From Agelaius tricolor (Eukaryota; Chordata; Aves; Passeriformes; Icteridae): a DNA stretch of 64,000 bases. The stretch covers positions 1,674,001 through 1,738,000 of the forward strand of contig JALJCS010000050.1 of the NCBI GenBank assembly GCA_023055355.1, written 5' to 3'. The number at the start of each line of letters is the position of its first letter. Position 1 is the stretch's first letter. This document shows positions 1-64,000 of the stretch, in pieces. A program made the translations under genes and the position numbers. The notes under the pieces were generated by a model, which was not told the DNA's origin, did not search any database, and saw only the letters and a list, made by a program, of their open reading frames with translations.

Positions 1-510
1 TCCCTGTCCATGGGGAGCTTGCAGATGGAAAAGGCTGCTGTGCCCAGGCAGCTCCAGGGGCACAGAAAGGAGGCTCTGGAGCACTGGATCTGTGCCAGTG
101 CCACAGTCCTGGGCAGCAGCCAGCCAGCCCTGGGGGAACAGAGGGCACAGCAAGAGGGACAGAAGCAGGCAAGGGCAGAGACTGGGAAGAGCCAGGCCCG
201 CGAGCAGGAACAGCTGCTCCATTGCACTCTTGGAGAAAGCTCTTGGCTGCTTCAAAGCGCTGAAAGGCGTGAAGGGCAGAGAGGAGGCCACAGCAAACAA
301 TGCTCCTGTTTGCACAGCCTCCCCTCTGCGTGTCCCAGAAGGAATTGGATGGACTGGATTCGTCTCTCCGAGTGCTCTCGTTCAGCATGAGCAGCTCAGC
401 ACCAGCAGCTGAAGGAGCTGAAGCCTCAGGCCACAGGAGCTGGGCAAGAGGGAACTTCTGGAGCAAAGTAATGCTGCTGAAATAGCCCCAGCTGAATGCA
501 GCGGATATCA

Positions 511-605
511 TCATGGAATCACAGAATCCTTTCTGTTGGAAAAGCCCTCTGAGCTCACCCAGTGCAGCCGCTCAGCCAGCAGTGCCAAGCCCAGCACTAA
601 AGCAC
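511..605 (-). mobile_element. CR1 LINE 3'-end fragment (copy A)
   Basis: The stretch reading GGAATCACAGAATCC, then TTGGAAAAG and a CTCTGAG block, is the reverse complement of the typical avian CR1 3' terminus (ATGATTCTATGATTC-type end). The fragment is short, truncated and old. Confidence 0.7.
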
Positions 606-1734
606 ATCCCTGAAGTGCCAAGGCCTGGACAGCAGCCCTGAGTGAGGCCTGGACAGCAGGCCCTGAGCCCAAGGTGGCCTCTGGAGGAACCTTCCAAGCA
701 AAGGTTATCTTTGTATCTGCTCCCTGCTGAGATATGCATGGTCATTAGCACTGTGATAGATGTAGCCACTCCTTAGTGAAACATGGATGGACCTTTGTGT
801 ATTTAGAAGCCAGAGAAGGCCATGAAATCTGACATCTGGCCTTGTGTGGGGCTGAAGGATCAAAGTCAGCTGCCTTGGCTCCTCCTTGAGGCCTGGCCAG
901 GCTTTGGGAGGGAGCCAAGAGGAGGATGAAAGCAGATGTTGGCACACTAGCAGTGCTGTCAGTTTGTTCATGCAGCACTGCCAGAGCTGGGCCCTCTCCC
1001 AGCGGGCTTGGAGCCTCAGCTGGGGCTGGAGGCACCTGCAGGAATTGCCAGTGCCCAGGAGTGGCTCTGCAGCCCTTGGCTGTGACAGCTTCCCCAGCTG
1101 CTGTGTGCATCTGGGGGATGGCAAAGGCTGAGGGGAAATGCTGCTGCATCTTTCTTAACCACTGCAGGCAATCTTTGGTGGGGATGATTGGGTGCATTGC
1201 TGAGCTGCTCCTTTTGTGATTCTTTGCTGCTCTGAACTGCAGGAAATGACACTGATTCCTTCAGTTGGAGTCTGTGTCTTTGGTGCTGACTTTGCCCACT
1301 GGTCAAACCAAACTGGCCCAGTCTGGCCAGATCCCAACCAAATGTCACTTGTTCAATGTCAATGTGAGGCATCAGTGCCATCAGAAATTCCCAGATGGGA
1401 AGCCCTTCCCTGGAGTTCCCTGGCTCTGGAGTGGGCTGAGGTGGGAGCCCCGTGGGAGCAGTGGGGCAGTCGGGTAAAAGAAGCTGCAGCCCTGGATGTC
1501 TTCAAATGCATCCAAAAATTGCACATGGAAAAGGAAAAGGACTTGTGGGTTCGGGCAGACAAAGATGAATTTGTTAAGAGTCCAATGGAAACAGCACCTT
1601 CAGAAAGAACAATTATTGTTGGAATGCTCACACATGGAGCAAGAGAAGGTTTTAATCTTGAGCTCAGCTGCATTTGTGCCAGTGAAATATCAATATGATA
1701 AATAATTATATGTATTTTTTGTATATTAAGAACT

Positions 1735-1815
1735 TAATATATATATATATATCTGTATATGTATATATATATATATTATATATATATGTCTGTATCTATC
1801 TGTCTATATGTATAT
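1735..1815. repeat. AT-rich (TA)n microsatellite (copy A)
   Basis: Runs of TATATA interrupted by CTGTATATG and followed by TCTGTATCTATCTG. Copy B at about 32,785-32,860 is two bases shorter in the first run, as expected of microsatellite slippage. Confidence 0.9.
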
Positions 1816-2104
1816 CAATATGTATATCTACATATGAAATAATAGTAATGTGAAATAGTGCTGACAATACTAATTTGGTAGCTTTGGCTGCTCAGGAATG
1901 TAACTCTAAATACCCTACAGAACAGGATTGGCCAGGACCCTACTGTCAGTGGTCAACTTTTTGAGATTGTATACAATGTAAAAAGGAGGAAGGGAGGAAA
2001 TTGGCTATTTTCTCAGGGTTTGGTGATACTGTGATGCAGAGTGCTTTGTCTGTTGCTGTGAAAAATACAGTGATGAAGCCTGCAGGGTTTTTCATGTCCC
2101 AGAC

Positions 2105-2760
2105 TATGCACAAGCTGCAGGATTGGTTGAACGGGTGAAGGGGTTGTTAAAAGAGCAGTTGAAAAAATGAGGAGATGGGAACCTTTGCCCATGGAGAACC
2201 CATCTCCCAGATGTGCTCCATGCCCTGAACAATGGCCCGTGGGGGAAATGGAAACCCCCTGGCTGTGCACGGCTGCCCCCAATTTGCAAATCCAACCATG
2301 GGCAGTGAGACTTGGACTGCCTGGGAAATTGTTCTGGCTGTGATGGCCCCTGACAGGGCCAGCCCAGAGGCTGCAGGGCTGGGCCTTCATGCATTGGAAT
2401 TAATGAGGATGAATTCAAAGCAAATGAGAGCCATCAATACTGAAACAGGAATTCAGATTCCTCCAGGACACTTTGCTTTGGTAACTGCTCCCTTGGAGCT
2501 TGGCCTTGCAAAGTGTTCATGTCATGGCAGGAGGAATTGATGCAGAATATCCAGGAGAAATGACAGTAATTCTGTGAAACAATAGTGACCAGGATTGGAT
2601 TATTCAACCCCATGACAGGGTAGCACAATTATTGATATTGCAATTTTGAGAACGATTGTGAAAAAAGGAGCTCCAGCTGCAATCACCACCGTTTGTGGAG
2701 ATAAAGGGTTTGGATGCAGCAGTCCTAATAATGGAGCCAGAGTGTGGGTCTGGAGGCCGA
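2105..2760 (+). pseudogene. ERV-L-like pol 3' part: integrase core end plus dUTPase (copy A)
   Basis: From 2,105 a frame reads an integrase-like stretch (GLVERVKGLLKEQLKK, ending in TGA), followed by a segment resembling the [10 protein letters not shown] region of retroviral integrases. From about 2,430 a dUTPase is recognisable: a [15 protein letters not shown] motif, then after a +1 frame change near 2,520 the motif [10 protein letters not shown], and then a DRVAQLLI motif. An in-frame TGA lies at 2,575-2,577. dUTPase downstream of integrase is known for ERV-L. The gene cannot encode a working enzyme because of the stops and frame changes. Confidence 0.7.
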
Positions 2761-3859
2761 ATGGCCCTCCCGAGGCAGCTGAAGGAGCAGCTCCTGGGAA
2801 AGACAACTCTGAGTCCTGAAAGCTGGGCAGGAACAATGGGAATGTGTCCCTGCAGCCAAGGATTGTGTGTGAGAACAAGGAGATCTGACAGGATATTGTT
2901 TTACACATGCTGCCAGACCAAATCTCCCTGTTTGCCCCAAGGGCCCCTTTGGCAAATGCTCTGATCCACGGGGCTCCATGGGAAGGCTGCTGTGACACTG
3001 AGGGACTTGCACAGGAATTGCATCCAGGAGCCTGGGTGCCCCTCAGGGACTGGGACCCGGCCCCTTCCAGCCAGAGGGGAAAGGGCCCCCCAAGCCTTGT
3101 TAGCCCCAGACAACATGGTAAAGCTGAACAGCAAAGGGCCTGGGGGCATTATTCTGGAATTATAAAGGCGCCAGCTCCATGGACAACAGAATTCTTGTTC
3201 CTAACTCCAAGGAGATTGAGAAAAAAGAATGAAGAACGGTGTCACTGAAGTACTACTGATGTGTGTAAGGTGTACCTTGATAGTCAGCCAGAATCTTTGT
3301 CTGCCACAAACACCTCTAGTGTTTGACCAAGGGGTTAGTCATCAAAATGTAATGATGAGTTCTGATGGATTGCTGAGCTTCTTTTGTAATTCTTTGCTAA
3401 TGATGATGTGCTTTGCTGAGCTCTTCCTTTTGTAATGCTTTGCAGCTGTGCATGATATAAATGCCACAATTCCTTCAGTTGGTGTCTGTGTCTATGGTAG
3501 TGACCCTGCCCCCTGGTGAAACAGGGCCCCCTCTTGCCTAAGTGTTACCTGGGAAGGCAAAAAGCCTCCCTCCAAAATTGCCCCCTTGCTCCTTGTTCCC
3601 CCCCTTCATAGCCTGAGCATGATGTGCTCTGGTCTGGGCTGTGCCCGGGGTCAGTTGGGGTCACCTGTCCTGGCTGTGTCCCCTGCCAAGCTCCCCCGCA
3701 GCCCCAGCCCCTCCCCAGCGTGGCTGGACGAGGGGCAGGACAGGCCTTGGCTGTGCTGCAGCTCAGCAAGAACAAAACCATCTCTGCGTGCTCAGCGCTG
3801 TGCTCAGCACCCGGCCCAGCAGTGTCTCAGTGCCAGGGGCTGTGCCCTCAGTGCCTGCC

Positions 3860-4445
3860 AGGGCTTTCCATGGCAGCTGCCAGGCCAGGTGCCCCAGGTG
3901 TCCCCCCCAGTGCCGGTTGCCATGGAAACAGTGCCCAGCCCTGCCCCTTTCTGTCTGGCTGACCTGGCCTTTGGCCCTGGCAGTGCCCTTGGCTGCTGGT
4001 TCCTGGTGCCCGAGCGGCCAGCGCGGCACAGGGCAGGTGGCCATGGCACAGCCCCCAGCAAGGGATCCCCTCTGGCTCTGGGCACTGACACCAGCCCTGA
4101 GCAAGGGGCCCAGGGCAGCTTTCCATGCCCACCAACCATCACAACGGCTCCGGGCATTGCTTGCCCTGGCACCAAACCAAGGAACGGGTCCCCGTGGCCG
4201 TTGCCATGGCACCTGCTGGCACCAACCAGTGTCACTGCAATTGTACCTGGAACAGCCCTGGCACCGCTTTGGCCTCAGGGTTGCCATGGCAGCCCAGGGC
4301 AGCAGTAGCTCTGCAGGCAAGGGGCCATGGAACCTGGCTGCAGAAATGGCTCCTGGGGCTGCTTTCCAAGGAAACCTGAACTGATGGCAGTTGCCATGGC
4401 ACCCTAACCCAGCACTGGGGTCCCTGCAGTGTCCATGGCAACAGC
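3860..4445. promoter_or_regulatory. Cluster of X-box-like palindromic boxes (copy A)
   Basis: At least six variants of GTTGCCATGGMAAC occur in about 580 bp: near 3,868, 3,917, 4,199, 4,280, 4,390 and 4,432. The one near 3,917 (GTTGCCATGGAAAC) closely fits the RFX-family X-box consensus, which is known from MHC class II and ciliary promoters. The segment is GC-rich and no convincing gene adjoins it, so a regulatory role is only inferred. It may equally be a degenerate repeat. Confidence 0.35.
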
Positions 4446-5034
4446 CCCTTGCAATGGCCCACTGCCTGTTGGGATGATGATCCACCCTCACAGCTGGCCC
4501 AGGGCAGGGCTGGAGTGCTCTTGGTGCCACCTTGGGCTTGGCACACACTTGAGGAGGATGTCTGTTTGCAATGGGGAAACTCAGGAGTTTTAGATGGCTT
4601 CAAAACTCAAAGAAGGAAAATCCCTCTTTGCCTGAGTGCAGCCACTTCTCCAAGCAAAGCAGCTCCCAGGTGAGGGAGGAGAGACACCATGGGCTTGGGG
4701 AATGTGGAGCAAGGTTGTCCACACTGGCTCAGAGCTCAAGGCACAGCTTCTCTGAGCAGGCCAGACCTCCTTAGGACAGTCCCTGCATCAATATCAGTCA
4801 CCAAATGCTGCAGTCACCTCTTGTGTAATAAGAAAAGCAATAAATGACACCCTTTCAAATAGGAATACATATTTCCTAGAAGCTCTTTGAGCTATTTCTC
4901 CATAACTTTGAAAGGAAACCCTCCTAATGAACTGCACTGGAGCAGAGGGAAATCAAGGCAGAGCCATGGTTTGTCAGGATTTGCTTGATCCTCATGAGCC
5001 TCACTGTGCATTTGGAGCTGAGCCCTTGAACCTC

Positions 5035-5600
5035 AGGGCCTGGGAGGAGATTGCACAAACCTTGCCAGGAGTCAGAGTCAGAGGAAACACCCAAAGTGTC
5101 TCCAGGCATTCATGGCTCCCACTGAGGTCCCTGTCCAACACAGGCTCCTCATGGACTCCTTGGAGGAGAGAATTGGTGGCCAGGATGGCACAAAAACCTC
5201 TCAGACACTCAGTGTGGAAAGGAAAATCCAAAGTACCTTCAACACCTTGAGTGTCTCAGAGCATGAATGAGCCCCACTGAGTGTCAGTACAAAGCTCTCC
5301 AGGGACTCATTAACGCAGATAATTGGGGCCATGATTGCACAAAGCTCTCCCAGAGTCTGGATCCAAAGGGAAACACCAAGTACCTTAAAAGAACTGAAGT
5401 GCCTTGAAGCATTCATGAGCCCCACTGAGTGGTGTTACTGACAGAGCCTCTGCAGGGACTAATTACAGCAGGTAATTGGAGGCCATGATTGCACAAAGCT
5501 CTCAGAGACTGCAAGGCCAAAGCCAAACCCCAAGTCCTTTGAAAAAGCTGCAGCCCCTGCAGGGAGCATTCAGGAGCCCCCAGGGCCATTGCTGAGCAAG
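5035..5600. repeat. ~150-bp tandem repeat, about four units (copy A)
   Basis: Units are marked by ATTCATG followed by a GCCCCACTGAG block near 5,108, 5,263, 5,410 and 5,567. Each unit also has GATTGCACAAA, CTCTC and a CCAAGTNCCTT block. Spacing is about 147-157 bp. Units are diverged from each other but nearly identical between copies A and B. Confidence 0.85.
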
Positions 5601-7848
5601 GCTCCCCAGGGACTCCTTGCAGCAGATCCTTGAGGCCCCTGGGATGTGGGCTAGGGGGGGATGCAGAGGGCAGCACAAGGGGCTGGCAGTGCCCAGCCTG
5701 GCTGGGGCTGGGCCAGGAGGCCCCAGGGCCTCAGCACAAGGTGTCTCCTCCCAGCCCTTGCTGGCACAGACCCTGCTGTGCCCCAGGGCACCAAGCCTTG
5801 GCTTCTCTTTGTCCCCAGCTGCCATCAGTGCCTCCAGTTCTCTGCTCTGCCTTGGGCCTGGGGACACTTTCTCTGTCGTGTCCCTCAGTGGGAGCCACTA
5901 CAAGTCCAAGAAACTTTGGAGTTGGATTGTGACTTGGAGTTCTGCAGAGGCTTCTTCAGCTCCCTCTCAGGGCCTGATGTTCAGGGCCTGAGCACAAAGC
6001 CCCAGAGGGTCCTAAAGTCCTTGTGCTGTGTCTGTGCTGCTGAGCTGGGCCGGGCTCCTGGCCCAGAGGCAGCTCCTGGCAAGGGCAGCAGAGCTGCAGA
6101 GAGACAGCTCTGGGCAGGAGCAGCTCCTGTGCACAGCCCAGCAGGGCTGGGGCACTGCCTGCAGCCAGCCCGGGCACAGCACAGAGGCACAGAGAGCTTC
6201 AAGCAGGCAGGGCTGGGAAGGGGCTGGGAAGTGCCTGGGGCACAATCCCTGCCAGCCCTTGGCACAGCAACCTCTGGCTGCAGGACAATGCAGCTGCAGC
6301 TCCTGCACTGATCTCCTAAAGCTGCAACATCCCAATGCCTGCAGACTCTGGCAGTGCATCTCTGAGGATTTCTGCTGCAGGGGAGCTGAAATGCTCATGA
6401 AGCTCTCACATGCTGAGCAGTCTCAGAATATTTTCAAGACAAGGATTTTGATTAAAATGAGGCAATTTCCTAAGACTTTGTGTTCAGATTCCTACTACTG
6501 GAGAGTGCCAGGGAGGGAGGATAATTATTAAAGGACGATTATGAATTTTTAGTTATGAATTTTGGCAAGTGGTGCCTGAGATCACCAAACTGTTCCTTTT
6601 AGTGACCAGCAGGTTAACAGGAGATCCCTAATGTGCCTTCAGCCACTGTGCCCATGGACAGCAGCAGCAGCAGCTTTGCTGGAGCCATCAGGCTCAGTCT
6701 GAGCTGTCCTTTCTCCAAGCTGCAAAGAGAAGCTGCCCCCAGGCAGTGCCCTGCAAACAGGCAGGGTTCTGTCAGGCCAAGGAGAGTGCACAGAGCTTTG
6801 GGCTCTGTGAGTGCTGGCACAGAGAGATCAGGCACAGGGAAACCCCTGCAGGAGGAAAAGCTCCAGGAAGCAGAGAGAAGATCAGGGAAGGAGAGAAAAC
6901 AGAACCCAGCAATGCTGTGGCAGGGAGCGTTGAGAGATGTGCACAGGATCCCCTGCAGTGCAGCCCCTCCCTCTGAACCAGCCCCCTCCCTCCTGTGCCC
7001 CAGCCAAGCCTCTGCCCTCAGGCCCGGGGCTCCAAGGTGTGCAGCCCCTCCTGTGCAGGCAGAGCTGCAGCAGAGCCGTGGGGCAGCTCTGCAGCCCCGG
7101 GCCCAGTTCCCTCTGCAGAGCACAGGGCTGGGAGCAGCTGCCCGGCCCTGGGGGCTCTGGAGGGGCACAGCTGGCTCAGGGTGATGCTGTCCCCAGGGCC
7201 CGGCTCTGGGCAATGCTGTCAGGGCAGCCAGGGAAGGAGCTGCATCTCCCTTCAGCCAATGCCAGCAGAAGGACACTTGCACGTCCCTCTGAGATTTCAG
7301 TCCAGGCTGGGAGCTTCACCCCAGCGTGCAAACCTGTCCTAGAGCATCTCTGAGTGATAAGATCCATGGGCAAAGGCAGAGGTGTTGTGACCCTGAAAAT
7401 GCTGCTGGGTTGGTGGGATGAGCAACGTGAGTCCTTGGCTACAGAAGTGGAGCTGGGCTCTGCTGGATCCATCTGCTCTCACAGTACCTGGGGTTTGTAA
7501 GAGGAACGTGGGAGTGTGAACATCCTCCAGCTGAGAAAAGTGAAAGCCCAGAGGAACTGCAAACAGAATGAAGTGACAGATCATCTGCCCCCAGTCTCCA
7601 CTCATTATCTTGCCTCAGGGAAATCAGTCTGTTCTACCAGAGGGCAGCAGAAATGCTCAGGGTTTCTGATATCCAAGAGTACCAGGAAGTCCATGGAAGG
7701 AGCTTAAAAAGAAAACATCAGAACTCTGAAACACAAGAGCATGTCCGTGTGTGTTACAAAGGAGGGTGTGTGGGAAGTGGCTTTGATTTTGGTTACAGGT
7801 ATCTCCTCTAACCCTTCACTGTCCTTTTCTCCATGAACAGGTGCCCAT
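5600..7848. other. GC-rich non-coding stretch upstream of the receptor pseudogene (copy A)
   Basis: No convincing gene is seen. Open frames on both strands are Ala/Pro/Gln-rich and overlap each other, as expected from GC-rich, stop-poor DNA. The part from about 5,700 to 5,930 resembles 9,150-9,390. The stretch just before 7,849 ends in CTCCATGAACAG, a plausible splice acceptor for the receptor coding exon. The same holds for 36,650-38,898 in copy B. Confidence 0.6.
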
Positions 7849-8644
7849 GTGCAGCCACAGCAAATGTCCAACAGCAGCTGCATCAGCCACTTCCTCCTGC
7901 TGGCATTGGCAGAGCCGGGGCAGCTGCAGCTCCTGCACTTCTGCCTCTTGCTGGGCATCTCCCTGGCTGCCCTCCTGGGCAACGGCCTCATCATCAGCGC
8001 CAGAGCCTGCGGCCACCACCTGCACACGCCCATGTTCTTCTTCCTGCTCAGCCTGGCCCTCCCTGACCTGGGCTCCATCTGCACCACTGTGCCCCGAGCC
8101 ATGCACAATTCCCTCTGGGACACCAGCACCATCTCCTACACTGGATGTGCTGCACAGGTCTTTTTCTTTTTGTTCTTTATCGCAGCAGAGCTTTCATTCC
8201 TGACCCTCATGTGCTCCGACTGCTACGTGTCCATCTGCAAAGCCCTGCACCACGGGACCCTGCTGGGCAGCAGAGCTTGTGCCCACATGGCAGCAGCTGC
8301 CTGGGCCAGGGGCTTTCTCACTGCTCTGCTGCACATGGCCAATACATTTTCCCTGCCCCTGTGCCATGGCAATGCCCTGGGCCAGTTCTTCTGTGAAATC
8401 CCCCAGATCCTCAAACTTCCAACCCCAGGGAACTTGGGCTTCTTGCTGTTGGTGCCTGTTTATCATTTGGCTGTTCTGTGTTCATTTTTGTTTTCTCCTA
8501 TATGCAGACCTTCAGGCCGTGCTGAGCATCCCCTCAGAGCAGGGACAGCACAAAGCCTTTTCCACCTGCCTCCCTCCCCTGGCTCTACCTCTGTTTATCA
8601 GTACTGCAGTGTTTGCCTGTTGTTGCAGGCTCCCAGCCAGGTAA
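7849..8644 (+). pseudogene. Olfactory receptor, family-14 type, frameshifted (copy A)
   Basis: This is a seven-helix odorant receptor relic. TM1 carries GNGLII, TM2 carries HTPMFFFLLSL, and the first part of TM3 is intact. The DRY-box position reads SDCYVSICK, so the Arg is replaced by Cys. TM4 (AHMAAAAWARGFL) and the FFCEIPQILKL segment are typical of the large avian OR14 (gamma-c) group. In TM5, near 8,460-8,520, the frame shifts: KAFSTCLP of TM6 is found in the next frame. That frame stops at 8,644, before TM7. A full receptor has about 310 residues, so TM7 and the C-terminus are missing. A start at 7,864 (MSNSS) is more typical than 7,849. Confidence 0.88.
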
Positions 8645-8699
8645 TAATTAGCATTGTCTCCATGATTGCAGAAGGCTGATCCATGGCTTTATTCTACTA

Positions 8700-9400
8700 T
8701 ATTATATCATATCCTACTGTACTTATTAAGGAACTCCTCCCCTTACAGACAGTGCGATACAGCTTTGCCCTAATTGCTCAATCCCTGCAAACACCATGCA
8801 GTGGCCAGGCAGAGCTGTCAGCAAAGGAAGGGCCCAGCCAGGTGGGGCAGCCGGGGGATGCCGACAGCCTGCAGGGACAGAGGCCAGGGCAGGGACACCA
8901 TGGGACAGCCTGGGCTGCACAGGGCACAGGGATGGGCAGCAGCTGCAAGACAGCCCTGCCAGAGCCAGCTTGGGCAGCACTTTGGCCATGGCTGCTGGGC
9001 CTGGGGCCAGGAGGGGACAAGTGACCCTTGCAGGCCTGGGGCCTCATGGCCTCCTTGTCCCTGCTCAGCAGCCTGGCAGGGGCCACCCCACGCTCCTGCC
9101 CCTGGGATTGCACATCCCCACATGCCAGTGCCCATCCCGGGAAGAGCCCTGAGCCAGGAGGGAGGGACAGGATCTGCCTGGCCAGGCCCTGGGGCTCAGG
9201 CCTTGGCCCTTTGCATTCCTGAAACACATCCAGGTGTGCTCAGCACCAGAGACACCTTTGCCTTGCTTGTCCCCACCTGGCATCACTGCCTGCAGTGTTC
9301 TGCTCTAGCTGGAACCTGGGGACACTTTCTCAGTTGTGTCCCTGACAGGGATCTCTTCAAAGTACAAGAAACTTCAGTTTTTCAATAGAACTGAGTTCTT
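8700..9400. other. Non-coding stretch after the receptor pseudogene (copy A)
   Basis: No gene is supported. An AT-rich start (8,690-8,740) is followed by GC-rich sequence. The end, about 9,150-9,390, is a diverged copy of 5,700-5,930 (shared block around GGGGACACTTTCTC then GTGTCCCT and CAAGAAACTT). Copy B equivalent: 39,750-40,450. Confidence 0.5.
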
Positions 9401-9404
9401 GAGG

Positions 9405-9815
9405 GTTCTGTGACATCACTGAGGGGATGGTGACATCACAGAACTGGCTGTGATGTCACAGACCTGGCAATGACATCACAGAGCAGATTATGAGGCCATA
9501 GACAGAGTCTGCCATCATAGAGGGTGGCTCAATGGCATCAGAGAGTGGGTTGTGACATCACCTGGTGGCTGTGGAACATCACAGATGAGACTGTGACATG
9601 ACAGGTAGACTTTGTGACATCAGTCTTCTGTGACATCACAGCACTGCTCTATGGCATAACAAAGTGACTTAGAATTGGTTCTCTGACGTCACAGGAGGCT
9701 GTGTGGCATCACAGGGCTGTGTGACATCACAGGGTCAGTGTGACATCACAGGCACTGTGTGACCTCACAGGTTGCTGTGTGACATCACAGGGTTTGTGTG
9801 ACATCACAGGGGCTG
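9405..9815. repeat. Irregular array of TGACATCACAG units (copy A)
   Basis: Roughly twenty copies of a TGTGACATCACAG-like core occur at 15-30 bp spacing. The core TGACATCA is one base from the CREB/ATF site. A perfect CRE palindrome TGACGTCA occurs near 9,685. Most likely a degenerate minisatellite, although it could bind bZIP factors. Confidence 0.85.
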
Positions 9816-10117
9816 TGTGAGGTCCCTGGGGAGGTCACTCTGCCCCGGCCCCCCTCACAGTTCCCCCCAGAGCAGTCCAACCCTCCTCGAGCACAGCGGG
9901 GTCCCCTGTCCCCCCGGGTCCCCCCGCCCCCGGCCCCGCAACCTCCCCCAGAGGATGTTCCACGAGATCGACCCCAGAGCCTGACACGGGGACGGGGGGC
10001 CGGGGCCCTGGGGGTGGCACAGGGGGACAGGGACCCCCCGGCAGCGTCCCCGTGTCCCCCAGGGCCAGAGCCTGGGCCAGGGCTCCTTCACCCTGCTACC
10101 AATGAGGCCTTGAGAGC

Positions 10118-11250
10118 GCTGTGACACTGTGGGGCCCTGTGAGACCAAGGGACCATTGTGGCACTGTGGGGATCTGGGACATCATGGGACCAGTGTGACA
10201 TTGTGGGGCCCTGTGATACCAAGGGATCGTTGTGACACTGTGGGGCCTCATGGAATCATGGAGACCACTGTGACATTGCTGGGCCTCATGGAACCAAGGG
10301 GACTGTACTGACACTGTGTGGCTCCATGGAATGTAGGGATCATTGTGGCAGTGAGAGGCCTCATCAAACCAAGGGTCCATTGTGACATTGCAAGGCCTCA
10401 TGGCACCATGGAGACCATTATGACACTTTGGGATGTCATGGAACCAAGGGGCCATTGTGACACTGCAAGACTCCATGGAACCAAAGGTTCATTGTGACAT
10501 TGCAAGGCCTCATGGAACCATGCAAAGACAATTAAGACACTTTATAGCCTCATGGACCCAAGGGGCCATTGTGACACTGAGGGGCACCATGGAATCACAG
10601 AGACCATTGTGACACTGAAGGGCAACATGGAATCATGGAGACCATTGTGCCCCTGGGGGTCCCCACAGAACCAAGAGGACCATTGTGATATTGTGGGGCC
10701 TCGTGAAACCAAGAGGCCTTTGTGACACTGCAGGGCTGCATGGAACCAAAAGTCCATTGTGACACTGCAGGGCCTCATGTCATCAGTGGTCCATTGTGAC
10801 ACTGTGGAGCCAGAGGAGACCATTGTGACACAGCAAAGCCCCAGGGTCCAAAGGTCCATTGTGACATTGCAGGGCTCATGGAACAGAGGAGTCACGCGAC
10901 ATTGTGGGGCCTGGGGAACCACGGAGACCATTGTGACACTGCAAGGCCTCATGGAATCCTTGGGACCATTGTGACACTGCGGGGCCTTATGACACCTGGG
11001 GGCCACTGTGACATTGTGGGACCCCATTGAACCTGGGGGCCAGTGTGACACTGCAGGTCTTCGTGTAATCAAGGCGCCACTGTGACACTGTGGGACCCCA
11101 TTGGACCAAGGGGCCAGTGTGACACTGCAGGTCTTCTTGTAATCAAGGGGCCATTGTGACACTGCTGGAACCCATGGAATCAAGTCACCATTATGACACT
11201 GAGAGGCCTCATGGATCCAAGGCACCATTGTGACACTCTGAAGCCCCATA
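10118..11250. repeat. ~37-bp minisatellite, about 30 units (copy A)
   Basis: The consensus unit is roughly GTGACACTGTGGGGCCTCATGGAACCAAGGGACCATT in short form, repeating every 36-42 bp (for example 10,121; 10,158; 10,194; 10,230). Scattered related units recur at 13,240-13,350 and 13,940-14,090. Minus-strand open frames rich in SVTM and CHNG arise only because many units keep a triplet spacing. Confidence 0.92.
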
Positions 11251-11269
11251 AAACCAAGGGAACACAGAA

Positions 11270-11825
11270 CGGCTCTGGCTGGTTTGGCCTCCCATGGGCT
11301 GCCTGACTGCTCCAAGGGACCTTTGCATGTAGAGGGTCACTTCTCATCTGCTGCTGAAACACTGGGACTCTTTGCTTTCCTTCCCAATAGATATGAGCTG
11401 TCCATCTGCTCCAGGCACCCATGGCCAGAATTGGGATTTCACCTCCAAATTTCCTTCAGTCCAGGGATTCTTCCCATAGGAATATTGCCAGAACAAGTCT
11501 GGCTGGCAGTGGTTTCACAAGGGTCACCTCTCATCTGTCCCCAAAACATTGGGGGAGGCTCCATGCTGTCCTTCCCATGAGAAAGAACTGTCCTGCTTCT
11601 CCAGTTGCCCATGGCCGAGATTGGGTTTCCACCTCCAAAATTCCCTAAATCCAAAATCTGCTATTCCTGACAAGTCTGGCTGGCCTTGGCCTACTGAGGC
11701 TCTCACCTGCCTTCCAAACCTTGGGGCTCTGTGCTTTCCTTCCTATGGAAAAGAACTGTCCTTCTCAGCCAGGTGCCCATGGCCACAATTGGGATTTCAC
11801 CTCCAACATTGCCTGTTGTGACAGA
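11270..11825. repeat. ~180-bp tandem repeat, three units (copy A)
   Basis: Each unit contains GCCCATGGCC then a GATTGGGWTTYCACCTCCAA-type block (near 11,417, 11,606 and 11,777), preceded by CTTTCCTTCC and AACTGTCC. Unit spacing is about 170-190 bp. Confidence 0.85.
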
Positions 11826-12640
11826 CTGGAGGAGATTGTTGGCTCCAAACATTTTGTGTGTGGGGGAGGAAGGGGCAGGTCGGGCCTTGCCCTGCCCTGT
11901 AAGCCCAGCCCTGCCCTGCCCTGTGACCCCAATGCCCCCAGGGGCCTCCAGTGGGTTTACGGTTTCTACCTGAACCGCGGCACACTGAACCCCCAGCACC
12001 GCCGTCCAAGCCTGGGCACTGGGGCCCTCTTGGCTCTACTCAGTGCTGCTGCTGTACTCGGGGCACCCCAAACCCCGGTAGGGACCTGTGTCCCCCCACT
12101 CCAGGGATTGTGCACGACTCACACTGCCCCGATCCTCCCCGCAGCCGGAGCTCCCTTCGGGGTTTGCGTGCCAACTCACCAATTCGTCTGCCACCCTCAG
12201 CACGTCCTGAGGGCGCCTACCAAGCCTGAAGGGGGAAGGCCGACCCCTTGCGTGCCACTCACATTTCTATTCCTCCCACGCCCGGAGGGGGGCCCACCTT
12301 ATCCCCCTGGGAGGCGTCTCACTCACTCAGGCTTCTCCTGCTTCCCTCCGTTTCTGGCCGGTCCCCTGGCAGGAGTCTGGAACCGCGGTACTCGGAGGCC
12401 CACAGCTGCTTCGGGGCTCCGAGCTGCTGGGCCCCATCTCACACACACTTCTTTCGCTTGCCTCCTACTCCTGACACCGCCTTTACTTACCCATGCTCCT
12501 CCACACTCTTTGCTCCTAGGCTGCTGCCGACCGCTCCAGATAAGGCCAGATATCCCGCAGGCCCTCAGTCCTCTTCGGGTGTGGCCTGTCCCGGACCAGT
12601 CCCCCAGCCTGTTATGAATGGCCCGTGAGCAGCTCTTTAG
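11826..12640. other. GC-rich stretch with no supported gene (copy A)
   Basis: A 298-codon plus-strand frame crosses this stretch and is kept in copy B (42,705-43,601). Its start lies in the 180-bp repeat and its product is Pro/Leu/Ala-rich without a recognisable domain. A coding role is not supported. It may be the internal or U5-side part of the LTR-like unit that follows. Confidence 0.4.
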
Positions 12641-13100
12641 TGATTTCAGCTTTACTGGAAACAGTCTAGGCAGGGCACCCATGGGGTGTGCGCACACCAC
12701 CGCTCCCCAGATGGCGTGGAGGAGGAGGAGGTCAGCTCCGTCCTCCAGCAGAGCTGGGTCTTCTTTCCTCACAAGAGTCTCTGAGTAGACGCCTGTTGGT
12801 TTCAGATTCATAATATTTATACTGCTCGTGGCCCACTCTGGTTAGGTTGATGAAGGCTAAAAGTTGTGACCAGGGTCTTTGATATTGTCTTATATTCCCT
12901 CTGTTTAGAAGTGTTATTTTGATTCTTTATTTGCATGGTGGTTCGTTGTTCTAGGGGTTTTTGTTATGTAATCCCTTTCTGCTAAGTCTTATGGGAGTTT
13001 CATATTTTCTTATTAGGTGACGTCATCATCCTCTTTATGGTCTCGGGTGGTTTGCCATTTTAGATGAGAGTGGGAGTAGCGGGGAGAATACCCAACAGTA
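12640..13100 (-). mobile_element. LTR-like unit, minus orientation (copy A)
   Basis: Read on the minus strand, the segment begins TGTTGGGTATTC near 13,099. It has a TATAAATATTA box at 12,811-12,821 and a weak AGTAAA-type poly(A) signal about 160 bp downstream. The layout resembles a retroviral U3-R-U5. The 3' end and target duplication are not seen. Copy B equivalent: about 43,625-44,090. Confidence 0.35.
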
Positions 13101-14169
13101 AGGGGATTTACATAATCATAAAACCTTTAAAAAAACAATTAAAACTAACACCGACACTTTACTTAACTATAAAACATTAAACAAACCATCTATATCTATC
13201 ATTGGAACTTTCTATTAACTCCATTAACAATGTATTCTCTACAACACTGTGGGAAGTTGTGGAACCAAGGGGATCATTGTGGCACTGTTGGGGCCCATGG
13301 AACCAAGGGGCCAGTGTGCAAACAAGAGGCCATTGTGAGCCTGTGGGGTGTAACAGCCCAGAACACTGAAATGCTGCAGGTAAACAAAGGCTCCTTGAGT
13401 TTGGTGCACAGCAGGAACACCAGCCACATATTCTCAAGAGGTCAAAAGGACACAAAATGTTACTGGCAAAGTACAAAAACACAAGAAACTTTGGAAGAGG
13501 ATTTAATGCAACATCCAATTACACAGAAGACACTTATCATAGCAGTAACTTCATTAACTTAGCTCATTCAACCTCAAAATCATTGAACACATAAACTGCT
13601 GAGGTGCCTAAAAATGTTGCATATAAAGAGCATTAGAAAGAGAAGAAAGAGAGAGAGACAGAAAGACAGAAGCTCTATAGAAAGACACACATATGACTAT
13701 CAGTTCCTAGGGTTCCAGTGTGGGTGAGACACAAACCCCAGGAGAAGGCAGAGTCCATACCAGGGGCTGACCTTGTGCTCCGTGTTTTTAAGACCCCGGG
13801 CCTTTGTGGGCCTGCTCCCAGGTGGGATTTCTGATGGCTCAGGCAATTCGGGCTGGGTTAGCACTGTCCCCACTGTGTGACTGACTGACAGCTCATCCCA
13901 CAGTGTCTCAGGACATTGATCTCATCCAGCCTCTGACAGTGACCATGGTGACACCAGGAACTTCATGGAACCATGGGTCGGTTGTGACCAGGTGGGTCCA
14001 AGGACACCACGGTGACACTGGGGAACCTCATGGGAACAAGTGGCCATTGTGACGCTGTGGATCCCCATGGAACCAAGGGAACATGGAACAGGCTGATGCC
14101 TTCAGTTTTAGCTGTCATATCTCCAGATTCTGTACTGCATTAGTCTGTAACTCTGGACTTCATACAGAG
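13101..14169. other. Non-coding stretch with minisatellite scraps (copy A)
   Basis: No gene seen. It holds two small groups of 37-bp-type units (13,240-13,350 and 13,940-14,090) and a purine-rich tract (about 13,630-13,680, GAAAGAGA-like). Copy B equivalent: 44,091-45,160, which lacks a few bases near 14,075. Confidence 0.5.
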
Positions 14170-14525
14170 TGTTAGCAAGTTCTCTTCACAGTGTAGTCAG
14201 ACAAAACAATCCTTTTCCAGCCCCAGAACCAGATGCTGTTGCAGCTTCAGGCCCCAAAAGGGCAAACAACAGCAAATTTAGGAGAGCAAACTGGGAGGAT
14301 GGGACTGCATCACCTGAGGCTGTAATTGGACATTTAACCCCAATATTTAAATGGACCAAACCTTATAAAAGTGGGAAAACCCCTGACCAGTCATCCATTT
14401 TGAGTGTAGCCTTGGCTGGGCTCTTGTCCTGCTCAAGGTGAATCCTTTGAAGGCCTTGTAATAAATCCCTACTTTATTCCTTTAACTCTGCCCAGCCTCT
14501 GTTCCAGGGAGCCTCTCCAGGCATC
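14170..14525 (+). mobile_element. LTR-like unit, plus orientation (copy A)
   Basis: The segment starts TGTTAGCAAG, has a TATAAAAG box near 14,364 and an AATAAATCCC poly(A) signal near 14,460, and ends near CAGGCATCA. Box spacing fits a short avian ERV LTR. No target duplication was identified, so the ends are tentative. Confidence 0.5.
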
Positions 14526-15617
14526 AAGCTGATCAGTGCCCGGAGAGCAAAGGATTGCTCAGGAAGTCTCCCTCACCCTCGGACAGCCCCATCTGACCAG
14601 GGCAAAAATCCAGTGGGGAGGAGAACATTATCTTGGGCCTTGGAAGGTGTGTTCTGCCTTTGCTTTGCACTTCCTTTCCTTGGACATTTGTGACATCCAC
14701 TTTGAGGAACTGAGGCTCATGGAGTTGGCACCAAATCTCCCATGGGGCTCCTCAGAGTGCACAAAGCCCAAAGGAGCTGCACCTCGACTAGAATTAGCTT
14801 CAAGAATTAATTTTGTCAGGAGTGAAATTAATGAAAAAGATTTCAATGAACAATTACTTTAAATGATTTTTTCCCATTTTCAAGATTTTCTCTCCTTAGT
14901 TTTCTTTTCATAAGAAGCAATATAACATTATTTTCTAATTGATATTGAAGCAGGGTGTTCCCTAAGGAAGTCTTGATTGGTAGGAAAGATCTTCCTTGAG
15001 GTCAGGCACTGCCTCTATGGATAAAACTTTGCTTCTCACATTTTCAATACTGCCATTTCTCTCCTGGGCCTTCAGGCACCTGCATCCCTTTTCACCTTCT
15101 AGAAGGCAGTCATCTGCGTCTCAGCTGCTTTTATTATTTAGGACAGGAATGATGTTTTCTGTGGTGGCGAAACAGCAGCCAAAGGCTGCAAACTGAATCC
15201 TGACCTGAGCCGACAGAAGCCATGAGAAAGCTGACAACTCTTTGTGAGAACAGAGATGTGCAGCAGTGAAAAACAACTTGTTTTTCCTGAGATAGAGCTC
15301 GAGGACTGTGCAAAACAACCGACTTTCCCTGAAAAAGAGCTCTAGGACTGTGATAAACGCTAGCCACCCGCATAAACTGTTTTTTCACTCTTAGATAGAA
15401 AAATGAAAACTATCTCTCACAAACAACTTTTCCTGCACTTACACACCAGGGGTTTGAGTGACCAATCAATCACCTGTGAGTAAAACATCTCCAAACACAT
15501 TCTGCACATCAGCACAAGACAGGAGAAGCAAATGAGATAAGCATTGTTCTCCTTTTCCTCTGAGGCTTCTCAGCTTCCCAGGAGAAAAATCCTGGGCGGA
15601 GGGATTTTTTCAGAGAA
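14526..15617. other. Non-coding stretch (copy A)
   Basis: No gene or element recognised. A local duplication is visible: GAGCTCGAGGACTGTG near 15,297 and GAGCTCTAGGACTGTG near 15,339, each preceded by TTTCCCTGA- or TTTTCCTGA-like sequence. Copy B equivalent: 45,516-46,597. Confidence 0.4.
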
Positions 15618-16119
15618 TGTGAATGCCCCAGTGTTAGAGATGAGTAATGAGATGGTTGGCTCTCCCAATTAGAGGGTGAACATGATCAGTATGTTAAGAG
15701 AAGTTGTACAGATGTAGAGTTCTGTTACTGCAATGTGTCCCCCCCCCGCCCAGCATTGTTGTCCCGGGATGATCTTGGTAGTGCGGGCATTTGGGGAGGG
15801 GCAGATTGTTCCTAAGAGGCTCGGCTTAGCAACAGCTGAGCTCCAATCCAGTTCCAAGAAAGCAGTCTGCAGCAATGGACAGCGACCAAGAGTCAAGAGA
15901 CAGCCTTTGGGAGGAGCTAGGGCTGCCTGTTGCAACAGCAAGGATATAAAAGGGAGAGCAGCCATTGTGTGGATGAGCCAGCCACGTGGTTACCAGCCAC
16001 AAAGTGGGGGAGGCTCCCAGCACTGTCACTTTTTCCTTATTTAGTCCTTTTGTTGTAAGTTTCGTTAAGTTTTTAATAGACCTTTCAAAATTTTGAGAAG
16101 TGAGCACTCATTTCTCACA
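15618..16119 (+). mobile_element. LTR-like unit, plus orientation (copy A)
   Basis: The interval runs from TGTGAATGCC to a TTTCTCACA end, about 502 bp, with a GATATAAAAGGGAG TATA box near 15,944. TG...CA termini suggest a solo LTR. No clear flanking duplication is visible and no canonical AATAAA follows the TATA box, so the assignment is tentative. Confidence 0.5.
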
Positions 16120-16421
16120 GGGAGAAAAAGTTTTAAAAGAAAGTTGTTCTGAATTTTTTTTTTTCTTTTAAACCCAGGCCATTCCTTCCATGCTCACAGT
16201 GAACCACAGCCTTTCTCACCACCTGCACAGCCACCCCCCACTGAACCCACTCCCCCTGGACTCTGCACAACTCCCAACACACCATTTGTCTGGGGGAAAG
16301 CACAGACTGTGTCAAGGCAGCAGAGTCCAGACCTGGCCTGACTTCCCCAGACCACTGGAAAGGAGGAAATCCAGACCCACGGACACACACACGGACACAG
16401 AGCAAAGCTTTGCTCAAAGGG

Positions 16422-16427
16422 TTTATT
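16422..16427 (-). terminator. Poly(A) signal of the secreted-protein gene (copy A)
   Basis: AATAAA on the minus strand about 215 bp beyond the TAG. It is the first canonical signal downstream of the coding end. Copy B: 47,404-47,409. Confidence 0.55.
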
Positions 16428-16641
16428 GACTATTGATTGATTATTCTTCAGGGGAAATGGCCCAGGGCTCAAAGGGGTCAGGGGGTTCCTGCAGGGATGA
16501 TCATCTCCTCATGCCACTGGAGAGGAAAAAGGACACTGGTCCTTGCCAGCCTAAAAGACAAAGCCCAGAAGGTGACCCCTGGAGCCCACTGGGCCATGGC
16601 TGGGCTTTGTCCCCAGCCCTGTCCCTGCAGGCACGGCTCAC

Positions 16642-17918
16642 CTAGGCATCCAGAGAGGCAGCCAGGCGCTTCTGCCGCAGGAGAGCCCGCAGCTCTTCAG
16701 CCACAGGGGGCTGGGGACAAAGGCAGCGTTAGAGACACACTGGGGGCACTGGGCTGCACTGGGAGGCAGGGGAGAGCAGGGGGGCCTTGGGGAAGGGGCT
16801 GTGGGAGCAATGGGGTGCAGGAGCTGCTGTGCTGCTGCCCAGAAGCACTGGGCTCCTGGCCAAGAGGCACAGCTGGGGCAGGGGCTGCGTCCTGGCTCAT
16901 CCAGGGGCTCCTGGGCTGACAGGGATGGGAATGCAGCAGGGCCCTGGGCAAAGGCTTCCCTGGGGAGCAGCCCTGGGCCAGGGCATTGTCTGGGCTGTCA
17001 GGAGGGGTGCACTGGGCTCTGCTGGGACAGTCTGGGATGGCCTGGGCTGTGCTGGCCAGGCAAGGGGAGGCTCTGACAGCGGCAGAACTCGTGGTACCCA
17101 CCAGAGGCGTCTCCAGGACCGCGACATTGTCTAAATCCAACTGCAGAGAGACCAGGAGACCTCGCTGGTCACTGGGATGTCCCCGGTGCCAGCAAGGGAT
17201 GGGGGCACACCACTGCCCCCCAATGCTTTGAGGGGATGCCCTCCCATGCCAGCAGCCCACTCACCTCCCGCAGATCATCTTGGGTTCCTTCCAGGAGTGC
17301 CTGGAAAGAAGAACAAAGGCTGGGTCTGGACTGGACCTTGTGGGGCTGGGGGGGACACGGGTGCAGGGAGCAGGGCGCAGGCAGAGGGATGGGAATTCAG
17401 GGCCTCCAAGGAGATCTGTTTGAGGTGGGGGGAGACCCAAAGACACTGATCTGGGGTCACTTGAGGGCCCAGGGGACAGGGCTGGGGGTGTGGAAGGAGC
17501 AGGGTGTGAGGTACAGGGGAGGAGAAAGGAACTGAGGTGTAGGGACATGGGAGGGCAAGGGAGGGGCTTGGTGGTGACAGGAGAATGAGGACAGGTGGGG
17601 ACAAAACCAACGGGACTGGGAGATGGTGTGGGAGTGGGGGTGAGTCAGGGAATTGTACAGGGGGACCCCTCTGCAGTGGCCAGGAAGAAAGGCAAAGGAT
17701 TGAGGGGGGACATGGAAGGAAAGGCCTCAGGAATGGTCAGTGGGAGGGCGTTTGGGGACCCTGAATGGGACACAGAGGAGGCACCAAAAGGGTGGGAAGG
17801 GAGGCCAGAAAGGGCAGGATGTGGGGACAGCGTTTGGCTGGTGCCTCACCTTGGCCTGTGCCGGGGGGCACAGCAGGATGGAGAAGAGCAGGGCCACGCT
17901 GAGCACAGCCACCTTCAT
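16642..17918 (-). CDS. Small secreted protein, 70 aa, four coding exons (copy A)
   Basis: Coding exons on the minus strand are 17,918-17,850, 17,300-17,265, 17,140-17,102 and 16,710-16,642 (69, 36, 39 and 69 bp). Every intron has GT and AG ends, all junctions are phase 0, and the joined frame is open to a TAG. Residues 1-22 are a clear signal peptide (MKVAVLSVALLFSILL, then CPPAQA), so cleavage should leave about 48 residues. The mature part has no cysteine. It starts with an acidic ALLEGTQDDLRE exon and ends in a basic, helix-prone exon with RALLRQKR, a possible convertase site. A GATAAAG box lies 53 bp upstream of the ATG and an AATAAA about 215 bp after the stop. I do not recognise the family. 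An apolipoprotein-like or hormone-like peptide is conceivable but unsupported. Confidence 0.72.
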
Positions 17919-17970
17919 CTTCCTCTGGCTCTGGGCAGCGCTGCCTGAGGCTGCAGCAGGTGAGGAGCAC

Positions 17971-17977
17971 CTTTATC
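17971..17977 (-). promoter_or_regulatory. TATA-like box of the secreted-protein gene (copy A)
   Basis: GATAAAG on the minus strand, 53 bp upstream of the start codon, is placed as expected for a core promoter with a 20-30 base 5' UTR. Copy B has the same box at 48,954-48,960. Confidence 0.45.
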
Positions 17978-17979
17978 CC

Positions 17980-19257
17980 TGCCGGGACTCCTCCCTGCAC
18001 CCTCCCTGCCAGCCCCCAGGCCAAAGCCCTGCTTGGCACAGCCCCCAGCCCTGGCCACAAGCCCAGCCCTGGCACAGAGTCCATCCCACCCCACCTGTGG
18101 CACGGATCCAGCCCCCTTGCCCGGCATCCCTCCAGCTTCCTGCACGGGGCAGCTGCCCCTGGAAGGGCCCAGGCACCTGGGGGGCCAAGGGGGGCAGGCA
18201 GGGAGCCAAAGGCACCTGGGGACCCTGTGGGCACAGCCCCCAGTCCAACACAATCCATCCTCCAACAGCCCCCAGTGCCAGATCCCCCATCTCCTGCTGC
18301 CCCTCCCCTCCCAGAGCTTTCCCTGGGGGACACCCCAGAGCTGAGCCCGGCCCCAAACCCAACATGTGGGAGAACAAGGGGAACAAGGGACATGGGATCA
18401 GGTGGCTGATTGGCATCTCAGCCACTGCAGACACTGGGGAGCACTGGGCAATGCTGAGCACCTGCAGACAAGGCTGAGGCCTGGGGAATGCCTCACGAGT
18501 GACAATTCCCACATCCACACAACCCGATAGCCCTTTCCCTGCAGATGCCAAACCCCACCAAGCTCCATGCCCACAGCACTGTCCCGAGGGGAATATGCCC
18601 TGCCCTGCCCCTCATCCTGTCACACCTGCAGCCACGGAGCCCTCCCAGAGCACCTGGGTCATGGCCCTGGCTCTGGGCCCAGGCCAGCACTGGCCCTGAG
18701 CAGGATGTGCCCATCCCAGGCACATGGGGAAGTGGGCACCTGTCCCCAGGCAGCCACTCGGAGCTAATTGGGGTAACAGAGGTGCCCTGTGAGGAGGAGG
18801 AGGGGTGTTGGTGCCCTGCCAGCCTCTCTGACAAGCCCTGTTTACCCAGGCCCTGAGGCACCAGGAGCACATTCAGACATCTTGGGCTTCCAGGAAGGAA
18901 AATCCACAGTGAAGTGGTTCCTGAGAGCTGTCCAAGGCTGTGATTCCTGTTGGACATTCCAGGGCATTAGTGAAGGGTTCTGCACATCTCTTTCCCCAGG
19001 GACAATGTGCATCCATCAGAGAAGTGTTATGGCCCAGCTGGGAAAACATTTCAGGCCACTGCCTTGATTGTTTGCTCTGGAACTCACCCAAGGAGGCACA
19101 GGGCCCAAGGGGGAAGATTTTCCTTGGGGATTTTGCTGCTTTGTTCCCTTGGAGGAGAGACCAGAGTGTCCCATGGGAGATTCTTGACCAGATGGACAAG
19201 AGCTGTGATGTCATTGGTTTTCTGAGGTCACCTTGGAGAGAAATTGAGGCAGTGTCT
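17980..19257. other. Non-coding stretch between the secreted-protein gene and the ERV (copy A)
   Basis: Upstream sequence of the small gene. It is GC-rich up to about 18,350, then mixed. No further gene is supported. It is among the best conserved parts of the duplication (copy B 48,960-50,246). Confidence 0.5.
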
Positions 19258-19264
19258 GCAGGAC

Positions 19265-21143
19265 ACTTTGTCAATTCTTTTCTTAAAACACATCAGTGGT
19301 GCTGAAATGATAACAACTATGAGAAGGACCCACAATAAACTTTTAAGAATGGGGGCCACCCACACAGGAAGGCCCCACTGCATGAGAGTTCTGTCCATCA
19401 TGTCCACAACTTTATTTTCAGTAAGAGTCTTCATTTGCTCTTGCATTTGTTTGATGGTGGCCTGGATCGATGTGCTTTTCCATGACAGGTTAAAACAACA
19501 AAGTCCTTTGAAATCTTCACAACCATGGCCATAGGAGAGCAGCAGGAAGCCGATGGCCGCTCTGTTCTGAAGGGTTGTGGGAACTCAGCACATCACTCCG
19601 GATGTCCAGAGTTACCAAGAGAACACTTGGGGGGGGCTTGGAAATCCTGGAATGGGTCCAGGAGCATCTGGTGGCTTGATTTTAATCCTTCTAAGGATGT
19701 GACACCTGTGTGAGGACGTGAGAGTCCCTTGGGAGTGAGTGGTGCAAGAAAGATATATTTACAGGGTGAAATATAGATTTTAGGGTTTTTGGTACAGGGG
19801 GGTTATGGAGACAAGATGGAGGGATCAGGGCGTGCCTTGTCCTTCTTTCTTCTTCTTGTCATCCATTTTCTGTGGTGATGTTGGCACTTGGGGATTGGTT
19901 CATGGTAAAGGTGCACTTGCTAATATGGGTGAAAGGTATTGGGAAATAAAGGTAAATATGATATACGTAGTTTTTAGTATAAAAAGACACGACCACCCCG
20001 TGGGTGGTCAGAGTGCCCTTGGCTGCCTTGCAGGTCAGACCTCTGTTGGGCAGAAAGAAAATTCTGTAGATAAGAAATAATAAACAATCTGAAGACTGAG
20101 AAACTGAAGAGTCCAGACTCGTCCTTTGAAGCGCGGGCCGCCCCAGAACCACCCTGCCCGTGTCCGGGCAGAGACAGACAGCCGAACCGGACAAAGGGTG
20201 GCATGTCTGGTGGTTTCCTTGTCCGCTAGAAGGTCTGATAAGGCAGCGGATGTAGCCTTGGTCTGCTTACTAAGCCAGCACTCCAGGTGAGAAAGCTCAC
20301 CGAGGGCCTTCGCAGCTGCAACCCATGGTAGAAAGATGGAAACAGCGACCCTCTTCATCTTGCCCGAATTATAAATTTGGCCATCACAATTTTGATTGAA
20401 TTGGGAGTACGATCTTTTCTGGGGCGCCAATTGAGTTTCTTGTTTCCAATTTTTAATTTGGGTAGTGTTTGGGGTGAGGGTAGTAAGCGGGCCAAGGCTG
20501 CAGGGGCCCCCTTTGATCTTTGAGGGGATCCCTGCCCACTCCCTGTCACCACACATGAGAAACACTCCCCTGGGAAGCACTCTGGGAAACGGAGAGGACT
20601 TAGATAATGTTTTGGCAGTATAATTGCACCAGTCAACATCATTGTATCTCTTATCATTTGGTGATCTATCTTTTCTCACTATCATCTGTGGTTCAGATTT
20701 CTCATGCCAATTTTGTTGGGGTGGCTCCTAGAAAAAGTTGACACAAGAAGTCGCTTTGAGGAGCCCGGTAGGTCTCGTTCTTGGAGGTCCTGTGGTGCAT
20801 GGGGTAAGATCTTCATCCACTCGTCCCAGGTGTCTACCAGGGTGGGCTTCTTACCTGCACAGGCATATTCATTTGGTGACAGGGGGATTCCCACCAGACA
20901 TGTAGACAGCGGGTCTTTTGCACCTCCCATGGCCATGCAAAAGTTATCCTGCTTGAGAGATTTCCCCAGTGTGACCCATAGGTTTTCTGTTGGTTGTGGC
21001 ACGACCCATCCAACCGCTGTTTGGATGCACAGGAGCACAGTGACGGTGGCAGCAGCTGTTAAGGTATTTCGGGGTGTCCTGGGAGTGGCCATCTGGTCCT
21101 CCAGTGAGTCAGGTATCGACTGTTCGACCACTGATAGAAACAT
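19265..21143 (-). pseudogene. env: Alpharetrovirus-like env, broken (copy A)
   Basis: A surface-subunit start with a leader-like hydrophobic stretch is followed by a WVTLGKS and STCLVGIPL region (21,143 downward). A frame change near 20,700-20,740, shared with copy B, separates it from the next part (CGDREWAGIPSK, then the fusion-peptide-like FLPWVAAAKAL). The transmembrane subunit is split by a solo LTR at 19,576-20,193 and continues to a membrane span (LLWVLLIVVII) near 19,310. The last codons are lost where env joins cellular flank. It cannot make an envelope protein. Confidence 0.85.
19576..20193 (+). mobile_element. Solo LTR, 618 bp, inserted in env of copy A
   Basis: The insertion starts TGTGGGAACT and ends CCGGACA. 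It is flanked by a perfect 6-bp direct repeat AAGGGT (19,570-19,575 and 20,194-20,199). Copy B has the empty site with one AAGGGT (about 51,634-51,639). A TATAAAAAG box lies near 19,979 and an AATAAA near 20,085, giving plus orientation, opposite to the host provirus. Six-base duplications are typical of class II (alpha/beta) retroviruses. Confidence 0.95.
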
Positions 21144-21176
21144 GAATGGTCAAGTTAGTTGTCACTGTAATTTTCT

Positions 21177-21655
21177 TCATTTTGTCCCTATGGAAGGGAG
21201 GGCGAGGGATTGGCAATTGGGGCAGGTGGAGACAATTGCCTTGGCTTGGTGTCTGGAAATCTTAAATTGACCTACTAAAGCTGGAGCATTCTGAGGGAAG
21301 AATGCATGGCTTAGACGAGCCTGTTGAAAGACATGTGGTGCAGCGGGGGAAATGTGGGTGGCACTTGCTGCCATTGCTAACAAGTCTGCTCTCCGCTTGC
21401 CCTCAGTGATGTATCTTGGCAGCTCTGTGTGCTACCGGATGTGCAGGATGTGATAAGGTTGCTCTCTGTGGGAGATGAACCAAATTAATTCAGAGAGCAA
21501 GCTGTAGAATTTTTTATTTTGGACTTCCTTGATCAGGGCACGCTCTGCCCGCTCTGCTATCCCAGTGACATATGCAGAACCTGTGACTGAATTGAAGGGT
21601 TGTTGGAATGTTCGAAACACCCTCACAGCTGCAGCAAGTTCTGCAGTCTGGGGGG
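21177..21655 (-). pseudogene. pol: Alpharetrovirus-like pol fragment: RNase H end and integrase N-terminus (copy A)
   Basis: It contains the last RNase H motif (TGSAYVTGIAERAE), then an integrase zinc-binding segment with a CPNC motif. A TAG at 21,432-21,434 is private to this copy, as copy B has a sense codon. The 5' part is cut near 21,655 where the sequence jumps to satellite DNA. Confidence 0.8.
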
Positions 21656-21739
21656 AACCTTCAACAACACTTGCTTACATACTATAGAAACCTTCTATCA
21701 AACCTTAAAAATTCTCTACAAATTCATTTCCAACATTAC

Positions 21740-22425
21740 TGGGTCTGGCACTGCCCAGATCTGGTATTTGCTGCCACCTCCAGCGCCCAGATCTGGAAAT
21801 TCCCTTGTTCCGGCAGAGCCAAGTCCAGCAATTTTCTGGTAAAGAAAGCCAAAATCTGGCAATTTCCCACTGCTGACACCGGCAATGCCAACATCTGGTG
21901 TTTGCTGCCACCGCCCGTACCCCAGTCTGGACATTTATCGGTTCCAACACAGCCCAAGTGCAGCAGTTTTTTGGAAAAAGAAGACAAAACGCAGCAATTT
22001 CCTGGTGCCAAGACTGTCACCACCCAGACCTGGTGTTTGATGGCACCGCCCATGCCCAGATCTGAACATTTCCCCGTGCCACCACAGCCCAAGTCCAGCA
22101 ATTTGCTGGCAAAGAAAGCCAAAACCAGGCAAATACCTGGTGCCTACACTACTCCGATCTCGTGTGTGCTGACACCGACAGTGCCCAGATCCGGAATTTT
22201 TCAGATGCCTGCACAGCACAATTCCAGCAGTTTGCTGGCACAGAAAGGTCACATTTGGCAATTTTCCAGTGCCAGCACATTCCCCGCCAAGATCTGGTGT
22301 GCGCTGGCACTGCCAGTGCCCACATCTGGCAATTTCCCAGTGCTGGCACAACCGAAATGCAGCCATTTTCTGGCAAAGAAAGCCAAACCCGGTAGCTTCC
22401 TGGTGCTGCCACCAGCACCACTGTC
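21740..22425. repeat. ~133-bp satellite, about five units (copy A side)
   Basis: Units begin with CCAGATCTGGTGTTTGCTG-like sequence near 21,753, 21,891, 22,024, 22,153 and 22,288. Each unit then has GCAATTTCCCAGTGC, CACAGCCCAAGTCCAGCA and CTGGCAAAGAAAGCC blocks. Spacing is 131-138 bp. Both strands stay open over hundreds of codons because stop codons are rare in the unit. Confidence 0.93.
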
Positions 22426-22429
22426 TCTG

Positions 22430-22900
22430 TCTCTCTGGGAGCCTCTCAGGAACCCTGGGCCAGTCCCGAGTCGGCAGACACCGGGGGCAGCCCCGACACG
22501 GCCGACAGTGGGGAGACACTCTCTGTGCCCCGAGGGTACTGAGGGCACCTGGGCTGGCCGCCTTTGCAGCACAAGAGACACCAGAGACAGCGGTAGAAGA
22601 GAAAGGGCCCACTCTTAGCAGGGGTTAATCCAAGGTTTTATTCCAGGTGTCCCAAAGGAGCCCCTACACCTCAGGGGCCTCCTGCCCAGAGCCCGGGAGA
22701 TGTGCCAAGGTTACATTTAAAGGGAGGTGGAAAGCCAAAGTAGAGAACATTTGACTAACCAAGAAGTGACCCTAAGGGATGGGTCCTGGGGGATGGACAT
22801 TTAGGACAGCGTATGGGGCAAGGCTTGGGGAGCTGACCCCTGGCCTCTGGCTGATCACTCGACATCCTGGACCGAAGCTTCTAGAGGGAGGGGATGGGAT
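22430..22900 (-). mobile_element. Possible LTR, minus orientation, within the satellite
   Basis: Read on the minus strand, a TTTAAA TATA-like box near 22,720 is followed about 85 bp later by AATAAAACC near 22,640 and a GC-rich U5-like tail that runs to satellite DNA near 22,430. Termini were not defined. Not present in copy B within the window. Confidence 0.35.
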
Positions 22901-23082
22901 GCTGAGTGATTGACAGAGAGCCAGGGTGGGGATTTGGGGATGATCTCAGCAAGGGCAAAGGATTACACAGGGAAAGGGAGGGGGGTACCATCTGGGATGA
23001 ACCATTTGGGAAAAATACGGGGATTCAAAACCTAAACAATCACAAAGTATTACAATGTATGAAAACACACTACAACACACCA

Positions 23083-23731
23083 CCCAGATCTGGTGCCTGC
23101 TGCGCAAGTGCCCAGATCAGGAAATTTCCCAGTGCTGGCACAGTCCAAGTCCAGCAATTTGCTGGCACAGAAAACCAAAATCCGGCAATTTCCTGATGCC
23201 AATACAGGTGCCCAGACCTGGTGTTTGCTGCCACTGCCAGTGCTCACATCTGGATATTTCCCCGTTCTGGCAGAGCCAAGTCCAGCAGTTTTCTGGCAAA
23301 GAAAGCCAAAATCTGGCAATTCCCTGCTACCGTCATTGGCAATGCCAAGATCCGGTGTTTGCTGGCACCACCAGTGCCCAGATGCGGGAATTTCCCAGTG
23401 CCGGCACAGCCCGAGTCGAGGAATTTTCTGGCAAAGAAACCCAAAACCTTGCAAATACCTGGTGCAGGCCCCACCCAGATCTGGTGTTTGCTGGCACTGC
23501 CAGGGCTCAGATCCAGCAGTTTCCCAGTGGCAGCACAGCCCAAGCCCAGCAGTTTGCTGGCACAGAAAGACAAAACTCGGCAATTTTCTGGTGATAGCAC
23601 CAGCAGCCCCCAGATCTGCGGTGAGCTGGCACCGCCAGTGCCCAGATCTGGCAATTTCCCTGTGCCAGCACAACCCAAATGCAGCAATTGTCTGGCAAAG
23701 AAAACCAAAACCAGGCTCCACCCAGATCTGG
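23083..23731. repeat. ~130-bp satellite, five further units
   Basis: Same unit as at 21,740-22,425, with starts near 23,083, 23,212, 23,348, 23,474, 23,609 and a partial one at 23,719. The last unit is split by a solo LTR and resumes at 24,192. Confidence 0.93.
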
Positions 23732-24191
23732 TGTGTTGGGGTTGGTTTAAAAGAAGAAGGAGACCTTGGCTTAAGGCTGTGGGAAAACCCTCTTTAGCTG
23801 GGGTCAGCAGGAGCTCCCGCCCAAAATCCTCTTGTTCAATTATGCAGATTGTTACTAGAAAGTTCTGAGTTGTCTTTGCTACCATTGGTTACATTTTACT
23901 GCAAAAATTGTAATATTCATAATCCTTCCTTCCTCTTGGATCCTTCCCTCAGATCCCACCTTAACCCCTCCCCATATATAAATGTATAAATATCCCTGCT
24001 AGACCCTAGACCCAGGCTTTTTTCTGCATTGCTCTGTGTACTGTGCACGCCGTCCTGTTTGTTGTGTTTGCCTGCATTAAAGTTCTGTTTCCAGACAAGC
24101 AGATGAAAGCAGTCTCTGTCTGTAAAGTGGCCAGAGCTGGTTCTCAGGGAAACCACTGGCCAATGGTCCGGACGAGGACCAGAAGGTTTCA
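23732..24191 (+). mobile_element. Solo LTR, 460 bp, inserted in a satellite unit
   Basis: It runs from TGTGTTGGGG to AAGGTTTCA and is flanked by a 4-bp duplication CTGG (23,728-23,731 and 24,192-24,195). Removing it joins CCAGAT-CTGG to TGTTTGCTGG, exactly the uninterrupted satellite unit. TATATAAATG near 23,975 and ATTAAAG near 24,078 give plus orientation. A 4-bp duplication fits class I (gamma-like) integration. Confidence 0.92.
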
Positions 24192-24270
24192 CTGGTGTTT
24201 GCTGGCACCGCCAGTGCCCAGATTTGGAAATTTCCCGGTGCCTTCACAGCCCAGGTCCAGCAATTTGGTT
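24192..24270. repeat. Satellite unit remainder after the solo LTR
   Basis: Continuation of the interrupted 130-bp unit (GTGTTTGCTGGCACC, then CAGCCCAGGTCCAGCAATTTG). The array ends here. Confidence 0.85.
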
Positions 24271-25330
24271 TTAGCTAGCTTAGGCAGAGAAGTTCCTGGG
24301 ACTGGGACTTTCCTTTTTTTGGAACTGTTTAAACCTGCTCTGGACTGAAAACCCAGAAAAACACCTGCAGCTCACACCTGTGGCCCACTGAGGTCTGGGA
24401 CGCTGCATTCCAGCACCAGAGGGACTTAGAAGAGACCGAGTGAGCCAACTACAACCCACAAAAAGGAGTCTCTGAATTTGCCATCTCTTCAGCACTGTCA
24501 GAGGTTTCATTTAATATTATTAATTTTTCATGCTTGCGAATACTTTACTTGTTAAATAACCTGGTTTCTCCACTTTTCTCCAGGGAAGTTTTTTCCGGAA
24601 CTAGTAGGGGGAGGAGCCGCTTGAAGTTGCTTTCTAGACGGACCCCTTTTGGAGGTTTCCTCCCAAAATTTGCCCTAAAGCAGCACAAACAGTCACAATG
24701 GAAACTTCACCAGTGGCACAACACCCCAGCCCACCAGGAAAAGAAAGGACATGTAAAGTTCTCCAAACAGTTGTCCTGCTTTGCTGCAAAAGTCCTGCTG
24801 CAGACACTGTGCAGTGTGGAAAGCCAAGAGAAGCTGCAGCTGGTGGCAAATCTTGGGACAGAAGCTTGACCTTGTTCTCCAGGAGAGATTCTTGGCAAGA
24901 GCAAACAGGAGAAGATTCCTGGAAAACAGCAACAGCTTTCCAGAAGTGAAATGAAAATTAAAGAAACAATCCAAGATGTTTTCCTCTTTTTATTTCTATG
25001 CTCCCCTTTTCCATGTTGCACTACTTCTCCATCCCAGTAATTCCAGATGCACTGCACCTTTAAGATCGGTGGCTTAGTGATTTTTAGACACTCTAAAATA
25101 CCATGAGGCACACAGAGTTTTGCTTCCCCTGTTTTTACTGGAAGGCAACACTGGAGATGTACGTGCAGTGCTGGGCTCAGGTAGGAATCCTAGCCCAAGG
25201 GAAAGTGTCCCGCCAGTGTTTGCCCCTCAGCCAGGCCAATGCAGAGCAGCAAGCGAGGGGATTGCTGTGCCAGTGTGCAGGAGTCAGGGCTCTGCACCTG
25301 GGCTCAAGGCTGCAAAGTTCCCGTGTGTGG
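24271..25330. other. Non-coding stretch upstream of the PIM-like gene
   Basis: No gene recognised. AT-richer sequence lies near 24,480-24,560 and 24,950-25,080. Purely intergenic as far as I can see. Confidence 0.5.
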
Positions 25331-26180
25331 ACAGACTCAGGGGCTGTGCCCGGGGCGCGCGGGGCTCGAACGTGGGGCTCGTGGGGCGAGCGGGGAACGG
25401 ACACGGGGACGAACGGCCCAGGTGCTTCAGTTGCAGCGGCGGCAGCGGCGGCAGCAGCAGCGGCGGCAGCAGCGGCAGAAGAAGCAAAAGCAGATAATCT
25501 ATAACGATCTTTCTCCTTCTCTCTTTCTTTCTCTGTCTCTCTTTCTTGGTCTTTCTCTCTTTCTTTCTCTGAGTCTCCCTTTCCCGCTGTCGGGCACCCT
25601 TCTCCCGGGGTCCCTTGCCCGGCGTCCCTCTCCTCTCCCCGCCTCCCTCTCGTGTCCCCGCCTCCCTCTCCCCCTGCCGGGCCGGGCCATGCCCCCGGCC
25701 CGCCCCCGGCCCCGGGCGGGGCTGCCCCGTGCCCGGCCCCGCCCGTCCCGCCGCGGTCTCGCCTCCGCCCGGCTCTGGCCCTACTGGCGGTGGCGCTGCT
25801 GGGCGGGCATCAGTGCCGTGTGCGGGGGCGGCATCGCCGCCCTTCGCCTCCGCCTGGCCCGAGCCCGGCCCCGGCCCCGAGGCAGGCTCCAGCCCCGAGC
25901 CCGGCCCCGGCCCCGGCCCCTCCCGAGGCCCGCGGAGGACACAGGCGGCGCGGCCGCTGCCGCCGCCTCCGCTGCGGCTTCCCCGGCCCGAGCTCCGCCG
26001 CTCGGCAGCGCGGCCGCCGGCCCCGAGCCTCCCGTGCCGCATTGCGAGGAGCGAACGCCCCGGCATGGCCGGCCCGGGGCGGCTGAGGGGCGCTCGGGGG
26101 CCGTTGCTGGCCCCGGGCCGAGCGCTGACAGCCGCGTCCCGCCCGCAGGGACGGCGCCCGAGGCCCTGCAGGAGCGCTAC
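25330..26180 (+). promoter_or_regulatory. CpG-island-like region over the 5' end of the PIM-like gene
   Basis: Very GC-rich with frequent CpG, including CCCCGCCC-type GC boxes, a GGCGGCAGCAGC trinucleotide tract (25,434-25,480) and a pyrimidine tract of CTTTCT units (25,510-25,575). No TATA box is apparent. Typical of a broad, constitutive vertebrate promoter. Confidence 0.6.
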
Positions 26181-28173
26181 TGCCTGGGTTCGCTGCTGGG
26201 GCGCGGAGGATTCGGCAGCGTCTTCGCGGCCACGCGGCTCTCGGACGGCGCCCCGGTGAGCGGCGGGGCCGGCGGCGGGCGCAGGACGAGGGGGCGGAGG
26301 AGGACGAGGAGGAGGAGGAGGATGGGGCTGGGCAGGGCGGGCGGCGAGCTGAGCCCGCTGCTGTCCTTGGCTTGCAGGTGGCCATCAAGAGGGTGCCACG
26401 GAACCGCGTCCGGCACTGGGGCGAGCTGGTGAGTGAGCGGGGCCAGCGGCAGCAGCCGGGGCTGCCGGGCGGGGATGAGCCGAGGCCCGGCACGGTGGAA
26501 GCCGCCAGGACGCCTCGAGGGGGAGCGGGCGTGGGCGCAGCGCAGGGCGCAGAGCATCCCGGGCTGGCTCAGGGCTTCCCCAGGCCTGGCACGGCATCGG
26601 CCCCACTGAGGGCATCGTGCTCCTCCCGCAGCCCGACGGCAGCAGGGCCCCGCTGGAGATCGTGCTGCTTGCCAAGGTGTCCACTGGCTTCCCCGGCGTG
26701 GTCGAGCTGCTGGAGTGGTTCGAGCTGCCCAACCACATCGTGATGGTGATGGAGCGGCCAGAGCGGTGTCTGGACCTGCAGCGTTTCATTGAGGCACGGC
26801 GGTTCCTGCCCGAGGAGGTCGCGCGGGAGCTGTTCCGCCAGGTGCTGGAGGCCGTGTGGCACTGCACCAGCTGCGGGGTCCTGCACCGCGACATCAAGCC
26901 AGGGAACATCGTGCTTGACCTGGCCACCCAGCAGGCCAAACTGATTGACTTTGGCTGTGGCACCTACCTGCAAGAGACAGCCTACACCCACTTTGCAGGT
27001 GAGCCCACGTAAGGGTGTACTCCTGGTCCCGGGATCTCATGGCCCAACATCTCCCAGCCCAAGCTGGCTGTGGCAGCGGGGATTCTCCCTTTTGCTGCCA
27101 GTCAGGGGACTGAGTCTTCAGCTGAGTTGCTTTAGAGCGGGGCTGGGTGGGCAGCCATCTTCCAGCCCTGCTGGCAGCCTTTGCCAGCCACTCTGCCCAG
27201 GACTGGGGCTGGGCTGGGGCAGCCAGCCCGACCAAAACCCCCGTGGGTGGGGGTAGCAGAGAGGGGGGAGGAACCTGTGCCCCAGCCAGTTTGGTGTGCA
27301 GGCGAGAGGAAGGGCTTGCACTGCTCCACTCGCCCTGTTTGCCTTGGCTTCCTAATATTTTTGGGGCAATGCAGGCAGGGAGGATAAGGGCATGTTTTCC
27401 CCAGCACAGAGGGCTTTTCCTTTGCTTGTCATGGTCAGGCTTAGCTGGGGCTTCCTCTGCCCTCTTCTGACACCAGTGGCTTCTTTTCCACGCCTTAGTT
27501 TGTGCACAAGTCCCAGGTGCTGGCGAGAGGGCAGTGGTCACCCTGTGTGCCACTGATGCAGCCCCCGCAGGCCCAGGGATGCTGGGGCCAGGCTCTGGGA
27601 GCAGCAGCATCCCCCTGCTGAACTCCATCTGTATTCCATAGGAACACCGTCCTACAGCCCCCCGGAATGGAACGACTTTGGCTGGTACCATGGCGAGGCA
27701 GCAACGATCTGGTCCCTGGGCATCCTGCTGCACCAGATGGTCTGCGGGGAGCACCCTTTCAGGAGGGGCCGGAACCTCAGCTGGGGCCAGCTCCCGCTGC
27801 CACAAGGGCTCTCTCAAGGTGGATCCTCTTCTCTGGGCACGGGGGGAATCCCAGTGCTGGGAGCCAGCAGCGGGCTCGTGAGCATCCCGCTCTGGCAGCT
27901 GCTGAGGAGGTGGCACATGTCCTGCTCTCCTCCAAAACAGGGAATGGATGGGAAAGTTTAGGCCCAGCCCTGAGCGCATCCAGCAAGGCCTGGGCATGGC
28001 AATAGTGGGGCAAAGCAGACAGGAGCCTTCTCTGGCTGACCGGCACTTTCTGCTTTCTCTGCCCAGAGTGCAAAGATCTGATCAGGTGGTGTTTATCCGT
28101 GAACTCCTTGGAAAGACCCACATTAGAAGACCTGTTCTGTGATCCTTGGGTGCAGGATATTCCTCGGCCGTAG
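25689..28173 (+). CDS. PIM1-like: PIM-family serine/threonine kinase, intact, about 422 aa
   Basis: Coding segments are 25,689-26,255, 26,378-26,428, 26,632-26,998, 27,642-27,818 and 28,067-28,173. They sum to 423 codons including TAG, and all junctions have GT/AG ends with matching phases. Cuts fall where vertebrate PIM genes are cut. The N-terminal 150 residues are Arg/Pro/Ala-rich and not PIM-like. The kinase domain follows: Gly loop LGRGGFGSV, catalytic Lys in VAIKRV, PIM-type hinge ERPERCLDL, catalytic loop HRDIKPGN, DFG, and PPEW in place of APE. All catalytic residues are present, so activity is plausible. An acceptor-like CCCGCAG at 26,148 leaves open whether the Arg/Pro-rich part is a separate first exon. 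PIM kinases are constitutively active survival kinases; PIM-like copies are, to my recollection, expanded in songbirds. Confidence 0.85.
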
Positions 28174-28448
28174 AAGAAGGGAGAGAGCCACAGGCACACT
28201 TTGATCCAGGGCCCTGGTAAGTTGCAGCTCCACACATGCCTTGGCAATCAGAAGCAAAGGAACCCAGACCTTTTTGTGCTGCCTGTGTCACTGCACGGGG
28301 GTCATGGGATGGGCACACGCAGCCCTTGTGCTGCAGCTGAGCTGCTCTGCCCAGCACTGGTGGCCGCCATCCAAGCTGGTTTTGCTTGTGCTGGTTCCCT
28401 GACAGCTGGGGCCCTGGGCAGAGCCCTGAGAGCCTGGTCTGCCCCCAG

Positions 28449-28497
28449 GGAAGGAGCAGGAGCCCCTGGAGAAGCTGTACCGGGTGGGGATGCTGCC

Positions 28498-28569
<72 letters not shown>

Positions 28570-29700
28570 GACAGCCAGGATGACATCAAGGATGAGAAGC
28601 TCTTCCTCAGCCTGGCCACTGGAGGCTGAAGGTGATGGACTTTGATTCTGGCACCTTCTTCAAAGCTAGACTCCACAGGGAATTTGCAGGTGAGTCCCCA
28701 CGCGGGGAAATGCTGCCAGATTTGGGCATGGCCCAGCCTGGCTGGGAAGCAAAGGTTCCCCCTTTGCTGGGGCAGATGCCACTCATTCTTCAGTCGCTGC
28801 CCAGCTGCTTTTGGCAGGGCTGGGGCATGGGCTGGGCTGGGTACAAATGGGAGTGGGCTCCTGGCCCTGCCAACAGCCCCCAGCAGCCACCGTGGCCTGG
28901 GCTGGGGCTGGGGCTGGGGCAGCCAGCCCGACACAAGCAAAGCCCCATGGTGGGAGCAGAGGTGGGACTCCAGAAGCTGTGCAGGGGCTGCTTTGCTCTG
29001 CAGGCAAGGAAGGGCTGGGCTGCTGCACTGCCCTTGTTTGCTTTGGGATGACCGTGATTTTGGGGGGCAGTGCAGGGTGGAAGTGAGAAAGTGTGGGCTT
29101 CCCTCAGCCATGGCTGGGTTTTTCCCTAACATGTGGGAGTTGGGCCTTCCTCAAGGCCCTGACAGAGATAAGAGTTTTTCCCGTTTTTCTTGTTTTCCCT
29201 TTTTGTCTCTAATCTCTTTTCAAGAATGTGTTGTTTGTTTTTCCAGAGGAAGCGTTCCAGGTGGTCCAGTGTGGATGGGGAAGTGCTTGGGAGCAGCTGT
29301 GGCGTGGATGGGTGGTGGCCTTGGAGAAGGCTGAGGCCGTGGTTTGGGAGCAGCTTTTCTTGCAGCCGTGGCTGGCGTGAGGTGGGTCCCTGTGTGCTTG
29401 GCAGGGTGGGATCAGAGCTTTTGGGAGATGGCAGCGAGCACAGGAGCATCCTGCTCTGGGCAGCTGCTGAGGGCTGGATGTGCCGTGGCTGGCTGCAGGC
29501 TGGGCACATGTCCTGCCCTCCTGCTCTGCTGCCAAAGGCAGCAGGGATGGGCAGCTCTGGGCACAGCTCTGGGCACAGCCAGCATGGCCTGGGCCCCGCA
29601 GGCCTTGGCACAAGGGCACAGGAGCCCTCAGCTGACGGGCACTTTCTGCTTTCTCTCCTTGCAGCCGGGCTCTGCGGCTGCTGAGGCTGCTCTGGGCTCT
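28449..29700 (+). pseudogene. PIM-like kinase pseudogene downstream of the intact gene
   Basis: After a CCCCCAG acceptor, a KEQEPLEKLYRVGML stretch matches the start of a PIM kinase exon, but the N-lobe is replaced by a CTG repeat (28,499-28,567). Sequence resumes as DIKDEKLFLSLATGG, a relic of the catalytic and following strand. A frame change follows, then a VMDFDSGTFFKARL-like activation segment with DFD for DFG, ending at a GTGAGT donor (28,691). Sequence from about 28,860 to 29,100 matches intron 4 of the intact gene, and 29,400-29,690 matches its last intron, including GACGGGCACTTTCTGC before CAG. The order is preserved but exon 5 is not recognisable. Confidence 0.7.
28499..28567 (+). 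repeat. (CTG)23 microsatellite inside the PIM pseudogene
   Basis: Twenty-three uninterrupted CTG triplets sit where the kinase N-lobe should be. Pure triplet runs of this length are prone to slippage. Confidence 0.97.
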
Positions 29701-30831
29701 GCCAGGGCTCTGCTGGGCTCAGCCCTGGGCCCAGCTGGGCTGGCTCTGCCCTCCCATTGCTCTGACAGCTTTGCATCAGACGAGCCCCTTGCGAGCACAG
29801 CGCCTGAGCTTTCTGCTTTGGCAGCTGAGTGAGACTCTGCTGCAGGCCCAGAGATTGCAGCTGGGGACACACATCCAATTGGCAAGAACCCAAACCCTCC
29901 ACAGTCCCAGCTGAATGCCTGGATCTGCACAGGGTGTTTGTCTGTCCCATTCTTCCTTCTTGATTGGCTGGAATTGTGCAATTGCACTTTCTTCCTCCTC
30001 TAGAAGTGCCTGAGTGGGCCAAAGCTGGCGAGTGGGCCGTGTTCCTGAGGCAGTGCAGTCTGGAGCTGATGGATGGAGAATTGCCCTTCTGCACTGCCAA
30101 ACCAGAGCAAAAAGCCCTAAGTGGCACTTGGTGTCTCTAAGAAATCCCTGACAGTTTCAAAGGGAATGTGCAGCTCCTTCCCAGGCTGAGAAGGAAGGGC
30201 ATCTTCTAAAGGATTTGGGCTTTGACAGAGTTTCCATTCCCAGTCCTGCTTTGAGCTGGCAGGGCACAAAGCAATTTCCTCTTGCTTTGAGCACAATTTC
30301 AAATGGCAATGTTGGAAACAAAGCCCAGAATCTTTTCAAAGGCTGCTGAGGTCAGTAAGATCCACGCCATCAGCACATTTACAATGTAAATAACTGAGTT
30401 CCCCTTTAAAAAAGATCATTTACCTCTTAATGCAAAGTTTCAGAAGTTTTTCACTAACACTTGGGTTTTGTTTTCATCTTTCACATTTTATACAGTTTTT
30501 TTTCTTTTTCCTTTTTTTCCTTTATATAGAAAACATGTCCTACAGAAGGAATGTCCTTTGCTCCTGGTTCCTGTGTGGAGCAGCTCCCTTGCTGCTGGCT
30601 GAGCTGCTCAGGCAGAGCCCAGCAGCTCCTGGCCCTGCAGGGCTGAGGCTTTTCCCCGTTGCTGGGCACAGACTGATGGAGCAGCACTGCTGAACACGGG
30701 CACACACAGAGGGCCCAGCAGCAGCTGCCTTTGGCCAATGAGGCTCCAAGGCCCAACCTCTGAGCAGCCAGGGCTGGAAGAGACTGGCAGCATCTGATCC
30801 CTGACTCTGGGCCAGGGCTGCACAAATGACC

Positions 30832-30834
<3 letters not shown>
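29701..30834. other. Non-coding stretch between the PIM cluster and copy B
   Basis: No gene seen. It includes AT-rich sequence at 30,380-30,540. This should correspond to sequence just left of the window in copy A if the 31-kb unit is complete. Confidence 0.5.

Positions 30835-30891
<57 letters not shown>
30835..30891 (+). repeat. (CAG)19 microsatellite
   Basis: Nineteen uninterrupted CAG triplets, 150 bp before the point where copy B begins to match copy A base 1. An ATG precedes it by two codons, but the frame has no other gene-like property. Confidence 0.97.
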
Positions 30892-30892
<1 letters not shown>

Positions 30893-31557
30893 TGGAGCTG
30901 ACTTTCAGCACAGCCCCTGGCCCTGTTCCCTCCCGTGTGCAGCGGTGTCAGAGCAGCCTGAGGCACCTGGGAGCCCCCAGTGCCAGCAGGGACTTGAGAT
31001 GGCAGCCCTGGGCTCCTGGAGGCTGTGCAAGGAACGCAGCTGGGCACTCCCTGTCCATGGGGAGCTTGCAGATGGAAAAGGCTGCTGTGCCCAGGCAGCT
31101 CCAGGGGCACAGAAAGGAGGCTCTGGAGCACTGGATCTGTGCCAGTGCCACAGTCCTGGGCAGCAGCCAGCCAGCCCTGGGGGAACAGAGGGCACAGCAA
31201 GAGGGACAGAAGCAGGCAAGGGCAGAGACTGGGAAGAGCCAGGCCCGCGAGCAGGAACAGCTGCTCCATTGCACTCTTGGAGAAAGCTCTTGGCTGCTTC
31301 AAAGCGCTGAAAGGCGTGAAGGGCAGAGAGGAGGCCACAGCAAACAATGCTCCTGTTTGCACAGCCTCCCCTCTGCGTGTCCCAGAAGGAATTGGATGGA
31401 CTGGATTCGTCTCTCCGAGTGCTCTCGTTCAGCATGAGCAGCTCAGCACCAGCAGCTGAAGGAGCTGAAGCCTCAGGCCACAGGAGCTGGGCAAGAGGGA
31501 ACTTCTGGAGCAAAGTAATGCTGCTGAAATAGCCCCAGCTGAATGCAGCGGATATCA

Positions 31558-31652
31558 TCATGGAATCACAGAATCCTTTCTGTTGGAAAAGCCCTCTGAG
31601 CTCACCCAGTGCAGCCGCTCAGCCAGCAGTGCCAAGCCCAGCACTAAAGCAC
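31558..31652 (-). mobile_element. CR1 LINE 3'-end fragment (copy B)
   Basis: Same fragment as at 511-605, carried along in the duplication. Confidence 0.7.
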
Positions 31653-32784
31653 GTCCCTGAAGTGCCAAGGCCTGGACAGCAGCCCTGAGTGAGGCCTGGA
31701 CAGCAGGCCCTGAGCCCAAGGTGGCCTCTGGAGGAACCTTCCAAGCAAAGGTTATCTTTGTATCTGCTCCCTGCTGAGATATGCATGGTCATTAGCACTG
31801 TGATAGATGTAGCCACTCCTTAGTGAAACATGGATGGACCTTTGTGTATTTAGAAGCCAGAGAAGGCCATGAAATCTGACATCTGGCCTTGTGTGGGGCT
31901 GAAGGATCAAAGTCAGCTGCCTTGGCTCCTCCTTGAGGCCTGGCCAGGCTTTGGGAGGGAGCCAAGAGGAGGATGAAAGCAGATGTTGGCACACTAGCAG
32001 TGCTGTCAGTTTGTTCATGCAGCACTGCCAGAGCTGGGCCCTCTCCCAGCGGGCTTGGAGCCTCAGCTGGGGCTGGAGGCACCTGCAGGAATTGCCAGTG
32101 CCCAGGAGTGGCTCTGCAGCCCTTGGCTGTGACAGCTTCCCCAGCTGCTGTGTGCATCTGGGGGATGGGAAAGGCTGAGGGGAAATGCTGCTGCATCTTT
32201 CCTAATCACTGCAGGCAATCTTTGGTGGGGATGATTGGGTGCATTGCTGAGCTGCTCCTTTTGTGATTCTTTGCTGCTCTGAACTGCAGGAAATGACACT
32301 GATTCCTTCAGTTGGAGTCTGTGTCTTTGGTGCTGACTTTGGCCACTGGTCAAACCAAACTGGCCCAGTCTGGCCAGATCCCAACCAAATGTCACTTGTT
32401 CAATGTCAATGTGAGGCATCAGTGCCATCAGAAATTCCCAGATGGGAAGCCCTTCCCTGGAGTTCCCTGGCTCTGGAGTGGGCTGAGGTGGGAGCCCCGT
32501 GGGAGCAGTGGGGCAGTCGGGTAAAAGAAGCTGCAGCCCTGGATGTCTTCAAATGCATCCAAAAACTGCACATGGAAAAGGAAAAGGACTTGTGGGTTTG
32601 GGCAGACAAAGATGAATTTGTTAAGAGTCCAATGGAAACAGCACCTTCAGAAGGAACAATTATTGTTGGAATGCTCCCACATGGAGCAAGAGCAAAAGGT
32701 TTTAATCTTGAGCTCAGCTGCATTTGTGCCAGTGAAATATCAATATGATAAATAATTATATGTATTTTTTGTATATTAAGAACT

Positions 32785-32860
32785 TAATATATATATATAT
32801 CTGTATATGTATATATATATATATTATATATATATGTCTGTATCTATCTGTCTATATGTA
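32785..32860. repeat. AT-rich (TA)n microsatellite (copy B)
   Basis: Counterpart of 1,735-1,815 with a shorter first TA run. Confidence 0.9.
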
Positions 32861-33152
32861 TATCAATATGTATATCTACATATGAAATAATAGTAATGTG
32901 AAATAGTGTTGACAATACTAATTTGGTAGCTTTGGCTGCTCAGGGATGTAACTCTAAATACCCTACAGAACAGGATTGGCCAGGACCCTACTGTCAGTGG
33001 TCAACTTTGTGAGATTGTAGACAATGTAAAAAGGAGGAAGGGAGGAAATTGGCTATTTTCCCAGGGTTTGGTGATACTGTGATGCAGAGTGCTTTGTCTG
33101 TTGCTGTGAAAAATACAGGGATGAAGCCTGCAGGGTTTTTCATGTCCCAGAC

Positions 33153-33808
33153 TATGCACAAGCTGCAGGATTGGTTGAACGGGTGAAGGGGTTGTTAAAA
33201 GAGCAGTTGAAAAAATGAGGAGATGGGAACCTTTGCCCATGGAGAACCCATCTCCCAGATGTGCTCCATGCCCTGAACAATGGCCCGTGGGGGAAATGGA
33301 AACCCCCTGGCTGTGCACGGCTGCCCCCAATTTGCAAATCCAACCATGGGCAGTGAGACTTGGACTGCCTGGGAAATTGTTCTGGCTGTGATGGCCCCTG
33401 GCAGGGCCAGCCCAGAGGCTGCAGGCCTGGGCCTTCATGCATTGGAATTAATGAGGATGAATTTAAAGCAAATGAGAGCCATCAATACTGAAACAGGAAT
33501 TCAGATTCCTCCAGGACACTTTGCTTTGGTAACTGCTCCCTTGGAGCTTGGCCTTGCAAAGTGTTCATGTCATGGCAGGAGGAATTGATGCAGAATATCC
33601 AGGAGAAATTACAGTAATTCTGTGAAACAATAGTGAACAAGATTGGATTATTCAACCCCATGACAGGGTAGCACAATTATTGATATTGCAATTTTAGGAA
33701 CGATTGTGAAAAAAGGAGCTCCAGCTCCAATCACCACCGTTTATGGAGATAAAGGGTTTGGATGCAGCAGTCCTAATAATGGAGCCAGAGTGTGGGTCTG
33801 GAGGCCAA
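33153..33808 (+). pseudogene. ERV-L-like pol 3' part: integrase end plus dUTPase (copy B)
   Basis: It carries the same integrase-like and dUTPase motifs as copy A, with the same +1 frame change and the same in-frame TGA after the [10 protein letters not shown] motif. The disabling lesions therefore predate the duplication. A few substitutions are private, for example Met to Ile just after the motif. Confidence 0.7.
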
Positions 33809-34909
33809 ATGGCCCTCCCGAGGCAGCTGAAGGAGCAGCTCCTGGGAAAGACAACTCTGAGTCCTGAAAGCTGGGCAGGAACAATGGGAATGTGTCCCTG
33901 CAGCCAAGGATTGTGTGTGAGAACAAGTAGATCTGACAGGATATTGTTTTACACATGCTGCCAGACCAAATCTCCCTGTTTGCCCCAAGGGCCCCTTTGG
34001 CAAATGCTCTGATCCACGGGGCTCCATGGGAAGGCTGCTGTGACACTGAGGGACTTGCACAGGAATTGCATCCAGGAGCCTGGGAGCCCCTCAGGGACTG
34101 GGACCCGGCCCCTTCCAGCCAGAGGGGAAAGGGCCCCCCAAGCCTTGTTAGCCCCAGACAACATGATAAAGCTGAACAGCAAAGGGCCTGGGGGCATTAT
34201 TCTGGAATTATAAAGGCGCCAGCTCCATGGACAACAGAATTCTTGTTCCTAACTCCAAGGAGATTGAGAAAAAAGAATGAAGAAAGGTGTCACTAAAGTA
34301 CTGCTGATGTCTGTAAGGTGTACCTTGATAGTCAGCCAGAATCTTTGTCTGCCACAAACACCTCTAGTGTTTGACCAAGGGGTTAGTCATCAAAATGTAA
34401 TGATGAGTTCTGATGGATTGCTGAGCTTATCCTTTTGTAATTCTTTGCTAATGATGATGTGCTTTGCTGAGCTTATCCTTTTGTAATTCTTTGCAGCTGT
34501 GCATGATATAAATGCCACAATTCCTTCAGTTGGTGTCTGTGTCTTTGGTAGTGACCCTGCCCACTGGTGAAACAGGGCCCCCTCTTGCCTAAGTGTTCCC
34601 TGGGAAGGCAAAAAGCCTCCCTCCAAAATTGCCCCCTTGCTCCTTGTTCCCCCCCTTCATAGCCTGAGCATGATGTGCTCTGGTCTGGGCTGTGCCCGGG
34701 GTCAGCTGGGGTCACCTGTCCTGGCTGTGTCCCCTGCCAAGCTCCCCCGCAGCCCCAGCCCCTCCCCAGCGTGGCTGGACGAGGGGCAGGACAGGCCTTG
34801 GCTGTGCTGCAGCTCAGCAAGAACAAAACCATCTCTGCGTGCTCAGCGCTGTGCTCAGCACCCGGCCCAGCAGTGTCTCAGTGCCAGGGGCTGTGCCCTC
34901 AGTGCCTGC

Positions 34910-35495
34910 CAGGGCTTTCCATGGCAACTGCCAGGCCAGGTGCCCCAGGTGTCCCCCCCAGTGCCGGTTGCCATGGAAACAGTGCCCAGCCCTGCCCCTT
35001 TCTGTCTGGCTGACCTGGCCTTTGGCCCTGGCAGTGCCCTTGGCTGCTGGTTCCTGGTGCCCGAGCGGCCAGCGCGGCACAGGGCAGGTGGCCATGGCAC
35101 AGCCCCCAGCAAGGGATCCCCTCTGCCTCTGGGCACTGACACCAGCCCTGAGCAAGGGGCCCAGGGCAGCTTTCCATGCCCACCAACCATCACAACGGCT
35201 CCGGGCATTGCTTGCCATGGCACCAAACCAAGGAACGGGTCCCTGTGGCCGTTGCCATGGCACCTGCTGGCACCAACCAGTGTCACTGCAATTGTGCCTG
35301 GAACAGCCCTGGCACCGCTTTGGCCTCAGGGTTGCCATGGCAGCCCAGGGCAGCAGCAGCTCTGCAGGCAAGGGGCCATGGAACCTGGCTGCAGAAATGG
35401 CTCCTGGGGCTGCTTTCCAAGGAAACCTGAACTGATGGCGGTTGCCATGGCACCCTAACCCAGCACTGGGGTCCCTGCAGTGTCCATGGCAACAG
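34910..35495. promoter_or_regulatory. Cluster of X-box-like palindromic boxes (copy B)
   Basis: Same cluster as in copy A, with one additional near-match near 35,215 (TTGCCATGGCACC, where copy A has a C for the A). Function not demonstrated. Confidence 0.35.
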
Positions 35496-36084
35496 CCCCT
35501 TGCAATGGCCCACTGCCTGTTGGGATGATGATCCACCCTCACAGCTGGCCCAGGGCAGGGCTGGAGTGCTCTTGGTGCCACCTTGGGCTTGGCACACACT
35601 TGAGGAGGATGTCTGTTTGCAATGGGGAAACTCAGGAGTTTTAGATGGCTTCAAAACTCAAAGAAGGGAAATCCCTCTTTGCCTGAGTGCAGCCACTTCT
35701 CCAAGCAAAGCAGCTCCCAGGTGAGGGAGGAGAGACACCATGGGCTTGGGGAATGTGCAGCAAGGTTGTCCACACTGGCTCAGAGCTCAAGGCACAGCTT
35801 CTCTGAGCAGGCCAGACCTCCTTAGGACAGTCCCTGCATCAATATCAGTCACCAATGCTGCAGTCACCTCTTGTGTAATAAGAAAAGCAATAAAAGACAC
35901 CCTTTCAAATAGGAATACATATTTCCTAGAAGCTCTTTGAGCTATTTCTCCATAACTTTGAAAGGAAACCCTCCTAATGAACTGCACAGGAGCAGAGGGA
36001 AATCAAGGCAGAGCCATGGTTTGTCAGGACTTGCTTGATCCTCATGAGCCTCACTGTGCATTTGGAGCTGAGCCCTTGAACCTC
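35496..36084. other. Non-coding stretch between X-box cluster and 150-bp repeat (copy B)
   Basis: Nothing recognised. Copy A equivalent 4,446-5,034. One-base indels occur (for example AAATGCTG in A against AATGCTG in B near 35,853). Confidence 0.4.
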
Positions 36085-36650
36085 AGGGCCTGGGAGGAGA
36101 TTGCACAAACCTTGCCTGGAGTCAGAGTCAGAGGAAACACCCAAAGTGTCTCCAGGCATTCATGGCTCCCACTGAGGTCCCTGTCCAACACAGGCTCCTC
36201 ATGGACTCCTTGGAGGAGAGAATTGGTGGCCAGGATGGCACAAAAACCTCTCAGACACTCAGTGTGGAAAGGAAAATCCAAAGTACCTTCAACACCTTGA
36301 GTGTCTCAGAGCATGAATGAGCCCCACTGAGTGTCAGTACAAAGCTCTCCAGGGACTCATTAACGCAGATAATTGGGGCCATGATTGCACAAAGCTCTCC
36401 CAGAGTCTGGATCCAAAGGGAAACACCAAGTACCTTAAAAGAACTGAAGTGCCTTGAAGCATTCATGAGCCCCACTGAGTGGTGTTACTGACAGAGCCTC
36501 TGCAGGGACTAATTACAGCAGGTAATTGGAGGCCATGATTGCACAAAGCTCTCAGAGACTGCAAGGCCAAAGCCAAACCCCAAGTCCTTTGAAAAAGCTG
36601 CAGCCCCTGCAGGGAGCATTCAGGAGCCCCCAGGGCCATTGCTGAGCAAG
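36085..36650. repeat. ~150-bp tandem repeat, about four units (copy B)
   Basis: Counterpart of 5,035-5,600, almost unchanged. Confidence 0.85.
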
Positions 36651-38898
36651 GCTCCCCAGGGACTCCTTGCAGCAGATCCTTGAGGCCCCTGGGATGTGGG
36701 CTAGGGGGGGATGCAGAGGGCAGCACAAGGGGCTGGCAGTGCCCAGCCTGGCTGGGGCTGGGCCAGGAGGCCCCAGGGCCTCAGCACAAGGTGTCTCCTC
36801 CCAGCCCTTGCTGGCACAGACCCTGCTGTGCCCCAGGGCACCAAGCCTTGGCTTCTCTTTGTCCCCAGCTGCCATCAGTGCCTCCAGTTCTCTGCTCTGC
36901 CTTGGGCCTGGGGACACTTTCTCTGTCATGTCCCTCAGTGGGAGCCACTACAAGTCCAAGAAACTTTGGAGTTGGATTGTGACTTGGAGTTCTGCAGAGG
37001 CTTCTTCAGCTCCCTCTCAGGGCCTGATGTTCAGGGCCTGAGCACAAAGCCCCAGAGGGTCCTAAAGTCCTTGTGCTGTGTCTGTGCTGCTGAGCTGGGC
37101 CGGGCTCCTGGCCCAGAGGCAGCTCCTGGCAAGGGCAGCAGAGCTGCAGAGAGACAGCTCTGGGCAGGAGCAGCTCCTGTGCACAGCCCAGCAGGGCTGG
37201 GGCACTGCCTGCAGCCAGCCCGGGCACAGCACAGAGGCACAGAGAGCTTCAAGCAGGCAGGGCTGGGAAGGGGCTGGGAAGTGCCTGGGGCACAATCCCT
37301 GCCAGCCCTTGGCACAGCAACCTCTGGCTGCAGGACAATGCAGCTGCAGCTCCTGCACTGATCTCCTAAAGCTGCAACATCCCAATGCCTGCAGACTCTG
37401 GCAGTGCATCTCTGAGGATTTCTGCTGCAGGGGAGCTGAAATGCTCATGAAGCTCTCACATGCTGAGCAGTCTCAGAATATTTTCAAGACAAGGATTTTG
37501 ATTAAAATGAGGCAATTTCCTAAGACTTTGTGTTCAGATTCCTACTACTGGAGAGTGCCAGGGAGGGAGGATAAATATTAAAGGATGTTTATGAATTATT
37601 AGTTATGAATTTTGGCAAGTGGTGCCTGAGATCACCAAACTGTTCCTTCTAGTGACCAGCAGGTTCACAGGAGATCCCTAATGTGCCTTCAGCCACTGTG
37701 CCCATGGACAGCAGCAGCAGCAGCTTTGCTGGAGCCATCAGGCTCAGTCTGAGCTGTCCTTTCTCCAAGCTGCAAAGAGAAGCTGCCCCCAGGCAGTGCC
37801 CTGCAAACAGGCAGGGTTCTGTCAGGCCAAGGAGAGTGAACAGAGCTTTGGGCTCTGTGAGTGCTGGCACAGAGAGATCAGGCACAGGGAAACACCTGCA
37901 GGAGGAAAAGCTCCAGGAAGCAGAGAGAGGATCAGGGAAGGAGAGAAAACAGAACCCAGCAATGCTGTGGCAGGGAGAGTTGAGAGATGTGCACAGGATC
38001 CCCTGCAGTGCAGCCCCTCCCTCTGAACAAGCCCCCTCCCTCCTGTGCCCCAGCCAAGCCTCTGCCCTCAGGCCCGGGGCTCCAAGGTGTGCAGCCCCTC
38101 CTGTGCAGGCAGAGCTGCAGCAGAGCCGTGGGGCAGCTCTGCAGCCCCGGGCCCAGTTCCCTCTGCAGAGCACAGGGCTGGGAGCAGCTGCCCGGCCCTG
38201 GGGGCTCTGGAGGGGCACAGCTGGCTCAGGGTGACGCTGTCCCCAGGGCCCGGCTCTGGGCAATGCTGTCAGGGCAGCCAGGGAAGGAGCTGCATCTCCC
38301 TTCAGCCAATGCCAGCAGAAGGACACTTGCAAGTCCCTCTGACATTTCAGTCCAGCCTGGGAGCTTCACCCCAGCATGCAAACCTGTCCTGGAGCATCTC
38401 TGAGTGATAAGATCCATGGGCAAAGGCAGAGGTGTTGTGACACTGAAAATGCTGCTGGGTTGGTGGAATGAGCAACATGAGTCCTTGGCTACAAAGGTGG
38501 AGCTGGGCTCTGCTGGATCCATCTGCTCTCACAGTACCTGGGGTTTGTAAGAGGAACGTGGGAGTGTGAACATCCTCCAGCTGAGAAAAGTGAAAGCCCA
38601 GAGGAACTGCAAACAGAATGAAGTGACAGATCATCTGCCCCCAGTCTCCACTCATTATCTTGCCTCAGGGAAATCAGTCTGTTCTACCAGAGGGCAGCAG
38701 AAATGCTCAGGGTTTCTGATATCCAAGAGTACCAGGAAGTCCATGGAAGGAGCTTAAAAAGAAAACATCAGAACTCTGAAACACAAGAGCATGTCCGTGT
38801 GTGTTACAAAGGAGGGTGTGTGGGAAGTGGCTTTGATTTTGGTTACAGGTATCTCCTCTAACCCTTCACTGTCCTTTTCTCCATGAACAGGTGCCCAT

Positions 38899-39694
38899 GT
38901 GCAGCCACAGCAAATGTCCAACAGCAGCTGCATCAGCCACTTCCTCCTGCTGGCATTGGCAGAGCCGGGGCAGCTGCAGCTCCTGCACTTCTGCCTCTTG
39001 CTGGGCATCTCCCTGGCTGCCCTCCTGGGCAACGGCCTCATCATCAGCGCCGGAGCCTGCGGCCACCACCTGCACACGCCCATGTTCTTCTTCCTGCTCA
39101 GCCTGGCCCTCCCTGACCTGGGCTCCATCTGCACCACTGTGCCCAGAGCCATGCACAATTCCCTCTGGGACACCAGCACCATCTCCTACACTGGATGTGC
39201 TGCACAGGTCTTTTTCTTTTTGTTCTTTATCACAGCAGAGCTTTCATTCCTGACCCTCACGTGCTCCGACTGCTACGTGTCCATCTGCAAAGCCCTGCAC
39301 CACAGGACCCTGCTGGGCAGCAGAGCTTGTGCCCACATGGCAGCAGCTGCCTGGGCCAGGGGCTTTCTCACTGCTCTGCTGCACATGGCCAATACATTTT
39401 CCCTGCCCCTGTGCCATGGCAATGCCCTGGGCCAGTTCTTCTGTGAAATCCCCCAGATCCTCAAACTTCCAACCCCAGGGAACTTGGGCTTCTTGCTGTT
39501 GGTGCCTGTTTATCATTTGGCTGTTCTGTGTTCATTGTTGTTTTCTCCTATGTGCAGACCTTCAGGCCATGCTGAGCATCCCCTCAGAGCAGGGACAGCA
39601 CAAAGCCTTTTCCACCTGCCTCCCTCCCCTGGCTGTACCTCTGTTTATCAGTACTGCAGTGTTTGCCTGTTGTTGCAGGCTCCCAGCCAGGTAA
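38899..39694 (+). pseudogene. Olfactory receptor, family-14 type, frameshifted (copy B)
   Basis: Duplicate of the copy A receptor with the same TM5 frameshift, the same stop before TM7 and the same Arg-to-Cys change in the DRY box. It was therefore dead before duplication. Private differences include Arg to Gly after TM1 (IISAGACG) and Met to Thr just before the DRY position. Confidence 0.88.
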
Positions 39695-40454
39695 TAATTA
39701 GCATTGTCTCCATGATTGCAGAAGGCTGATCCATGGCTTTATTCTACTATATTATATCATATCCTACTGTACTTATTAAGGAACTCCTCCCCTTACAGGC
39801 AGTGCGATACAGCTTTGCCCTAATTGCTCAATCCCTGCAAACACCATGCAGTGGCCAGGCAGAGCTGTCAGCAAAGGAAGGGCCCAGCCAGGGGGGGCAG
39901 CCGGGGGATGCCGACAGCCTGCAGGGACAGAGGCGCAGGGCAGGGACACCGTGGGACAGCCTGGGCTGCACAGGGCACAGGGATGGGCAGCAGCTGCAAG
40001 ACAGCCCTGCCAGAGCCAGCTTGGGCAGCACTTTGGCCATGGCTGCTGGGCCTGGGGCCAGGAGGGGACAAGTGACCCTTGCAGGCCTGGGGCCTCATTG
40101 CCTCCTTGTCCCTGCTCAGCAGCCTGGCAGGGGCCGCCCCACGCTCCTGGCCCTGGCATTGCACATCCCCACATGCCAGTGCCCATCCCGGGAAGAGCCC
40201 TGAGCAAGGAGGGAGGGACAGGATCTGCCTGGCCAGGCCCTGGGGCTCAGGCCTTGGCCCTTTGCATTCCTGAAACACATCCAGGTGTGCTCAGCACATG
40301 AGATACCTTTGCCTTGCTTGTCCCCACCTGGCATCACTGCCTGCAGTGTTCTGCTCTAGCTGGAACCTGGGGACACTTTCTCAGCTGTGTCCCTGACAGG
40401 GATCTCTTCAAAGTACAAGAAACTTCAGTGTTTTATTATAGCTGAGTTCTTGAG

Positions 40455-40850
40455 GGTTTTGTGACATCACTGAGGGGATGGTGACATCACAGAATGGGCT
40501 GTGACATCACAGAGCTGGCTGTGACATCATACAGCAGGATATGAGGCCATAGAGCAGAGTCTGCCATCACAGAGGATGGCTCAATGGCATCAGAGAGTGG
40601 GTTGTGACATCAACTTATGGCTGGATGACATCATAGAGCAGGCTGTGACATCACAGAACAGACTTTGACATCACAGGGTGACTGTGACATCAGTCTTCTG
40701 TGACATCACAGCACAGCTCTAAGACATCACAAGGTGACATAGAGTTGGCTCTGTGACATCACAGGTTCAGTGTGACATCACAGGTTCAGTGTGACATCAC
40801 GGGTTGCTGTGTGACGTCACAGGGGCTGTGTGACATCACAGGGGCTGTGT
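40455..40850. repeat. Irregular array of TGACATCACAG units (copy B)
   Basis: Counterpart of 9,405-9,815, but with unit losses, gains and rearrangement relative to copy A. A perfect TGACGTCA occurs near 40,813 in the unit GTGTGACGTCACAGG, a different unit from the one in copy A. Confidence 0.85.
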
Positions 40851-41148
40851 GAGGTCCCTGGGGAGGTCACTCTGCCCCGGCCCCCCTCACAGTTCCCCCC
40901 AGAGCAGTCCAACCCTGTTCGTGCACAGTGGGGTCCCCTGTCCCCCCGGGTCCCCCCGCCCCCAGCCCCGCAGCCTCCCCCAGAGGATGTTCCACGAGAT
41001 CGACCCCAGAGCCTGACACGGGGACGGGGGGCCGGGGCCCTGGGGTGGCACAGGGGGACAGGGACCCCCCGGCAGCGTCCCCGTGTCCCCCAGGGCCAGA
41101 GCCTGGGCCAGGGCTCCTTCACCCTGCTACCAATGAGGCCTTGAGAGC

Positions 41149-42240
41149 GCTGTGACACTGTGGGGCCCTGTGAGACCAAGGGACCATTGTGGCACTGTGG
41201 GGATCTGTGACATCATAGGACCAGTGTGACATTGTGGGGCCTTGTGATACCAAGGGATCGTTGTGACACTGTGGGGCCTCATGGAATCATGGAGACCACT
41301 GTGACATTGCTGGGCCTCATGGAACCAAGGGGACTGTACTGACACTGTGTGGCTCGATGGAATGTAGGGATCATTGTGACACTGAGAGGCCTCATCAAAC
41401 CAAGGGTCCATTGTGACATTGCAAGGCCTCATGGCACCATGGAGACCATTATGACACTTTGGGATGTAATGGAACCAAGGGGCCATTGTGACATTGCAAG
41501 GCCTCATGGCACCATGCAAAGGCAATTAAGATACTTTACAGCCTCATGGAACCAAGGAGCCATTGTGACACTGAGGGGCACCATGGAATCATGGAGACCA
41601 TTGTGCCCCTGGGGGTCCCCACAGAACCAAGAGGACCATTGTGATATTGTGGGGCCTCGTGAAACCAAGAGGCCTTTGTGACACTGCAGGGCTGCATGCA
41701 ACCAAAGGTCCATTGTGACACTGCAGGGCCTCATGACATCAGTGGTCCATTGTGACACTGGGCAACCAAAGGAGACCATTGTGACACTGCAGGGCTGCAT
41801 GGAACCAAAGCTCCAGGGCGACACAGAGTGGCCTCCTGTCATCAATGGTCCATTGTGACACTGTGGAGCCAGAGGAGACCATTGTGACACAGCAAAGCCC
41901 CAGGGTCCAAAGGTCCGTTGTGACATTGCAGGGCTCATGGAACAGAGGAGTCACGCGACATTGTGGGGCCTGGGGAACCACGGAGACCATGGTGACACTG
42001 CAAGGCCTCATGGAATCCTTGGGACCATTGTGACACTGCGGGGCCCTATGACACCTGGGGGCCACTGCGACATTGTGGGACCCCATTGAACCTGGGGGCC
42101 GGTGTGACACTGCAGGTCTTCTTGTAATCAAGGGGCCATTGTGACACTGCTGGAACCCATGGAATCAAGTAACCATTATGACACTGCGGGTCCCCATGGA
42201 TCCAAGGCAGAATTGTGACACTTTGGAGACCCATAAAACC
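41149..42240. repeat. ~37-bp minisatellite (copy B)
   Basis: Counterpart of 10,118-11,250, with several units lost or duplicated (for example near 41,480-41,530 and 41,760-41,830). Confidence 0.92.
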
Positions 42241-42254
42241 AAGGGAACACAGAA

Positions 42255-42810
42255 CAGCTCTGGCTGGTTTGGCCTCCCATGGGCTGCCTGACCGGTCCAA
42301 GGGACCTTTGCATGTTGAGGGTCACTTCTCAGCTGCTGCTGAAACACTGGGGCTATGTGCTTTCCTTTCCAATAGATAGGAACTGTCCATCTGCTCCAGG
42401 CACCCATGGCCAGAATTGGGATTTCACCTCCAAATTTCCTTCAGTCCAGGGATTGTTCCCATAGGAATATTGCCAGGACAAGTCTGGCTGGCAGTGGTTT
42501 CACAATAATCACCTCTTATCTGTCCCCAAAACATTGGGGAGGCTCCATGCTGTCCTTCCCATGGGAAAGAACTGTCCTGCTTCTCCAGGTGCCCATGGCC
42601 GAGATTGGGTTTCCACCTCCAAAATTCCCTAAATCCAAAATCTGCTATTCCTGACAAGTCTGGCTGGCCTTGGCCTACTGAGGCTCTCACCTGCCTTCCA
42701 AACCTTGGAGCTCTGTGCTTTCCTTCCTATGGAAAAGAACTGTCCTTCTCAGCCAGGTGCCCATGGCCACAATTGGGATTGCACCTCCAACACTGCCTGT
42801 TGTGACAGAT
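42255..42810. repeat. ~180-bp tandem repeat, three units (copy B)
   Basis: Counterpart of 11,270-11,825. Confidence 0.85.
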
Positions 42811-43624
42811 TGGAGGAGATTGTTGGCTCCAAACATTTTGTGTGTGGGGCAGGAAGGGGCAGATCCAGCCTTGCCCTGCCCTGTAAGCCCAGCCCTGCCC
42901 TGCCCTGTGACCCCAATGCCCCCAGGGGCCTCCAGTGGGTTTACGGTTTCTACCTGAACCGCGGCACACTGAACCCCCAGCACCGCCGTCCGAGCCTGGG
43001 CACTGGGGCCCTCTTGGCTCTACTCAGTGCTGCTGCTGTACTCGGGGCACCCCAAACCCCGGTAGGGACCCATGTCCCCCCACTCCAGGGATTGTGCACG
43101 ACTCACACTGCCCCGATCCTCCCAGCACCCGGAGCTCCGTTCGGGGTTTGCGTGCCAACTCACCAATTCGTCTGCCACCCTCAGCACGCCCTGAGGGCGC
43201 CTACCAAGCCTGAAGGGGGAAGGCCGACCCCTTGCGTGACACTCACATTTCTATTCCTCCCACGCCCGCAGGGGGGCCCACCTTATCCCCCTGGGAGGCG
43301 TCTCACTCACTCAGGCTTCTCCTGCTTCCCTCCGTTTCTGGCCGGTCCCCTGGCAGGAGTCCGGAACCGCGGTACTCGGAGGCCCACAGCTGCTTCAGGG
43401 CTCCAAGCTGCCGGGCCCCGTCTCACACACACTTCTTTCGCTTGCCTCCTACTCCTGACACCGCCTTTACTTACCCATGCTCCTCCACACTCTTTGCTCC
43501 TAGGCTGCTGCCGACCGCTCCAGATAAGGCCAGATATCCCGCAGGCCCTCAGTCCTCTTCGGGTGTGGCCTGTCCCGGACCAGTCCCCCAGCCTGTTATG
43601 AATGGCACGTGAGCAGCTCTTTAG

Positions 43625-44090
43625 TGATTTCAGATTTACTGGAAACAGTCTAGGCAGGGGACCCATGGGGTGTGCGCACACCACCGCTCCTCCCCAGACA
43701 GCGTGGAGGAGGAGGAGGTCAGCTCCGTCCTCCAGCAGAGCTGGGTCTGCTTTCCTCACAAGAGTCTATGAGTAGACACCTGTTGGTTTCAGATTCATAA
43801 TCTTTATACTGCTCGTGGCCCACTCTGGTTAGGGTGATGAAGGCAAAATGTTGTGACCAGGGTCTTTGACATTGTCTTATGTTCTCTTTGTTTAGAGGTG
43901 GTATTTTGATTCTTTATTTTCATGGTGGTTGGTTGTTCTAGGGGTTTTTGTTATGTAATCCTTTTCTTCTAAGTCTTATTTTCATATTTGAGAGTTTCAT
44001 ATTTGCTTATTAGCTGACGTAATCATCCTCTTTATGGTCTTGGGTGGTTTGCCATTTTAGATGAGAGTGGGAGCAGTGGGGGTAACACCC
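43625..44090 (-). mobile_element. LTR-like unit, minus orientation (copy B)
   Basis: Counterpart of 12,640-13,100, with small indels around 43,970-44,010. Confidence 0.35.
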
Positions 44091-45160
44091 AACAGTAAGG
44101 GGATTTACATGATTATAAAACCTTTAAAAAAACAATTAAATCTAACACCGGCACTTTACATGACTATAAAACATTAAACAAACAATCTATACCTATCATT
44201 GGATTTTTCTATTAACTCCTTTAACAATGTCTTCTCTACAACACTCTGGGAGGTTGTGGAACCAAGGGGATCATTGTGGCACCTGTTGGGGCCCATGGAA
44301 CCAAGGGGCCAGTGTGCAAACAAGAGGCCATTGTGAGCCTGTGGGGTGTAGCAGCCCAGAACACTGAAATGCTGCAGGTAAACAAAGGCTCCTTTACTTG
44401 AGTTTGGTGCACAGCAGGAACACCAGCCACATATTCTCAAGAGGTCAAAAGGACACAAAATTTTACTGGCAAAGTACAAAAACACAAGAAACTTTGGAAG
44501 AGGATTTAATGCAACATCCAATTACACAGAAAACACTTTTCATAGCAGTAACTTCATTAACTTAGCTCATTTAACCTAGAAATCATTGAACACGTAAGCT
44601 GCTGAGGTACCCAAAAAATGTTGCATATAAAGAGCATTAGAAAGAGAAGAAAGAGAGAGAGACAGAAAGACAGAAGCTCTATAGAAAGACACGCATATGA
44701 CTATAAGTTCCTAGGGTTCCAGTGTGGGTGAGACACAAACCCCAGGAGAAGGCAGAGTCCATACCAGGGGCTGACCTTGTGCTCCGTGTTTTTAAGCCCC
44801 CGGGCCTTTGTGGGCCTGCCCCCAGGTGGGATTTCTGATGGCTCAGGCAATCAGGGATGGGTTAGCACTGTCCCCACTGTGTGACTGATTGACAGCTCAT
44901 CCCACGGTGTCTCAGGACATTGATCTCATCCAGCCTCTGACAGTGACCATGGTGACACCGCGGAACCTCATGGAACCATGGGTCGGTTGTGACCAGGTGG
45001 GTCCAAGGACACCACGGTGACACTGGGGAACCTCATGGGAACAAGTGGCCATTGTGACGCTGTGGATCCCCATGGAACCAAGGCTGCTGCCTTCAGTTTT
45101 AGCTGTCATATCTCCAGATTCTGTACTGCATTAGTCTGTAACTCTGGACTTCATACAGAG

Positions 45161-45515
45161 TGTTAGCAAGTTCTCTTCACAGTGTAGTCAGACTAAACAA
45201 TCCTTTTCCAGCCCCAGAACCAGATGCTGTTTCAGCTTCAGGCCCCAAAAGTGCAAACAACAGCAAATTGAGGAGAACAAACTGGGAGGATGGGACTGCA
45301 TCACCTGAGGCTGTAATTGGACATTTAACCCCAATATTTAAAAGGACCAAACCTTATAAAATGTGAAAACCCCTGACCAGTCATCCATTTTGAGTCTAGC
45401 CTTGGCTGGGCTCTTGTCCTGCTCAAGGGGAATCCTTTGAAGGCCTTGTAATAAATCCCTACTTTATTCCTTTAATTCTGCCCAGCCTCTGTTCCAGGGA
45501 GCCTCTCCAGGCATC
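45161..45515 (+). mobile_element. LTR-like unit, plus orientation (copy B)
   Basis: Counterpart of 14,170-14,525. Confidence 0.5.
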
Positions 45516-46597
45516 AAGCTGATCAGTGCCCGCAGAGCAAAGGATTGCTCAGGAAGTCTCCCTCACCCTCGCACAGTCCCATCTGACCAGGGCAAAAATC
45601 CAGTGGGGAGGAGAACATTATCTTGGGCCCTGGAAGGTGTGTTCTGCCTTTGCTTTGCACTTCCTTTCCTTGGACATTTGTGACATCCACTTTGAGGAAC
45701 TGAGGCTCATGGAGTTGGCACCAAATCTCCCATGGGGCTCCTCAGAGTGCACAAAGCCCAAAGGAGCTGCACCTCGACCAGAATTAGCTTCAAGAATTAA
45801 TTTTGTCAGGAGTGGGATTAATGAAAAAGATTTCAATGAACCCCAAATGATTTTTTTCCCATTTTCAAGATTTTCACTCATTAGTTTTCATAAGAAGCAA
45901 TATAACATTACTTTTTAATTGATATTGAAGCAGGGTGTTCCCTAAGGAAGTCTTGACTGGTAGGAAAGGTCTTCCTTGAGGTCAAGCACTGCCTCTATGG
46001 ATAAAACTTTGCTTCTCACATTTTCAATATTGCCATTTCTCTCCTGGGCCTTCAGGCACCTGCATCCCTTTTCACCTTCTAGAAGACAGTAATCTGCATC
46101 TCAGCTGCTTTTATTTTTTGGGACAGGAATGATGTTTTCTGTGGTGGTGAAACAGCAGCCAAAGGCTGACAAACTGAATCCTGACCGGAGCCGACAGAAG
46201 CCATGAGAAAGCTGACAACTCTTTGTGAGAACAGAGCTGTGCAGCAGTGAAAAACAACTTGTTTTTCCTGAGATAGAGCTCGAGGACTGTGCAAAACAAC
46301 GACTTTCCCTGAAAAAGAGCTCTAGGACTGTGATAAACACTAGCCACCTGCATAAACTGTTTTTTCACTCTTAGATAGAAAAATGAAAACTATCTCTCAC
46401 AAACAACTTTTCCTGCACTTACACACCAGGGGTTTGAGTGACCAATCAATCACCTGTGGGTAAACAATCTCCAAACACATTCTGCACATCAGCCCAACAC
46501 AGGAGAAGCAAATGAGATAAAAATTGTTTTCCTTTTTCTCTGAGGCTTCTCAGCTTCCCAGGAGAAAAATCCTGGGCGGAGGGATTTTTTCAGAGAA

Positions 46598-47099
46598 TGT
46601 GAATGCCCCAGTGTTAGAGATGAGTAATGAGATGGTTGGCTCTCCCAATTAGAGGGTGAACATGATCAGTATGTTAAGAGAAGTTGTACAGATGTAGAGT
46701 TCTGTTACTGCAATGTGTCCCCCCCCCGCCCAGCATTGTTGTCCCGGGATGATCTTGGTAGTGCGGGCATTTGGGGAGGGGCAGATTGTTCCTAAGAGGC
46801 TCGGCTTAGCAACAGCTGAGCTCCAATCCAGTTCCAAGAAAGCAGTCTGCAGCAATGGACAGCGACCAAGAGTCAAGAGACAGCCTTTGGGAGGAGCTAG
46901 GGCTGCCTGTTGCAACAGCAAGGATATAAAAGGGAGAGCAGCCATTGTGTGGATGAGCCAGCCACGTGGTTACCAGCCACAAAGAGGGGGAGGCTCCCAG
47001 CACTGTCACTTTTTCCTTATTTAGTCCTTTTGTTGTAAGTTTTCTTAAGTTTTTAATAGACCTTTCAAAATTTTGAGACGTGAACAGTCATTTCTCACA
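46598..47099 (+). mobile_element. LTR-like unit, plus orientation (copy B)
   Basis: Counterpart of 15,618-16,119, nearly identical until about 47,085. Confidence 0.5.
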
Positions 47100-47403
47100 C
47101 GGAGAAAAGGTTTTAAAAGAAAGGGGTTTTTTAAATTATTTGTGTTCTTTTAAACCCAGGCCGTTCCTACCACGCTCACAGTGAACCACAGCCTTTCTCA
47201 TCACCTGCACAGCCACCCCCCAGTCAACCCACTCCCTCTGGACTCTGCACAACTCCCAACACACCATTTGTCTGGGGGAAAGCACAGACTGTGTCAAGGC
47301 AGCAGAGCCCAGACCTGGCCTGACTTCCCCAGACCACTGGAAAGGAGGAAATCCAGACCCACGGACACACACACAGACACAGAGCAAAGCTTTCCTCAAA
47401 GGG

Positions 47404-47409
47404 TTTATT
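47404..47409 (-). terminator. Poly(A) signal of the secreted-protein gene (copy B)
   Basis: AATAAA on the minus strand downstream of the copy B stop codon. Confidence 0.55.
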
Positions 47410-47623
47410 GACTATTGATTGATTATTCTTCAGGGGAAATGGCCCAGGGCTCAAAGGGTTCAGGGGGTTCCTGCAGGGATGATCATCTCCTCATGCCACT
47501 GGAGAGGAAAAAGGACACTGGTCCTTGCCAGCCTAAAAGACAAAGCCCAGAAGGTGCCCTCTGGAGCCCACTGGGCCATGGCTGGGCTTTGTCCCCAGCC
47601 CTGTCCCTGCAGGCACGGCTCAC

Positions 47624-48901
47624 CTAGGCATCCAGAGAGGCAGCCAGGCGCTTCTGCCGCAGGAGAGCCCGCAGCTCTTCAGCCACAGGGGGCTGGGGAC
47701 AAAGGCAGCGTTAGAGACACACTGGGGGCACTGGGCTGCACTGGGAGGCAGGGGAGAGCAGGGGGGCCTTGGGGAAGGGGCTGTGGGAGCAATGGGGTGC
47801 AGGAGCTGCTGTGCTGCTGCCCAGAAGCACTGGGCTCCTGGCCAAGAGGCACAGCTGGGGCAGGGGCTGCGTCCTGGCTCATCCAGGGGCTCCTGGGCTG
47901 ACAGGGATGGGAATGCAGCAGGGCCCTGGGCAAAGGCTTCCCTGGGGAGCAGCCCTGGGGCAGGGCATTGTCTGGGCTGTCAGGAGGGGTGCACTGGGCT
48001 CTGCTGGGACAGACTGGGATGGCCTGGGCTGTGCTGGCCAGGCAAGGGGAGGCTCTAACAGCGGCAGAACTCATGGTACCCACCAGAGGCGTCTCCAGGA
48101 CCGCGACATTGTCTAAATCCAACTGCAGAGAGACCAGGAGACCTCGCTGGTCACTGGGATGTCCCCAGTGCCAGCAAGGGATGGGGGGACACCACTGCCC
48201 CCCAATGCCCTGAGGGGATGCCCTCCCATGCCAGCAGCCCACTCACCTCCCGCAGATCATCTTGGGTTCCTTCCAGGAGTGCCTGGAAAGGAGAACAAAG
48301 GCTGGGTCTGGACTGGACCTTGTGGGGCTGGGGGGGACACGGGTGCAGGGAGCAGGGCGCAGGCAGAGGGATGGGAATTCAGGGCCTCCAAGGAGATCTG
48401 TTTGAGGTGGGGGGAGACCCAAAGACACTGATCTGGGGTCACTTGAGGGCCCAGGGGACAGGGCTGGGGGTGTGGAAGGAGCAGGGTGTGAGGTACAGGG
48501 GAGGAGAAAGGAACTGAGGTGTAGGGACATGGGAGTGCAAGGGAGGGACTTGGTGTGGACAGAAGAATGAGGACAGGTGGGGACAAAACCAACGAGACTG
48601 GGAAATCATTGGAGTATGGGGAGTGAGTCAGGGAATTCTATAGGAGGACCCTGCTGCAGTGGCCAGGAAGAAAGGCAAAGGATTGAGGGGGGACATGGAA
48701 GGAAAGGCCTCAGGAATGGTCAGTGGGAGGGCGTTTGGGGACCCTGAATGGGACACAGAGGAGGCACCAAAAGGGTGGGATGGGAGGCCAGAAAGGGCAG
48801 GATGTGGGGACAGCGTTTGGCTGGTGCCTCACCTTGGCCTGTGCCGGGGGGCACAGCAGGATGGAGAAGAGCAGGGCCACGCTGAGCACAGCCACCTTCA
48901 T
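47624..48901 (-). CDS. Small secreted protein, 70 aa, four coding exons (copy B)
   Basis: Exons are 48,901-48,833, 48,282-48,247, 48,122-48,084 and 47,692-47,624. All four exons match copy A in sequence and length, and all splice sites are kept. Introns carry several differences, for example around 48,540-48,650. Perfectly kept exons beside changed introns hint at purifying selection, but recent duplication or gene conversion is also possible. Function not recognised; see the copy A entry. Confidence 0.72.
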
Positions 48902-48953
48902 CTTCCTCTGGCTCTGGGCAGCGCTGCCTGAGGCTGCAGCAGGTGAGGAGCAC

Positions 48954-48960
48954 CTTTATC
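48954..48960 (-). promoter_or_regulatory. TATA-like box of the secreted-protein gene (copy B)
   Basis: GATAAAG 53 bp upstream of the start codon, as in copy A. Confidence 0.45.
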
Positions 48961-50246
48961 CCTGCCGGGACTCCTCCCTGCACCCTCCCTGCCAGCCCCC
49001 AGGCCAAAGCCCTGCTTGGCACAGCCCCCAGCCCTGGCCACAAGCCCAGCCCTGGCACAGAGTCCATCCCACCCCACCTGTGGCACGGATCCAGCCCCCT
49101 TGCCCGGCATCCCTCCAGCTTCCTGCACGGGGCAGCTGCCCCTGGAAGGGCCCAGGCACCTGGGGGGCCAAGGGGGGCAGGCAGGGAGCCAAAGGCACCT
49201 GGGGACCCTGTGGGGACAGCCCCCAGTCCAACACAATCCATCCTCCAACAGCCCCCAGTGCCAGATCCCCCATCTCCTGCTGCCCCTCCCCTCCCAGAGC
49301 TTTCCCTGGGGGACACCCCAGAGCTGAGCCCGGCCCCAAACCCAACATGTGGGAGAACAAGGGGAACAAGGGACATGGGATCAGGTGGCTGATTGGCATC
49401 TCAGCCACTGCAGACACTGGGGAGCACTGGGCAATGCTGAGCACCTGCAGACAAGGCTGAGGCCTGGGGAATGCCTCACGAGTGACAATTCCCACATCCA
49501 CACAACCCGATAGCCCTTTCCCTGCAGATGCCAAACCCCACCAAGCTCCATGCCCACAGCACTGTCCCGAGGGGAATATGCCCTGCCCTGCCCCTCATCC
49601 TGTCACACCTGCAGCCACGGAGCCCTCCCAGAGCACCTGGGTCATGGCCCTGGCTCTGGGCCCAGGCCAGCACTGGCCCTGAGCAGGATGTGCCCATCCC
49701 AGGCACATGGGGAAGTGGGCACCTGTCCCCAGGCAGCCACTCGGAGCTAATTGGGGTAACAGAGGTGCCCTGTGAGGAGGAGGAGGGGTGTTGGTGCCCT
49801 GCCAGCCTCTCTGACAAGCCCTGTTTACCCAGGCCCTGAGGCACCAGGAGCACATTCAGACATCTTGGGCTTCCAGGAAGGAAAATCCACAGTGAAGTGG
49901 TTCCTGAGAGCTGTCCAAGGCTGTGATTCCTGTTGGACATTCCAGGGCATTAGTGAAGGGTTCTGCACATCTCTTTCCCCAGGGACAATGTGCATCCATC
50001 AGAGAAGTGTTATGGCCCAGCTGGGAAAACATTTCAGGCCACTGCCTTGATTGTTTGCTCTGGAACTCACCCAAGGAGGCACAGGGCCCACGGGGGAAAA
50101 TTTTCCTCAGGGATTTTGCTGCTTTGTGCCCTTGGAGGAGAGACCAGAGTGTCCTCGTGGGAGATTCTTGACCAGATGGACAAGAGCTGTGATGTCATTG
50201 GTTTTCTGAAGTCACCTTGGAGAGAAATTGAGGAAGTGTCTGCAGG

Positions 50247-50749
50247 ACCCTAAACAGTGAATGAATGGATGAAGGAGATTCTCACTGTTCTGACCCACTA
50301 TCCAGCAAAACCACAGCCAAGGGAAGTGGCCTGGTGGAATCAGGGGGGAAGGAGACCTTGTTGAGCCTGGTGCACACTGGGCACTGTGGGGTGATCCCCT
50401 GCTGGTGTCCCAGCTGTCAGTGCAATACCACTGCTCTGATAAGACTGGGTCCTTAAGAAACAAAAGAAGTGTTCAAGCTCAGGGGAGAGGGGGATCTGGT
50501 TGCACTTCTCTTCTCTGGCAGTTTCTCTCCCAGGGGGGACATTACATGAGAATTGGGATGCGGTAAAGGACAGGGCTGAGGGCAGCTGCTCCCTCTCTCT
50601 CTGGGCTTCGCAGGAGGACGCTGGGAGCTGCTGCCTGGGAAAAGGAATTGGTTGCTGCGGGTGGCCAGAGCAGCTTCCCCAGGCAGGCGCTGTCAGGCGC
50701 CTGCAGCACCGAAAGCGGCTCCACTTGGGGCTGCCTTGACAACTGCCCC
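50247..50749. other. Cellular flank of the provirus, kept only in copy B
   Basis: Sequence continuing from the flank shared with copy A (GTCTGCAGGAC) that copy A has lost by deletion. It may include the U5 end of the 3' LTR. No gene recognised. Confidence 0.4.
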
Positions 50750-51287
50750 AGCCCAGCAGACGCCTGAGCCCAGATGGTGCAATCAAAGCCTCACCAGAGG
50801 GACGAGAGGACTCCTCGCAGAGCAGATCCAGCCGGATTTATTAAGGGAAAATCCAAGGGCCCAGCTGAAGTGAGGGGGAAGAGGGAAAGAGGAGCAAGCA
50901 GGAACACAACCTCTGCTGAAGGGAACCAGAGGCAAAGAGCCAGGAGCAGGGCTGGGGCCAGGGTATATAACTGGAGGAAGGCAGGAGGGCTCGGGGTACA
51001 AATTATCCAATGGGGAAGGGAGTCAGGGCTGGAGTTAAGGTGGGGTGACACGGGACGCACCAATGGGGGAGCAGAGTGGGAGGGGTCTCTCAGGGAAAGC
51101 CAATGGAGGAACGGGGAGTACAGAACTTTCTGGAACTGGGGGGACGAGCAGCAGTCGATTGACAACAGCACATTCACATTAACAAGCAAAGAACCATGGG
51201 GAATTGCACCAGTCTCTCACCTTAACTTCAACAGTGGTGTCCTCCAATGACATCCCAGGTCCGTCTTCTCCATGGCTGTCTCTCACA
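50750..51287 (-). mobile_element. 3' LTR of the alpharetrovirus-like provirus (copy B only)
   Basis: On the minus strand, a polypurine tract (AAAAAAGGGGAGA, 51,288-51,300) is followed by TGTGAGAGAC at 51,287, the expected LTR start. A TATATA box lies near 50,963 and an AATAAA at 50,837-50,842. The far end of U5 was not defined, so the lower boundary is approximate. Confidence 0.7.
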
Positions 51288-52583
51288 TCTCCCCTTTTTT
51301 ATTTATTAAATAAACATTTCTCAGTGTTTTGTCAATTCTTTTCTTAAAACACATTAGTGCTGCTGAAATGATAACAACTATGAGAAGGACCCACAATAAA
51401 CTTTTAAGAATGGGGGCCACCCACACAGGAAGGCCCCACTGCATGAGAGTTTTGTCCATCATGTCCACAACTTTCTTTTCAGTAAGAAGAGTCTTCATTT
51501 ACTCTGGCATTTGTTTGATGGTGGCCTGGATCGATGTGCTTTTCCATGACAGGTTAAAACAACAAAGTCCTTTGAAATCTTCACAACCATGGCCACGGGA
51601 GAGCAGCAGGAAGTCGATGGCCGCTCTGTTCTGAAGGGTGGCATGTCTGGTGCTTTCCTGGTCCGCTAGAAGGTCTGATAAGGCAGCGGATGTAGCCTTG
51701 GTCTGCTTACTAAGCCAGCACTCCAGGTGAGAAAGCTCACCGAGGGCCTTCACAGCTGCAACCCATGGTAGAAAGATGGAAACAGCGACCCTCTTCATCT
51801 TGCCCCAATTATAAATTTGGCCATCACAATTTTGATTGAATTGGGAGTACGATCTTTTCTGGGGCGCCAATTGAGTTTCTTGTTTCCAATTTTTAATTTG
51901 GGTCGTGTTTGGGGTGAGGGTAGTAAGCTGGCCAAAACTGCAGGGGCCCCCTTTGATCTTTGAGGGGATCCCTGCCCACACCCTGTCACCACAGATGAGA
52001 AACACTCCCTTGGGAAGCACTCTGGGAAACGGAGAGGACTTAGATAATGTTTTGGCAGTATAATTGCACCAGTCAACATCATTGTATCTCTTATCATTTG
52101 GTGATTTATCTTTTCTTACTATCATCTGTGGTTCAGGTTTCTCATGCCAATTTTGTTGGGGTGGCTCCTAGAAAAAGTTGACACAAGAAGTCGCTTTGAG
52201 GAGCCCGGTAGGTCTCGTTCTTGGAGGTCCTGTGGTGCATGGGGTAAGATCTTCATCCACTCGTCCCAGGTGTCTACCAGGGTGGGCTTCTTACCTGCAC
52301 AGGCATATTCATTTGGTGACAGGGGGATTCCCACCAGACATGTAGACAGCGGGTCTTTTGCACCTCCCATGGCCATGCAAAAGTTATCCTGCTTGAGAGA
52401 TTTCCCCAGTGTGACCCATAGGTTTTCTGTTGGTTGTGGCACGACCCATCCAACCGCTGTTTGGATGCACAGGAGCACAGTGACAGTGGCAGCAGCTGTT
52501 AAGGTATTTCGGGGTGTCCTGGGAGTGGCCATCTGGTCCTCCAGTGAGTCAGGTATCGACTGTTTGAGCACTGATGGAAACAT
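51283..52583 (-). pseudogene. env: Alpharetrovirus-like env, broken (copy B)
   Basis: Same gene as in copy A but without the solo LTR. The surface part is 52,583-52,122, then a frame change shared with copy A, then 52,125-51,499 with a fusion-peptide-like segment. That part also carries the conserved transmembrane-subunit motif ending LQNRAAIDFLLL and a CX6CC motif (CEDFKGLCC). A TAA at 51,499-51,501 is private to this copy. The membrane span and tail follow in the same frame to 51,283. It cannot encode a full envelope. The CX6CC arrangement places it near avian alpharetroviruses. Confidence 0.88.
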
Positions 52584-52584
52584 G

Positions 52585-52685
52585 AAGTTAGTTAGTTGTC
52601 AAGTTAGTTGTCACTGTAATTTTCTTCGTTTTTAGTCAAGTTAGTTAGTTGTCAAGTTAGTTGTCACTGTAATTTTCTTCGTTTT
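52585..52685. repeat. Short tandem duplication at the pol-env junction (copy B)
   Basis: A block of about 55 bp containing GTCAAGTTAGTTGTCACTG and ATTTTCTTCG occurs twice in a row, with TTAGTTAG-type slippage. Copy A has one block. Confidence 0.9.
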
Positions 52686-54245
52686 GTCCCCATGGAAGGG
52701 AGGGCGAGGGATTGGCAATTGGGGCAGGTGGAGACAATTGCCTTGGCTTGGTCTCTGGAAATCTTAAATTGACCTACTAAAGCTGGAGCATTCTGAGGGA
52801 AGAATGCATGGCTTAGACGAGCCTGTTGAAAGACATGTGGTGCAGCGGGGGAAATGTGGGTGGCACTTGCTGCCATTGCTAACAAGTCTGCTCTCCGCTT
52901 GCCCTCAGTGATGTATCTTGGCAGCTCTGTGTGCAACCGGACGTGCAGAACGTGATAAGGTTGCTCTCTGTGGGAGATGAACAAAATTAATTCAGAGAGC
53001 AAGCTGTAGAATTTTTTATTTTGGACTTCCTTGATCAGGGCACGCTCTGCCCGCTCTGCTATCCCAGTGACATATGCAGAATCTGTGACTGAATTGAAGG
53101 GTTGTTGGAATGTTCGAAATGCCCTCACAGCTGCAGCAAGTTCTGCAGTCTGGGGGGAACCTTCAACAACCTGGATATCAGACTCCCACTTCTGAGTGTC
53201 CGGGTCCCTCCAGGTGAACACTGACTGGTGAGATTTGCCTGAACCGTCAGTGAACTTCGTGATAGAGTTTTTGAAAGGGGTTTTACTTTTATCTGATTTT
53301 GGGGCCAAATGCAGTGAATCTTTAAAAAGTCTGTGTTTAGGATAATGAATTGAAGTTTTTCCGGGATAGCTGTCAAAAGAAATTTGCAGATGATCATTTG
53401 TTTGTAATAGAGAATCCAATTGTTCCAAAGTATAAGGGAGGTAAATGCACGCTGGATCGCAAGCTGCGAGGGTCCGAAGGCGATGTCAGCCTTTAATAAT
53501 AAGTTTGGCTACAAGTTCTGGTGGGGTGGTAACTGTTTGATGTGGTTGGTGCAGCAGAAAAAGCCACTCGATGATGATGAGTGGGGTTTTTGAAGTATCA
53601 TCCCACTGAAAGAGCAGCGAATGGAAGTTTGGGCACTTACCAAAAATACCGAGGCTGAGGGGAAGGGACCGGTCTGTCCGATGTGCCTGGCGGTGTTTGA
53701 TGGCGCTGGCGACTCTCTGCAAAGCCTCCCAGGCTTCTGGCGTTAGCGAGCGTGGGGAAGCCAGGTCGCCGTCTCCTCGTAGAAGGTCGAAGAGCGGTGC
53801 CAGTTCTTCTGTGGTGAGGCCCAGGAGAGGTCGGATCCACGTGATGACGCCGCACAGCTGTTGCGTGTCTCTTAATGTCTGGGGGTGCTCGTTGATGGAC
53901 AGAGTTTGAGGCACGACGGTCCTTCCTGTGATTAAAAACCCAAGGTACTTCCATGGGCTCCATAGCTGGATTTTTTCCTGAGCTATCTGAAACCCCGCGC
54001 TTTCGACAGCTGCGACAGTCTTGGAAAGTGCTGCGTCTGAGTAAGACTTGGTGGAAGCACAGATTAGTACGTCGTCCATGTAATGTAGGTGTGAGACTCT
54101 GTCCGAAGTTTCTCTCATCTGCCTCACAATCGTCATTGGGGACCACTGAAGAAAAGCCCCTTGTCTGAAGTTTCTGGCCCTGGTGGAGAAAGTTACATGC
54201 CAAGGGCCCCGAGACCTGAGAACAGCTCCTAGCATTGCTAAGCTA
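52664..54245 (-). pseudogene. pol: Alpharetrovirus-like pol: RT, RNase H and integrase start (copy B)
   Basis: From 54,245 downward: RT palm with the YMDD motif (near 54,080), thumb and connection to an in-frame TGA at 53,486-53,488. RNase H follows in the same frame with acidic motifs FTDGSGKS, AELAAAV and VTDSAYV, then the integrase zinc-binding part with HFXQ-like spacing and CPNC. The frame stops at 52,664 in sequence that no longer resembles integrase. RT lacks its fingers and integrase its catalytic core. Confidence 0.88.
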
Positions 54246-55022
54246 TTGTTCACAGGTGTGTTTGCTGTATGCTACACTGAACCCAATGAAAGGAAGAAGG
54301 GGGCCCCTTGCCTTTTTACAACAATAGCCTTGGAAGTTGTCCCACCTCTCGGCCTGGCTGGACTTCTCCTGAGTTTTGGGTGGTCCCCCACAGAAGACCC
54401 CTCACTTGTCTTACAACCGCTGTGACAGACAGACTGAGATGTACAAGGCCTCTCCATCAAAGACCGAGACATGAAATCCCTATGTGAAAAGGCCCCCCCA
54501 CACTCTTTCCAAGGACTGGCACTGAGACCCCTAACCTGGGGGAGGTGTGTGGGGGAGGCAAGCTAACCAAAGCAAGATGGATGTTGCAGGTGCGAGCAGT
54601 GGACCAAGAAGACAATGGCTCTCACCCACTGCAGAGAACATGGACTGTGTGTACCCTTCTCTAAATACCATTTTTTCTTCCAAAAATACAATAGACTACC
54701 TTTGATTCGGTTTCAAGTTTTACCCCTTCCCCCATCAACAAAAAGAGTATAATAAGAGTTTGGATGAACTGCAACCCTGAGATCTCCCCAGACGTGACCT
54801 GGTGAACTCCATTGGCTGGACATCAAAGGACTGCGCTGTTCTACATTTGGTAGCTTTATACCTTCCTTTCTCTTCCTCCCTCTTTTTCCCTTTTCCCCAA
54901 TTCCTCCCCAATGCATTTTCTTGTGGTTATTCAATAAAGGTACATTTGTTTTGATTATCACTGCAGCCCCCTGTACCGTGTCGGTGTTTTTTGCACTCTG
55001 AGATCAACCCACAAACCATCAC
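54246..55022 (+). mobile_element. LTR-like element beside the provirus (copy B only)
   Basis: The segment starts TGTTCACAGG and ends near ACCATCACA. A TATAAT-like box lies near 54,749 and AATAAAGG near 54,931, followed by a T/G-rich tail, so the orientation is plus. It abuts the broken RT on one side and is near satellite on the other. The deletion in copy A removes it. Target duplication not found. Confidence 0.55.
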
Positions 55023-55134
55023 AAAACCCGTTCGTATGGATGGATCGTGACACTTGCATACATACTATAGAAACCTTCTATCAAACCTTAAAAATTCTCT
55101 ACAAATTCATTTCCAACATTACTGGGTCTGGCAC

Positions 55135-55530
55135 TGCCCAGATCTGGTGTTTGCTGCCACCTCCAGTGCCCAGATCTGGAAATTCCCTTGTTCCGGCAGA
55201 GCCAAGTCCAGCAATTTTCTGGTAAAGAAAGCCAAAATCTGGCAATTTCCCACTGCTGACACTGGCAATGCCATGATCTGGTGTTTGCTGCCAGCGCCCG
55301 TACCCCAGTCTGGACATACTCGGTTCCAACACAGTCCAAGTGCAGCAGTTTTTTGGAAAAAGAAGACAAAACGCAGCAATTTCCTGGTGCCACGACTGTC
55401 ACCACCCAGACCTGGTGTTTGATGGCACCGCCCATGCCCAGATCTGAACATTTCCCTGTGCCACCACAGCCCAAGTCCAGCAATTTGCTGGCAAAGAAAG
55501 CCAAAACCAGGCAAATACCTGGTGCCTACA
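55135..55530. repeat. ~133-bp satellite, three units (copy B)
   Basis: Counterpart of 21,740-22,150. The array is cut within the fourth unit at GGTGCCTACA, where an LTR begins. Copy A continues through the site without interruption. Confidence 0.93.
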
Positions 55531-55780
55531 TGTCGTAACGGCGGGAGAGATGCGACACACCATATGTGATGAATAGCAAATCTCGAAGTTTATTGAAAGC
55601 TTACGCATTTTTATATTCGTGTTAATGAAGCTTATGCATATTGCAAAATCTGAGCTCATTATTGGTTAAAGCACACTATAATCAAACACACCTACTTCTA
55701 TCTCTTAACAATTATTTTGCTTCTATGTGTACATTCTTCTAATTTCTCTACCTTGGGATAACTACATTTTCTGGCAAGCA
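55531..55780 (-). mobile_element. 3' LTR, 250 bp, of the alpharetrovirus-like element
   Basis: On the minus strand it starts TGCTTGCCAG after a GAAGGCGGGGGAGAAAAT polypurine tract (55,781-55,797). It has ATATAAAAATG near 55,612 and AATAAAC near 55,592, and ends CCGTTACGACA at 55,531. Its short length and box spacing match alpharetroviral LTRs. Confidence 0.88.
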
Positions 55781-55828
55781 ATTTTCTCCCCCGCCTTCCC
55801 GTTTTAGAGAAGGTCACTGTGACCTTCG

Positions 55829-57065
55829 TCAGTAATTGGGCACCGGTTGCTCAGTTCCCAGCTTGTTTCTCTTACCCTTATCCATCGGTATCACATCGGA
55901 ATGTCCTTTCTCAGCTAACCAATTATCCACAAAGCTCTCTACATCTCCCCTGTTTTTCTGTTGAACAAGCATAGTTTGATTAAATGCAGTAGTTATCATC
56001 TTTCTCACCATATTCTGTAAGCATATACAAAAACAAGGCAAAACTAATACTAACAGCAAAACTACAATAGCTACTACAATGCTAACCTTAATAAGTGAAC
56101 GTAACCATGATCCTAAGTTTAAAGATTTGAGCCATCCATCAATACCAAGGCCTGATTCCACTTGTAAGTTCCCAGTTAACCTCCGTAACTCAGAGAGCTG
56201 TGAGTGTACAGATCGTGCATGATCAGAGAGATTCATGCAACACATGCCCTCAAATTCATCACAACCATGGCCTTGTGCAAGTAAGAGAAAATCAATCGCA
56301 GCTCTATTTTGAAGCATTGCATGGCGAATAGAATCTACATCAAGCAAAAGACTAGAAATTGCTAAAGAAGTTGCATTTGTTTGTTTAGCAAGCCAACATC
56401 CTAACTTATTTAAAATAGCATGAGCACCTGCTGCTGATACCCCTGGAGTTAAGAAAGATGCTGCAACTATGGCCGCTGGGGACCAAAACTTTACATCATC
56501 CCGGCAGTCGGCTGCAAAAGCATGAGCCATTCGCCTGCTTCTACGATGGCGACGGCTCATGTTCAGTATCATGGACATGTTGGGTGTAAGTAGAGACAGC
56601 CGTCCAAGTGTACATGGTCCCCCGTGCAGCATTGATGGGATACCGGCCCAAGCACGGTCTCCACATATCAGGAAATATCCTGCTGGCAATTGAATAGGGT
56701 CATTTGATGAGACTGACACTCTCTTTGTTGTATAATTGCACCAGGCTGTTGCATTTCGGTAGACAGCCATGCTGGAAGTTACAACATTAGAATGGTTCTT
56801 GACTGACAGAAGGCTTCTATGGTTAAAATGAATACATGCATCTGCCATCACTGACCCTAACAGCTCCAACTCTTGGGGTTCCTGCAGTGCTATGAAAAGT
56901 GAGAAATCCACTGATCCCAATTATCCATACTCGTCCTAGCATTGCTGACCTTACAGGTTGGTATATGTGAAGGGCACGGCCAGGGATCTGCCGGCATTCC
57001 AACCAAACAGGTTGTGAATGGATTGCCAGGAGAAGATAATGACAGGCAAATAGTCTCCTGCTTAG
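55829..57065 (-). pseudogene. env: Alpharetrovirus-like env, long open transmembrane half, broken surface half
   Basis: A 363-codon frame (56,920-55,829) covers the end of the surface subunit, a basic furin-type site (RRHRRSRR), a fusion-peptide-like segment, a conserved LQNRAAIDFLLL motif, CX6CC (CDEFEGMCC), a long membrane span (VVAIVVLLLVLVLP) and a cytoplasmic tail to TAA. Upstream, 56,900-57,065 holds a surface-subunit stretch with TCLVGMP in another frame that ends in a stop. The gene start is missing at the junction with MROH. The TM half is far less decayed than the env remnants in copies A and B. Confidence 0.88.
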
Positions 57066-57217
57066 TTAAGGAGCACGGGGCCTGCTGGGCCTGGAGCTGC
57101 CCCTGGGCCAGGTTTCAGGCCAGCGCCTGCGGCAGGGAGATGCAGTGGGGGAAGGGGGATGGAGAGCTGCTGGAGAGGCGGCCTTGGGGCCAGCAAAGGC
57201 CACTTGGAGAAACTCAC
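57066..57217. other. Junction between env sequence and the last MROH exon
   Basis: Intron-like sequence following the MROH donor GTGAGT. It stops being recognisable as MROH where the retroviral env surface frame begins near 57,065. Confidence 0.5.
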
Positions 57218-58834
57218 AGCCAGGCCAAAGACACCCGTTTTGTCCCCAGCGGCGGTGCACGTGCTGTGCTTGGGCCAGCTCCCCAGCACGTGCAGGAGTA
57301 TCAGCAGCGCCGGCTCTGCAGTCCTGGGCGAGCACATGATGCTCTTCCACATGGTGAAAGCAGCTCTGTGGGGTTAGAGCTCTGTCTCAGGGGGGTCTCA
57401 GACACAGCAGCAGGGCCTGGGCAGCAGTGGGGAGCTGAGCTGGCTGCCAGCTCTGCCTCTGCCCAATGCCACTGGCCAGCAGCAGCCAGGCAGCCCAGGC
57501 CTGTGGGGACAGGCCCCTGAGGGGCAGCGAGGGAGCATGGCAGCAGGCTCGGGGGCTGACGTGCCAGGGCTGGCAAAGGGAGCAGCCAGAGGGCCCTGGA
57601 ACTGTCTGTTGCTCACGCCAGGCTACAACCTGTCCAACCTGGGCCAGGCTGTACAGGCTGATGGGCTGGGGAGGCCTGAGCCCCTCTGAGCACGTGGGCC
57701 CCATACCTGTCACAGGACGGGGCCACACGCAGGAGCGTCACGACTACGTCAGCGGGCTGTGCTTCCGTCAGATCCAGCAGGCTCCTGTTCAGCCTGTGCT
57801 CAGCAAACTGATTGGCCAGGAGCCACTGGTGGATGTACCTGACCATGGCAGGCACCTGGAGAAGGCAGGGGGAGACTTGGAAAGCTGCCAGAGGGAGGAA
57901 TGGCCCCAGCTTCTCCAGACAAGTGCTTCCCTTGCCACCACGCTGCCATGGCCTCCAAGAGTTCCAGTGAGCAGCAGGCATGGCTTGGGAGAGCAAGCAA
58001 TTCCTGGCAGGATCAAAGCCTGGCCACAGGCTGCTTACTTGCTTTGGCTTGGAAAAGCCCTCCTCTACGAGCATATCCAGCAGAGCAGCACTGGTCTTGG
58101 TTTTGAAGATGTGCAAATAGGCTCTGAGCCCAGTGCCCATGGTGCTGGTCTCTTCCGCCCGAATTTTCTTGATGAATTTGCAAACCAGCTGTAGGAGAAG
58201 GGCAAGAAGCCAGGCATGTTGCAGGCAATGCTGCAAGCGTGGTGCCAGCAGGCCCAGCCCAGGTGGGGATGGCTGCAGCTACCTGCGCTGTTCTGCGGAA
58301 GAGGCCACGGGCGGGCTCCTGCTCTTGTGTGCGCTCCAGGGCTGCACCTGGCAAAGAGCGAGCGCAGCCAGAGCTGAGGGGCTGCGGGAGAGGCCGGAGA
58401 ACACGGCCCAGCCCTGCGCTGCCCAGGCAGGGAGAGCCCCGGGATGCCCCAGGGGATGGAGCACAGCCTCTGCGAGGTGTCTGCCCGGCCCCTTTTCTGT
58501 CCTGTCCATGGGCATGGCCCAGCGGATGGGATGGGATGGGATGGGATGGGATGGGATGGGATGGGATGGGATGGGATGGGATGGGATGGGATGGAATGGG
58601 ATGGGATGGGATGGGATGCAAAGGCGCCAAGCTGGCTGCAGGCACCAAGCCTGTGGCCCAGCTCTGCCACTCACCCTCCTGCAGCTGCTCAAATGGCAGC
58701 ACCTCTTTGGTCTCCTGTGCTGGGGCAGCTGCAGGGCCTTCTTCCTCCTCTTCCCCCCAGGCCACCTTGGGCGCTCTCAGGGCTCTCTGCTCCATGTTAG
58801 TGCCTGGATTTGTGGCTACTTGCAGGAGAGATGC
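57218..58834 (-). CDS. MROH-like: Maestro HEAT-like repeat protein, partial (five exons)
   Basis: Exons on the minus strand are 58,834-58,675, 58,347-58,283, 58,188-58,039, 57,855-57,707 and 57,365-57,218. All have AG and GT edges and matching phases (1, 0, 0, 2). The product carries an acidic start (WGEEEEEGP), then HEAT-like helices including MVRYIHQWLLANQFAEHR, LDLTEAQPADVVVTLLRV and TMWKSIMCSP, which are hallmarks of the avian MROH family. No stop falls within the exons. The gene lacks its remaining exons: retroviral env begins about 150 bp beyond the last donor. It is a truncated gene or pseudogene. A possible start ATG lies near 58,797. Confidence 0.78.
58525..58618. repeat. (GGGAT)n microsatellite in an MROH intron
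   Basis: About 19 units of GATGG with one GGAAT interruption. It produces HPIPS-repeat frames on the minus strand that are not genes. Confidence 0.97.
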
Positions 58835-58839
58835 CTGGG

Positions 58840-60129
58840 AAAAGCTCCGAGTCAGCAAGTCCTGCAGTTGTGCCTGGAAGGCACCTTCAAGACAGAAGCC
58901 TGGGCAAGGCTACAGGACAGCAAGTCCTGCACTCTGGTCTCGAGGGCTCCTGCCACAAGGACAGGAGACTCCTGTCAACGATTGTGCTCGGGCCTCGAGG
59001 GCACTGGTGGCAGGGATGGGAGATGCCTCTGGGGCACCAAGTCCCACACCCTGCCCTCGAGAGCACCTGCAGAACAGAAGTCTTGGCAAGGCCACGCGTC
59101 ACCAAGTCCTGTGGCCTGGCCTGGAGCTCAGCTGCAGGAATAAGGCCTCGCAAAGGCTGTGGGTCAGACAGGAACGAGTGCGCTGTGCGGGGGGTCCTCA
59201 TGGCACCGCTCTGTCCTGTTCTGCCCCGTTGCGTGCTCCCAGCAGCCGGGCAAGCTTCTATTTCCTACGTGTCACAAAGGGGCCTTGGTCACCGGGTTCC
59301 GTTCCATGGCACGGTGAGCGTGCTGCAACGTGCCAGCCAGGGCCCTTGCACACACTGCCTTCTGCCCTGGGGCTGCCCCCAGCCCAGCCCAAGTGGCCCA
59401 GCTTGGAAGGAATCCCTGGCACCAGGTGTCTAAGACAGGCCAACAGGGTCTTTAGGACTGGCTCATACCACCAGGAAATGTTGCCCGGCTCTGGGGGCTC
59501 AGGGCAGCAGAAGGAGCCCCAGGGCTGCTGACGCAGCGCTGGGAAGGTCACAGGACCTTCCAGAGAAGCTGGCACGGCCTCCTTGGGTCTCGTCCCAGCT
59601 GGTGGCCATCCTAAACCCGCGGGTATGACATGGACAGTGTGGGCCAGGGCATGAATCCTGCTCTGACCCCTGGGCCCCAGGGAGTGCTGACATCAGCAGG
59701 TGTGGCAGAGTCCCTGCCCAAGCAGAGCTGCCACACCCGAGCCCTGGCAGCGCTGGTGCCCATCTCCTGCCACAGAGACCTGTGCCCCCAGGGGGCTTCT
59801 GTGCCACAGGGAGCCAAAGCCCACGTGCATTGGGGGCTGTGCTCCTTCCTGCAGGGGCTGTTGGCAGCAGCACCTGGAGCAACTGCTGGCAACACTTGGT
59901 CTCTGCCAGAAGGTCTCACTCCCTGCTGAAATTATTTTCTCATTGAAGTCATTTCCTTCAGCAGAAAAACACCTTACTGAAGGCACAGAAGAATCGGGGG
60001 TTTAAGATTCCTCAACTCAGAAAAGCTTTACTTTCCATTGCTCAACTCAAGGAGTTCCAAAATGTTGCAAACTTCCCAAATTCATTGGGATGGCCTGAGA
60101 AGGTGAAGAGTTGGAATTTTGCTTCCCAT
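58840..60129. other. Stretch upstream of the MROH fragment
   Basis: No gene supported. From 58,850 to 59,130 there are four loosely spaced copies of a CAAGTCCTGNNGNCTGG-like block, a degenerate repeat. The remainder is GC-rich then mixed. Confidence 0.4.
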
Positions 60130-60773
60130 TGTTATAAATGATCAAATCGTGAGCCAAAATTATCAAAAATTTAGCAAAGATTTATTAATTTGTCTGCAAG
60201 ACCGAATTCTGATGTTCAAAACCACCACAGCCAAAGAGACAGCGTCGAGCCCGAGTTTTGCACTGGGTGAACCTGGACCTGACCCCTCGAGTGTCAGAGT
60301 CTCCCCCATTCACGCACGCTGCTTCTTGCAGCGAGGTTTTATACATTTTATTGTGCCCGAGGCAAAGATGACCAAATTTCCTTTGTAACTCTTCACACGC
60401 ATCGCTGTTTCTTTCCATGTGCAGAGCTGGACAAAAGCCGGGTCCAGGTGTGCCATTGGTGTCAATTGGCTCTGGGGAAGCCGTGTATGCAGATGTATCA
60501 GTTTGGTGCCGCTGACTGTCTTGATAGATGCAATTGGCAAGGCGATAATCGCTCTTGGGTGGCTCCTGAGGACTCGGGAAACCGGTGTTCACCGCCCTGG
60601 ACGCTTCTATCCTTACGTTAAGGCATTGATCGTTATCTTAACGTGTGTCCGGGAACTAGTTGAATCTAAATAGACAGCTGCTCCTGGCTGGCATGGTCAA
60701 AGGCATGCTTTTGGATTTCATAATATTTTTTACCATACATTAATAGCATGAATTATCCCTACCATATATTACA
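60130..60773 (-). mobile_element. 3' LTR, 644 bp, of the class I provirus
   Basis: On the minus strand, AAAGGGGAGGGAT (polypurine tract, 60,774-60,788) is followed by TGTAATATATGG at 60,773. A TATAAAAC box lies near 60,340 and an AATAAA near 60,184. The end is ATTTATAACA at 60,130. TG...CA termini and the tract make the left edge firm. Confidence 0.85.
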
Positions 60774-60897
60774 ATCCCTCCCCTTTTATATCACTAATTT
60801 AATTCATGCTTCTTTTATAGCCCAAATTGCTAAATTCTTTTTATATCTACTTCTATTTGCCACCATTAAGGGTCTTTCACAAAGACAGTAACATTTA
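60774..60897 (-). promoter_or_regulatory. Polypurine tract and env 3' untranslated part of the class I provirus
   Basis: Contains AAAAGGGGAGGGAT next to the LTR start, the primer site for plus-strand synthesis in retroviruses. The rest is AT-rich spacer after the env stop. Confidence 0.75.
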
Positions 60898-61722
60898 TTA
60901 AACTATTCTGTACTCCCCTTGTGGAATACCCTGATACTCAGTATTGTTTACACTCGTTTTTGCTCGTTTCTTAAATTTTGCCAATACTTGGGCAGCATTG
61001 CTGGCATACTTCTTTTCTCCCAGGCTCATGATCTTAGGTGTGTTGCTTCCAGAAGCCAACTCCGGGTCCACGGGCACTATTGCTATCTGCATCCCCTGTA
61101 CGACGGAGTGGATCAGTCTAATAAAACAAGGAATTACACATGGCAGGAACAGGATTCCAGCTACTGAACACAGCATGAAGAACATAGTTTTATTCCACCA
61201 GGCCCCATCAAACAATTTGTCCCACCATGAAGATTGCAAAATTGAATTCCATATTTGAACAGGGACATGGGCCACTTTCTTGATTTTGTCTGCCAATCCT
61301 CTTATGGTCTCCCCATAACTGTCAATCTCAATACAGCATTCTGATTCATTGAACTTTCCACACACTCCCCCTTCTTCGGCCAGCAAATAGTCTAAAGTTA
61401 TTCAATTTTGGTACACAAATGCCCATACCTGGGTGTGCTGCTGACTAAGTAAATCCAGGGCCTCAGAGGTGTGATTTGATACAATTTCCACCACTGCCTG
61501 CAGCCGAATCAGCCGGCTCAGTAGGTAAATCGGAGTCCTATACCCGTAGCTTCCATCTTGAGCCCACGTGCTCGGTCCATAATAATCAATTATTCTTGCA
61601 GCTGGCCACTCTTCCTCCCCCCAGGTTTGTTTACCACTTGTTACAGGTATCATCTTTTTCAAGCTTCTCCTCTCCCTCCTCAGGGTCTCATACAGAGGAG
61701 CCCCTAGTAGGTTACTTTTCAT
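60898..61722 (-). pseudogene. env: Class I env, transmembrane subunit with in-frame stop
   Basis: From 61,722: a basic LRRERRSLKK segment, a heptad-rich stretch (RLQAVVEIVSNHTSEALDLL), then VWAFVYQN and an in-frame TGA at 61,402-61,404. The same frame continues with LAEEGGVC and a CX6CC-type cysteine cluster (CGKFNESECC), a Trp-rich stretch, a membrane span near 61,140-61,200 and a tail ending at 60,898. The motif set is typical of gamma- and D-type envelopes. The single nonsense codon breaks the subunit between its helix and disulphide loop. Confidence 0.85.
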
Positions 61723-61739
61723 TCAAGGGAGAGTAAAGA

Positions 61740-63115
61740 AGACTGGCCCGATCATGCCCAGAGTGCATGATCCCTTCCACCTCGGGGGTAACTCACTGTA
61801 TGCCTTTTTCCCGCAAATTCAATGAATTCCATCTGGGGCTTTCCATCTGATATTCGTCCTCCCTGGGTCTCCCCAGTATTCTCTCAGGCCCTCCAAGGAT
61901 TGGAAAGGGTTGGCTCCAGGATTTTTGACTCAGCACAGTCCTATCCTTTTGTTCCATTCGCAATTGGTCTCATTTTTCCGCCTCCAGTACCCTGTAGGGG
62001 TTCTGGTTGCCAGACCTTGCCCTTGTTGTTTGAATTTACCGTCAGGGTAGTTACACACGGAGTGTATCCCACCATCTCAGTATATTCCTTTCCTTCCCGA
62101 CTGATGCAAATAGTTCCAATTACCCTCTGGTCCAAAATCTACCCCTCAGGCCTCTGTGCCAACTTTGAGACTTTTGGATTGTCCCATTTCAGAAGCTGTT
62201 CCGGAGCCAAACCTTCCCCTTCTCATGGCCATTTCTCTGCTGACTTCAGCCCCTCACAAATCCAGCAATTTGACAATCCCAGTTCACTTGCAATTTCTTG
62301 CATCAAATCAATTGATTTCTGTCCGGGGAAGGCAATTCCCCATCAGCATATTTTTTCTCAAGTAATTCATTCTGTTCTTCCAGAGTTTTTAATCTCTCTT
62401 GTTCAATTCTTTTCTTCCTTAGTTCTGACTCCCTTCTCTTCAATTCCTGAGTGATCTCTCTCATTCTTCCCTCAGGATCCTCACCATCTTGATTTTTCAT
62501 GAAACAGACAACCCAGTCATATTGCAGGCACACCCTATCATCATTCACCTGTGCCAAATCCAATATGATTGGTTCTCTGCTTAAGGTAAACTTGCTATCA
62601 AATTTAACAATTCTTCCCATCCAATACATTTTCCTGTTCATCGTGCATATCCCCAGCCTCGCATTGTCATAACACAATGGGTTCACATGGTGATACGCGA
62701 CAAAGATCGATTCAGTTTTTCCCCCAACCCACATGGTTCGATTGCATTGGTTACAAACGGGGATTGACATTATTTCTGCACTCTGTTTCCGTATCTGATG
62801 CTTGTGCTCATCTGACTGCCCGTTCCTTGACCCTGCCTCAGAATTGATACACCAAATCTCCTTGTCCAATTTACATAATTTGACCCTTGTGCCGTTCACC
62901 CAACAGTACCTGCCAGCCTCCTTGATGCATTCTTCCGGGACTTGGTATGCTGAGGGTTTCCCATCCCCTTGCACAACTGGGACCACCTGAGGGCAACTTC
63001 CGCACTCATCTGCAGAGCTCTCGTTTCCGCCTCTCATCGGGACCTCAATGTGCAGCCTGCGTCCTGCACATGGCCAGGCTCAGGCCAATCAGGATTCCCA
63101 CCAGGCGTACTCCTC
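61740..63115 (-). pseudogene. env: Class I env, leader and surface subunit, frameshifted
   Basis: A hydrophobic leader (RLVGILIGLSLAMCRTQA) lies near 63,110-63,055 and ends in a stop. The cysteine-rich surface part continues in another frame from 63,037 to 62,303 (cysteines in CGSCP, CNQC and C-I-N contexts). A further surface-like stretch is at 62,135-61,941. The C-terminal third of the 63,037-62,303 frame is a charged coiled-coil-like segment (ITQELKRRESELRKKRIE), unusual for a surface subunit. At least three breaks make it non-functional. Confidence 0.65.
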
Positions 63116-63237
63116 TGCCTTTGCCTCCTCCCCCTGGGGTGCCACCAGCGGTGGGGCAGACCATCTTCGCAGCAGCAGGAGTATTCTTCAGGGAACACAT
63201 TTTCTGACCTAGCCGCATACCTCCTTTTCAAGGCGCC

Positions 63238-63588
63238 TCACCGTGAAACCTTGACGGCATCTGAGCTGCACGGTACCTTGATTGATTTCCGGCACTCCAC
63301 ACCCAGAATCTCTGCCTTTGATCTAAGCTTTCCACGCACGCCGTTCTGAAAAATCTGAAACCACTCCTGTGAATCTAATTCAATGATTCCTAGATTTGTG
63401 GCTAGGGTTAGGATTCGGTCAGGCAGCTCAAGCTCCTCCTCCAGACACTGAGTGCACAACCCCTTTGGCCTCTCTCCTCTTCTACAGTGTACAACAAACA
63501 CCCCCTGACAGTATTCACATTTGAAATGTACAAACAGATAGCATACACAGTCAGACAGTCTACAACCTGTCCGATCACTGTTGGTCAT
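63238..63588 (-). CDS. Cysteine-rich 116-aa frame between integrase and env
   Basis: The ATG overlaps the integrase stop as ATGA (63,585-63,588). The product has cysteine pairs in a zinc-knuckle-like arrangement (FKCEYCQGVF, then LCTQC) and ends shortly before the env leader. Simple gammaretroviruses have no gene here. It could be an accessory protein, a captured fragment, or an env 5' extension. No family recognised. The frame is open despite decay in env, which may be chance. Confidence 0.4.
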   Translation of the reverse strand: MTNSDRTGCRLSDCVCYLFVHFKCEYCQGVFVVHCRRGERPKGLCTQCLEEELELPDRILTLATNLGIIELDSQEWFQIFQNGVRGKLRSKAEILGVECRKSIKVPCSSDAVKVSR

Positions 63589-64000
63589 TTACAAGGATGT
63601 TGGAGTCTGAGTTTCAAGTCGCCTGGGGAAGAAGTGACCTTCCACTCGGGCACTTCCTCCTGATGTTCGACTTTCTTCACCCTAGATGCGTGCGTCCAGC
63701 CTTTCTCCGCCATCCGAATGGCTGTGTCTGTTGTCAGGAGCACAAAAAAGGGGCCTTCCCAGTGAGGGGAGAGGGGTACATCTTTCCACACTTTCACAAG
63801 CACTCTGTCACCCGGTTGGATTTTGTGGATAGTGAATCCCAGAGAAGCACTCTGAGATATTATCCCTTGTTTCCTGAGTTCTTGCAAATTTTTGTTGATT
63901 GTAACCAAATATGGTTGAATCTGACAGTCCTCAAGCCTGGGGTGTCCCACCGGCATCCCATGTCTATATGGCATCCCATACAGCATTTCAAACTGTGAGA
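63585..64000 (-). CDS. pol: Class I retroviral integrase, C-terminal part (runs off window)
   Basis: Open from the window edge to a TGA at 63,585. It begins within the SQFEMLYGMP motif, matching the conserved SPFELLYG-type segment of gammaretroviral integrases. It ends with the DNA-binding domain (GDRVLVKVWK, HWEGPFFVLLTT, GWTHASRVKKV). No internal stop in the visible 138 codons. Catalytic core lies outside the window. Confidence 0.82.
   Translation of the reverse strand, partial: SQFEMLYGMPYRHGMPVGHPRLEDCQIQPYLVTINKNLQELRKQGIISQSASLGFTIHKIQPGDRVLVKVWKDVPLSPHWEGPFFVLLTTDTAIRMAEKGWTHASRVKKVEHQEEVPEWKVTSSPGDLKLRLQHPCK

Follow-up and report, generated by a model that had tools for sequence, protein, structure and literature searches.

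A candidate family of secreted peptides with tiny phase-0 exons is amplified in the genome of Agelaius tricolor

The minus-strand gene described here very probably belongs to a real protein-coding family: its structure is present in the Agelaius tricolor sequence and is matched by gene models of other birds, and we infer that it is transcribed in this species. The explanation that, taken whole, best fits our observations, and that we hold with somewhat better than even confidence, is that the gene is one member of an amplified bird family of secreted peptides in which a promoter-signal-peptide cassette precedes the mature exons and the product is processed at dibasic sites. Our analysis covered a stretch of 64,000 nucleotides, hereafter the window (C50:1674001-1738000 of a 1.16-Gb assembly), and a search of that genome with the protein that the window gene encodes.

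Results

Structure of the window gene

The initial annotation had proposed a secreted-peptide gene of four phase-0 exons that plain calling of open reading frames misses. Cutting the exons from the minus strand bears this structure out, with exons of 69/36/39/69 bp, all junctions GT-AG and in phase 0, and joined exons encoding a 70-residue protein with a signal peptide, MKVAVLSVALLFSILLCPPAQAK/ALLEGTQDDLRE/LDLDNVAVLETPL/PPVAEELRALLRQKRLAASLDA followed by a stop. The arrangement is more than chance, because gene predictions from other birds include relatives whose exons match, and the reading as a secreted-peptide gene missed by such calling is supported. The features of the gene and of its second copy in the window are as follows.

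17868-18227, minus strand: cassette, the promoter and first 17 codons, common to the type-A paralogues described below (from comparison with C87:27609)
17970-17977, minus strand: TATA-like box GATAAAGG, 59 bp before the ATG, the same distance in 52/52 copies
17951-17959, minus strand: possible splice acceptor CTGCTGCAG, optional, for an upstream non-coding exon; in 52/52 copies
17850-17918, minus strand: exon 1, signal peptide MKVAVLSVALLFSILLCPPAQAK, cut from the window sequence
17265-17300, minus strand: exon 2, ALLEGTQDDLRE, cut from the window sequence
17102-17140, minus strand: exon 3, LDLDNVAVLETPL; some Haemorhous models lack it
16642-16710, minus strand: exon 4, PPVAEELRALLRQKRLAASLDA and stop, cut from the window sequence
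16422-16550, minus strand: exon 5, non-coding, with TGGCATGAGGAGATGAT at 16516-16500; from signals in the sequence and a match to duck P0034
48833-48901, minus strand: second copy, exon 1, identical to the first
48247-48282, minus strand: second copy, exon 2, identical to the first
48084-48122, minus strand: second copy, exon 3, identical to the first
47624-47692, minus strand: second copy, exon 4, identical to the first

The TATA-like box reported earlier is present, although not at the 53 bp from the ATG then given, and the reported AATAAA lies at 16427-16422. It closes exon 5, which we draw to its end, the true end lying slightly beyond; the remaining signals of this exon are a stop codon, TAG, followed directly by GTGAGC, and an acceptor that ends at 16551. 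The duck model P0034 encodes WHEEMISPGRT, which matches the window exon-5 DNA read in frame. At the other end of the gene, the sequence of Haemorhous P0035 changes, by eye, in a splice-like manner at about the position of CTGCTGCAG, and the models P0003 and P0017 look colinear with the unspliced leader.

Properties of the predicted protein

As the initial annotation had suspected in naming no matching family, the window protein has no Pfam match; ten relatives match no Pfam or NCBIfam model, and matches to solved structures were at chance level (best E 0.23). Exons 2-3 carry a charge of -6, and exon 4, which contains RQKR, has a charge of +1 as a whole (+2 by hand count for the part up to RQKR) and a helical moment of 0.68. 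The relatives' predicted structure is mostly disordered apart from low-confidence helices: AlphaFold gives model A4 (first row P0008) a mean pLDDT of 47.6 with a signal helix alone, and model A5 (first row P0001) a mean of 52.3 with low-confidence helices at 38-48 and 69-84, which in Haemorhous P0001 fall in exon 2 and exon 4. Beta-defensins and ovodefensins have a six-cysteine mature domain, a defining feature that the window protein, with no cysteine after the signal peptide, lacks.

Tiny phase-0 exons, a separate signal-peptide exon and a non-coding last exon also recall the secretory calcium-binding phosphoprotein (SCPP) genes, which lie in the SPARCL1/SCPP cluster and are defined by phase-0 introns, tiny exons, a non-coding end exon and either S-x-E kinase motifs or a P/Q-rich mature protein. 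One relative, P0033 from Myiozetetes, is rich in SSES/SSEW repeats and would suit a divergent SCPP gene, but the window protein contains no S-x-E motif, a defining feature, and few P or Q residues, and Pfam matches are absent for it and for the ten relatives, so that we consider membership of the SCPP genes very improbable.

Copies in the window and across the genome

The gene had been described as present twice with identical exons, and the window does hold such a second copy, all four exons matching exactly at an offset of 30982-30983 bases, but the genome as a whole contains at least 53 four-exon loci. Both window copies lie inside a direct duplication of about 19 kb, in which window positions 1-19267 are repeated at 31048-50251 with a divergence of 2.14% (408/19048 aligned bases). 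The duplicates differ at 0/213 positions in the four exons, 21/549 in intron 1, 4/124 in intron 2 and 4/391 in intron 3; this exon identity is weak evidence alone, because the kilobase 18001-19000 also differs by just 0.1%, a sign of local gene conversion. Divergence across the duplicated block is uneven, from 0.1% to 6.8% per kb, and suggests patchy gene conversion. Elsewhere the window contains an olfactory-receptor-like open frame in each duplicate (7849-8679 and 38899-39729, plus strand; the first was scanned for domains), an open frame with a protein-kinase domain that we take to be PIM-like (26617-27012, plus strand) and endogenous retroviral gene fragments with RNase H, integrase, reverse transcriptase and envelope (52664-56920, minus strand).

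Genome-wide, the window protein matched at least 104 places, comprising signal-peptide and exon-4 exons, on C50 and C87 and at one place on C37. The four-exon loci lie on two contigs, and 53 of the 56 loci of the window type (type B) that we examined carry all four exons. The first fetched set held 54 distinct type-B loci, 52 of them with all four exons; C50:1404052 showed exon 4 alone within a fetched stretch of 9.8 kb. The locus C37:5463905 is broken, with a changed exon-3 donor and no exon 4 found. Beyond the 52, C50:2954642 is a further complete and intact copy, and C50:2932157 has intact exons 1-3 and an exon 4 cut by the end of the fetched stretch.

Among the 52 analysed loci, the joined exons are stop-free in all 52 and every junction is kept in 51, the one exception being C50:1032517 (L055, stretch C50:1023400-1033200), where an inserted base at the exon-4 junction would shift the frame. 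The identical protein is encoded by 41/52 loci; the TATA-like box, the upstream acceptor motif, the stop with its donor, the AATAAA and the 3'-UTR motif are each found in 52/52 copies, and the exon-5 acceptor motif in 51/52. The third intron measures 7.6-7.8 kb in 9/52 copies as against 0.4 kb otherwise. Exons were matched among copies with substitutions permitted and gaps not, and we dropped a comparison of indels between exons and introns because such matching partly builds in the absence of exon gaps. W linkage, considered for the array and its retroviral content, found no support: a search for HIT domains, which serve as an approximate indicator of HINTW, a multi-copy gene of the W chromosome, gave four matches, three on C4 and one on C14, with none on C50, C87 or C37.

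Relatives in other birds

Three protein searches, with 13, 35 and 37 hits, placed predicted relatives in 17 named bird genera, and no named non-bird relative was among those hits. The genera are Haemorhous, Ammospiza, Zosterops, Coccothraustes, Acridotheres, Hirundo, Motacilla, Oenanthe, Pitangus, Willisornis, Myiozetetes, Pipra, Patagioenas, Columba, Bubo, Grus and Anas. These relatives are predicted proteins, neither DNA nor reads; many match the window protein in the signal peptide alone, and some are chimeric or partial predictions, among them the Coccothraustes model and a Grus protein named 'suppressor of SWI4 1'. In the protein database the family appears only as unnamed or misnamed loci. 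Neither the signal-peptide string nor any of five locus names led to a paper in the literature searched, and no title or abstract opening listed by further searches names the family.

The window gene conforms to the family plan, in which a signal peptide starting MKVAVLSVALLF[ST]ILLC sits on its own phase-0 exon and is followed by further phase-0 mini-exons, of which the final coding one surrounds a dibasic site, and by a non-coding 3' exon with a WHEEMI-type DNA motif. Its signal peptide and exon 2 are present at LOC132334783 and LOC132334803 (Haemorhous), VK521_017162 (Ammospiza) and HGM15179_020014 (Zosterops, partial), and in Haemorhous and Ammospiza some isoforms also contain exons 3 and 4 to the C-terminus; other isoforms of these loci have extra, skipped or frame-shifted exons, and no name or function is given for them. 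When NCBI lists numerous numbered isoforms, RNA evidence usually lies behind them. The Motacilla and Oenanthe models keep exons 1-3 and then run into intron 3, leaving exon 4 unused in frame; in the partial Zosterops model exons 1-2 are retained and exon 3 is present in changed form. The initial annotation had named randomly placed stops and loss of splice sites at orthologous loci of related birds as evidence against the gene. This is not what the predicted models of Haemorhous, Ammospiza, Motacilla, Oenanthe and Zosterops show, all of which keep exons.

Further comparisons were made partly by eye. Haemorhous P0003 is without exon 3, and the corresponding segment of P0020 is missing from pigeon P0022; the pigeon sequence LPLSVRVDDVLQQKRQLPELPDA resembles window exon 4 (PPVAEELRALLRQKRLAASLDA), and QKR occurs in exon 4 of both Haemorhous and pigeon. 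Duck P0034 has the family signal peptide and part of the 3' exon, whose reading agrees with WHEEMIIPGRT of Haemorhous P0013 at 10/11 residues. The RVKR of type A and pigeon and the RQKR of type B look like furin-type sites.

Selection and the passenger alternative

The setting of the copies raises the question of whether these genes were merely carried along by an ampliconic repeat that spread recently and also contains pieces of kinase, olfactory-receptor and retroviral genes, their exons looking intact only through youth and mutual conversion. The ~19 kb duplicated block that holds both window copies is in keeping with this reading, as is part of the variation among the 52 copies: the coding sequence is no less variable (18/213 sites) than the upstream region together with intron 3, the latter taken from 43 short-intron copies (86/891, P 0.70), and amino-acid-changing variants are not depleted in number (11/18 against 12.1 expected, P 0.37). 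In contrast, variable sites are fewer in the coding sequence than in the three introns (178/1065, P 0.0017), the frequency-weighted share of amino-acid-changing variants is low (P 0.017, among copies that are not independent) and piN/piS is 0.19. Selection within the genome is weakly supported by these values.

Comparison between species weighs further against passengers. Measured against the window, the Motacilla model differs at 0/48 residues over exons 1-3 and at 11/54 over intron 3 read in the same frame (Fisher P 0.0007), and the Oenanthe model at 4/48 and 12/39 (Fisher P 0.011); the comparison covered these two species, whose models read far enough into intron 3, and Haemorhous P0015 and P0040 also run into that intron. 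This conservation of exons over intron gives moderate support to selection between species, and the same exons recur in other passerines, with a like architecture in pigeon and duck. We accordingly regard the passenger reading as decidedly unlikely.

A promoter-signal-peptide cassette ahead of different mature exons

Two paralogues on C87, which we call type A, have the same promoter and signal-peptide start as the window gene and another mature part. C87:27609 is identical to the window gene at 307/309 upstream bases and 51/51 of the first coding bases, after which, beyond codon 17, the rest of the exon matches at 10/18 bases and intron 1 is unalignable (119/232 columns); C87:14554 behaves likewise, with 147/148 upstream, 51/51 coding and then 10/18. 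Both continue with ADMEGSGVICAG, followed in C87:14554 by QIGGIGDGQ, and have phase-0 exons of 36 and 27 bp. The type resembles swallow and myna proteins, and its signal-peptide start is common to the window protein and to M8220_017240 (Acridotheres), LOC114003630 (Pipra) and WISP_01550 (Willisornis), models that end in RVKR and a short peptide such as SEPLVAEQVELLRE. The type-A mature part is glycine-rich and contains cysteine, unlike that of the type-B window protein.

The break in similarity lies at codon 18, close to the point from which bird species start to differ. The promoter and signal-peptide start thus act together, homogenised between genes or copied from one to another, and form a cassette held constant ahead of diverging mature exons. 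As the likeness among duck, pigeon and songbirds is beyond the reach of conversion within a genome, selection on the signal peptide is likely.

Other sequences carry the same beginning. At about 3678-3747 of C37:5464700-5474500 (L065), a cassette start is joined to other sequence (MKVAVLSVALLFYILLCRPADAW...); this locus and the broken C37:5463905 are paired in inverted orientation. The Myiozetetes protein P0033, named 'osteocalcin 2-like', has the family signal peptide ahead of its SSES/SSEW serine-glutamate repeats, a third mature kind. Type-A introns (L069, L071) are filled with short repeats like ATCCCATTG and CTGGGGGA.

Discussion

Judged from its sequence, the product is most likely a secreted propeptide from which cleavage at dibasic sites yields short helical peptides. 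Each copy would have its own TATA-type promoter and be spliced through tiny phase-0 exons to a non-coding final exon, and the signal peptide would direct secretion and then be removed. The acidic part encoded by exons 2-3 may serve as a spacer or pro-piece before a short amphipathic exon-4 peptide, which would be released or trimmed at dibasic sites, RQKR in the window and RVKR in relatives, such that in type A a SEPLVAEQVELLRE-like peptide of 14 residues would be set free, whereas in type B the amphipathic helix of exon 4 would be shortened. The promoter and the first 17 codons would remain near-constant, probably through gene conversion and selection for strong, tissue-specific secretion, as paralogues and lineages come to differ in their mature exons.

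The size of the array and this pattern fit secretion that demands a high dose, for instance of a mucosal or epithelial defence peptide, with a reproductive-tract or seminal role next. A defence role is plausible, and we put it somewhat short of even. The window gene shares a conserved signal peptide, an acidic pro-piece and a dibasic site with the precursors of cationic amphipathic antimicrobial peptides, and its exon-4 net charge of +1 is weak by comparison with classic members.

Arrays of this kind are often germline genes, which speaks for a reproductive or sexual-conflict peptide whose dosage-amplified array would be expressed in testis, oviduct or seminal glomera. The common myna annotation, from which the M8220 proteins presumably derive, used testis RNA in part, along with liver and heart (PMC10917472). 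Against this alternative, W linkage is unsupported, the HIT-domain matches lying off C50, C87 and C37 and the myna sequenced being male (PMC10917472), and we consider a reproductive function unlikely.

The reading of an amplified secreted-peptide family invites comparison with precursors of frog skin and cone snails, multigene families whose mature peptides vary strongly behind a conserved signal peptide. The bird family resembles them in its constant pre-region, variable mature part and many copies, whereas no sequence relation was found, the bird genes have several coding exons and the peptide is weakly charged (on the comparison systems, frog-skin antimicrobial precursors and conotoxin superfamilies, see PMC6245896 and PMC4278219). 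We tentatively propose that birds possess a system built in this style, with a cassette kept uniform within a genome by conversion and strongly conserved across neognaths, lineage-specific mature peptides and, in this songbird, more than 50 near-identical genes that would supply a high dose.

If expressed, these genes would constitute a strongly amplified avian family of secreted proteins, and would show in nature how genes with different mature parts can have a promoter-signal-peptide cassette in common. For bird proteomics, and for work on mucosal immunity and reproductive biology, the family offers a direct target.
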